Of a stretch of DNA of 31,702 nucleotides, positions 1-31,702 are shown piece after piece. The notes beneath the pieces were generated by a model, which had not been told where the DNA came from, made no database searches, and saw nothing but the letters and a program-made list of their open reading frames with translations. Source of the stretch: a virus; the IMG/VR virus record IMGVR_UViG_3300009011_000044, positions 1-31,702 of that record; one strand, given 5' to 3'. Position 1 is the stretch's first letter. Each line of letters begins with the position of its first letter. Position numbers and translations under genes: made by a program.

Positions 1-198
1 CTGCACATCCTGTGCCCTGGTCGGAATCATCATGAACACGCAGTTGGCCGGGTTGAAGCCCGGAATGCTCAGCGTGTAGTCGGGCGCGACTCCACTGAAG
101 TCGATCACGCCCTGCCAGATCACCTGGTACGTGAAGCTGTTGGTGTCCATGGATAGGGCGCCACTTCCATCAAAAACACGTAGGCCAAATGAAGCCAT
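1..198 (-). CDS. Small protein encoded downstream of gpJ (C-terminus outside window)
   Basis: This leftward reading frame starts at an ATG at 198, three bases after the gpJ stop codon, and stays open to the window edge (66 codons seen). The protein begins MASFGLRVFD and has a beta-rich, soluble look without signal peptide or membrane segment. In many lambda-like Pseudomonas and enterobacterial phages a short conserved protein (the DUF6453 type) with a similar start is found directly after the J gene, and I assign it to that position by resemblance and context only. Its role is not established; a tail-tip or fibre accessory is likely because the genes after J in such phages make fibre components. 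The end of the gene is not in the window. Confidence 0.75.
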   Translation of the reverse strand, partial: MASFGLRVFDGSGALSMDTNSFTYQVIWQGVIDFSGVAPDYTLSIPGFNPANCVFMMIPTRAQDVQ

Positions 199-201
199 GG
201 T

Positions 202-3200
202 TCACCCCAGATAGCCGAGCCGGACACGCAACACGTTGTTGGCGTCGTAGACCGAGACGTTTAGCGAGTTGATCACCAGCCGCCCCTGACCCGGGACGAT
301 ACCGTTGATCTCAAGCGTTCCGTCCTTGTTGAGAATCCAGCCTTGCTGGCCGGCGATGTAGTTGGTCGAGCTGATGTAGCTGCCAATCTTGGCGTTGGTG
401 ATGGTGCCGTCTGCAATAAACGCCGAGTTCATGAACACCTGGCCACCCTGCACCGCAAACGGCACCGAGATGGCGCCGCCGGCGATGGTGTTGACGATGG
501 CAAAGCGATCGGCGCTCACCAGGAACTGACTTTGCAGGCCGGCGCCGGTGTTCTCGATGCCCAAGCCGATGCCGGCTGCGACGTACTGCCCACCCGCCGT
601 TACCTGCATCTTCACCGACCACATGGTCGATAGCTTGCCGCTGGTGTCCGCGTAGGCGGTTGAGGTCTGTTGTATTGCGGCCGTGTTGTCACCGACCGTC
701 ACATTCAACTGTTCGATCTTCGTTGCCGTTGCGGATTGATTGGTGACCACCACTTCCGTCAGGTTAGTAACGTTGGCGGTGATTTGGGTAATGTTGTCGG
801 CATTGGAAGTAATCTTGGCGTCGTAGGTCTTCAGCTCTCGAGCTGTTGCCTCGGTTTCCGACGCCCTTACCTTCTCTTCCGTTGCGATCGCCGCAGTGCT
901 GCTCCACCCCTTCAAGGCGTCGGCCAACTCGCCCTCCCCGTCGTCGTCACGGAAAGAAGCGCGCAGAGCCTGGAACGCTGTCGCCTGAGCAGTGACCGCT
1001 CCGTCGAGCTCGGTGATCTCGGTGGTGTGGGTGGCCACCTGCTCGGCCAGACCGTTTGCTGTTTCGAGAAGGTCGCCCACGTCTGCCCAGTACGTCAGGT
1101 TTGGCGGTGGCGTATCGAGCGGAACAGGCAGCACAGCCTGATAGATGTGACCACCTTCGACGATCAGTTGCCCTTTCGTGTAAAGCAGCTCAGGGTCGTA
1201 GCCCTTCAGTCCGTCCAGCGCATCGATCTGATCCTGAAGCCCAGGGATTTTGTTGATCTCGTCCAGCAGGTCCTGACCGAGTTCGGTTTCACCAATTTGC
1301 CCGGCGATCATTTCCAGAATGGCCGATGCATCCGCGCTCGACTGACCCATCACTCCCAAGCCAACTGGGTAGAACGGCCCAATGTTGCCGGTGCGATCCA
1401 CCAGGCGCGCCCAAAAGAAGAACGTCACGCCAGCTCGAAGGCCCAGCATTGCGTACTCTTTTTGTGGATAGGCAAGATCGGTCAGCTTCGTCGCAGCTTC
1501 AAGGCTGGTCGATGCCCCGTACCAAAGTTCTGTCCGCTGCGTATCCTCCGCGCCATCTGGAAATCCCCAGCGCAGATTGATTCCGAACAACAACGGTGTG
1601 GCAAGAAGGTGAGTGACAGCCGGCGGAAGCCCGGTTTTCCCAAGCAAGTCAGTCAGCACCGAGTTGGTAGGGATGGATGAAACATTCATGGCGCTTACCG
1701 CGCGCACCCTGGCCAAGTACTGACCTGAGTAAATACCTCGCACGTCCACCGCCAACTCACCAGTGCGCGGAACCTTTATCCACTCCCGCGCACCCCATCG
1801 CCATTCAACGTCATACCCGACAGCGCCGGGGGCAGCATCCCAAGCGATAGTCATGTTGGTGACGGCAATGCCCTGCTCAATTACAACGTGCTGGCTGAGC
1901 AGCACCCGGGCCGGAGCCTCTTGTGTACCGATAGGAATGCCACTGATCGGGCGCGTGTCTACAACAGCACCAAAGTCGATTGCGTCGAACTTGCTCGGTT
2001 CATGCTGGATCACCTCGAGCTGGAACTGATGCCACTCGGGCCGGGTGACGTTGCGCACGTAAAACTGCATGACCTTCAGATCGTCGAAGTCGATCACCCA
2101 GCCGCATTCAGCCTCAGGCACTTCGCTGTAGTCGGCCATGACGGTGACGGCACGACCGGCAAACGACTTGATGACACGGCCTTCGGACTTCCCGCTCGGC
2201 AGGTTCAACATCAAGCGCGCACCGGTGGGAATGACCAGGTCGCGGTCGAGTGTTATTACCCGGCCATTTACTGCCGAGATGCGACCACCATTTGCTCGAC
2301 CTGCCAGCATCGGGTCGCCAACGGCGATCACTTGGCCTGGCTTGGGTATATGCCCATCCAGCCCTACACGGAAGGTGCCGCCGCGGGTTTGCAGTTGCTC
2401 AGTCAACAATGCCCACTGACCGGCACGCTGTGCCTGGCCGAGTGATGTACACCCAAAAGCATCGACGTCAAGCTCCCGCACTGAGCCCAACTCACTCAGC
2501 GCCTCGTCGTCGAACACCGGCTCCTTGTCCGTCTCAAAACCCTGAGCAGGGTTGTCCCACGACACCATGGCGTTGGTGTGTCGATCTCGCCAGCGAGTGC
2601 CTTCGTACTGAATGGAACCGTTGTTGAGGATCTGCGCAGGACTGTAGCTGAAGGCCGGATCCCCTGGCATATCTGCATTGACGACGATCTGGCTGCCGTC
2701 CCAGTAGGCCAGGCCGTGGAAGATTGAGGCGAGATCCTGAAGCACGGCATAGGCTTCGGCCTGCTTCTGGAAATAGAGGTTGCAGGTAAAGCGCGGCTCT
2801 TGGCCGCCCTTGCCGTCCGGGACCATCTGGTCGCAGTACTGAGCGATTCGGTACAACGACCAACGATCAACCATCGTCGCGTCAATGCGTTCGCCCAGCC
2901 CGTAATACGGGTGCAGCACCAGGTCGTAAAAGACCCAGGCAGGATTGTTGGTGTAGGCCTCTTTGAATGTCCCGTCCCATACGCCGTTGCTGGTGCCGGT
3001 CCCGCCGGTGGCGTAGGTGCGAGTTTCCGGGTTGTAGTTGGTAGGCACGCGCACAATGCGGCCGCGCATCAACACCGCGATCTTGGCGATATCGCCGCCG
3101 AACTGCTGGGCGTCATACTCAATGCAGCCAACCGACGTCAGCGGATATTCCTGATCGCTGTCGACAACCTCTGCAATGGCCTCGACGACCATGGCATCCT

Positions 3201-3822
3201 GCACCAGCGAACTGTTCGCTTCAGGAGTCAGGCGCCTGGCTCGGATCGTCCAGCGAGCGCCATCCGGTAATTCAATGCGGTGCGATCGCTCGTATTTGGT
3301 GATGTTCTTACGGTCGACAAACGAGGTCAGAACCTGAACATAGGGGCCGTTGTTGGTGGAGATATCCACGGCATAGTCGACGCGCACGCCGTTGATGTTG
3401 CCGCTGGCATCTTGGCTCTGAAGCTGTGGCCAGCTGAGGCGCAGACGCACCGCATCGATCATTGCGTTGTTGATGGTGTGCAGCCACGGGGCAGTGGTGA
3501 GCAACTCCTGCCCGACAGCGATTTCGTTGCTCGACTCGGAGACACCCTCAAGCCGCGGCTGATTAAGCTCTCCCGATCGGAACTGCCATTTCACACCTGG
3601 ATAATTGATGGTGCCGTCTTGCGCCTGAATGGGCGTGCCATCCAGACGCACAGAGCGCAGCCCATCTACCGGGCCTACGATCGGGCCCCAGCTCCACAGG
3701 TAAACAATGCGAGCAGTGGCGATTGATGGGACGCTGTTCGAAGCAATGCTCGGCTGTTTCTGTTTTGCCTGGCCGCCCTTGGCGCCCATCACCGACTGGC
3801 GTTTCTTCGCTACTGCGCCCAT
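202..3822 (-). CDS. J: Tail tip / host-specificity protein J (gpJ-like, central tail fibre)
   Basis: At 1206 aa this is the size expected of lambda gpJ relatives, which form the tip of the non-contractile tail and contact the host receptor. The N-terminal part (about residues 30-620) has the usual gpJ/phage-tip pattern, including a stretch around 290-330 rich in aromatic residues (WVFYDLVLHPYYGLGERI). A fibronectin-III-like region follows at about 635-830, then a coiled, repetitive section and a DUF1983-like C-terminus (about 980-1200) with the motif VSADRFAIVN. The start at 3822 has GGAG eight bases upstream. It is the last large gene of the tail operon, with a stem-loop separating it from gpI. 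Receptor specificity would reside mostly in the C-terminal third; the receptor cannot be told from sequence. Confidence 0.96.
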   Translation of the reverse strand: MGAVAKKRQSVMGAKGGQAKQKQPSIASNSVPSIATARIVYLWSWGPIVGPVDGLRSVRLDGTPIQAQDGTINYPGVKWQFRSGELNQPRLEGVSESSNEIAVGQELLTTAPWLHTINNAMIDAVRLRLSWPQLQSQDASGNINGVRVDYAVDISTNNGPYVQVLTSFVDRKNITKYERSHRIELPDGARWTIRARRLTPEANSSLVQDAMVVEAIAEVVDSDQEYPLTSVGCIEYDAQQFGGDIAKIAVLMRGRIVRVPTNYNPETRTYATGGTGTSNGVWDGTFKEAYTNNPAWVFYDLVLHPYYGLGERIDATMVDRWSLYRIAQYCDQMVPDGKGGQEPRFTCNLYFQKQAEAYAVLQDLASIFHGLAYWDGSQIVVNADMPGDPAFSYSPAQILNNGSIQYEGTRWRDRHTNAMVSWDNPAQGFETDKEPVFDDEALSELGSVRELDVDAFGCTSLGQAQRAGQWALLTEQLQTRGGTFRVGLDGHIPKPGQVIAVGDPMLAGRANGGRISAVNGRVITLDRDLVIPTGARLMLNLPSGKSEGRVIKSFAGRAVTVMADYSEVPEAECGWVIDFDDLKVMQFYVRNVTRPEWHQFQLEVIQHEPSKFDAIDFGAVVDTRPISGIPIGTQEAPARVLLSQHVVIEQGIAVTNMTIAWDAAPGAVGYDVEWRWGAREWIKVPRTGELAVDVRGIYSGQYLARVRAVSAMNVSSIPTNSVLTDLLGKTGLPPAVTHLLATPLLFGINLRWGFPDGAEDTQRTELWYGASTSLEAATKLTDLAYPQKEYAMLGLRAGVTFFFWARLVDRTGNIGPFYPVGLGVMGQSSADASAILEMIAGQIGETELGQDLLDEINKIPGLQDQIDALDGLKGYDPELLYTKGQLIVEGGHIYQAVLPVPLDTPPPNLTYWADVGDLLETANGLAEQVATHTTEITELDGAVTAQATAFQALRASFRDDDGEGELADALKGWSSTAAIATEEKVRASETEATARELKTYDAKITSNADNITQITANVTNLTEVVVTNQSATATKIEQLNVTVGDNTAAIQQTSTAYADTSGKLSTMWSVKMQVTAGGQYVAAGIGLGIENTGAGLQSQFLVSADRFAIVNTIAGGAISVPFAVQGGQVFMNSAFIADGTITNAKIGSYISSTNYIAGQQGWILNKDGTLEINGIVPGQGRLVINSLNVSVYDANNVLRVRLGYLG

Positions 3823-3842
3823 TCCGGGATCTCCATAAATGC

Positions 3843-3863
3843 AAAAACCCGCCGAAGCGGGTT
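3843..3863 (-). terminator. Stem-loop with U-tract between gpI and gpJ
   Basis: In the leftward direction a 7-bp stem (AACCCGC / GCGGGTT) is closed by a TTCG loop and followed by five T residues. It begins 19 bases after the gpI stop codon. It has the form of an intrinsic terminator inside the late operon, so J needs antitermination, read-through or its own promoter. Confidence 0.8.
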
Positions 3864-3881
3864 ATGGGTGTTGCCGAGGAG

Positions 3882-4469
3882 TCAGATGTTGTCTTGCGTG
3901 TAGATGCCCCCAGACTCAACGGCGCCGCCGATCTCCCGTTCGCCATACAGCAGCGGGTACGGATTGCCCTGGGCGATGGTGGTTACAGCGCTGCCGAAGC
4001 CGTAGCTCGGGTTGTTACCGTCTTCATTTTTATCGCTGGTGTTGGCCTTGGTCGTGGGGGATAGCATTTGCACCACACCACCCAAGCCAACCGCGGCGCC
4101 GGCAGCTAGCAGGCCCATGCCCAAGGTCGACGTCGTGCCGCCGGTGAACAGGCCTGCAACGACCAATGCCACGCCAAGCAAGGTCTGGAACATGCCAGCC
4201 TGCTTGCTTCCTTGGATGATCGGCATGATGCGGATCGCACTTGGCCCTGCCGACTTGAGGTCAAGCTCCTGCTCACCTACGTTTTTCTCGTCAATGAACA
4301 CCGCAAACACCAGCCCGCGCTCCTCGGCGCTGCGAAGGAACTGCTCGAAGCCCGGCTTCATGTTGCACAACGCGCTCATGGCGTCGCGGAAGCCATACAG
4401 GTCGAGCAGGTACTCACGACCAAAGCGTTTTCCAAGCACGCCGCCCAGCTTGATGGTGGTCATCGTCAT
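3882..4469 (-). CDS. I: Tail assembly protein I (gpI-like)
   Basis: The 195-aa protein has the lambda gpI layout: an N-terminal ubiquitin-like domain (about 1-85, starting MTMTTIKLGGVLGKRFGR) followed by a hydrophobic, Gly/Ala-rich segment (about 95-135, GVALVVAGLFTGG and GLLAAGAAVGLGG) and a short polar tail. gpI takes part in tail-tip assembly and is not thought to remain in the finished virion. The gene lies between gpK (four-base overlap, 4466-4469) and gpJ, exactly the lambda order K-I-J. A U-tract hairpin follows its stop codon. The alternative start two codons in (MTTIKLGG) is equally possible. Confidence 0.93.
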   Translation of the reverse strand: MTMTTIKLGGVLGKRFGREYLLDLYGFRDAMSALCNMKPGFEQFLRSAEERGLVFAVFIDEKNVGEQELDLKSAGPSAIRIMPIIQGSKQAGMFQTLLGVALVVAGLFTGGTTSTLGMGLLAAGAAVGLGGVVQMLSPTTKANTSDKNEDGNNPSYGFGSAVTTIAQGNPYPLLYGEREIGGAVESGGIYTQDNI

Positions 4470-5248
4470 GGTCTGTAATCCTTATGCCTCAAGATCAACT
4501 TCACGCGGTTCGCCTGCGACCAGCCGAAGATTTCCCGGCACGCCAGGCGCCCGGCCATGTGGTGGTAAATGAACGGGCCCGATCCACCGAGCTTTGGTGC
4601 CGGCTCGCTGACAAACGCGGGCTCGTCGCCCAGATAGATCACGGCGTGATTGGGATGGAAGCATGGGCGGCCGAGTGTCGGAACCTGCAACACCAGCATG
4701 TCACCGCGCTGCGCAGTCTCCACCTGGTAGAAACCGGTGGCCTTGAAGTTATCTTCGTAAAGGCTGGGGCCGGCCTCTTCCTCCCACCATAGGTCATGGC
4801 GTTCGAAGTTCGGCAGCACCAGCCCGGCCTCGCGGGCGTACCAGTCACGGCAAGCAGCCCAACAGTCTAGAAGTCCATGGGAAAAGTCGCGGGCCAGCAG
4901 CGGCGCTTGGAAACCAGTGGGCTTGAACCATTCGAACTCACCACCCGGCCAGCCCACGATCCCCCAAGGCAACTCATGCAATTCGCAGCTGACGCGATCG
5001 GCCATGCTCGGCGCTGGAGCTTTGTCGGGATGGCTGTGAATGATCGCCACGACTACCCCGCGATCTTCGGCGGCCGCCAGGTCTCGCTCATCGATCTGGA
5101 AATTCTCCCGGGCGGTCTTTGCTTTGTTGCCGCACGGAACGTAAACGCGGCCGGCCTCAGTGCTGACCAGCACACCGCAAGCCTCTGCCGGGTAGTCGCG
5201 CTCGGCATGAGCACGGATCTCTGCCTGCAATTTCTGATTGATCCGCAT
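4466..5248 (-). CDS. K: Tail tip protein K (JAMM peptidase plus NlpC/P60 domains)
   Basis: I place the start at 5248 (MRINQKLQ, 260 aa) because GAGGT precedes it by six bases and the gpL stop ends at 5251; an upstream in-frame ATG at 5335 lies inside gpL. The N-terminal half is a complete JAMM/MPN domain: Glu22, then His71-x-His73, Ser81 and Asp84 in the exact H-x-H-x7-S-x2-D spacing. The C-terminal half is an NlpC/P60 cysteine-peptidase fold with Cys129 (in LLDCW) and His201 (in NHAVIYLG). Lambda gpK has the same two domains and acts in tail-tip assembly, possibly also trimming peptidoglycan during DNA entry. All key residues are present, so both activities could be intact. Confidence 0.95.
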   Translation of the reverse strand: MRINQKLQAEIRAHAERDYPAEACGVLVSTEAGRVYVPCGNKAKTARENFQIDERDLAAAEDRGVVVAIIHSHPDKAPAPSMADRVSCELHELPWGIVGWPGGEFEWFKPTGFQAPLLARDFSHGLLDCWAACRDWYAREAGLVLPNFERHDLWWEEEAGPSLYEDNFKATGFYQVETAQRGDMLVLQVPTLGRPCFHPNHAVIYLGDEPAFVSEPAPKLGGSGPFIYHHMAGRLACREIFGWSQANRVKLILRHKDYRP

Positions 5249-5250
5249 GA

Positions 5251-5952
5251 TTACCTCGAAGATGCGATCAGGCTCGCGCCCATGGATCCGCCAAATCGGC
5301 GAGTGTTGCCGCGAAGCTTGCAGCTGCTCCACCAACCGCCACAGCGATCGAGAGCAGGGTTGTCCGTGGGCTCATTCTTTTTCGTGAACATCACGGTACC
5401 GGTGTAGGCACAGGCTTCGCCCCGGTAACCGCCCCGACAGGCCCAGCGGCAGAGCTTGGTGATCTGCTGCGAGGGCAGCATCTGTCCTTCCATGTCCGTG
5501 GGTCCGGACAGATCGAAGGTCAGCGACTCGAATGTTTCAGCGGTCTTCTGCTCGATGTACCAGAGGTTGATCTTGCTCTGGTTGCTGGCAGTGGGATTGC
5601 CGTCGGGGAAGTTGGCTGCGTCCAGGAAGTGGCGGAACGTTTCGATGACGCGCACTTTGGCCCCGGCAAGATCGCGGAACTGCAAGCACAACGCGGTCAG
5701 TGCGCCGCGCACGCCACCAAGTTCGTTGGCCACTTGCAAGGTGGGCGAAGCAGGCCGGCCATCGCCGCGAATATCGAAACCCTTCGCCGTGATCTGAAGC
5801 GGTGAATACAGCTGGCCTTGCCAGATGATGTCCCCTTCTTGAGCATGGCCGTGAAAGCGCCAGAGGTTCGCGCCCAGGCGCGTGGCGTCCAGCTCGAACA
5901 AGCGGATCTGATTACCTGGCTCAAGCTTTTGGATGTCTGCGTTGTAATTCAT
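5251..5952 (-). CDS. L: Minor tail protein L (Fe-S tail tip protein)
   Basis: The start at 5952 (MNYNADIQKL, 233 aa) has GGAG five bases upstream; an extension to 5994 would run through the preceding stem-loop and is unlikely. Lambda gpL is a tail-tip hub protein that binds an iron-sulfur cluster through C-terminal cysteines. This protein has five cysteines in that region (about residues 168, 172, 181, 204 and 211), in the pattern LCRWACRGG ... EACAY ... DRCGGWW ... SCK, which fits the family. It sits between gpM and gpK as in lambda; its stop is directly followed by the gpK start. Confidence 0.93.
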   Translation of the reverse strand: MNYNADIQKLEPGNQIRLFELDATRLGANLWRFHGHAQEGDIIWQGQLYSPLQITAKGFDIRGDGRPASPTLQVANELGGVRGALTALCLQFRDLAGAKVRVIETFRHFLDAANFPDGNPTASNQSKINLWYIEQKTAETFESLTFDLSGPTDMEGQMLPSQQITKLCRWACRGGYRGEACAYTGTVMFTKKNEPTDNPALDRCGGWWSSCKLRGNTRRFGGSMGASLIASSR

Positions 5953-5959
5953 AAGGCTC

Positions 5960-5989
5960 CAGAAACAACAAACCCCGCACTTGGCGGGG
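5960..5989 (-). terminator. Stem-loop between gpM and gpL
   Basis: Leftward, a 6-bp GC stem (CCCCGC / GCGGGG) with a 5-base loop is followed by a T-rich run (TTTGTTGTTT). It starts 18 bases after the gpM stop and ends just before the gpL ribosome-binding site. It looks like a terminator or attenuator inside the tail operon. Confidence 0.7.
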
Positions 5990-6006
5990 CTCATCCACTT
6001 GGAAAA

Positions 6007-6351
6007 TCAGGGTGTGTAGACCTGCTTGAAGGCGAAGGTCAGCGTGAACAAGCCATTGCCCAAGGGTCTGGGCTTGTACCCGTTGCATTTATAGCGACCC
6101 TGGATTCCTCCCGGCGGCGTCCAAAGGAACGACTTGTAACCCTCGTGACGATCAAGAAAAGCCCAAACCAGCGGCAACTCATCGCCCTCCTCCTGCGATC
6201 CGGTATGCGTCAGGTTCCACACCTGACTCTTGGTGTTGATGCCGATTCCGCCGGACTGGACATAACCGTCGCCGAACTCGTTTTCCCAGGTGCGCTGGGA
6301 GACATCGCCATCGGCGCCGAGCTGTACGTCGTAAATGAATACCTCGGCCAT
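6007..6351 (-). CDS. M: Minor tail protein M (gpM-like)
   Basis: The 114-aa protein matches the gpM family in size and pattern: an early acidic beta-strand region (WENEFGDGYVQSGGIGIN), a central WNLTHTG and a C-terminal stretch ending LTFAFKQVYTP. gpM is a small ring-forming tail-tip protein that links the tape measure and tail tube end to gpL. Its ATG overlaps the tape-measure stop codon by one base (TGATG), so translation is probably coupled. A stem-loop follows the stop codon. Confidence 0.93.
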   Translation of the reverse strand: MAEVFIYDVQLGADGDVSQRTWENEFGDGYVQSGGIGINTKSQVWNLTHTGSQEEGDELPLVWAFLDRHEGYKSFLWTPPGGIQGRYKCNGYKPRPLGNGLFTLTFAFKQVYTP

Positions 6352-9300
6352 CAGTTCCGCCTCCAGAGTCGGCCGCCTTGGCGCATTTCCCGATCAAGGA
6401 ACTGACCGAAGCTGGACTCAAGGCCGGCACTGATTGATTCGCCTTGCATTTGCGCTTGCTGCTCGCTCATGCCTGGCTGCGCCTGCACCGTCACCGGAGC
6501 GTTGAAGATAATGGGCGCCGGCCCGCCCGATGAAGAATCACCGCCACCGCTGCCGCCGGACGAACTGATCATCGCGGCCTTCCCGTTACTCATTGCCTCC
6601 AGTGTTCCAACGCCTATCCGCGCTGTTGCCTCAGAGTTGAACACGTACTCACCACGGTGGACCGGCCCGGCGATTTCGTCGCGTCGGCCGTTGCCGGTGT
6701 AGCCCCCCTCCATGAAGCCCACGCCGGACATAGCAGTCATGCCCACCGCCGAAGCGAGCGGACCTGTGACGCTCAGTGCCGTAGCCATTGCCGCAGGCGC
6801 AGCCGCTGGGCCGATGATCGGGATCGCAGCTGTCGACGCATAGGCGTTCAGTCCGGCCTGTAGCGACATCGCTGCCGCATTGGCGCCGAGGGTTCCCGCC
6901 GCGGTTGCCTGAGTGGATTTGCCGACCAGCAATTGCACGCCCTGATAAATCAACCACTGAGCAGCCATATCGCCCAGGGCCTTGAGCATCGACTTAGCGA
7001 AGTTGCCGACCATGTCGCCCAGCGCGTCGCTGGCATCTTCCGCGCCGCTGGCCACATCCGAGAAGAACGTGCCCAGGTCGCTGGTGGCCGTACCAAGCGC
7101 GCCAGACGTGAAGTCGGCGGCGATCTGCGAATAGTCCCGCGCTGCATCGGCATAGTTTGCCCACGCTTCGTTGACGCCATTCATCCAGTTAACTTGCTGC
7201 TCGTCCGTAGCGGCGTAGAAGTTTTCCTGCGCCACCAGGCGCTTGTTCAACTCGTCCTGTAAAACCTGAGTTTCGCTGGCATAGAGCTCCGGCGTGATCT
7301 GCCCGGTGTTGCGCTGCTCGTTGAGGCTTACCACATCAGCGGCATACTTCTGCCGCATGGCCAGGTCGGCGCGCATCCGGTCGCGGGCTTTGTCGCCCAT
7401 CCCAATGCCGGCCAGCTCTTGGTCGAAACCGTCCTTTGTGGTTTGGGTGGTGAGGCCTTGGGCATTCTTGAACGCCGTGAGTTTCAGGTCGTCTTCGTTG
7501 GCCTTCTTCAGCTTGTTCAGCGCATCGAGCTCGGCAGCCATGCCCATGAGCTTTTTCTTTTGCGCCTCGCTCAGCTTGCCGAGCTTTCCTTCCTGCAACT
7601 CGAAGGACAGCTTCATGGCCTCCGTTGCGTCTTTCTGCTTGTCGCCCGTGGTGTTGAGTAGCTCGATCTGACGCTTGTAGCCTTGCTCGGCGGTATCGAA
7701 TGACTTGAGCTGCTGCTTCGCGGAAGAGCTCGCTTCGGAGGTGTTCTTCTTCAGCGCCTTGGCCGCTGCATCATCGGCGGCCTTCTGCGCATCCTTGGCC
7801 GATGCCGCGGAGCGGATGGCGACAATCATCCCTTCCGTTAAATCTGTGTTTTCAGCAATAAAGCGATTGGCTGCCTCAAGGCTGGTTTTGTCCTGAGCAG
7901 CACCCAGCTGTTTCTGCAATTGCTCAAGATATTTCTGCCCGGCTTGTTCGGCGGCGGCGACTGCAGCGTTGTTCTTGCCTCTCGCCGCGGTATTGATGTC
8001 AGTTTCGCCGGTCAGTTCTGCGAGTGTCTGTCGCTGCTTATCAAGGACAGAGGTGAGATCTGCAACCTTGATCTGCCCAGTTTCAATGGACTGCGCCATC
8101 TCCTCAGTAACGCCTGGAATCAGGCGGACTTGGTCTGCTACTGATTTCCAATCTACTGCCTGACCCGTGGCAGAGTCGGCAACCGCCTTGTTAACAATGT
8201 CCATTGCCGATTGAAATTCGGCAGGGAGCGGGACAATGCCAGCCATAAAACCGGAAGCGCCAGCCAGCCCGGCATTTGTCAGACTTGCCTGAAATTCAAA
8301 AGCAATCGAGCTCGCAGCGCCGGAGAGGTCTTTTACTGTATCCGCAATGGAAGTGCGCAATTCGCGCAGCGTGACCGACTGAGTTGCTCGATTTAGTTTA
8401 TTGAAACGCTCAGCCAACTTGTCGAGGGGATCATTCAGGTCGCCGAGCTTCTGCTCAAGAACGCTAGTGTTGTCGCGCAGCGTTAGAAAGGCAGTGGCAG
8501 CGCCGATCGCGAGTGATGCGATACCAAGCGGTCCGCCTAGGACGCCCATGATTACACCGGTGGTCCGGCTCAAGCCAGCTTGAGCGGCTGCGACTACGGT
8601 TGTTGCGCGAGCCTCAACCAGGCGCGCCTCGGCAAGCTGTATCGACATCTGCGTCTGAACTGCCGTACCACGTGCAGCAACCGCTTCTTTCTGAGCGAGA
8701 AATACCGATGTCTGTGCTTTTTGTTGCTCAGCTTCCGCGGCGAGCAGAACTGCTGCCGCCTGAGCTTTCCTTGCAGCGGCATCTTTGAATGCGGAGTAAA
8801 TGGAAACCGCCGCGGAATCTGCTGCGCTCACACCGTAACGGGTCAAGGCGGCAATGGCTGCAACGATAGCGATGTCAGCAAGCGTTTCAAAATTGTCGCC
8901 CAGTTTTCCGATGCCGCTCGCCAGAACCCCGGCGAAATCAGTCGTTTCATTCAAGCGGCCGATGTACACAGTGAAGGCATTCGAAAGGTTCTGCACAGCA
9001 TCACGAACAGCAACGCTCATGATGTCCGCCAATACACCATTGGCTTCGGCGGATTTTTGCAAACCCTCGGTAAGAATATCGAGACCCAACTTGCCCTGAG
9101 CACCTAGGCTCCGGATTTCTTCAGCTGTTTTACCGGTGGACTTCGCGATCGTGTCAACTACGGTCGGCATCGCCGCAAGAATTGACTGCCAGCCGTCAGC
9201 CTCAACCTTTCCGGTCTGAAGCGCTTTTGAATAAGCATCGATTGCCGAACTGGCTTTATCTGCAGATGCAGAGTTGGTCACCAAAAGAAAGCTGAAGCTG

Positions 9301-9749
9301 TCCATCACATCCAGCGCCTGGCTGGTGTTGTAGCCCATGGACTTCAGGCTATCCGAAGTTCTGATGTACAGCTCTTGCGCTTCAGCGAGTGGTCGGTAAG
9401 TGCGTTTAGCAGTGTCCAGCAACCTCTGCTGGACTAAATCGTACTCGCCGACACTGCTGGTCGCGATTCCTATACGGTCAGACATTTGACCGTAAGAGTC
9501 TGCCGCTTCTAGAATCTTGCCGATTGAAGCAGCGCCAATGGCTCCTGCGAGTGCGCCTTTAATCAAGTCGCTTGCGTTTTGCGCCCGCTCGCCAGCTCGA
9601 TCAAACGCATCATCGATATGACCAAGATTTTTATCAATCTTTCCCGACGCCTGTGCGACGCTGGAATCTGCACGGGCCATCTCCTGGCGCAGTTGTGCAG
9701 TGGTCGCCTCAATGCGGACCAGCATCCCCTGTACGTCGGTATCTGCCAT
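6351..9749 (-). CDS. H: Tape measure protein (gpH-like)
   Basis: This 1132-aa protein sets tail length and is delivered through the tube during infection. The N-terminus (about 1-250) has the lambda-type tape-measure domain, followed by long helical, coiled-coil-rich stretches with many Ala, Gln and Lys residues. A hydrophobic segment near residues 395-425 (GVIMGVLGGPLGIASLAIGA) could insert into the host membrane. The C-terminus contains the conserved YTGNGRRDEIAGPVHRGEYV motif seen in many lambda-type tape measures. It lies between the tail chaperone genes and gpM; the usual arrangement is broken only by the secreted ORF at 9805-10176. By the rule of about 1.5 angstrom per residue the tail would be somewhat longer than lambda's, which is an estimate only. 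Confidence 0.95.
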   Translation of the reverse strand: MADTDVQGMLVRIEATTAQLRQEMARADSSVAQASGKIDKNLGHIDDAFDRAGERAQNASDLIKGALAGAIGAASIGKILEAADSYGQMSDRIGIATSSVGEYDLVQQRLLDTAKRTYRPLAEAQELYIRTSDSLKSMGYNTSQALDVMDSFSFLLVTNSASADKASSAIDAYSKALQTGKVEADGWQSILAAMPTVVDTIAKSTGKTAEEIRSLGAQGKLGLDILTEGLQKSAEANGVLADIMSVAVRDAVQNLSNAFTVYIGRLNETTDFAGVLASGIGKLGDNFETLADIAIVAAIAALTRYGVSAADSAAVSIYSAFKDAAARKAQAAAVLLAAEAEQQKAQTSVFLAQKEAVAARGTAVQTQMSIQLAEARLVEARATTVVAAAQAGLSRTTGVIMGVLGGPLGIASLAIGAATAFLTLRDNTSVLEQKLGDLNDPLDKLAERFNKLNRATQSVTLRELRTSIADTVKDLSGAASSIAFEFQASLTNAGLAGASGFMAGIVPLPAEFQSAMDIVNKAVADSATGQAVDWKSVADQVRLIPGVTEEMAQSIETGQIKVADLTSVLDKQRQTLAELTGETDINTAARGKNNAAVAAAEQAGQKYLEQLQKQLGAAQDKTSLEAANRFIAENTDLTEGMIVAIRSAASAKDAQKAADDAAAKALKKNTSEASSSAKQQLKSFDTAEQGYKRQIELLNTTGDKQKDATEAMKLSFELQEGKLGKLSEAQKKKLMGMAAELDALNKLKKANEDDLKLTAFKNAQGLTTQTTKDGFDQELAGIGMGDKARDRMRADLAMRQKYAADVVSLNEQRNTGQITPELYASETQVLQDELNKRLVAQENFYAATDEQQVNWMNGVNEAWANYADAARDYSQIAADFTSGALGTATSDLGTFFSDVASGAEDASDALGDMVGNFAKSMLKALGDMAAQWLIYQGVQLLVGKSTQATAAGTLGANAAAMSLQAGLNAYASTAAIPIIGPAAAPAAMATALSVTGPLASAVGMTAMSGVGFMEGGYTGNGRRDEIAGPVHRGEYVFNSEATARIGVGTLEAMSNGKAAMISSSGGSGGGDSSSGGPAPIIFNAPVTVQAQPGMSEQQAQMQGESISAGLESSFGQFLDREMRQGGRLWRRN

Positions 9750-9765
9750 GGTTTTCTCCGGACAT

Positions 9766-9788
9766 AAAAAAACCCGCCGGAGCGGGTT
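9766..9788 (-). terminator. Intrinsic terminator after the secreted ORF, before the tape measure gene
   Basis: Leftward, AACCCGC and GCGGGTT pair around a TCCG loop and are followed by a long T run (seven consecutive T). It starts 17 bases after the stop of the secreted ORF and lies 17 bases before the tape-measure start. The stem is identical to the one before gpJ. Confidence 0.85.
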
Positions 9789-9804
9789 GAATCAATTCTG
9801 TTAG

Positions 9805-10176
9805 TTACATCTGAACGTCTTTTAACACTTCTTTTCTGGCTGCCAATTCGCACTCTGAATAAACTTTATCGGAAAGTTTGTTCGCAGACTCACTCGATGC
9901 AAACACCCTCCCGGCTTCGACTTTTAACCCTTCAGAAGATTGGACCTTTGTAAGTACATCGGCCAACGTCTTTCCCGCGTCACGCTGCCTTGCAAGCTCG
10001 GCTGTAATGTTGGAGCGCATTCGGCACTCCTCCGCAGAACGGAAGGCGATATCAACTTTCTGTATGGTCCTGAGCGTCATGAAAAGCTTATTCGCGTCGA
10101 CGTTTTTTGTGTCATTTGCATTCACACAAAAGGGTATTACAAGGGCGAGCACCCCTACGCCAATCAAAATGCGCAT
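9805..10176 (-). CDS. Secreted small protein of unknown function between tail chaperone and tape measure
   Basis: I choose the ATG at 10176 (MRILIGVGVL, 123 aa), with AAGGA directly upstream, because it gives a clear type I signal peptide: a positive start, a hydrophobic core and the cleavage motif VNA just before residue 21. The mature part is about 103 aa, helical and charged, with two cysteines (C51 and C109) that could form a periplasmic disulfide. Nothing in it resembles a virion protein. It interrupts the normal G-T-H tail gene order, is visibly richer in A/T than its neighbours and carries its own terminator, the marks of a moron gene. Possible roles are superinfection exclusion or host-envelope modification, but these are guesses from location and export signal. 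Confidence 0.8.
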   Translation of the reverse strand: MRILIGVGVLALVIPFCVNANDTKNVDANKLFMTLRTIQKVDIAFRSAEECRMRSNITAELARQRDAGKTLADVLTKVQSSEGLKVEAGRVFASSESANKLSDKVYSECELAARKEVLKDVQM

Positions 10177-10246
10177 GTCCTTATCCTCGAGCAAAGGACA
10201 TCACTTTACATGAACACCCAAAGATCGCACCTTCGCCAGCGAGGCA

Positions 10247-10827
10247 TTAAGCGGCCTGACGGCCTGTCAGCGCCTGACGCAGCTTGTCCGCTACAGCCGA
10301 TGGTGAAGGCTTGCCCGTCTTGGGTTTCGTCTTGCCGCCGCCGAAGGGGTTGGTCATCTGGGCCCATTCGATCCTGGCATCCATGGCGAGAAACAGTTCG
10401 GGGATCGGCGTAGTCCAGGCCAGTTCGGGCGACCAGCCAAGCCACCCGGTGGCCACTGCGTATAGCCGGTCGACGTAGCTGCCGTCCTCGACAGCGCTTA
10501 CGCCTTCGCCGGCTGATTCTTTCCCGCCTGAGCGCCCTTCGGATTGTAAAGCGCCACCAGGTAAGCGTTGAGTTTGACGGACACCTCAAGGACGCCTTCC
10601 TGCCATACCTGCTCAGGAATTCCCTCGGCGCCCTTCCCGCTCAGGCCGGCGCCGCTGGCAATGATCACCGCGCAACCATCGACACTCAGGGCATTGATTG
10701 CTTGGGATGCTCCGCGCAGGCCACCGAAGTGAGCCTCGATCGCGCGCACGGCGCCGAGGGTTGGCTGCAGGGTGTAGGTTTCGCCATCCAGAACGATGTC
10801 GACCGTACCGTAAAGGGTCTTGCTCAT
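10247..10827 (-). CDS. GT: Tail assembly chaperone gpG-T, made by -1 frameshift
   Basis: This is the frameshifted long product of the gpG gene. Ribosomes would slip one base back at GGGAAAG (10519-10525), leave the gpG frame and continue to the stop at 10247, giving a 193-aa protein. The T part contains WLGWSPELAWTTPIPELF followed by MDARIEWAQMTNPF, a pattern typical of T domains in siphophage tail chaperones. The -1 frame is open from the slippery site through the whole T region, which I checked by translation. In lambda the G:G-T ratio controls tail assembly: the G part coats the tape measure and T recruits tail tube protein. The coordinates cover both frames. Confidence 0.92.
10498..10827 (-). 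CDS. G: Tail assembly chaperone gpG
   Basis: The 109-aa unshifted product starts MSKTLYGTVDIVLDGE and has the small alpha/beta look of the gpG family (LQPTLGAVRAIEAHFGG). It is made in excess over gpG-T and coats the tape measure during tail assembly; it is absent from the virion. The gene lies between the tail tube protein gene and the tape measure, as expected. It ends at 10498 in the zero frame, 19 bases after the slippery heptamer, so the two products differ only at the C-terminus. Confidence 0.92.
   Translation of the reverse strand: MSKTLYGTVDIVLDGETYTLQPTLGAVRAIEAHFGGLRGASQAINALSVDGCAVIIASGAGLSGKGAEGIPEQVWQEGVLEVSVKLNAYLVALYNPKGAQAGKNQPAKA
10519..10525 (-). promoter_or_regulatory. -1 ribosomal frameshift site GGGAAAG
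   Basis: Read leftward, the heptamer G GGA AAG lies in the correct phase relative to gpG (zero-frame codons GCG GGA AAG) and is the same heptamer used by lambda G-T. After slippage the new frame runs open to 10247. I see no obvious strong downstream stem-loop immediately after it. Confidence 0.9.
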
Positions 10828-10846
10828 TCGTCAGATCCTTAAGAGT

Positions 10847-10862
10847 CGGGGCCGAAGCCCCG
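10847..10862 (-). other. UUCG hairpin after the tail tube gene, no U-tract
   Basis: A perfect 6-bp stem (CGGGGC / GCCCCG) closed by a TTCG loop starts five bases after the tail tube stop codon. No T run follows, so it is more likely an mRNA-stabilising or processing element than a terminator. Confidence 0.75.
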
Positions 10863-10866
10863 CAGG

Positions 10867-11364
10867 TTAAGCGGCTGCAGCCGGGAGAATTTCCAGAATG
10901 TCGGAGTTGATGCCGATGGTGACGTTGCGGCGAACCACGTTGTCAGCACCGCCGGCGGCAACGGTGTTGTTCATCACCTTTCCACGCAGATAGAACGTGG
11001 TCGGCAGCAACGCCGGCGTGGCATCAGGATCGCCATCGTTCAGGGTAATCTTGATGTTGTAGTCACCCTTGCTGCGGTCCTTGTGAGCAACCTTCAGCTT
11101 GGCCTGGCCCAGGTCGCCGTTGTCGAGACCGACAGCCAGGGTCAGGTCACCCGCATCAGCGGTACCCTTGTACTTGCGCACACGGCCATCGCGCAGCGAG
11201 GTGAATGTCACGGAGCTGAACGTGTCACCGAACTCGCCCAGGTCTTCCACTTCGCCGATATCGACGTAGGTGTCAGCCTTGTAGAGCGCTTCAGTGTCCG
11301 CGCCGTTCTTGCTACCGATACCGATTCGGCAGCCGGCGGCGGTGTTGAGGTTGTCATCGGCCAT
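10867..11364 (-). CDS. V: Major tail tube protein (gpV-like)
   Basis: The start at 11364 (MADDNLNTAAGCRIGIG, 165 aa) has GGAGG in the right place; the frame is open further upstream, but that part lacks a start signal. The sequence has the features of siphophage tail tube proteins: an early IGIGSKNG stretch, a central GEFGDTFSSVTFTSLRDGRVRK region and a repeated beta pattern with KYKGTADAGDLTLAVGLDN. It would polymerise around the tape measure to form the tube. It is placed after the tail terminator and before the chaperones, as in lambda and HK97. Its stop is followed by a very stable UUCG hairpin, fitting a highly expressed structural gene. Confidence 0.92.
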   Translation of the reverse strand: MADDNLNTAAGCRIGIGSKNGADTEALYKADTYVDIGEVEDLGEFGDTFSSVTFTSLRDGRVRKYKGTADAGDLTLAVGLDNGDLGQAKLKVAHKDRSKGDYNIKITLNDGDPDATPALLPTTFYLRGKVMNNTVAAGGADNVVRRNVTIGINSDILEILPAAAA

Positions 11365-11419
11365 GGGGGTTCCTCCAAAGGCGCATTGGATAAAGCCGCG
11401 GGGCGGCCGGTGTTGGGAA

Positions 11420-11806
11420 TTAGTGGGTGGTGATAACTCGGACCGTGATCGATCCCTGGTACGTGACGCCGTCAGCATCGCGCTGGGCGTCGGCTTGCTC
11501 GACTCGGACTGATACAGCCCGACCTACTTCCAGCGGCAAGCGGCGTTCATCTAGAGCAGCAACAATCTCGCCATTGATTCGCTTCACCTCGGCCTGACCG
11601 TGGGCATCAGACCAGACCGACAGGTAGATCAGGCGCTGCTCGCGCTTGCGTCCGGCGATCGGGCTGATGTTCGCCGAGATCTCCCGGTCGAACGAAATGT
11701 ACGGCATAGCAGTGTCCATCGGAGCGCCGTCGTACACCGGACAGGAGACTTCAGCCTCCAGGCGTGCGAACAAGGCCTCTTGCAATGCAACGGATGGATC
11801 AGCCAT
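11420..11806 (-). CDS. Tail terminator / completion protein (DUF3168 family)
   Basis: With the start at 11806 (MADPSVALQEALFARLEAEV, 128 aa) the protein has the DUF3168 pattern: an N-terminal helix, then CPVYDGAP, a MPYISFDRE strand and a C-terminal YQGSITVRVITTH. DUF3168 proteins correspond to the lambda gpU-type tail terminator that caps the tube and joins it to the head. The ATG overlaps the end of the gp10-like gene by eight bases. It precedes the tail tube gene, the normal order. A longer frame to 11878 lies wholly within the upstream gene and is rejected. Confidence 0.9.
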   Translation of the reverse strand: MADPSVALQEALFARLEAEVSCPVYDGAPMDTAMPYISFDREISANISPIAGRKREQRLIYLSVWSDAHGQAEVKRINGEIVAALDERRLPLEVGRAVSVRVEQADAQRDADGVTYQGSITVRVITTH

Positions 11807-12377
11807 CGGTAATGCCCTCACTTGCTTTGCGCAGCGTCCGGGCCACGGCTGCCTTGATGTTTGCCAGAGCAAACTCACGGTTGACCGCCATTGCGGGCCG
11901 GAGCCAGGGGTGTGCCGGTCGTGCCGGGATATCTGGGTACTTCCCGAAGAAATGCGAGCCGTCGCTTTTGTTTTTTGTTGGGCGCCGGTTCAGGGCATTG
12001 CGGCGCCCTTTCAGTTGGGACTTGTCCCGGTTGTTGGTGTGCTCCCCGCCTGCGGCACTGATGTCAGCCCGGCGGTAAATGGAGCCGCTGTAGCCTTTTG
12101 TCCCGTACTCGAAAAAACGCAGATAAAAGAAACGGCGCGTGTCCCTTTTTCCCCTGATACCGATCTGCGCATCCAAACCGCTTTTCGAAACAAAAACCTG
12201 CAGTGCGGCCGCAGCAGCGCCGGTATCTTTCGGAACGAGCTGCCGCATTGTTTCCAGAATCTTATCGGCCGCCTCCTGCATGGCAGGTGCCAATTCGTTA
12301 TCCATGGTTTCGTGAATATTGCGCAGCGTCTTCCGAAGTTTGAAGTCGCCGGACAACCGGGAACGGCGAGCGGCCAC
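11799..12377 (-). CDS. HK97 gp10-like tail/neck protein
   Basis: The 192-aa protein starts MAARRSRLSGDFKLRKTL and shows the HK97-gp10 family pattern: an amphipathic N-terminal helix, LVPKDTGAAAAAL (the family's typical PxDTG motif), then a FEYGTKGY motif and the C-terminal PARPAHPWLRPAM, where the PWLRPA element is characteristic. Members are minor tail or neck components that help complete head-tail joining. It is longer than many members (commonly 120-160 aa) because of a basic insertion around residues 110-140 (NNRDKSQLKGRRNALNRRP). It sits between the head closure and tail terminator genes. Confidence 0.9.
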   Translation of the reverse strand: MAARRSRLSGDFKLRKTLRNIHETMDNELAPAMQEAADKILETMRQLVPKDTGAAAAALQVFVSKSGLDAQIGIRGKRDTRRFFYLRFFEYGTKGYSGSIYRRADISAAGGEHTNNRDKSQLKGRRNALNRRPTKNKSDGSHFFGKYPDIPARPAHPWLRPAMAVNREFALANIKAAVARTLRKASEGITDG

Positions 12378-12380
12378 GGT

Positions 12381-12551
12381 TCACTCCTTGGCCGGTTCGG
12401 CCTTCTTGGGGATTGCTTGCGGTTCATCCGCTGCGCGCACCAAGCCACGATTGATAAGGTCGGCGCCGGTCTCGGCGCTAACGGCGAACTCTTCACCTTT
12501 GACCCTTTCACCAACGGCGCCTGACAGGATGCCCAGGGCAATAACCTTCAT
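12381..12551 (-). CDS. Small hypothetical protein between head closure and gp10-like genes
   Basis: A 56-aa frame runs from an ATG at 12551, with GAGGTG seven to eight bases upstream, to a stop at 12381, three bases before the gp10-like start. It begins MKVIALGILSG, has a compact GERVKGEEFAVSAETGADL centre and ends in a Lys/Pro/Glu-rich tail. It fills the gap between its neighbours precisely, which supports a real gene. Short proteins with the same look occur at this place in HK97-like phages; the function is unknown, and it could be a small head-tail accessory or capsid-binding protein. Confidence 0.7.
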   Translation of the reverse strand: MKVIALGILSGAVGERVKGEEFAVSAETGADLINRGLVRAADEPQAIPKKAEPAKE

Positions 12552-12560
12552 GATTCACCT

Positions 12561-12896
12561 CTACGGATTGGGTACGTTTGAACAAAGCAATCGAAGCATG
12601 TCGCGCTCGTTGTTGGGCAGATGGGCCTCGATCAGGTAAGTGGTGGTGGCGATTCCACCAACCATTTCCACAAGGCGGTTACCGACGACAACATCCTTGC
12701 GCGGACGGAGTCGAATCTCAGCGCTGACAATGGCCTTCAGTTGCTCGGCCACCGGTGCAACACGCCCCGTAGGTAATGTGATCTCAGCCCACAACTTGCC
12801 GATTTCGACCCATGTGGTGTCGAAGCCGCCAGTCTTGTTCTTCGTCAACACCGGTTTCAGCATCATGCACCGATGACGCAATGGCCCGGCTCTCAT
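12561..12896 (-). CDS. Head closure protein (phage head-tail joining family)
   Basis: The likely start at 12896 (MRAGPLRHRCMMLKP, 111 aa) forms an ATGA overlap with the stop of the upstream connector gene. The protein has the pattern of the SPP1 gp16 / HK97 head-closure family: basic N-terminus with RHR, then GGFDTTWVEIGKLWAEI, a strand-rich middle with ISAEIRLRPRKD-like sequence (here VSAEIRLRPRKD) and the late DMLRLLCSN. Such proteins form the ring under the connector that closes the filled head and offers the tail-binding surface. Position between connector and gp10-like protein fits. Confidence 0.9.
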   Translation of the reverse strand: MRAGPLRHRCMMLKPVLTKNKTGGFDTTWVEIGKLWAEITLPTGRVAPVAEQLKAIVSAEIRLRPRKDVVVGNRLVEMVGGIATTTYLIEAHLPNNERDMLRLLCSNVPNP

Positions 12897-13210
12897 ACAT
12901 TCACCCAGCGGTGGGGTTTCCACAGGGCATTTGTAGCCATGGGAAGTTCCGCAGTAATGGTGCCGATTACCACGGTTTCGCGACTACCGTACCAATGGCC
13001 AATCAGCATGAGCGCGCCCTGCTTGATTGATTTGGTCATGAAAAGCGCATTGCCGACAGGATCAGGCAGAACTCCATCCGGGTCGACCAGCGTCCGATTG
13101 GTCCAGGTCTCAAACGCACTGAGGGCTGCATCCGTGTAGCCCTGAATCAGTGCATCTTCATCGTCATGGTCGACCCGCAAGTGAGCCTTGACGATGACCA
13201 GATCAATCAC
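12893..13210 (-). CDS. Head-tail connector protein (gp6-like)
   Basis: I place the start at a GTG at 13210 (reading MIDLVIVKAHLRVDHDDED, 105 aa), because family members commonly begin close to this LVKAHLRVD motif and it overlaps the upstream stop by eight bases; an ATG at 13264 would add 18 residues that look like out-of-frame sequence. The helix-rich body (YTDAALSAFETWTNRTL) and the late GALMLIGHWYGSRE are typical of the gp6/gp15 adaptor family that binds beneath the portal after DNA packaging. It lies directly before the head closure gene. The start is not certain, because no strong ribosome-binding site is visible. Confidence 0.88.
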   Translation of the reverse strand: MIDLVIVKAHLRVDHDDEDALIQGYTDAALSAFETWTNRTLVDPDGVLPDPVGNALFMTKSIKQGALMLIGHWYGSRETVVIGTITAELPMATNALWKPHRWVNV

Positions 13211-13478
13211 CAGATGGAACCAGTGCCAGCAAGGCTTCCTTGTTGGCCGATGGATCGAAGTCAATGCCCTTGGCGGTGAGCCATTCCTTCAACACTGGAA
13301 CCTTCATTTTCTTCGGATCCGCTTCTGTAGAGCCCCCCACCAAGGTGGCACACTCCAAGTGCTCCACTGCTACGAGTGCCAAACGCTCGGAAGCTTCTTG
13401 CTCGCCGACTTCGACTTGAATCACTTCATTGCCGTCAACCGCAAAGGGAAACGGCTTGGTCACATTGATTGTTGGCAT
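13203..13478 (-). CDS. HeH/LEM-like domain protein downstream of the capsid gene
   Basis: The 91-aa protein starts MPTINVTKPFPFAVDGN, has a central acidic region and ends in a short helix-extension-helix pattern (VPVLKEWLTAKGIDFDPSANKE then LLALVPSG, quoted in parts), which resembles the HeH/LEM domain found in many small phage structural-region proteins. The domain is thought to bind DNA or proteins, but its role in this position is not established. The gene lies between the capsid gene, with a strong hairpin before it, and the connector gene, which overlaps its stop by eight bases. A capsid decoration or DNA-binding accessory is possible. Confidence 0.75.
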   Translation of the reverse strand: MPTINVTKPFPFAVDGNEVIQVEVGEQEASERLALVAVEHLECATLVGGSTEADPKKMKVPVLKEWLTAKGIDFDPSANKEALLALVPSGD

Positions 13479-13495
13479 GATGCTCTCCTGCAGGC

Positions 13496-13515
13496 CGGGC
13501 GCCCGAAGGCGCCCG
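13496..13515 (-). other. UUCG hairpin after the major capsid gene, no U-tract
   Basis: An 8-bp perfect stem (CGGGCGCC / GGCGCCCG) with a TTCG loop starts seven bases after the capsid stop codon. No T run follows. It is the most stable hairpin I see in the window and probably protects or processes the capsid mRNA 3' end rather than terminating transcription. Confidence 0.75.
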
Positions 13516-13521
13516 CCACGA

Positions 13522-14724
13522 TTACGCTGCGCTGAGGGTCAGAACCTTCACAGCCTGAGAGTCGACCAGCATGCCGCCGACGCGCTTGGTGGTGTAGAAG
13601 CCAACGTATGGCTTATTGGTGTACGGGTCGCGCAGCACACGGGTACCGATGCGATCCACAATGGTGTAGGCGCGCTTGAAGTCACCAAAAGCAATGGCAT
13701 TGGCATCGGCAGCGACATCTGGCATGTCTTCGTTTTCGACGATGCCATAGCCCAGCAGGCTCGAAGGAGCCCCAGCTTCCAAGCCCGGGCGCCACAGGTA
13801 GTTGCCTTCACTGTCTTTCAGCTTGCGCGCATATGCGACGGTCAGGTTGCCCATCATGAACTTGCCGTTAGCCCGGTAGCCGGCCTTCAACGCGTGAATC
13901 AGATCGATGAGTTTGTCGCCATTGAAGGCACCTGCCGCGCCCGAAATCAGCTTTTGCAGCGAGCCGAAAGCGCGCTCATCGTCGGACGTGGTCAGCAACG
14001 GATACGCCAACAGACCTTTCGGCTTGTTGGTGCCGTTACCCAAAAGGAAAGCGTTGCCTTCTTTTTCGGAGAACTCGCGCGCGACCTCTTCGTTTAGCCA
14101 GGTTTCGGCGTTAAAAAAGATGTCGTCCAGACTGGTTTGAGTGGCCTGGGGGTTGGAGTAAATCTCGCCCATGAAGGCAGAGATCTGCCCGAGGGTAGGC
14201 GTGCCCGTCGCCGGCCGTGGGTCGGTTTCACCAACCCAGCCAGACCCCGCGCCACCCAGACCGACCAGACGCTTGTAGTCTGGCGACCCGACGGTGATCT
14301 GGTTGCATACCTGGCGCATCGGCGAGGTATCGCGGAGCAGCTGGATGATATTGCGGTCCATTTCTTCAGGTACCGCATAGCCACCGTCGGCCTCGGTGCC
14401 AATCTGCAAAGCCTTCGCTTGCAGGTCGCCCAGGCCAGTATCGACACCTTTGCGCACAAACTGCAGAAACGCGCTCTTGTGCTCGCTGGCTGCTTTGGTG
14501 CCGGTGCCGTCCGGACGCTTCAACGCCAGCAGTTCTTTTTCCAGATCGCTTTTCAGTGCATCCAATTCGCCAAGCTTTTCGTTTAGCGTATCGACTTGGC
14601 CGGACAGCTTGCCCTTTTCGGCTTCCAGGCCATCAATGCGTTTGTCGTTCTTTTCTTTGAACTCGTCGAACTTCTTGCCCAAGGCTTCAGCGACTTGTTC
14701 CACATCTTTTAATTCAACAGCCAT
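13522..14724 (-). CDS. Major capsid protein (HK97 gp5 family)
   Basis: The 400-aa protein has an N-terminal coiled coil of about 75 residues (KKFDEFKEKNDKRIDGLEAE and following), matching the delta/scaffold domain that HK97-type capsid proteins lose to the prohead protease. The main HK97 fold follows from about residue 100, with GGYAVPEEMDRNIIQLLRD, the E-loop region around 160-190 and ISAFMGEIYSNPQATQTSLDD, NAETWLNEEVAREFSEKEGN and FLLGNGTNKPKGLL as typical motifs. It ends FYTTKRVGGMLVDSQAVKVL, also typical. It is next to the protease and portal genes in the standard order. Whether the shell is cross-linked as in HK97 cannot be judged here. Confidence 0.97.
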   Translation of the reverse strand: MAVELKDVEQVAEALGKKFDEFKEKNDKRIDGLEAEKGKLSGQVDTLNEKLGELDALKSDLEKELLALKRPDGTGTKAASEHKSAFLQFVRKGVDTGLGDLQAKALQIGTEADGGYAVPEEMDRNIIQLLRDTSPMRQVCNQITVGSPDYKRLVGLGGAGSGWVGETDPRPATGTPTLGQISAFMGEIYSNPQATQTSLDDIFFNAETWLNEEVAREFSEKEGNAFLLGNGTNKPKGLLAYPLLTTSDDERAFGSLQKLISGAAGAFNGDKLIDLIHALKAGYRANGKFMMGNLTVAYARKLKDSEGNYLWRPGLEAGAPSSLLGYGIVENEDMPDVAADANAIAFGDFKRAYTIVDRIGTRVLRDPYTNKPYVGFYTTKRVGGMLVDSQAVKVLTLSAA

Positions 14725-14734
14725 GAGAGGCTCC

Positions 14735-15394
14735 TTACATTCTGTTCATGAGTGATTTCAGGGATTGCAGTGCGTCGTCGGCACCCGCCTCTCGCGGTGA
14801 AACTGCGCCGTAGCCTTTGGCCATGAAGGCCTTGGCCTGGGAGCCAGAAAACCCAACCTCTCGAAGGGCTCGCTCCACTTTGCTGGGCGGCGGTGTTTCG
14901 CCGCGAGCCAGCAGAGATTTCACATCGGTGATCCGGGCTTCGTCGTTAGCCGGGAAGGTGACCGGGGAAACTTCCCAGAGGTCGATTGCCTTCAGCAGCC
15001 AGATGCCCTTCTCCTTGTCATAGTCATAGCCGCCGTCCTCGAGCATGTAACCGATGGACAGCCCGGTAAGGCTTCCTGCTTTCATGTGTCCGTGCGCACG
15101 CTTGGCCAGCGGGTCATCATCGACAAGCAGTCGGCCTTTGACGTACAGGCCTACGTCGTCCTCCCGCATCTCGGTATAGATACCGATCGGCTCGCTCATG
15201 TTGTGTTGCCAGAGCATCGCCGGCAGGCGCCCCTTTTCCTTCCATCTGGCCAGGCTCGCGGTGAATGCGCCGCGCACAACAACATCGCTGTAACTGTCCA
15301 CGACGCCGAACACGGACCCGTAGCCTTCGAACTCGCCGCTGTCGCTGACCGATTTAATGGTCAGCGGCACGTCAAGACGCTGTTTTGTCTGCAT
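14735..15394 (-). CDS. Prohead protease (HK97 gp4 family, U35)
   Basis: The 219-aa protein starts MQTKQRLDVPLTIKSV and carries the catalytic signature of HK97-type prohead proteases: His64 in LWQHNMSEPIG, Ser113 in LTGLSIGY and Glu141 in LWEVSPVTFPAN. It would cut the delta domain from the capsid protein, and itself, during maturation. It overlaps the portal gene by 23 bases at its 5' end and precedes the capsid gene by 10 bases. The C-terminal tail (about 165-219), rich in charged residues, may be removed by self-cleavage. Confidence 0.95.
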   Translation of the reverse strand: MQTKQRLDVPLTIKSVSDSGEFEGYGSVFGVVDSYSDVVVRGAFTASLARWKEKGRLPAMLWQHNMSEPIGIYTEMREDDVGLYVKGRLLVDDDPLAKRAHGHMKAGSLTGLSIGYMLEDGGYDYDKEKGIWLLKAIDLWEVSPVTFPANDEARITDVKSLLARGETPPPSKVERALREVGFSGSQAKAFMAKGYGAVSPREAGADDALQSLKSLMNRM

Positions 15395-16583
15395 CGTCGG
15401 CAGCCTCTGGTTTGGTGGTCATGTTCATTGGGGTGAGGTAGATGTCGCCGCCTTCGCGGGGGTTTTCGTCCTCCAGCTCCCGGCAGTCGTTGGGGCTCAA
15501 GATCCCCCATTGAATGCCCTTGCCGTAGGACTCATATCGTCCCTTCAGGTCGCCACGCATGAGGGCGCCCGCGTTAAATTTGGCGTAATGAGTTAGCCGG
15601 TCCTTCTCACTGAGCAGGCCGACCTGAATGCGGTGTTCGATGCGAGTCATGATCGGGACTAGCGAGTAGTTCACGAAGCTCATGCCCATGTGCTCAATGT
15701 TGTTGAGCGTCATTTTTTCCATGCTGGCCACCAGGTGCGGCGGCACGCGGAACAACCCGCAGATCTGCGCTTCTGTCAGCTTTTTGGATTCGATGAATTG
15801 GGTGTCTTGGGCGTTGAGGCTGATTGGTTTCCAGTCCAACCCCATCTCCAGGATCATAGGTTTGTAGGCGTTAGCCACGCCCATATGCTCGCCCTGGAAC
15901 TCCGTCTTGAGCCGTCCGAAAGCCTCGTCGGTGAGTTGCTGCTCAGTCCTCAGAACACCACTGGTAACGGCACCATTGGTAAATAGCTTGGCCGCATGAG
16001 CGTCCATAGCCTGACCCAAGCCGAGCGCCTGACGTGCGTAAGCAATTGGGTTCAATCCATTCAGCCCATCCAGCGTGAACAGCCGGACGTGCCAGATTTC
16101 GTCCTGAGTGAGGACCTTGGTTCCCGACTTGAAGTTGACTGTGTACTCAACCGTCCAGTCGTCCTTTAGCTTGGGGGTAACGATGTCAGGGCTGAGCGGC
16201 AGCAGCTCTACCACATTGCCCAGCGCCATCACTTTGTAAGCATAAAAGTTGCCACGAAGACACAGGCACGCCACCAACATCTCCCAGAACTCCTGGGCAG
16301 TCATGTAGCTGTTCGGTGCCATCGTGATCAGCGGGTAGAGCCTATGCGCCGTAGCTGGCAGTCGGACCCGGCCTGTCTGCTTCAAAAGGCGGCAAGGCAA
16401 CATCCCCATTGACTCAGCCAGTACCCGCACGCAGTTGAATACAACCAATTGCTGCATGGCGCTCGTGGTGGTCACGCGCTGGCCAGCATTGCTTTCATAT
16501 CCTGCGCCCAATGCCTGGGCGAGCTTTTCCGGCGTATCAATGATCTGAGTACCACCTTTCCTTCCAAGGAGTGCGCGGAGCAT
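15372..16583 (-). CDS. Portal protein (HK97 gp3 family)
   Basis: The 403-aa protein matches HK97-type portals in length and motifs: an N-terminal VTTTSAMQQLVVFNCVRVLA helix, MAPNSYMTAQEFWEMLV, LPLSPDIVTP, IWHVRLFTLDGLNGLNPI and LFRVPPHLVASMEKMTLNN. It forms the 12-fold ring at the unique capsid vertex through which DNA is packaged and leaves. The gene shares its first base with the stop of the small membrane protein gene and its end overlaps the protease start by 23 bases, suggesting translational coupling of the head genes. Confidence 0.96.
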   Translation of the reverse strand: MLRALLGRKGGTQIIDTPEKLAQALGAGYESNAGQRVTTTSAMQQLVVFNCVRVLAESMGMLPCRLLKQTGRVRLPATAHRLYPLITMAPNSYMTAQEFWEMLVACLCLRGNFYAYKVMALGNVVELLPLSPDIVTPKLKDDWTVEYTVNFKSGTKVLTQDEIWHVRLFTLDGLNGLNPIAYARQALGLGQAMDAHAAKLFTNGAVTSGVLRTEQQLTDEAFGRLKTEFQGEHMGVANAYKPMILEMGLDWKPISLNAQDTQFIESKKLTEAQICGLFRVPPHLVASMEKMTLNNIEHMGMSFVNYSLVPIMTRIEHRIQVGLLSEKDRLTHYAKFNAGALMRGDLKGRYESYGKGIQWGILSPNDCRELEDENPREGGDIYLTPMNMTTKPEAADDADKTAS

Positions 16584-16774
16584 CAGCGATCACCTCGAAG
16601 AATTGAGACCACGGACAAGGTGATCAACAGAGCGCCACAAACGGTCAACGCAAGTGACTCCCCCACCCACACCCACAGACCGCGCGTCAGCAAAGCCAAA
16701 CCAAGGATGCCGACGAGATCGGGGGCAGCCTCTTTCAGTGCCTCCAGCTTTGTCGGCTTGATTTCATCGGTCAT
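16583..16774 (-). CDS. Small membrane protein between terminase and portal genes
   Basis: The 63-aa product has a short charged N-terminus and two closely spaced hydrophobic stretches (about 20-37, [18 protein letters not shown], and 40-58, [19 protein letters not shown]) ending in RGDR, suggesting a hairpin in the inner membrane. It overlaps the large terminase stop by four bases and abuts the portal start, so it is part of the head operon. Small membrane proteins of unknown role are found at this position in several HK97-like prophages. A holin-like or exclusion function is conceivable but not supported beyond the topology. Confidence 0.75.
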
Positions 16775-18498
16775 AGGGTTCGAATTCCGTGCTTGGAGAT
16801 GTGGTCAGAGAGGGTGTCGTCGGGATGTAGGTTCGCCAGAACGCGGCCGATCGCCATAATCAAAGCGACGGCGCCATCGATCTTGTTGTCATCGCCCTGC
16901 TTAATCGGCCGCACCACGTCATCATTACCAGGCAGGTTTTTTCCAATCACATTGCCGATGCACCAGGTCATGATCGGGTTGCCGTCGTGGTGGAACCGGC
17001 CAGCCTCTATCGCAGCTTCCAACTCCTTCATCGGGTCGGACATGTTGGTGTAGTTCTGCGTGATGGTGATCGGCTCAAAACCTTGGTCATCAAGATCATG
17101 GCTAAGACCTGTCGCCCCATGCGGATCAATCGGGCACTCACGAATCGGAGCGTGACGGTTCGCCTCTTTGGTGTCCTCGAGGATCTCGCGATAGTCGACC
17201 TCAGCACCATCAGTCACATCCAGGTGCTTGGAGTGAATCCAAGCCTGGAACCGCTCCGACATCCGCTTGTTGTCGACATTAAAGGCCGTGTCATAGGGAA
17301 CCCAAAACTTCGGAGCGATGCTGTAGTAGTGGACCTTTTCATCAATCACACGCCAAAACAGCCTGGATCTGGAGTTCATGTCGAGCTTTCTCGCCAAGTC
17401 GAAACCGGCGTTCCACTCCTGCCCCTCGAACTGCTCCAGTGTCAGCGTGGTGTCTTCGCATGCCTTCCAGCTTTCCATATTGAAAAAGCCTGACTTGGCG
17501 CTCACCCATAGGTTCAGGTGTTTTGTCTTGAAGGTGTTGGTGAACCGCGCAGACCGTATTGCCCGAGCCTGCTGGCTTTCCAGATATTCCTGGAACACCG
17601 AGACCCCGTGATTCGGATTGGCCTTGGCCAGCATCTTCGGATCGGTCCAGTCGTCGCCCTCGTCCAGCGTCCATATCCATCCGAACAGCTCGTCATCGGG
17701 CACAGTGCCCTCGAGCATTTCGATCACCTGGCGGCGCTTGTCGTAGCACGGGCCTTCGATATCGGCGCCGGCGGTGGTGATGATGAACATCAACGGCTGC
17801 CGCCGTGCGCCCATGCCGGTGAGCATGGTGTCGTACTGAGCCGATGTTGGGTGTTCGTGGTACTCGTCGACTATTGCGCAACTGGGCGAAGCGCCGTCTC
17901 CGGGGTTGCCGATCAACGGCTCGAAGCGACTGAAGTCAGACGGGATGTTCATGTTAGAGGCGTTCACCTCAATACCGGCAGCCTGCACCAGCATGGGCGA
18001 CTTACTCACCATCAGCTTCGCAGGTCGGAACACCTCCCAGGCCTGCTTCTCGGTGGTCGCGCCTGCGTACACTTCAGCGCCGTACTCGCCGTCGGCAACG
18101 AACATGCTGATACCAACGCCGCCAGCAACTACGGACTTGCCGTTCTTGCGGGGCACTTCCCAATAGCTTTCACGGAACCGACGATGGCCGCCCTTCTTCT
18201 TGACCCAGCCGAACGTTACAGCCAAGCCGAAAAGTTGCCACGCCTCCAGAGTGATCAGTTGCCTCTTGAATGCCCACTCACCCTTTGTATGCGGCAGGAG
18301 CTGGATTAGTTTGAGCTTCTTCTCAGCCTTGGCCGGGTCGAACTTGAAACGAAAGCCGCGCTTGCGGCTCGCCGCCACGCCATCGAAGTGACGCAGCACA
18401 GCCTGATGGATGTAGCGGCACGCTGGAACCTTCCCGCGCAAAAGAGACCTTCCCCAAGCCATCGCCTTGTCGACGTTTGGGTGCGGGGATTTGGCCAT
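16771..18498 (-). CDS. terL: Terminase large subunit (HK97-type TerL)
   Basis: At 575 aa this is the packaging motor. The ATPase domain has a Walker A-type motif at about 115-122 (VPRKNGKS) after the adenine-binding region, and a Walker B at about 207-212 (CAIVDE). A further TTAG motif near 241-244 fits the coupling motif III. The nuclease domain begins near Asp367 ([13 protein letters not shown]), the first metal-binding Asp of the RNase H fold. It overlaps the small subunit stop by one base. The partner HNH endonuclease and P27-type small subunit point to a cos-cutting enzyme of the HK97 class. Confidence 0.97.
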
Positions 18499-18983
18499 CA
18501 GGAACTCAATAGTTTTGCGAATTCGTTGGTGGAGGATTGTTTGTTGCCGCCGATGATCCGCGTCCGGCTGGCCGGATCGAGGCCGAGAAGTGAACCGAAT
18601 GTGACCAGCTGACGCATGGATTCATTCGCCGCCGTGAGCGCGGGGTTTTTCATCGGGCTGCCCTGGGCAGACTCGACGACGATCCCAAATTTTTGAACGG
18701 CCTCTTCGGACATGCGCCACTTGTCATAGGCGGTACAGAACGCCTCGACGTTATGCAGATCGGTCAGCGCAACAACTTTTTCCCGCAATAATTCAGGGAT
18801 AAGCATCTTCCACATAGTGGCGGCGCGCTCGCTGAGCCACTCCGGTGGATCGATATTAGTGACGGTGGTGAACTGAGGCTCATCATGGTTTAGCGCCCGC
18901 TTTCCGGGGTTCCCAGCGAGTTTTTTCTGTGCCGTCGGCTTGGGTTTGCGACCACGGCCGGCGACCGTGGCGGTACCTCCCAT
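18498..18983 (-). CDS. terS: Terminase small subunit (P27 family)
   Basis: The 161-aa protein starts with a Gly/Lys-rich tail ([20 protein letters not shown]) typical of P27-family small terminases, followed by a helical core ([36 protein letters not shown]) and a C-terminus with [14 protein letters not shown] and [11 protein letters not shown]. These proteins recognise the phage packaging site and recruit the large subunit. It is preceded by a 135-bp non-coding interval that may contain the cos site and then the HNH gene. Confidence 0.94.
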
Positions 18984-19118
18984 CGCGCAACTCCTGAATT
19001 TTTAATTTCGCGGTCGTACGAGAAAGCCCAAGGGGACGGTCTAGCTATCGAAAACCCCAGACTTTTGACCCTCCCCCTCCCGTATTGAGAATCGACCTCA
19101 TTTCATCAATGTTTTCGG
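18984..19118. other. Non-coding interval with candidate cos site
   Basis: No gene is visible between the HNH stop and the small terminase start. The stretch has an asymmetric composition with a C-rich tract at 19069-19081 (CCCTCCCCCTCCC) next to ACTTTTGA. In HK97-type phages with an HNH gene beside terS, cos usually lies in this interval and has a G/C-only overhang. The assignment rests on position and composition; the cut position cannot be read from one integrated copy. Confidence 0.4.
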
Positions 19119-19514
19119 TCAATTCGCACGATTCCTCGCCGGATTGCCCCAGCCGCCATCCTCGGACGCCGTCTTCCTGCTGTGGCAGGGGTGGCAAAGG
19201 GCTTGCCAGTTCGAGCTATCCCAGAACACGGCCTTGTCACCCTTGTGGGCGATGATGTGGTCAAGGTCAGTGGCTGCTACCACCAACCCTTGTCGCTCGC
19301 ACTCAACACAGAGTGGGTGCTTGGCCAGATAGGCCTTGCGTGCCTGCTGCCACTTGTAGCTGTACCCGCGCTGGGCGCTAGTCTCACGCTGCCGTTCGCG
19401 GCGCTTGGCCTCGGCGCTCTTGCCGATGTCTACATGGTCATCGCAGTAGCGCGGGTTGCGGGTCAGCACATTGCAACCCTGGGCATTGCATGGTTTCTTC
19501 GACCTAAGAGGCAT
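19119..19514 (-). CDS. HNH endonuclease of the packaging module
   Basis: The 131-aa protein has an N-terminal zinc-like cluster (CNAQGC ... YCDDH), a basic linker and an HNH core near residues 70-115: a Cys pair (LCVEC), then TDLDHIIAHKGD with the catalytic His, SSNWQALC with the Asn and CHPCHSRKT with the last His and second Cys pair. In HK97-group phages the HNH protein encoded beside the terminase genes is needed with TerL for specific cos cleavage and packaging. Its location directly before terS supports that role rather than a homing endonuclease. Confidence 0.93.
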   Translation of the reverse strand: MPLRSKKPCNAQGCNVLTRNPRYCDDHVDIGKSAEAKRRERQRETSAQRGYSYKWQQARKAYLAKHPLCVECERQGLVVAATDLDHIIAHKGDKAVFWDSSNWQALCHPCHSRKTASEDGGWGNPARNRAN

Positions 19515-19517
19515 GCC

Positions 19518-19601
19518 TCACCAACCTCCAGCCATCTTGCTGCCGACTGCCAAGCCGGCAACGAACACCAGCACCATCCACATAGGGTCAAGGTTGCGCA
19601 T
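19518..19601 (-). CDS. Possible 27-aa membrane peptide
   Basis: A short frame begins at an ATG at 19601 with GAGGT eight bases upstream and stops at 19518, three bases before the HNH start. The peptide MRNLDPMWMVLVFVAGLAVG plus seven residues would span the membrane once. It neatly fills the gap between Rz1 and HNH. Similar tiny hydrophobic frames occur near lysis genes of other Pseudomonas prophages, in my recollection, but the length is too short for firm assignment. Confidence 0.45.
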   Translation of the reverse strand: MRNLDPMWMVLVFVAGLAVGSKMAGGW

Positions 19602-19606
19602 GGCGT

Positions 19607-19879
19607 CTACCTCGTCTGGCTGCGTTTGATCTGGGCGTCCACCTGGTCGGCGCACGTGTCCAGCAACTTGACTGCCTGGTCTTTGAGGTCCCACACATCA
19701 CCGTTGTCGCGCAGGTCAGCCTGATCGGCATCAACGCGTTCGCACGGGATCAGTTCAGGGGGCTCGACTCTTACTGCCGTTGTCTTTGTTACCAGCGGCG
19801 GGCTTCCCGCGCAGGCCGTCAGGCAAAGGCTGAGCAGCCCAATCACGAACAGGCTTGCTGTTGCGCTTGAGTTCTTCAA
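19607..19879 (-). CDS. Rz1-like outer membrane spanin lipoprotein
   Basis: I choose a TTG start at 19879 (MKNSSATASLFVIGLLS, 90 aa), because GAGGA lies six bases upstream and it yields a clean lipoprotein signal ending LTAC, with the lipidated Cys at residue 23. The frame is open further upstream only because it overlaps Rz. The mature part carries Pro-Pro near its start and a helical C-terminus with two further cysteines. With Rz it would link the two membranes and disrupt the outer membrane in the last step of lysis. Most of it is nested within or overlaps the Rz gene in another frame, the classical arrangement. Confidence 0.88.
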   Translation of the reverse strand: MKNSSATASLFVIGLLSLCLTACAGSPPLVTKTTAVRVEPPELIPCERVDADQADLRDNGDVWDLKDQAVKLLDTCADQVDAQIKRSQTR

Positions 19880-20141
19880 AGTCTTTCCTCGCCTTGTTGG
19901 CTTTCTTTTCGCTGGCCTTGATTCGTGCGGCCAGGTCGGCGGTGTAGTCGGCGTTGCGCTTGGCTTCGGCACGCAGGTTGGTGATCGTCGCCTGGCTCTC
20001 GGTGTTGGCCTCGATGGCGTCCTGTTTGCCCTTGGCCTCGATCGTCACCTGCCCTTCAAGTGCAATGACCTGGTAGTGCTGGATGCCCAGCAACAGGCAG
20101 GCAACGAGCGCGATGATTGCTGCAGCAGCGAACGCCTTCAT
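19755..20141 (-). CDS. Rz-like inner membrane spanin
   Basis: The 128-aa protein has a single N-terminal membrane anchor (AFAAAAIIALVACLLLGIQ) followed by a long charged helix (about 35-95, with EAKRNADYTADLAARIKASEKK-type coiled coil, quoted in part) and a Pro/Gly-rich end. This is the i-spanin layout. The Rz1 gene starts inside it in the +1 frame at 19879. Its start overlaps the holin stop by four bases, so holin, Rz and Rz1 form one lysis cassette. Confidence 0.92.
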   Translation of the reverse strand: MKAFAAAAIIALVACLLLGIQHYQVIALEGQVTIEAKGKQDAIEANTESQATITNLRAEAKRNADYTADLAARIKASEKKANKARKDFEELKRNSKPVRDWAAQPLPDGLRGKPAAGNKDNGSKSRAP

Positions 20142-20464
20142 AGCGAATCAACCTTGCGACCAAGGAAGCGGGTCACCATCTCGCGAATGGCCGTGACGCC
20201 GAGGAAACCAATGGTTCCGCCGGCGGCAACGGACAAGCTCGACGGCCAAGCCATCCACTCGATGACGCTACTGGCGGACAAGCTCAACCCACCACAGATC
20301 AGCGCCTCGAAGAATATCCGGCGCTTGCTGGTCTCTTTAGCGTCATACAGGACGCGCAGGAAGGAGATGAGGATCGCCATAATTGCGCCCTGCCAAAGTG
20401 GATTGCTCAGGGCCACCCAGATAGCGGCCCACGTGTCCGGGTTCTTTTCGGGCATGAGCTTCAT
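20138..20464 (-). CDS. Phage holin
   Basis: The 108-aa protein has three hydrophobic segments (about 24-40, WQGAIMAILISFLRVLY; 54-72, ALICGGLSLSASSVIEWM; 77-92, LSVAAGGTIGFLGVTAI) and a charged C-terminus, the layout of class I/III holins of the lambda-holin superfamily. GGGAGG lies seven bases before the ATG at 20464; an internal ATG three codons on (MPEKNPDTW) could be an alternative start, which recalls the holin/antiholin dual start of lambda S. It would form the inner-membrane lesion that starts lysis. No endolysin gene lies beside it. Confidence 0.9.
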   Translation of the reverse strand: MKLMPEKNPDTWAAIWVALSNPLWQGAIMAILISFLRVLYDAKETSKRRIFFEALICGGLSLSASSVIEWMAWPSSLSVAAGGTIGFLGVTAIREMVTRFLGRKVDSL

Positions 20465-20552
20465 CCGATGTCCTCCCTTTCGGGGAGCGTGATAGGTGCG
20501 GCTCCATCAGCACTCCCAGCTCGGAGCAATGGGCGTGGTGGAGCCGAAAACG

Positions 20553-20578
20553 AAAAAGCCCCGGCAAATGCCGAGGCT
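20553..20578 (-). terminator. Leftward terminator upstream of the lysis genes (tR'-like)
   Basis: Read leftward, AGCCTCGGC and GCCGGGGCT form a 9-bp stem with one G-U pair and an ATTT loop, followed by TTTTT. It precedes the holin gene by about 90 bases and would block late transcription unless an antiterminator acts. Confidence 0.8.
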
Positions 20579-20599
20579 CAAATGGGTGAAGATGGCGAC

Positions 20600-20644
20600 C
20601 GTGACGGTCACGCCAACTATGCAAAACGCTGCTTCTCAAGTCAT
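20600..20644 (-). promoter_or_regulatory. Candidate late promoter with palindrome at its start
   Basis: Leftward there is an ATGACT -35-like box (20639-20644), a 17-bp spacer and CATAGT (20616-20621) as -10, each 4 of 6 matches. The predicted start falls in the palindrome CGTGAC-G-GTCACG (20600-20612). A terminator follows 30-55 bases later, as in lambda pR'-tR'. The match is weak. Confidence 0.35.
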
Positions 20645-20678
20645 GGCAAAATAGCAGCTCAATTATTCGGAGAGCGCC

Positions 20679-20876
20679 ATGAAGGACGACGGTAGCAGTA
20701 CAACAGTTGGTGAATTGCTCGACTCCCTAAAGGAATTCCCAAGGGACACCAAAATACGATTCCAAGGCGGGCTGAATTTCTACCGCCTGAAATGGCGCGC
20801 GGATGATCTGATCCAAGTCGAATTTAATGAGCCGGTATCGGATGCGATGCGCTACTACCTCAAAACCCATAAATAA
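20679..20876 (+). CDS. Small rightward protein of unknown function
   Basis: This 65-aa gene runs opposite to all its neighbours. GGAG lies six bases before the ATG. The N-terminal part has TVGELLDSLKEFPRDTKIRF, a pattern seen in many small phage and bacterial proteins (a helix, then P-x-D-T-x-I/V), followed by FYRLKWRADDLIQVEFNEPV. It is soluble and has no signal peptide. A bidirectional terminator follows 12 bases after its stop. Because it lies against the flow of late transcription and has its own terminator, it may be an independently expressed accessory gene in the lysogen. No function can be assigned. Confidence 0.75.
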   Translation: MKDDGSSTTVGELLDSLKEFPRDTKIRFQGGLNFYRLKWRADDLIQVEFNEPVSDAMRYYLKTHK

Positions 20877-20887
20877 AATACGGGCAT

Positions 20888-20917
20888 AAAAAAACCCGAC
20901 TCAGAGGTCGGGTTTTT
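20888..20917. terminator. Bidirectional terminator between convergent genes
   Basis: CCCGAC and GTCGGG pair around a 6-base loop, with a run of seven A on the left and five T on the right, so it can act in both directions. It separates the rightward 65-aa gene from the leftward 44-aa gene. Confidence 0.88.
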
Positions 20918-20930
20918 GACAGTACTAGAT

Positions 20931-21065
20931 TTAAGCTGGTTGTGCGCCGATTGGTACGCGACGAACCGTGCCAGCATCCTTGGCTGCTTTGTACAAAGCC
21001 AAAGCAGCGTTCAGGCGCTCTGCCTTACCGCTGTGTGCTTTTTCTTTGATTTCAGAAGATCGCAT
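20931..21065 (-). CDS. 44-aa hypothetical protein
   Basis: This leftward frame starts at an ATG at 21065 inside the last codons of the upstream gene (14-base overlap) and ends just before a bidirectional terminator. The product begins MRSSEIKEKAHSGKAERLNA and is a basic, mostly helical peptide with ALALYKAAKDAG, ending in RRVPIGAQPA. The overlap and the placement of the terminator suggest it is co-expressed with the 163-aa gene. It has no recognised family; in form, a short charged helical partner overlapping a larger gene, it could be an antitoxin or modulator of its neighbour, but nothing in the sequence proves this. Confidence 0.65.
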   Translation of the reverse strand: MRSSEIKEKAHSGKAERLNAALALYKAAKDAGTVRRVPIGAQPA

Positions 21066-21543
21066 AACCGGATCCCTCTAGTACTGGATAAATACTGTAA
21101 CCGAGCTGCTCTCGGTAGGTTCTTAACAGGCGTCCGTAGTATGGGCCAAGCTTTGGACGTTCTTCAAGGGCAACAGCAACAAAACCTCTTACGTCGCGAT
21201 GCCGTCTCAGCATCCAAGACGAGCGAAATATGCCGTCTCCCAGAGCCATCATTTGCCTGTAATTCAGACACCCGAGGTCAGGATGGGTTCCCGGAGTGGT
21301 GTAACCAGGCACTCCGCCATCAAAATCTCGCTTAAGCGCAAATTTTACTTCATAGCAATTGGCTGGAAGTTTTCTGCCTAGCTGATCCTCAATCTGCTCT
21401 TTGTGGGCCAAAAAGCCAGCAGACAGAGGGATGTACCAGATGCCGTACTCGAACTGATCTACTCGGATGGTATGCAAAATACCACACGTATCATCGAGAA
21501 GCGGGATCTCCTCAAAATCTTCATCCAACTGCAATGTAGCCAT
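21052..21543 (-). CDS. 163-aa protein of unknown function in a terminator-flanked unit
   Basis: The start is most likely the ATG at 21543 (MATLQLDEDFEEIPLLDD), which has GAGG six bases upstream; a longer frame to 21627 would run through the terminator at 21585-21616. The protein has a strongly acidic N-terminus, several aromatic motifs (FEYGIWYIPLSAGF, PPYYGRLLR-like GPYYGRLLRTYREQLGY) and a C-terminus ending VLEGSGYAIF. There is no signal peptide or membrane segment, and I do not recognise the family. The gene lies alone with its 44-aa partner between two terminators that share sequence, after the replication operon. Accessory function, for example phage exclusion or host take-over, is an inference from this moron-like setting. 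Confidence 0.75.
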   Translation of the reverse strand: MATLQLDEDFEEIPLLDDTCGILHTIRVDQFEYGIWYIPLSAGFLAHKEQIEDQLGRKLPANCYEVKFALKRDFDGGVPGYTTPGTHPDLGCLNYRQMMALGDGIFRSSWMLRRHRDVRGFVAVALEERPKLGPYYGRLLRTYREQLGYSIYPVLEGSGYAIF

Positions 21544-21584
21544 TCCGCGCCTCAACCCTTCCATTTGAGGCCAGATGCCTACGT

Positions 21585-21616
21585 AAAAAAAGCCCGACTC
21601 AGTTAGCCGGGCTTTT
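21585..21616. terminator. Terminator at the end of the early operon
   Basis: AGCCCG and CGGGCT pair around an 11-base loop, with seven A on the left and TTTT on the right. Leftward, it would stop the replication operon about 70 bases after its last stop codon. It shares CCCGACTCAG with the terminator at 20888-20917. Confidence 0.82.
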
Positions 21617-21682
21617 CGTGTTCGCATCCCTAAAGACGCAGAACCGCAATGTGGGAAACTATATTCTCATTTTCTCGACCAT

Positions 21683-22231
21683 TCAAGCTACCTCAGCAAT
21701 CAATTCCGCTTCACCGAGAATCACCCATGCTGAGGCGACCGCAGCATCACGTTCGGTCTCCAGCCACTTGCGGATATCGGACCGCCATCGGTACAAGGTT
21801 TTCTCCGGTGTCGGCGTGTCAGCGTTGTCCCAGGTGTGCAGCACCATGAACGACTCGGGAAGTCGCGGCGTAGCCCAGGCGGTGACGCACTTCGTCTTGA
21901 ACAGATGGTGAGCCCTTCCCGGCGCCGATCGCGCCAGATGTGCGATGGAAGCAAACCGTTGCTGCTGAGTCTCCCCATCCAAGTCCACCATGAAGTGGGC
22001 CACCAAAACCTGCCAGTAATGCGGAGCCAAGACACGGCGCAGCAGCGCCCGAGTCATGCTGTCCTGAGTGAGCTGGTCGAATCGATCCATTGGGCACGGG
22101 TTGTCGGCGCGCTCCGCCTCCCAGGCATCTGGCTTGTACTTGTTCTGCCATCCAGCTCCCTTGTGCAGCGAAATGGAATCGACGTTCATCGCTCGCATGA
22201 TGCCGTGCTCGGCACTTCGATAAACCGTCAT
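21683..22231 (-). CDS. Last gene of the early operon; possible late-gene regulator (Q position)
   Basis: The 182-aa protein starts MTVYRSAEHGIMRAMNV and has a basic, helical core (MTRALLRRVLAPHYWQVLVA, RFASIAHLARSAPGRAHHLF) and a C-terminal TPEKTLYRWRSDIRKWLE that could be a DNA-binding helix-turn-helix. I cannot place it in a named family with confidence. It is the last gene of the replication operon, followed by a terminator, and lies before the putative late promoter; in lambdoid phages this is where the antiterminator Q is encoded. Its start overlaps the upstream stop by one base (TAATG). Confidence 0.75.
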   Translation of the reverse strand: MTVYRSAEHGIMRAMNVDSISLHKGAGWQNKYKPDAWEAERADNPCPMDRFDQLTQDSMTRALLRRVLAPHYWQVLVAHFMVDLDGETQQQRFASIAHLARSAPGRAHHLFKTKCVTAWATPRLPESFMVLHTWDNADTPTPEKTLYRWRSDIRKWLETERDAAVASAWVILGEAELIAEVA

Positions 22232-22530
22232 TAAGCAGCCCTCCGGATGCGGCGCGGCGGCGGATTGTCATCTAGGCCCAGAAGGTTGCGCAGCAGACGG
22301 TCAGCGGTTTTGCTCTTGGCGTTTCCTTCGGCCACCCAGCGCTTGCAGTAATCACCGAACTCAATGTTCACCCGGGTAGCGTGCCAACTCGCAACCATAT
22401 CCAGCAGGCACGCCATCGCAGCAGCGCCACCAACCTTTTCCTCAGCCAATCCTTCGCCGGCGATCTTCAAAAACTTGCGCTCATGCTCGAGCAGGCTCTT
22501 GCGCGGCAATGCCGCCGTCCCGTTACCCAT
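22231..22530 (-). CDS. Hypothetical protein between helicase and last early gene
   Basis: The start is placed at 22530 (MGNGTAALPRKSLLEHERKF, 99 aa), eight bases inside the helicase end; the frame upstream of it is only helicase shadow. The protein is basic and helical with LLDMVASWHATRVNIEFGDYCKRW (quoted in parts: LLDMVASWHA, FGDYCKRWV) and ends in a very basic PPPRRIRRAA tail, which could contact nucleic acid. No family is recognised. Its overlaps on both sides show it belongs to the replication operon. Confidence 0.75.
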   Translation of the reverse strand: MGNGTAALPRKSLLEHERKFLKIAGEGLAEEKVGGAAAMACLLDMVASWHATRVNIEFGDYCKRWVAEGNAKSKTADRLLRNLLGLDDNPPPRRIRRAA

Positions 22531-23920
22531 AGGTTTTGCTCCCCTTAACTCGGCCGGCGAAGGGGCGATTTGCTTCGACCTCCTCCTGCGTTGGCTCTCG
22601 ACATGCAAAATTGACGAAGCGGGCGAATTGCCCCTGCCGCTGAACCAGACACGACCCAGGCGACGCCTGTCGGCCTTTGTCCAGAATCAACTCGGTGACG
22701 CCCTGCTCCCCCATTTCGGATTCGGGGTCGTGATGCACCAGCAGCACCGCGTCGGCATCCTGCTCGATCTGACCGGAGTCTCGCAGGTCACTTGCCTGTG
22801 GCTTCTTCCCGGGCCGGCTCGCTGGGTTGCGGTTGAGCTGCGCGAGCACCAACACCGGCACACCCAACTCCTTGCTCAAGTTCTTCATGCCGATCGATAT
22901 CTTGGCCACGGCCTCACCACGGTTCATGGTCTTGCCGTCCGCTCCCACAAGACCCAGGTAGTCGACCATCAGGATATCCAGTCCGCGCTCCCGCTGAAGC
23001 TTTCGCGCCTCGGTACGGATGTCGGCCATGGTCAGCCCCGGCGTGTCGTTCAGATACAGCTCGGCACCCTTGATCTGGCCCGCCGCCATCCCGATACGGG
23101 TCCACTCCTCCTGGTCCAGGCACTTGACCTCCTCCATCCGGCGCAGATCGATCCCGCCCTGAGAGGCGATAGTCCGGACGGTCAATTCCTCCTCTCCCAT
23201 CTCAAGAGAGATGATCAGACCCACCCCGGCGCCGCGGATGGCGATGTGATTGACGATCTGCAATCCGAGCATGGTCTTGCCGCTACCAGGTCGTCCGGCA
23301 ATCACCACCATTGACTTGGGGCGCAGGAAGCCAATCAACTTATCCAGATCAACTAGACCGGTGGAGAGCTTCGGCGGAGCCTTGTCGTTTAGCACGTCGT
23401 CCATGTAGTCCAAGACCTTCGGCAGTACTTCAGCCATGTGCTTGTACCCAGCCCTGCCGCCACTCTGCAGGTCGCGCAGGTCGGCCAGCGCAAGATGGCA
23501 GGCATCGAGGATGTCGTCCGCCGGCAAGTCATCGGCAGCGCCACCATCGACGATCTGGCCCAGGTCTCGGAACTGGCGAATGAGCGCCCATTGCTTGACC
23601 TGACGAGCGTAAGCCTTCCAGTTGGCGGCTGATGGGACGTTGCGGTGCAGATTGATGGCGTACTCCAGGGTGGTCTGGCCGCTGGGCAGGTAGCGCTGAA
23701 TCGAGCCAAGTGTCACGGCATCCACGGGCGTATTCCGCCCCAGGCAATCGTGGATCACGTCGAACAGTGCCGCGTTGTCCTGATGCCAGAAGTCTCCAGA
23801 GGTCATCTGCGAAACGATGTCCTCGACCATTCCTGCGTCCTCCCGAAGCGATGCGATCATGATTGCGCCTAGGACGCCCTGCTCTGATTCGAGACGGTAA
23901 TACTTATCCTCTTGGCTCAT
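22523..23920 (-). CDS. dnaB: Replicative DNA helicase (DnaB-like)
   Basis: The 465-aa protein has the DnaB layout: an N-terminal helical domain (SEQGVLGAIMIAS, FWHQDNAALFDVIHD) and a RecA-like C-terminal domain with Walker A GRPGSGKT at about 209-216, Walker B LMVDYL near 317-322 and the QLNR ... SDLRDSGQIEQDADAV motif typical of DnaB. It would unwind the phage DNA at the replication fork and needs the loader encoded just upstream (four-base overlap at 23917-23920). Phage-encoded DnaB homologues with their own loader make replication less dependent on the host helicase. Confidence 0.96.
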   Translation of the reverse strand: MSQEDKYYRLESEQGVLGAIMIASLREDAGMVEDIVSQMTSGDFWHQDNAALFDVIHDCLGRNTPVDAVTLGSIQRYLPSGQTTLEYAINLHRNVPSAANWKAYARQVKQWALIRQFRDLGQIVDGGAADDLPADDILDACHLALADLRDLQSGGRAGYKHMAEVLPKVLDYMDDVLNDKAPPKLSTGLVDLDKLIGFLRPKSMVVIAGRPGSGKTMLGLQIVNHIAIRGAGVGLIISLEMGEEELTVRTIASQGGIDLRRMEEVKCLDQEEWTRIGMAAGQIKGAELYLNDTPGLTMADIRTEARKLQRERGLDILMVDYLGLVGADGKTMNRGEAVAKISIGMKNLSKELGVPVLVLAQLNRNPASRPGKKPQASDLRDSGQIEQDADAVLLVHHDPESEMGEQGVTELILDKGRQASPGSCLVQRQGQFARFVNFACREPTQEEVEANRPFAGRVKGSKTYG

Positions 23921-24714
23921 GCGCGCCTCCGTTCAGATTCCCAGGTGAACCCCGCCAGCAACGCCTTGTTCTCCCGCAGACGGTCTAGGGCTCGCTCACC
24001 GATGTACTGACCGAGACCCTTCGCGTCCATGTTCGAGACCACCACCGTCGGCCTGACCAGCTGATACCGACGATCAAACACCTCGTGCAGCACCGCCAAC
24101 TCATAAGCGGTGCCGGCCTGGGCGCCGACCTCATCGATCACCAACAGGTCGAAGTCGGCCAGTTCGGCAATCACGTCGCGCTCGCTATACCCGGCATTGC
24201 GATCCATCGAGCCTTTGAACACTCGGATGATTTCGGCGGCCGAGGTGATGACCGCAAGAGCGTCGAGCTGGCGAATAACCTGCTGGACAATGCTGCTGGC
24301 CAGATGCGTTTTTCCGGTACCTACGTTGCCGCACAGCAGCAGGTTTCGCCCGTCGCTGTAATTCTCGCCGAAGTTGTCGGCATAGCCTTGGCAGATCTCC
24401 AAGGCCTGTCCCATGGCCGTGTTATCCACGCGGTAGTTGGAGAACATGCTGCCGGCGAAGCGTGGCGTGATGCCGGAGCCAATCAACGCGGTGTTGATCC
24501 GTTCGGTAGCGACGTGAGCCACCGCCTGCTTGTGCTCTTCGGTATCGACAGGCGCAACACGAAGGGCTTCCCACTGGCACGCCTTGCACGGGCGGACCTG
24601 CATCGAGCCATCAAACTGCTCGACCTCAGAGCGATCGACATGACCGTGTACCGGGCATTCGCTGGTGAAGGTGCGCAGCTCAGGCTGGCGACGGAAATTA
24701 GAACGCTGGGCCAT
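23917..24714 (-). CDS. dnaC: Helicase loader, DnaC-like AAA+ ATPase
   Basis: The 265-aa protein carries a Cys-rich N-terminus that may bind zinc (Cys20, His23, Cys43, Cys46) and an AAA+ core with Walker A GNVGTGKT at about 129-136 and Walker B LLVIDE near 190-195. It matches the DnaC/IstB-like loaders that place DnaB on DNA. It overlaps the initiator gene by 17 bases and the helicase gene by four bases, so the three replication proteins are translated together. Confidence 0.94.
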   Translation of the reverse strand: MAQRSNFRRQPELRTFTSECPVHGHVDRSEVEQFDGSMQVRPCKACQWEALRVAPVDTEEHKQAVAHVATERINTALIGSGITPRFAGSMFSNYRVDNTAMGQALEICQGYADNFGENYSDGRNLLLCGNVGTGKTHLASSIVQQVIRQLDALAVITSAAEIIRVFKGSMDRNAGYSERDVIAELADFDLLVIDEVGAQAGTAYELAVLHEVFDRRYQLVRPTVVVSNMDAKGLGQYIGERALDRLRENKALLAGFTWESERRRA

Positions 24715-25432
24715 TGGGAGCCTCCTGTTGCGAATACATGTTGTCGGTGTGGACCGGCAGGTTGTTGAAGCTCGACGTCTTGCCGGTGGTGGCCGGCTTC
24801 AGTTCGTCGGTCCACCGCTCGCCGTTCAACCAAGTAGCGCCGTTGGGTACGTAGCGCCCGCCGTCCTTGGTCCAATCATCGGAAACGCAGTGGCTGCCTA
24901 AAGCGGTGATCAGGGTCTGTTGCAGTTCTTCGCTCGGTTTCAGCTTCACCCATGCCTTGGCGGCGTCCTTGCGGCCTTTCTTTTTCGGGTACAGCTTCCA
25001 GAACTGTTCAAACCCCTCCAAGGGGTGTGGCGTGCACAAAGGTTTAGGTTCATTGACTGGTTCAGAAGGGTGACTGGTTCTGGTGCTTTCTGGGCCTACA
25101 CCCCCTGTAGGCTGTGCGCCTACACCTGTGCTTTCTAGGCCTACAGCTGTGCTGTTTTGGCCTACACCCCAAAGCGTCAGAAAGTACAGGTTCGAAGAGT
25201 TGCCTTTCGGCCCTTCCCTGTTCTCGATTCGCAGCAAACCTTGCTCCGCCAGCTGCTTGATATGCCTGCGAACAGTGCTCCGGTCGATCTCGCACTGGTC
25301 GGCAATGTGCTGGTACGACGGCCAGCACTCGCCCTGGTCGCTGGCGTTGTCGGCCAGCTTGACCAGCACCAGCTTGCGCAGCGGGTTACCCACCTTGGTT
25401 TTCATGGCCTTGACCATCAGATCCATGCTCAT
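24698..25432 (-). CDS. Replication initiator (lambda O-like, HTH_36 domain)
   Basis: The 244-aa protein has a winged-helix N-terminus (about 10-85) with CWPSYQHIADQCEIDRSTVR as recognition region, followed by a low-complexity linker of four imperfect heptads (VGQNSTA, VGLESTG, VGAQPTG, VGPESTR) and a C-terminal domain with FEQFWKLYPKKKGRKDAAKAW and VPNGATWLNGERW, as seen in O-type phage initiators. The linker coincides with a DNA iteron cluster, so the gene probably carries the origin it recognises, as lambda O does. It is directly upstream of the loader and helicase genes. Confidence 0.9.
   Translation of the reverse strand: MSMDLMVKAMKTKVGNPLRKLVLVKLADNASDQGECWPSYQHIADQCEIDRSTVRRHIKQLAEQGLLRIENREGPKGNSSNLYFLTLWGVGQNSTAVGLESTGVGAQPTGGVGPESTRTSHPSEPVNEPKPLCTPHPLEGFEQFWKLYPKKKGRKDAAKAWVKLKPSEELQQTLITALGSHCVSDDWTKDGGRYVPNGATWLNGERWTDELKPATTGKTSSFNNLPVHTDNMYSQQEAPNGPAF
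25093..25166 (-). repeat. Iteron cluster inside the initiator gene (candidate replication origin)
   Basis: Four copies of the 8-mer TGTAGGCC, one with a final G, lie on the minus strand at 25159-25166, 25138-25145, 25117-25124 and 25093-25100, spaced 21, 21 and 24 bp. Each of three copies is followed by AGCAC five to six bases later. An inverted TGTAGGC lies at 25106-25112. Two further GAACCAGTCA repeats lie just downstream in the reading direction. Spacing by multiples of three also produces the protein heptads. Confidence 0.75.
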
Positions 25433-25653
25433 AGGTCGAGCTCCCCGGTCACTCGCCGCACGAAGTCATCGTAATGCTCGGCCATCACCAGCCCCTGATT
25501 CTCCAAAGCCTCGCGGGAGGCCTTAGCGCTGCCGTACAGCACCCAGCGATCACGCTCGGGCAGATGCTTGAACGCGGCGTAGCTCGGCCATGGGCCAGCA
25601 ATGACTGACACCGGCCCCGTCTCTGCGGTCGTGGATTGCGGTTTGGTGCTCAT
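25429..25653 (-). CDS. 74-aa hypothetical protein
   Basis: The product starts with a disordered, Thr/Ser-rich tail (MSTKPQSTTAETGPVSV), followed by a compact part with YAAFKHLPERDRWVLYGSAK and a helical, acidic end. No family is recognised. Four-base overlaps with both neighbours (25429-25432 and 25650-25653) show translational coupling in the replication operon. A small DNA- or protein-binding accessory of the initiator is possible by position only. Confidence 0.75.
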   Translation of the reverse strand: MSTKPQSTTAETGPVSVIAGPWPSYAAFKHLPERDRWVLYGSAKASREALENQGLVMAEHYDDFVRRVTGELDL

Positions 25654-26252
25654 TGCAGCACCTCCGATCCAGTGCCATTGATCTTGGCCACAATCAGAGC
25701 CATGTCAGTCAGCGTCCCGCCGGATAGGCGCAGCACCAGTTTGCGCAGCGCAGTTGTGGTGTTGATCGCTTCCACCGCGGCATTGGCCGTGGCTTGGACG
25801 TTGTTGCACGCCAGCGTTGAGTTAATCGCAAGCCTGACCGTATCGCTGATGTTGAACGCATCGCAGGCCAGCTCCAGGTTGCTGCAATGATCGAAGTGCA
25901 CCGGCGGTGTCGGCGATGCCGTCGCCTCGGTGATCGGGATATGCATGTCTGGCGGCTCCTGCCCTGCCAGCAAACACTTGCTCGCAATCGCCCAGTGCTC
26001 GTCGGAGACGTTCTTGGCATCTCCGCCAGTCTTGCGTTCGAACAGAACCTTGAGCGCCCAGTAGGACTCGATCAGTCCGATGTACACGTCATCACGGACC
26101 TGTATTGCGCCGCCCTCCTCAACAAACTCTGTCGCACCCTTGACGCACTCGAAGCACTTCAGTAGCAGCGCAGCGTCGGCGAACTTTTCGAAGAAGGCCT
26201 GATCGATCGTTTCAACTTTGGGTGTCTTTGGAAAATCGATTACTTTGCTCAT
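25650..26252 (-). CDS. 200-aa hypothetical protein of the early operon
   Basis: The protein begins MSKVIDFPKTPKVETIDQAF and is soluble and acidic. The N-terminal half contains a helical Cys pair (LLKCFECVKG) and DDVYIGLIESYWALKVLFER; the C-terminal half is helix-rich with LACDAFNISDTVRLAIN and ALRKLVLRLSGG. I do not recognise a family. It overlaps both neighbours by four bases. It may be a replication or host take-over accessory, but there is no direct evidence. Confidence 0.8.
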   Translation of the reverse strand: MSKVIDFPKTPKVETIDQAFFEKFADAALLLKCFECVKGATEFVEEGGAIQVRDDVYIGLIESYWALKVLFERKTGGDAKNVSDEHWAIASKCLLAGQEPPDMHIPITEATASPTPPVHFDHCSNLELACDAFNISDTVRLAINSTLACNNVQATANAAVEAINTTTALRKLVLRLSGGTLTDMALIVAKINGTGSEVLQ

Positions 26253-26977
26253 GCGGAAGTCCTCAGGCGCAGCTTGAAGCGGCCTTGTTCAATATCGAGG
26301 TGGGTTGCACGCTCGGCGGTGACAAAGGTGCACTCGCCGACGAACCGGTCGAATCGACGCGTGATGTCGGCCTTGGGCCAGATCGCGTATGGCTGCCCGC
26401 CGTCATCGGCGTGCTTGCTGCGTACCATGGCGAAAGGTAAAGGGGCGCCTGGGATGTCGCGCATCACAGCATTGATCACCCAATGGGGGATGCCGTGCCG
26501 TAGGTTGATGCGCGCGCGGATTGACGTCATCGACTCGAATCCTGCCGGCATTGAATCGAGATAGCGAACCTGTTCAACCTGGGCGACACGGGTCTCGATC
26601 CGCTCCAGCGCGACCTGCTGCTCGCGCTGTTGACGCTCCACAGCCACCAGGTGATTCGCGTTTGCGGCAGTGATCTCGGCCTGGGTCATCGGGCGGGCGG
26701 CCTGCTCTTCTAAAGCCTGCCACCGATCTACCAGAGCGGCGGTGAACTCAGGACTGAGTTGGGCGACCACCACGAAGCTGTCGCGCTTATTGACCAGGTA
26801 CTCCCGAACGACCACGCCGTTTCCAGCTTTTGGTCCATCCCCCATTGGGGGTTGGGAAATTACGCAACGTTCGACAAGGCGCTCGATGGATTGCTTAACC
26901 TTGTCATGACGGGAGCCAACCAGGTCGGCGATTTCTTGGGAGGACATCGCCAGTGCGTTGGAGGTGACCATGCTCAT
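26249..26977 (-). CDS. Rha-family phage regulatory protein
   Basis: The 242-aa protein begins MSMVTSNALAMSSQEIADLV and has the Rha pattern: SSQEIADLVGSRHDKVKQSI is the N-terminal helix-turn-helix-like motif, followed by REYLVNKRDSFVVVAQLSPE with the conserved Y-x-x-N-x-x-x-F/S-F element, and LVDRWQALE. A helical linker (about 115-145, rich in Gln and Arg) leads to a C-terminal domain of about 90 residues that I do not recognise. Rha proteins of lambdoid phages interfere with growth in some hosts and are thought to be regulators. It overlaps its neighbours by four bases. A second possible start is Met3. Confidence 0.85.
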   Translation of the reverse strand: MSMVTSNALAMSSQEIADLVGSRHDKVKQSIERLVERCVISQPPMGDGPKAGNGVVVREYLVNKRDSFVVVAQLSPEFTAALVDRWQALEEQAARPMTQAEITAANANHLVAVERQQREQQVALERIETRVAQVEQVRYLDSMPAGFESMTSIRARINLRHGIPHWVINAVMRDIPGAPLPFAMVRSKHADDGGQPYAIWPKADITRRFDRFVGECTFVTAERATHLDIEQGRFKLRLRTSA

Positions 26978-27270
26978 TGCTCACCTCCGGCAGCAGGCGA
27001 CACATTTTCTTTTCCGGCGTTTAGTGTCGCGGTGTCACAAGCATTAAGTTCTGCGTGCCAGTCTTCGATCAAGCAGTCGACACTGTTGGCTTGGTCAATG
27101 GCGACGAGCGCGCCCAATGCGGCGAGACTTGCTGTGTCCGAGTGATTCGGAACGCTCTTCTTGAGCGAATTGAAAAGCGCCCCAAGCTGTTGAAGCGTTT
27201 CCCGAGCGCCTCTCATCGAATCAATCGCATCTACTGCAATTGCGCTCGCCGAGCGAATGGAAGTGTTCAT
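26974..27270 (-). CDS. 98-aa hypothetical protein of the early operon
   Basis: The product begins MNTSIRSASAIAVDAIDSMR and appears all-helical and acidic, with LQQLGALFNSLKKSVP and a Ser/Ala-rich middle, ending AAGGEQ. No signal peptide or membrane segment is seen. It shares helical composition with the DUF3077 protein that precedes it and might be a partner of it. The four-base overlaps on both sides place it firmly in the early operon. Function unknown. Confidence 0.78.
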   Translation of the reverse strand: MNTSIRSASAIAVDAIDSMRGARETLQQLGALFNSLKKSVPNHSDTASLAALGALVAIDQANSVDCLIEDWHAELNACDTATLNAGKENVSPAAGGEQ

Positions 27271-27587
27271 GCTTCACCGCCCTGACGATTGCCAAACTCG
27301 ACGCTGAGAACGCCGGAGTCGACAAGCGCCTTTGCCGAGTCGACCAAGAACCGGATGCCGTAAATTTCATTCGCATCCATGCCTTCTTCCAGGAAGCGAC
27401 CAAGGATGCTGGTTGCCGCGACAAGCAAGTTGCTCGACGAGCTGAGCGCTTCGCTGACAGGCATGCCCGGCCGAACCTCAATCAGTCCGATCGACTTGTC
27501 GGTGCTGTCAAAGGAATGGAAAGGGGCGCGGCTGGTAAGAAGGATCTCTTGCGCCTTTCGTGGCGTGGTGCTATTTTTTTGGTGCAT
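27267..27587 (-). CDS. DUF3077 family protein, first gene of the early operon
   Basis: The 106-aa protein has the DUF3077 pattern: FHSFDSTDKSIGLIEVRPG, then PVSEALSSSSNLLVAATSIL and a late YGIRFLVDSAKALVDSG. Members are common in Pseudomonas genomes and prophages, but the function is not established. GAGGA lies eight bases before the ATG. It opens the ten-gene leftward operon, just downstream of a leader with a hairpin-rich region, so its expression is likely controlled by that leader and by transcription from the immunity region. Confidence 0.85.
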   Translation of the reverse strand: MHQKNSTTPRKAQEILLTSRAPFHSFDSTDKSIGLIEVRPGMPVSEALSSSSNLLVAATSILGRFLEEGMDANEIYGIRFLVDSAKALVDSGVLSVEFGNRQGGEA

Positions 27588-27642
27588 TGATCTCGTCCTC
27601 TAGACGAAGAAGTACCTAAGTCCCCTGGCAGGGACGGTTAAG

Positions 27643-27668
27643 AAGCCCGCCTACGAAGCGGGCTTTTT
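27643..27668. terminator. Terminator-like hairpin before the early operon
   Basis: AAGCCCGC and GCGGGCTT pair around a 7-base loop. The T run on the right (TTTTT) is better than the TTCTT found leftward, so it stops rightward transcription well and may act as a weaker attenuator for the leftward early operon. Confidence 0.75.
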
Positions 27669-27684
27669 GTTGCCCGGAAGAAAG

Positions 27685-27726
27685 TCAGCCGGACAGCAAA
27701 AACAGGGATGGGTAGTGCAGGCTCAC
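27685..27726 (-). CDS. Possible 13-aa leader peptide
   Basis: A GTG at 27726 is preceded by AAGGAG at ideal distance and starts a 13-codon frame (MSLHYPSLFLLSG) that stops 17 bases before the terminator-like hairpin. A strong ribosome-binding site on so short a frame is the form of a leader peptide that could couple translation to termination. It could also be accidental. Confidence 0.35.
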   Translation of the reverse strand: MSLHYPSLFLLSG

Positions 27727-27739
27727 GCCGAACTCCTTT

Positions 27740-27835
27740 TTATCTAACGGGCAAACCCGCACCAATTGGAAGGCCCCAGTCAGGGCCTATTGCTGATGGT
27801 TGTGCATTCATCGATTTAAATTCCACCCAACTCAT
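27740..27835 (-). CDS. Possible 31-aa protein in the early leader
   Basis: The frame begins at an ATG at 27835, with AAAGG close upstream, and encodes MSWVEFKSMNAQPSAIGPDW followed by GLPIGAGLPVR. It ends just before the ribosome-binding site of the 13-codon frame, as if they were translated one after the other. The composition is compatible with coding and it fills the middle of an otherwise empty interval, but no family is known to me and the frame is too short to be certain. Confidence 0.4.
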   Translation of the reverse strand: MSWVEFKSMNAQPSAIGPDWGLPIGAGLPVR

Positions 27836-27924
27836 CGCCTTTACTCATCAGCGTTTGGCCTGCCCGATTCGTGCCGGGTATAGGATCATCCTGACCGAGC
27901 CTTCGAATAAGTCCGCAAACTAGG

Positions 27925-27940
27925 CTGTTCATCCGAACAG
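27925..27940. promoter_or_regulatory. Palindrome CTGTTC-N4-GAACAG (LexA-box-like)
   Basis: This perfect 6-bp inverted repeat keeps the CTGT-N8-ACAG frame of gammaproteobacterial LexA boxes and has TA after the right arm, as the consensus does. It overlaps a second inverted repeat, CAGTAC-N11-GTACTG (27938-27960), whose outer arm lies in the end of cro. Confidence 0.45.
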
Positions 27941-27947
27941 TACCTGT

Positions 27948-28241
27948 TTAGCTAGTACTGGATACGTGTACAGAGCCGTTCAGCCCAGGTGCGGTTTTTA
28001 GTAATTCAGAGGAAGATTCAACTACCTTGTGGCGTGCTTCGACCTGAGCAATCAAGTCGCACAACGCAGAAGCGTTGATGGCGCCATGAGTGGCAACCTC
28101 AGCAAGAAGTGCCTTTTCAGGGCTTACCTTTTGCGATCCAGAAAGCCAGTAAGAAACCGTGGCCTGAGAGACGCCCAAAGCCTCGCCGGTCTTCGACTGG
28201 CTACCGAAGTAATTTATTAGTTCAATGATTTTTCGAGCCAC
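27948..28241 (-). CDS. Cro-like repressor (small HTH protein)
   Basis: The 97-aa protein starts at a GTG at 28241 with AGAGG nine bases upstream (MARKIIELINYFGSQSKTG). The helix-turn-helix lies near residues 14-36 (SKTGEALGVSQATVSYWLSG), matching the YdaS/Cro type in which the Cro-like protein is encoded divergently from the CI repressor. The C-terminal half (about 55-97) is helical then disordered. It is the first leftward gene from the operator region and would repress cI and regulate the early operon, favouring lytic growth. Confidence 0.92.
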   Translation of the reverse strand: MARKIIELINYFGSQSKTGEALGVSQATVSYWLSGSQKVSPEKALLAEVATHGAINASALCDLIAQVEARHKVVESSSELLKTAPGLNGSVHVSSTS

Positions 28242-28258
28242 GACAAGGGCCTCTGATA

Positions 28259-28274
28259 AGTCTTTTTATAGACT
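28259..28274. promoter_or_regulatory. Operator 1 between cro and cI
   Basis: AGTCT-N6-AGACT is a perfect 5-bp inverted repeat. It contains the TATAAA (28265-28270, leftward) that would be the -10 box of the cro promoter. Repressor binding here would block the early promoter. Confidence 0.7.
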
Positions 28275-28278
28275 GCAC

Positions 28279-28296
28279 AGAAGCAAACTTCTTTGC
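28279..28296. promoter_or_regulatory. Central palindromes of the immunity region
   Basis: Two overlapping inverted repeats, AGAAG-N4-CTTCT (28279-28292) and GCAAA-N4-TTTGC (28283-28296), lie between the two operators. They differ from operators 1 and 2 in sequence, so they may bind another protein or be a weak third operator. Confidence 0.4.
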
Positions 28297-28305
28297 AACC
28301 CCATA

Positions 28306-28321
28306 AGTATCTTTATAGGAT
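28306..28321. promoter_or_regulatory. Operator 2 overlapping the cI promoter
   Basis: AGTATCTTTATAGGAT matches operator 1 at 12 of 16 positions in the same orientation. It covers TATAGG (28314-28319), a likely -10 box for cI, with TTGCAA (28293-28298) as a -35 at short spacing (15 bp). Transcription would then begin about two bases before the cI ATG. Confidence 0.6.
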
Positions 28322-28327
28322 CAGCGG

Positions 28328-29107
28328 ATGAATCTATCCGAACGAATCAAGCTAGCCCGGAAGAAAGCAAGACTTACTCAGTCTCAGCTTGCGGAATCCG
28401 TTGGCATCGCGCAGACAGCCATCAGTCAACTGGAATCAGGTAAGACGCTACGATCTTCCTACCTTGTTCAGATAGCCCGGGCATGCGGGGTGAATAGCGC
28501 CTGGCTAGCTTCAGGGGAAGGCGAGATGAACTCCCCAGAAGATGCTATGAGCTACTTCAGCAGCGAGCTCGAAGAGATCCTGCGTGGCGAACATGACGAT
28601 GATGCAGCCCTTAACTTAGCCCTGCGAGAGCGGATAGAAGAGCTGAGGAACGTGAGCCGGTATGCACCGTCAAACTCTCTGCTGACCGACGAAATACCCT
28701 ATTTGATTGAACTCGACGACCCTCGCGACTCATCGAAAACTGTTGTCGAGATCAGCGTGAAGGTTCACCTCGACCTAAACTCTGAAATTTTATTGAAGCA
28801 AGGCGTGCTCCCTGAGCATGTTGTCGCGGCAGCCATCTCGGGTAACTCAATGGCGCCAGTTTTGCAGGACGGCGGCACTGTCGTTGCTCATTTGCGCGAG
28901 ACCCAAGTAGTCGATGGGCGCATGTACGTGATAGATCATGGCGGCCAAATCAGAGTTAAAGCGCTCTATCGACTGCCAGGCGGAGGCATCCGCATGAGAA
29001 GCTACAACATTGCCGAGCATCCAGACGAGACATACTCAGTGCACGAGATGGACGAGGCCAAAATCCGCATCATGGGACGTGTTTTCTGGGGTGCCTCTTT
29101 TTACTAG
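28328..29107 (+). CDS. CI-type repressor with S24 peptidase-like domain
   Basis: The 259-aa protein has an N-terminal HTH_3 domain (about 5-62, with LTQSQLAESVGIAQTAISQL as the HTH) and a C-terminal LexA/CI-like domain with Ser174 in SGNSMAP and Lys211 in RVKALYRL, 37 residues apart as in LexA. It would hold the prophage silent by binding the operators beside its start. The linker (about 65-165) lacks an Ala-Gly or Cys-Gly pair, the usual self-cleavage bond, so induction may follow a different route. A strong terminator follows. It lies divergent from the Cro-like gene, and its transcript may have almost no leader. Confidence 0.94.
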   Translation: MNLSERIKLARKKARLTQSQLAESVGIAQTAISQLESGKTLRSSYLVQIARACGVNSAWLASGEGEMNSPEDAMSYFSSELEEILRGEHDDDAALNLALRERIEELRNVSRYAPSNSLLTDEIPYLIELDDPRDSSKTVVEISVKVHLDLNSEILLKQGVLPEHVVAAAISGNSMAPVLQDGGTVVAHLRETQVVDGRMYVIDHGGQIRVKALYRLPGGGIRMRSYNIAEHPDETYSVHEMDEAKIRIMGRVFWGASFY

Positions 29108-29126
29108 TCGATGCACGAGTCAGCAG

Positions 29127-29149
29127 AGCCCGGTTCGCCGGGCTTTTTT
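29127..29149 (+). terminator. Terminator after cI
   Basis: AGCCCGG and CCGGGCT form a perfect stem around a TTCG loop, followed by six T (29144-29149). It starts 19 bases after the cI stop and isolates cI from the next rightward operon. Confidence 0.92.
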
Positions 29150-29191
29150 GCGCCTATTGATTAGAGAAAAACAGTGAACTGGTAAAAAATA

Positions 29192-29233
29192 ATCAAAATA
29201 CTGCTTGATCACTTCTATCAATCTGCTTATATT
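29192..29233 (+). promoter_or_regulatory. Promoter and operator of the lysogeny-side operon
   Basis: TTGATC (29205-29210), a 17-bp spacer and TATATT (29228-29233) form a good sigma-70 promoter (4 and 5 of 6 matches). The -35 box is embedded in alternating half-sites ATCAA (29192-29196), TTGAT (29205-29209) and ATCAA (29217-29221); the last two make a palindrome with a 7-base centre. Another TTGAT lies at 29157-29161. A dimeric regulator probably binds here. Confidence 0.7.
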
Positions 29234-29269
29234 TTTATCCATCAGCAACGCACAAGGCGGAAAGAAGAG

Positions 29270-29647
29270 ATGAGCACGGTTATCAATTTCGGCAAGCTGC
29301 AAGGAACAACCGGCATTCTTGCAGAGCAAGAGCTGCGCGCCGCCCTTGCCGTTTGCGCCGGGCTTGCTAACAAGGAAATCGCCCGCGCCATCGGTTGCGC
29401 TCCTGGCACCGTCAAAAAATCCATTGAGCGCATTTTCTACAAGCTCGGCGTAACCAGTCGTTCGGCAGTTCCGACTGAACTGTTCTGCCGCGGCATCGCG
29501 CGCCACTTGGTGGTGCTGATCTGCGCAGTCCTCACCGGCCATGCCGCCGTCACCGACGATCACATGAATCGCATCCGTCGCCCAGGTGAGCGCCGCATCG
29601 AAACTCGCGTGGCCGTCCGCCGCATCGAGGCCGCTCAAACCGTTTAA
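29270..29647 (+). CDS. LuxR-type HTH transcriptional regulator (stand-alone DNA-binding domain)
   Basis: The 125-aa protein consists mainly of a LuxR/GerE helix-turn-helix (about 18-72) with AEQELRAALAVCAGLANKEI, ARAIGCAPGTVKKSIERIFY and KLGVTSRSA, which matches the family pattern GLxNKEIAxxLxxSxxTVKxH. There is no receiver or signal-binding domain. The remainder is basic with a moderately hydrophobic stretch (about 75-95) and an Arg-rich end. It is the first gene of the rightward operon that leads to csrA, xis and int, and the palindromic half-sites in its promoter suggest autoregulation. Small LuxR-type proteins are known in some prophages as regulators of host or phage genes. Confidence 0.88.
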   Translation: MSTVINFGKLQGTTGILAEQELRAALAVCAGLANKEIARAIGCAPGTVKKSIERIFYKLGVTSRSAVPTELFCRGIARHLVVLICAVLTGHAAVTDDHMNRIRRPGERRIETRVAVRRIEAAQTV

Positions 29648-29678
29648 CCCAACCTGAATTTTGCGAAAGCCAACATCG

Positions 29679-29714
29679 CGGCCGGGATTCGCTCGGCCTG
29701 AAAAAAGGAGCAAC
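29679..29714 (+). promoter_or_regulatory. Hairpin with GGA loop plus GGA in the ribosome-binding site of csrA
   Basis: GGCCG (29680-29684) pairs with CGGCC (29694-29698), exposing GGATTCGCT as the loop. Then AAAAAAGGAGCAACAC leads to the csrA ATG. Two GGA motifs, one in a hairpin loop and one in the ribosome-binding site, are the classical arrangement for CsrA binding and autorepression. Confidence 0.6.
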
Positions 29715-29716
29715 AC

Positions 29717-29911
29717 ATGTTGATTCTCACCCACCGAGTTGGCGAAGTCATCCGCATCAACGACGACATCAGCGTCATGGTCCTTGCCGCAACTGGCCAG
29801 CAAGTGCGTATCGGAATCACCGCGCCGGCAACCGTCGAAGTTCATCGCGAAGAGATCTACCAGCGCATCCAGGCTGGTGTTCCGCAAGCGAGCGGAGCGC
29901 CCCATGCGTAA
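29717..29911 (+). CDS. csrA: Carbon storage regulator homologue CsrA/RsmA
   Basis: The 64-aa protein is a full-length Csr[21 protein letters not shown], then [18 protein letters not shown], and [13 protein letters not shown]. The RNA-contacting residues Leu4 and Arg44 are kept; the usual Arg6 is His. CsrA dimers bind GGA motifs near ribosome-binding sites and block or stabilise mRNAs; in Pseudomonas the homologues control secretion and secondary metabolism. AAGGAG precedes the ATG at ideal spacing. It lies between the LuxR-type gene and the integration genes, so it would be expressed with them. It could tune integrase production or rewire the host RsmA network. Confidence 0.95.
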
Positions 29912-30131
29912 CCCACTCAAGCGACCGGTGATCGACCGGATCAGCATCGTCTTTCGCCCTGCAGATGGGCAGACACTGGAACAGATCGCGTCATTAACAT
30001 TCGTGGAATGGCAGGCAAATGGGAGGGTATGGCGTTTCCAGCGCGCATTACCCGCGGTCGTGACGCGACACCTAAAACTGATTCGGAAATCGTGTCGCGA
30101 CACGCAGGGGGTGACTGATGGGGGCTGCTGA
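29904..30131 (+). CDS. 75-aa hypothetical protein between csrA and xis
   Basis: The frame starts at an ATG at 29904, eight bases inside the csrA end, and ends at 30131, 14 bases inside the next gene. The product begins [20 protein letters not shown], has [20 protein letters not shown] and a basic helical end ([13 protein letters not shown]). No family is recognised. The overlaps suggest translational coupling in the integration operon; a small nucleic-acid binding factor is possible from its charge. Confidence 0.7.
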
Positions 30132-30462
30132 AAAAATTCCCGAAGATGAGAGCCACGACAAGGTGACCGAAAAGCGGATGGCGGAGCTTGTGGGCACCAC
30201 GGCGAAGGCGCTGCAGCGAAAGAGAGAGCGGAAGATTATCCCGCAAGGTGTCTGGTCAAAAATTGATGGCCGGATCCTGTACAGCAAAAGGAGATACGAC
30301 GAATGGATCGAAAGCCTGTGGACCTGCCAGCCGGTGTTGAGCTTGTCGGTCGTTCAATCCGGATTCGCTTCTCCTGGAATAAGAAGCGGTGCTGCGAAAC
30401 GCTCCCCTTCCCTCAAACCCCGAAAGGAATCGCTGCAGCGGCGGGCCTTCGTACTCAGGTGA
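30118..30462 (+). CDS. xis: Excisionase-like DNA-binding protein
   Basis: The 114-aa protein has an N-terminal winged-helix-like region (about 18-65) with KRMAELVGTTAKALQRKRER and then GVWSKIDGRILYSKRRYDEW, typical of the excisionase/AlpA-type proteins found just upstream of prophage integrases in Pseudomonas. It would steer the integrase towards excision by bending DNA at the att sites. The last 53 codons overlap the integrase start (30303-30462) in another frame, an unusually long overlap. The C-terminal part is basic and low in structure. It may be longer than a minimal Xis because of that overlap. Confidence 0.85.
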   Translation: MGAAEKIPEDESHDKVTEKRMAELVGTTAKALQRKRERKIIPQGVWSKIDGRILYSKRRYDEWIESLWTCQPVLSLSVVQSGFASPGIRSGAAKRSPSLKPRKESLQRRAFVLR

Positions 30463-31487
30463 AGCAGCTGGATAAGCTCGGCGCGCTTACCCCCGAGAAG
30501 TATGCCGAGTTGTTCCCGGGCACGCGCAGCGCGGAGATTCAAAGCGTACCTATTTTTTTCGACTACGCCCAGGACTGGCTCGACAGTCTGCAGATCGTCG
30601 AGAGCACGCGCAAAAACTACCGGTCAACCCTTCAGAATTACTGGGTTCCGTACTTGGCCGACAAGCCGATGGACAAGGTGACGCCGGTCATCATGCGAAA
30701 GATCGTCAACGACATTCAGTGGACTTCACCGGTGCGCCGCAAGAATGCCATTCGGTTGGTGACCACGATCTTTACCCAGGCCGTGCGCGACGAGCTCATC
30801 ACCCGAAACCCGGCCAGTTCGATTCCCGCTACCCGCGTTCCGAAGCGAGACCTCGATCCTTTCACGCGGCCGGAAGCCGATCTGATGATTTCCAAGCTGT
30901 ACGAACTGACGAGTGGTTTACAGCAGATTTATGCCATCTTCTTTGAGTTCTCTTTTTACACCGGGATGCGCCCGGGAGAGGCTATGGCCCTGCGCTGGGC
31001 GGAAGTTGACATGCGCAAAAAAACAGCCCGAGTTTGCCGGATTCGCATCTATGGGAAGATTCAGGAACGAACTAAAACAAAGACCTCTCGCGAAGTTTTA
31101 TTGAACGATCGCGCGATGAAGGCGCTCGAAAAAGCCAGGCCACTTACGGCGGCACGTTCTGATTACGTGTTCGCGCCGGAAGGATCGGGTGATAGGTCCG
31201 AACTGTTTATCCGATCCGAGACTGGCCCAAAACGCTACTGGTTGAGCGCGCTGCGGAAGTTAGGAATTCGGCATCGCAGGATGTATGACACGCGCCACAC
31301 GTACGCAACGATGTGTTTGATGTCAGGCATGAATCCAGCATTCATTGCCGCACAGCTTGGACACAGCGTTCAGGTACTGCTTTCCACCTATGCCAAGTGG
31401 ATCAGCTCGCCAAGTGATTGGGCTGAGCTTGAGAAGCTTGACAAAATTGAAAGTGGTACAAAAACGGTACGAGAAAATCACCAGTAG
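30303..31487 (+). CDS. int: Tyrosine recombinase integrase
   Basis: The 394-aa integrase has an arm-binding N-terminus of the DUF3596 type (PAGVELVGRSIRIRFSWNKK, ALTPEKYAELFP), a SAM-like core-binding domain (about 85-165) and a C-terminal catalytic domain with Arg223 (YTGMRPGEA), Lys near 258-260, Arg331 and its neighbour His332 (YDTRHTYAT), His354 (LGHS) and the nucleophile Tyr363 (STYAKW). GGAG lies nine bases before the ATG, inside the excisionase gene. It recombines phage attP with the host site. It ends only 36 bp before the host asnO-like gene, so one att site lies just beyond it. Confidence 0.97.
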   Translation: MDRKPVDLPAGVELVGRSIRIRFSWNKKRCCETLPFPQTPKGIAAAAGLRTQVKQLDKLGALTPEKYAELFPGTRSAEIQSVPIFFDYAQDWLDSLQIVESTRKNYRSTLQNYWVPYLADKPMDKVTPVIMRKIVNDIQWTSPVRRKNAIRLVTTIFTQAVRDELITRNPASSIPATRVPKRDLDPFTRPEADLMISKLYELTSGLQQIYAIFFEFSFYTGMRPGEAMALRWAEVDMRKKTARVCRIRIYGKIQERTKTKTSREVLLNDRAMKALEKARPLTAARSDYVFAPEGSGDRSELFIRSETGPKRYWLSALRKLGIRHRRMYDTRHTYATMCLMSGMNPAFIAAQLGHSVQVLLSTYAKWISSPSDWAELEKLDKIESGTKTVRENHQ

Positions 31488-31523
31488 CGACACACATGCC
31501 GAAATACAAAGGGCTTACAGTAA
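31488..31523. other. Prophage-host junction (candidate att region)
   Basis: Between the integrase stop and the host gene start there are only 36 bp, without a clear ribosome-binding site or promoter. One prophage end must lie here or within the first codons of the next gene. The core sequence cannot be fixed without the other end. Confidence 0.55.
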
Positions 31524-31702
31524 ATGTGCGGATTAGCTGGCGAGTTACGTTTTGATCATCAACCTGCAGACCTTGCAGCCATTGAACGAATCACCCATCA
31601 CCTGGCCCCTCGCGGCCCTGACGCATGGGGCTTTCATGCCCAAGGGCCGATTGCCCTGGGCCACCGTCGCCTGAAAATCATGGACCTGTCGGACGGCTCG
31701 GC
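31524..31702 (+). CDS. N-acetylglutaminylglutamine amidotransferase-like protein (5' end, host gene)
   Basis: The frame begins MCGLAGELRFDHQPADLAAI and continues RITHHLAPRGPDAWGF and IALGHRRLKIMDLSDGS to the window edge. Cys2 after the start Met is the catalytic nucleophile of class II glutamine amidotransferases, and RGPDAWG and GHRRL are their conserved motifs. The sequence fits the asparagine-synthase family member that makes the osmoprotectant dipeptide amide NAGGN in Pseudomonas. Only 59 complete codons are seen. The first codons are unusually A/T-rich (two TTA Leu codons), whereas the following codons are typical GC-rich host codons. Confidence 0.88.
   Translation, partial: MCGLAGELRFDHQPADLAAIERITHHLAPRGPDAWGFHAQGPIALGHRRLKIMDLSDGS

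Follow-up and report, generated by a model that had tools for sequence, protein, structure and literature searches.

Hairpins in the gaps of the late operon

The window, the 31,702-nucleotide stretch of virus DNA analyzed here (IMGVR_UViG_3300009011_000044, positions 1–31,702), carries a late operon whose genes and hairpins all lie on the (−) strand. PHROG matches identified a major capsid gene (13522–14724; PHROG 10, E=3.4e-95), a tail-tube (major tail protein) gene (10867–11364; PHROG 158, E=1.4e-27), gpM-like and gpL-like minor tail genes (6007–6351; PHROG 14, E=8.6e-30 and 5251–5952; PHROG 18, E=5.5e-101, with the gpL start set at 5952 where the ORF list gives 5994), a gpI-like tail assembly gene (3882–4469; PHROG 32, E=1.5e-67) and a gpJ-like central tail fiber gene (202–3822; PHROG 31, 1312 bits). 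The tape-measure gene (6351–9749) was assigned from its position, its length and synteny with VW-6S. Between the tail chaperone and the tape measure lies a cargo (moron-like) gene, here called the secreted ORF (9805–10176), which matched neither PHROG nor Pfam entries and has a single relative in the protein scan, L261.

The initial annotation had described five strong stem-loops just past five stop codons of this operon, and all are present as described. The post-capsid hairpin (13496–13515; CGGGCGCC-ttcg-GGCGCCCG) has an 8-bp stem and a UUCG loop and starts 6 nt past the capsid stop at 13522, and the post-tube hairpin (10847–10862; CGGGGC-ttcg-GCCCCG) starts 4 nt past the tube stop at 10867; neither has a U-tract. 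The pre-tape-measure hairpin (9766–9788; AACCCGC-tccg-GCGGGTT at 9788–9771, then TTTTT) lies 16 nt past the secreted-ORF stop at 9805, where it closes the cargo slot on its 3′ side just ahead of the tape-measure ribosome-binding site. The gpM–gpL hairpin (5963–5991; AGCCCCGC-caagt-GCGGGGTT at 5991–5971, then TGTTGTTT) is found 15 nt past the gpM stop at 6007 and has a tail, UGUUGUUU, that is U-rich but interrupted, while the gpI–gpJ hairpin (3843–3863; AACCCGC-ttcg-GCGGGTT at 3863–3846, then TTTGCATTT) lies 18 nt past the gpI stop at 3882, its stem being followed by TTT. Four of the five loops are thus of the UNCG class, as had been stated, the exception being the CAAGU pentaloop after gpM. 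The reported division into two hairpins that lack a U-tract and three that have one was also borne out, the tract following the stem directly at the pre-tape-measure and gpI hairpins.

A sixth hairpin, missed by the initial annotation, occupies the gap between the tail-terminator and tube genes (11394–11408; GGCCGC-ccc-GCGGCT, then TTATCC), where it precedes the tube gene. It is weaker than the other five and is not significant from the window alone (p=0.22), and it is kept in 62 of 63 distinct spacers of relatives. All six hairpins are GC-rich, as intrinsic terminators are.

For each of the five hairpins, dinucleotide shuffling of its own gap gave an equally good hairpin with p=0.006–0.027, and across the whole operon only 8% of 55-nt windows contain a hairpin of comparable score. 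For most single gaps the fold energy falls short of significance (z about −0.7 to −1.7; gpM, at −3.3, is the exception), and Rfam at gathering thresholds returned no match. Folding of a single sequence is weak evidence, and conservation was therefore used.

Conservation among related phages

Conservation is the decisive evidence that these hairpins are real: sequence comparison indicates that hundreds of related phages have retained them behind the same virion genes in the course of evolution. In the late operon of these relatives, the gaps longer than 20 nt are the hairpin gaps, and most other neighboring genes overlap or abut. Within the Pseudomonas clade the post-capsid hairpin is found in all 59 distinct spacers and the post-tube hairpin in 67 of 68; the post-gpM hairpin occurs in 62 of 62 distinct spacers, with 99% of cells paired, and the post-gpI hairpin in 54 of 57. 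The hairpins persist while their flanks diverge, the point that the initial annotation had proposed to check by aligning relatives.

The capsid stem covaries, with 34 cells changed on both sides, a level matched by none of 500 shuffles. Its pairing of 91% falls to 30–51% when one strand is slid. Covariation in the tube stem is modest because this stem is nearly invariant. In the Pseudomonas clade 44 of 59 capsid hairpins and 57 of 67 tube hairpins have UNCG loops, with all four nucleotides found at N, and GNRA loops close 28 of 48 HK97 capsid hairpins and 23 of 42 N15 tube hairpins. Loop variation is thus confined to RNA tetraloop classes, which argues for a structure that works as RNA.

U content, cargo slots and known phages

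Within the Pseudomonas clade, a run of at least four U's is found in none of the 59 capsid hairpins and none of the 67 tube hairpins, so neither was filed as a canonical intrinsic terminator, and such a run accompanies 96% of gpI and 99% of pre-tape-measure hairpins; J-leader hairpins fall within the same 96–99% range, and the gpM hairpins of the clade are likewise U-rich. The offset from the stop follows the same split, at 4–6 nt for the U-less hairpins and 12–18 nt in the other gaps. The U-less tube hairpin recurs outside the clade (a U-run in 0/42 N15-type and 0/7 HK97-type tube hairpins). No such hairpin follows the lambda tube gene V, many HK97-type tube genes or the D3 tube gene, and the tube hairpin is therefore dispensable. 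Capsid hairpins of other lineages carry a U-run in 73% of the HK97 family and 25% of lambda/N15 phages and average 4.4–4.6 U's of 8 in both types; the capsid type is therefore not U-less everywhere. Distant relatives of the window's own capsid gene (L079, L080, L081 and L092) have canonical U-tract hairpins in the corresponding position. Protein D of lambda and N15, whose copy number is about equal to that of the capsid protein, has a canonical U7 hairpin behind it in 56 of 56 cases.

The U-rich hairpins lie at sites where cargo genes enter and at gene leaders. All 84 distinct relatives have a variable cargo slot in the pre-tape-measure gap, and in 83 of them this gap contains a strong hairpin of the same type regardless of the cargo gene; relatives hold other material in the place of the secreted ORF. 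Like a moron, the secreted ORF (9805–10176) is an extra gene between conserved late genes that is followed by a putative terminator (9788–9766). In a generic promoter/terminator consensus scan, which was uninformative for terminators (21 found versus 20.2 expected), no sigma-70-type match is listed just upstream of this ORF. Thirteen relatives have an insert between gpI and gpJ, the largest ORF of which is on the opposite strand. The inserts follow the gpI stop and precede the hairpin, which remains beside gpJ in at least 11 of the 13 (in L105 the hairpin is a different one, and in L111 none is clear); these positions do not support the idea that a U-tract hairpin travels with the cargo gene in this gap. 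In lambda and N15 a U-tract hairpin also lies directly 5′ of the capsid gene, and HK97, HK022 and D3 have one directly 5′ of the tube gene.

This layout is not new. The HK97 record (NC_002167) annotates putative terminators downstream of the major head protein gene, on both sides of the major tail protein gene, between the cargo gene and the tape measure, and ahead of I and of J; these gaps are those of the window except gpM to gpL, and HK97 has extra putative terminators near the portal gene and before I. The HK97 capsid hairpin is capped by a GNRA loop and carries UUUU, whereas the capsid and tube hairpins of the window are U-less with UNCG loops. The N15 record (NC_001901) marks putative rho-independent stem-loops after the D-like protein, the capsid and the tube, and before J. 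The N15 tube hairpin shares with the window both the stem CGGGGC/GCCCCG and the distance of 4 nt from the stop, but its loop is GCGA (GNRA) instead of UUCG, and N15, unlike the window, lacks a cargo slot ahead of the tape measure. The window, with its syntenic operon and hairpins in the capsid, tube, pre-tape-measure and pre-J gaps, carries the HK97/N15-type set, and the initial description of these hairpins as an overlooked layer was mistaken, as most of these places are already marked in the two records.

More distant phages have hairpins at comparable positions. In SPP1, hairpins lie right at the ends of capsid gene 13 and tube gene 17.1*, both with U7 (PMC6316719, Table 2), which is the opposite of the pattern in the window. 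In T7, Tphi is annotated immediately 3′ of the major capsid gene and has a U-tract, and transcript data place a strong terminator immediately 3′ of the major capsid gene of LUZ100 (PMC10134795). Both phages differ from the window in encoding an RNA polymerase and in having a capsid gene with a local promoter.

Candidate roles of the hairpins

From the observed structures, conservation, covariation, positions and U content, we infer each functional step of a reading that we consider, on balance, narrowly probable, in which the late operon of this lambda/HK97-like Pseudomonas siphophage contains conserved intercistronic RNA hairpins of two working types. The hairpins with U-rich tails that precede the tape measure, gpL and gpJ would be intrinsic terminators, placed ahead of structural-gene leaders and at cargo-gene entry slots, where they would most likely halt, in the lysogen, stray transcription or transcription from cargo promoters. 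Late transcription would largely read through them; no Q-type antiterminator was recognized in the window with PHROGs or Pfam, so read-through is assumed. The U-less hairpins that nearly touch the capsid and tube stops would not be canonical intrinsic terminators. Folding would most likely follow the departure of the last ribosome, and the hairpins would then block 3′–5′ exonucleases after downstream cleavage, such that the capsid and tube messages may outlast the rest of the transcript. More tentatively, lambda/HK97-group siphophages may share a dedicated, conserved U-less RNA element that follows the tail-tube gene (and also the capsid gene in Pseudomonas phages), in which a UNCG or GNRA stem-loop 4–7 nt past the stop serves as a barrier to decay and prolongs the life of the tube message within one long late transcript.

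A precedent for such a barrier is offered by E. coli, where U-less 3′ structures protect upstream operon genes, including at malE–malF (Dar and Sorek 2018, PMC5927463). Intercistronic 3′ stabilizers of this kind (malE–malF, the puf operon and the Dar and Sorek set) place a strong U-less hairpin behind an abundantly needed gene of a polycistronic message, as do the capsid and tube hairpins, each a stable U-less hairpin after a gene needed in excess. The function of the malE–malF type was shown by RNA data, whereas the window matches it in anatomy alone, and most of the E. coli cases, unlike those in the window, sit inside the next coding region.

The initial annotation had assigned hairpin type by protein copy number, with U-less hairpins raising the abundant proteins and U-tract hairpins acting as partial terminators that set the tail-tip ratio. 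The split by gene holds constant within the Pseudomonas clade, and tube hairpins are U-less also in the N15 and HK97 families, but as a general rule this is contradicted by the U7 hairpin of the abundant protein D, the prevalent U-runs of HK97-family capsid hairpins and both U7 tails of SPP1 (PMC6316719). The proposed setting of ratios is weakened by the U-tract hairpins just before the capsid gene (lambda, N15) and the tube gene (HK97, HK022, D3), since termination there would starve the most needed proteins, and by the clade's pre-tape-measure hairpin, which marks the 3′ boundary of a variable cargo slot. We regard the rule as quite improbable, and a search of the open-licence literature found no study relating hairpin type to copy number in phages. 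The capsid and tube hairpins could instead be weak or decayed members of a single series of intrinsic terminators, graded in strength and directed solely against stray lysogen transcription, with no separate role. Their marking as putative terminators in HK97 and N15, the canonical U-tract hairpins beside the distant capsid relatives, and the terminators after the T7 and LUZ100 capsid genes (PMC10134795) agree with this, but decay would not predict compensatory changes and stable tetraloops combined with a consistent absence of U's, which for the tube hairpin extends over three lineages; moreover, a ribosome terminating 4–6 nt away would presumably cover the hairpin. A graded series thus appears rather unlikely.

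It is less probable again that the hairpins are translational insulators that fill the space between stop and ribosome-binding site, prevent re-initiation from a highly translated upstream gene and free the next site. The hairpin does occupy this space in every gap, the gaps are of short, constant length (about 40 nt behind the capsid and tube genes), and the genes upstream are presumably the most heavily translated; the U-rich class and the cargo slots would be left unexplained, and the overlap of low-expression neighbors without an insulator fits the idea but does not prove it. At the DNA level, short conserved palindromes could also act as homologous junctions at which phages exchange modules, as the stems are more conserved than their flanks and the modules on the two sides differ, with the same tail module often missing from capsid relatives. 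Such linkers are highly improbable, however, given that the capsid stems vary by compensation and not identity, that the loops obey RNA tetraloop classes and that the elements sit directly past stops inside one operon.

A single long late transcript gives hundreds of capsid and tube subunits and few tail-tip proteins, which is usually explained by translation initiation. Sampson et al. reportedly assigned the expression differences among lambda late genes to translation initiation in 1988, an account that leaves less for mRNA stability. If the two-type reading is true, a conserved U-less tetraloop hairpin at the capsid and tube stops would add mRNA decay as a second layer. Annotations lump both kinds together as putative terminators, and the comparison shows the need to separate the U-tract hairpins of cargo slots and gene leaders from the U-less ones behind capsid and tube. 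The U-less, stop-adjacent hairpin is also a small, clean target for deletion.

Conserved hairpins of the late operon

The window derives from an IMG/VR virus record, and its late operon, on the minus strand, runs terminase, portal, protease, capsid, connectors, tail tube, tail chaperone, cargo ORF, tape measure, gpM, gpL, gpK, gpI and gpJ. Located to its right are replication genes, a CI-like repressor and an integrase, which mark the phage as temperate. Among annotated phages, Pseudomonas phage VW-6S is the closest, and Pseudomonas genomes contain close relatives of the window's capsid. All five hairpins that the initial annotation had placed after the capsid, tube, secreted (cargo) ORF, gpM and gpI genes were found, with stems 6, 4, 16, 15 and 18 nt from the respective stop. 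The UNCG loops claimed for four of them were also present, while the gpM hairpin instead has a CAAGU pentaloop. For each of the five gaps, dinucleotide-preserving shuffles gave an equally good hairpin in only 0.6–2.7% of cases. A sixth hairpin occupies the gap preceding the tube gene.

Relatives were gathered using four queries (capsid, tube, gpL and the secreted ORF), and their post-stop sequences were extracted by tblastn anchoring. In the resulting Pseudomonas clade, the gaps of more than 20 nt are those holding hairpins, and other neighbouring genes mostly overlap or abut. The hairpins persist in these relatives, as the initial annotation had proposed to check: they are retained after capsid in 59/59, tube in 67/68, gpM in 62/62 and gpI in 54/57 distinct spacers, and before the tape measure in 83/84 distinct sequences; the sixth, between tail terminator and tube, is kept in 62/63 distinct spacers. 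The capsid stem is 91% paired (30–51% in slid controls), with a covariation score reached by 0/500 shuffles, and the gpM stem is 99% paired. Cells changed on both sides of the stem numbered 34 for capsid, nine for gpM and seven for tube, counts that are inflated by kinship among the sequences; covariation is modest in the tube stem because it is nearly invariant. The case for conservation is carried by recurring distinct stem types, namely GGGCGCC/GGCGCCC, GGGTGCC/GGCACCC and GGCCGGC/GCCGGCC.

The gene directly 3′ of the capsid hairpin (13203–13478, minus strand) encodes a product with a HeH/LEM domain (Pfam PF12949), for which the PHROGs label 'Arc-like repressor' is probably misleading. The tube gene leader (11365–11408, minus strand; TTTATCCAATGTGCCTTTGGAGG) is conserved above most other leaders of the operon, beyond what a ribosome-binding site needs.

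Two hairpin types and protein copy number

Scoring a U-run as at least 4 consecutive U's no more than 9 nt from the stem, we found none in capsid (0/59) or tube (0/67) hairpins of the clade, 13% in the gap before tube, 16% for gpM (though with 6 U's in 8), 96% for gpI and 99% before the tape measure. Stop-to-hairpin offsets are 6 nt for capsid, 4 nt for tube and 12–18 nt in the remaining gaps; offsets in the pre-tape-measure set, which were anchored at the start of the following gene, do not measure distance from a stop. Since both U-run frequencies and offsets differ by gene, the split into U-less and U-tract hairpins seen in the window is a constant feature of the clade.

The proposal that protein copy number sets hairpin type did not survive a scan of two further lineages, N15/lambda-type and HK97-type. 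Protein D is about as abundant as capsid, and 56/57 of its genes are followed by a hairpin, each with a U-run (mean length 7). Capsid hairpins, present in 48/48 sequences of either lineage, have U-runs in 25% (N15/lambda) and 73% (HK97), and J leaders in 97–98%. In SPP1, U7 terminators are listed at 8775–8815 and 11,255–11,304, at the ends of the capsid gene (8777) and of the longer tube gene 17.1* (11,279) (PMC6316719). The rule thus breaks down for D, for many capsids and for SPP1. A narrower pattern remains: the Pseudomonas clade has U-less hairpins after capsid, and three Gram-negative lineages have stop-proximal, U-less ones after tube. N15-type tubes have a hairpin in 42/57, 4 nt from the stop and with U-runs in 0/42; its stem (CGGGGC/GCCCCG) is identical to that of the window, with mostly GNRA loops. 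Clear hairpins follow 7/20 HK97-type tubes, none with a U-run.

The layout itself is already established, since terminators are marked or described in the HK97 record (putative; after capsid, before and after tube, and before tape measure, I and J), the N15 record (putative; 3′ of D, capsid and tube and 5′ of J), YuA (predicted, end of capsid), T7 (Tphi, 3′ of capsid) and LUZ100 (strong, 3′ of capsid; PMC10134795). What this analysis adds is evidence that the hairpins are conserved, their division into two types, and grounds for rejecting the copy-number rule.

Possible roles

The capsid and tube hairpins lack the U-tract that defines an intrinsic terminator, their tetraloops are exchangeable (UNCG/GNRA), and, judged by their position, they would still be covered by a terminating ribosome. 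The simplest fit, by analogy, is that they would act as 3′ exonuclease barriers of the malE–malF kind (PMC5927463). Translational insulation is a live rival.

The U-rich hairpins had been proposed to attenuate late expression, which is hard to see given that such hairpins also stand immediately 5′ of capsid in lambda and N15 and of tube in HK97, HK022 and D3. From these positions, terminators effective in the lysogen and passed by late transcription would fit better than attenuators; this step is an inference, no antiterminator having been identified in the window. The lambda gpI–gpJ hairpin has nearly the same context as that of the window (lambda GTCATTTATGGAG, window GCATTTATGGAG). In the D-to-capsid gap (L263 and L267), GCCGC-NNNN-GCGGC-U7 lies directly 5′ of capsid and is kept in 56/57 distinct sequences from lambda and N15 relatives; its loop varies freely, in contrast to the capsid and tube tetraloops.

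Cargo slots and other features

The cargo slot between chaperone and tape measure (9750–10247, minus strand) varies in length in 84/84 distinct relatives. From chaperone stop to tape-measure start it spans 279–1460 bp, chaperone frameshift extension included, and nearly always terminates in a U-tract hairpin ahead of the tape-measure ribosome-binding site. In 13 relatives (L104, L105, L109, L111, L114, L116, L125, L140, L148, L153, L196, L201 and L225) the gpI–gpJ gap reaches 481–610 bp; its largest ORF runs antisense to the late operon, and the hairpin adjoins gpJ in at least 11. These inserts are possible reverse cargo genes, and HK97 and HK022 show comparable insertion of morons and reverse morons.

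Within the tail chaperone gene, a lambda-type slippery sequence, G GGA AAG, lies at 10519–10525 (minus strand); the −1 frame is open for 92 residues (GKESAGEG...GRQAA), matching expectation for a gpG/gpGT pair. Upstream of the lysis genes, a strong 11-bp hairpin at 20890–20917 (AAAAACCCGAC-ctctga-GTCGGGTTTTT), flanked on both sides by A's and U's, looks like a terminator.
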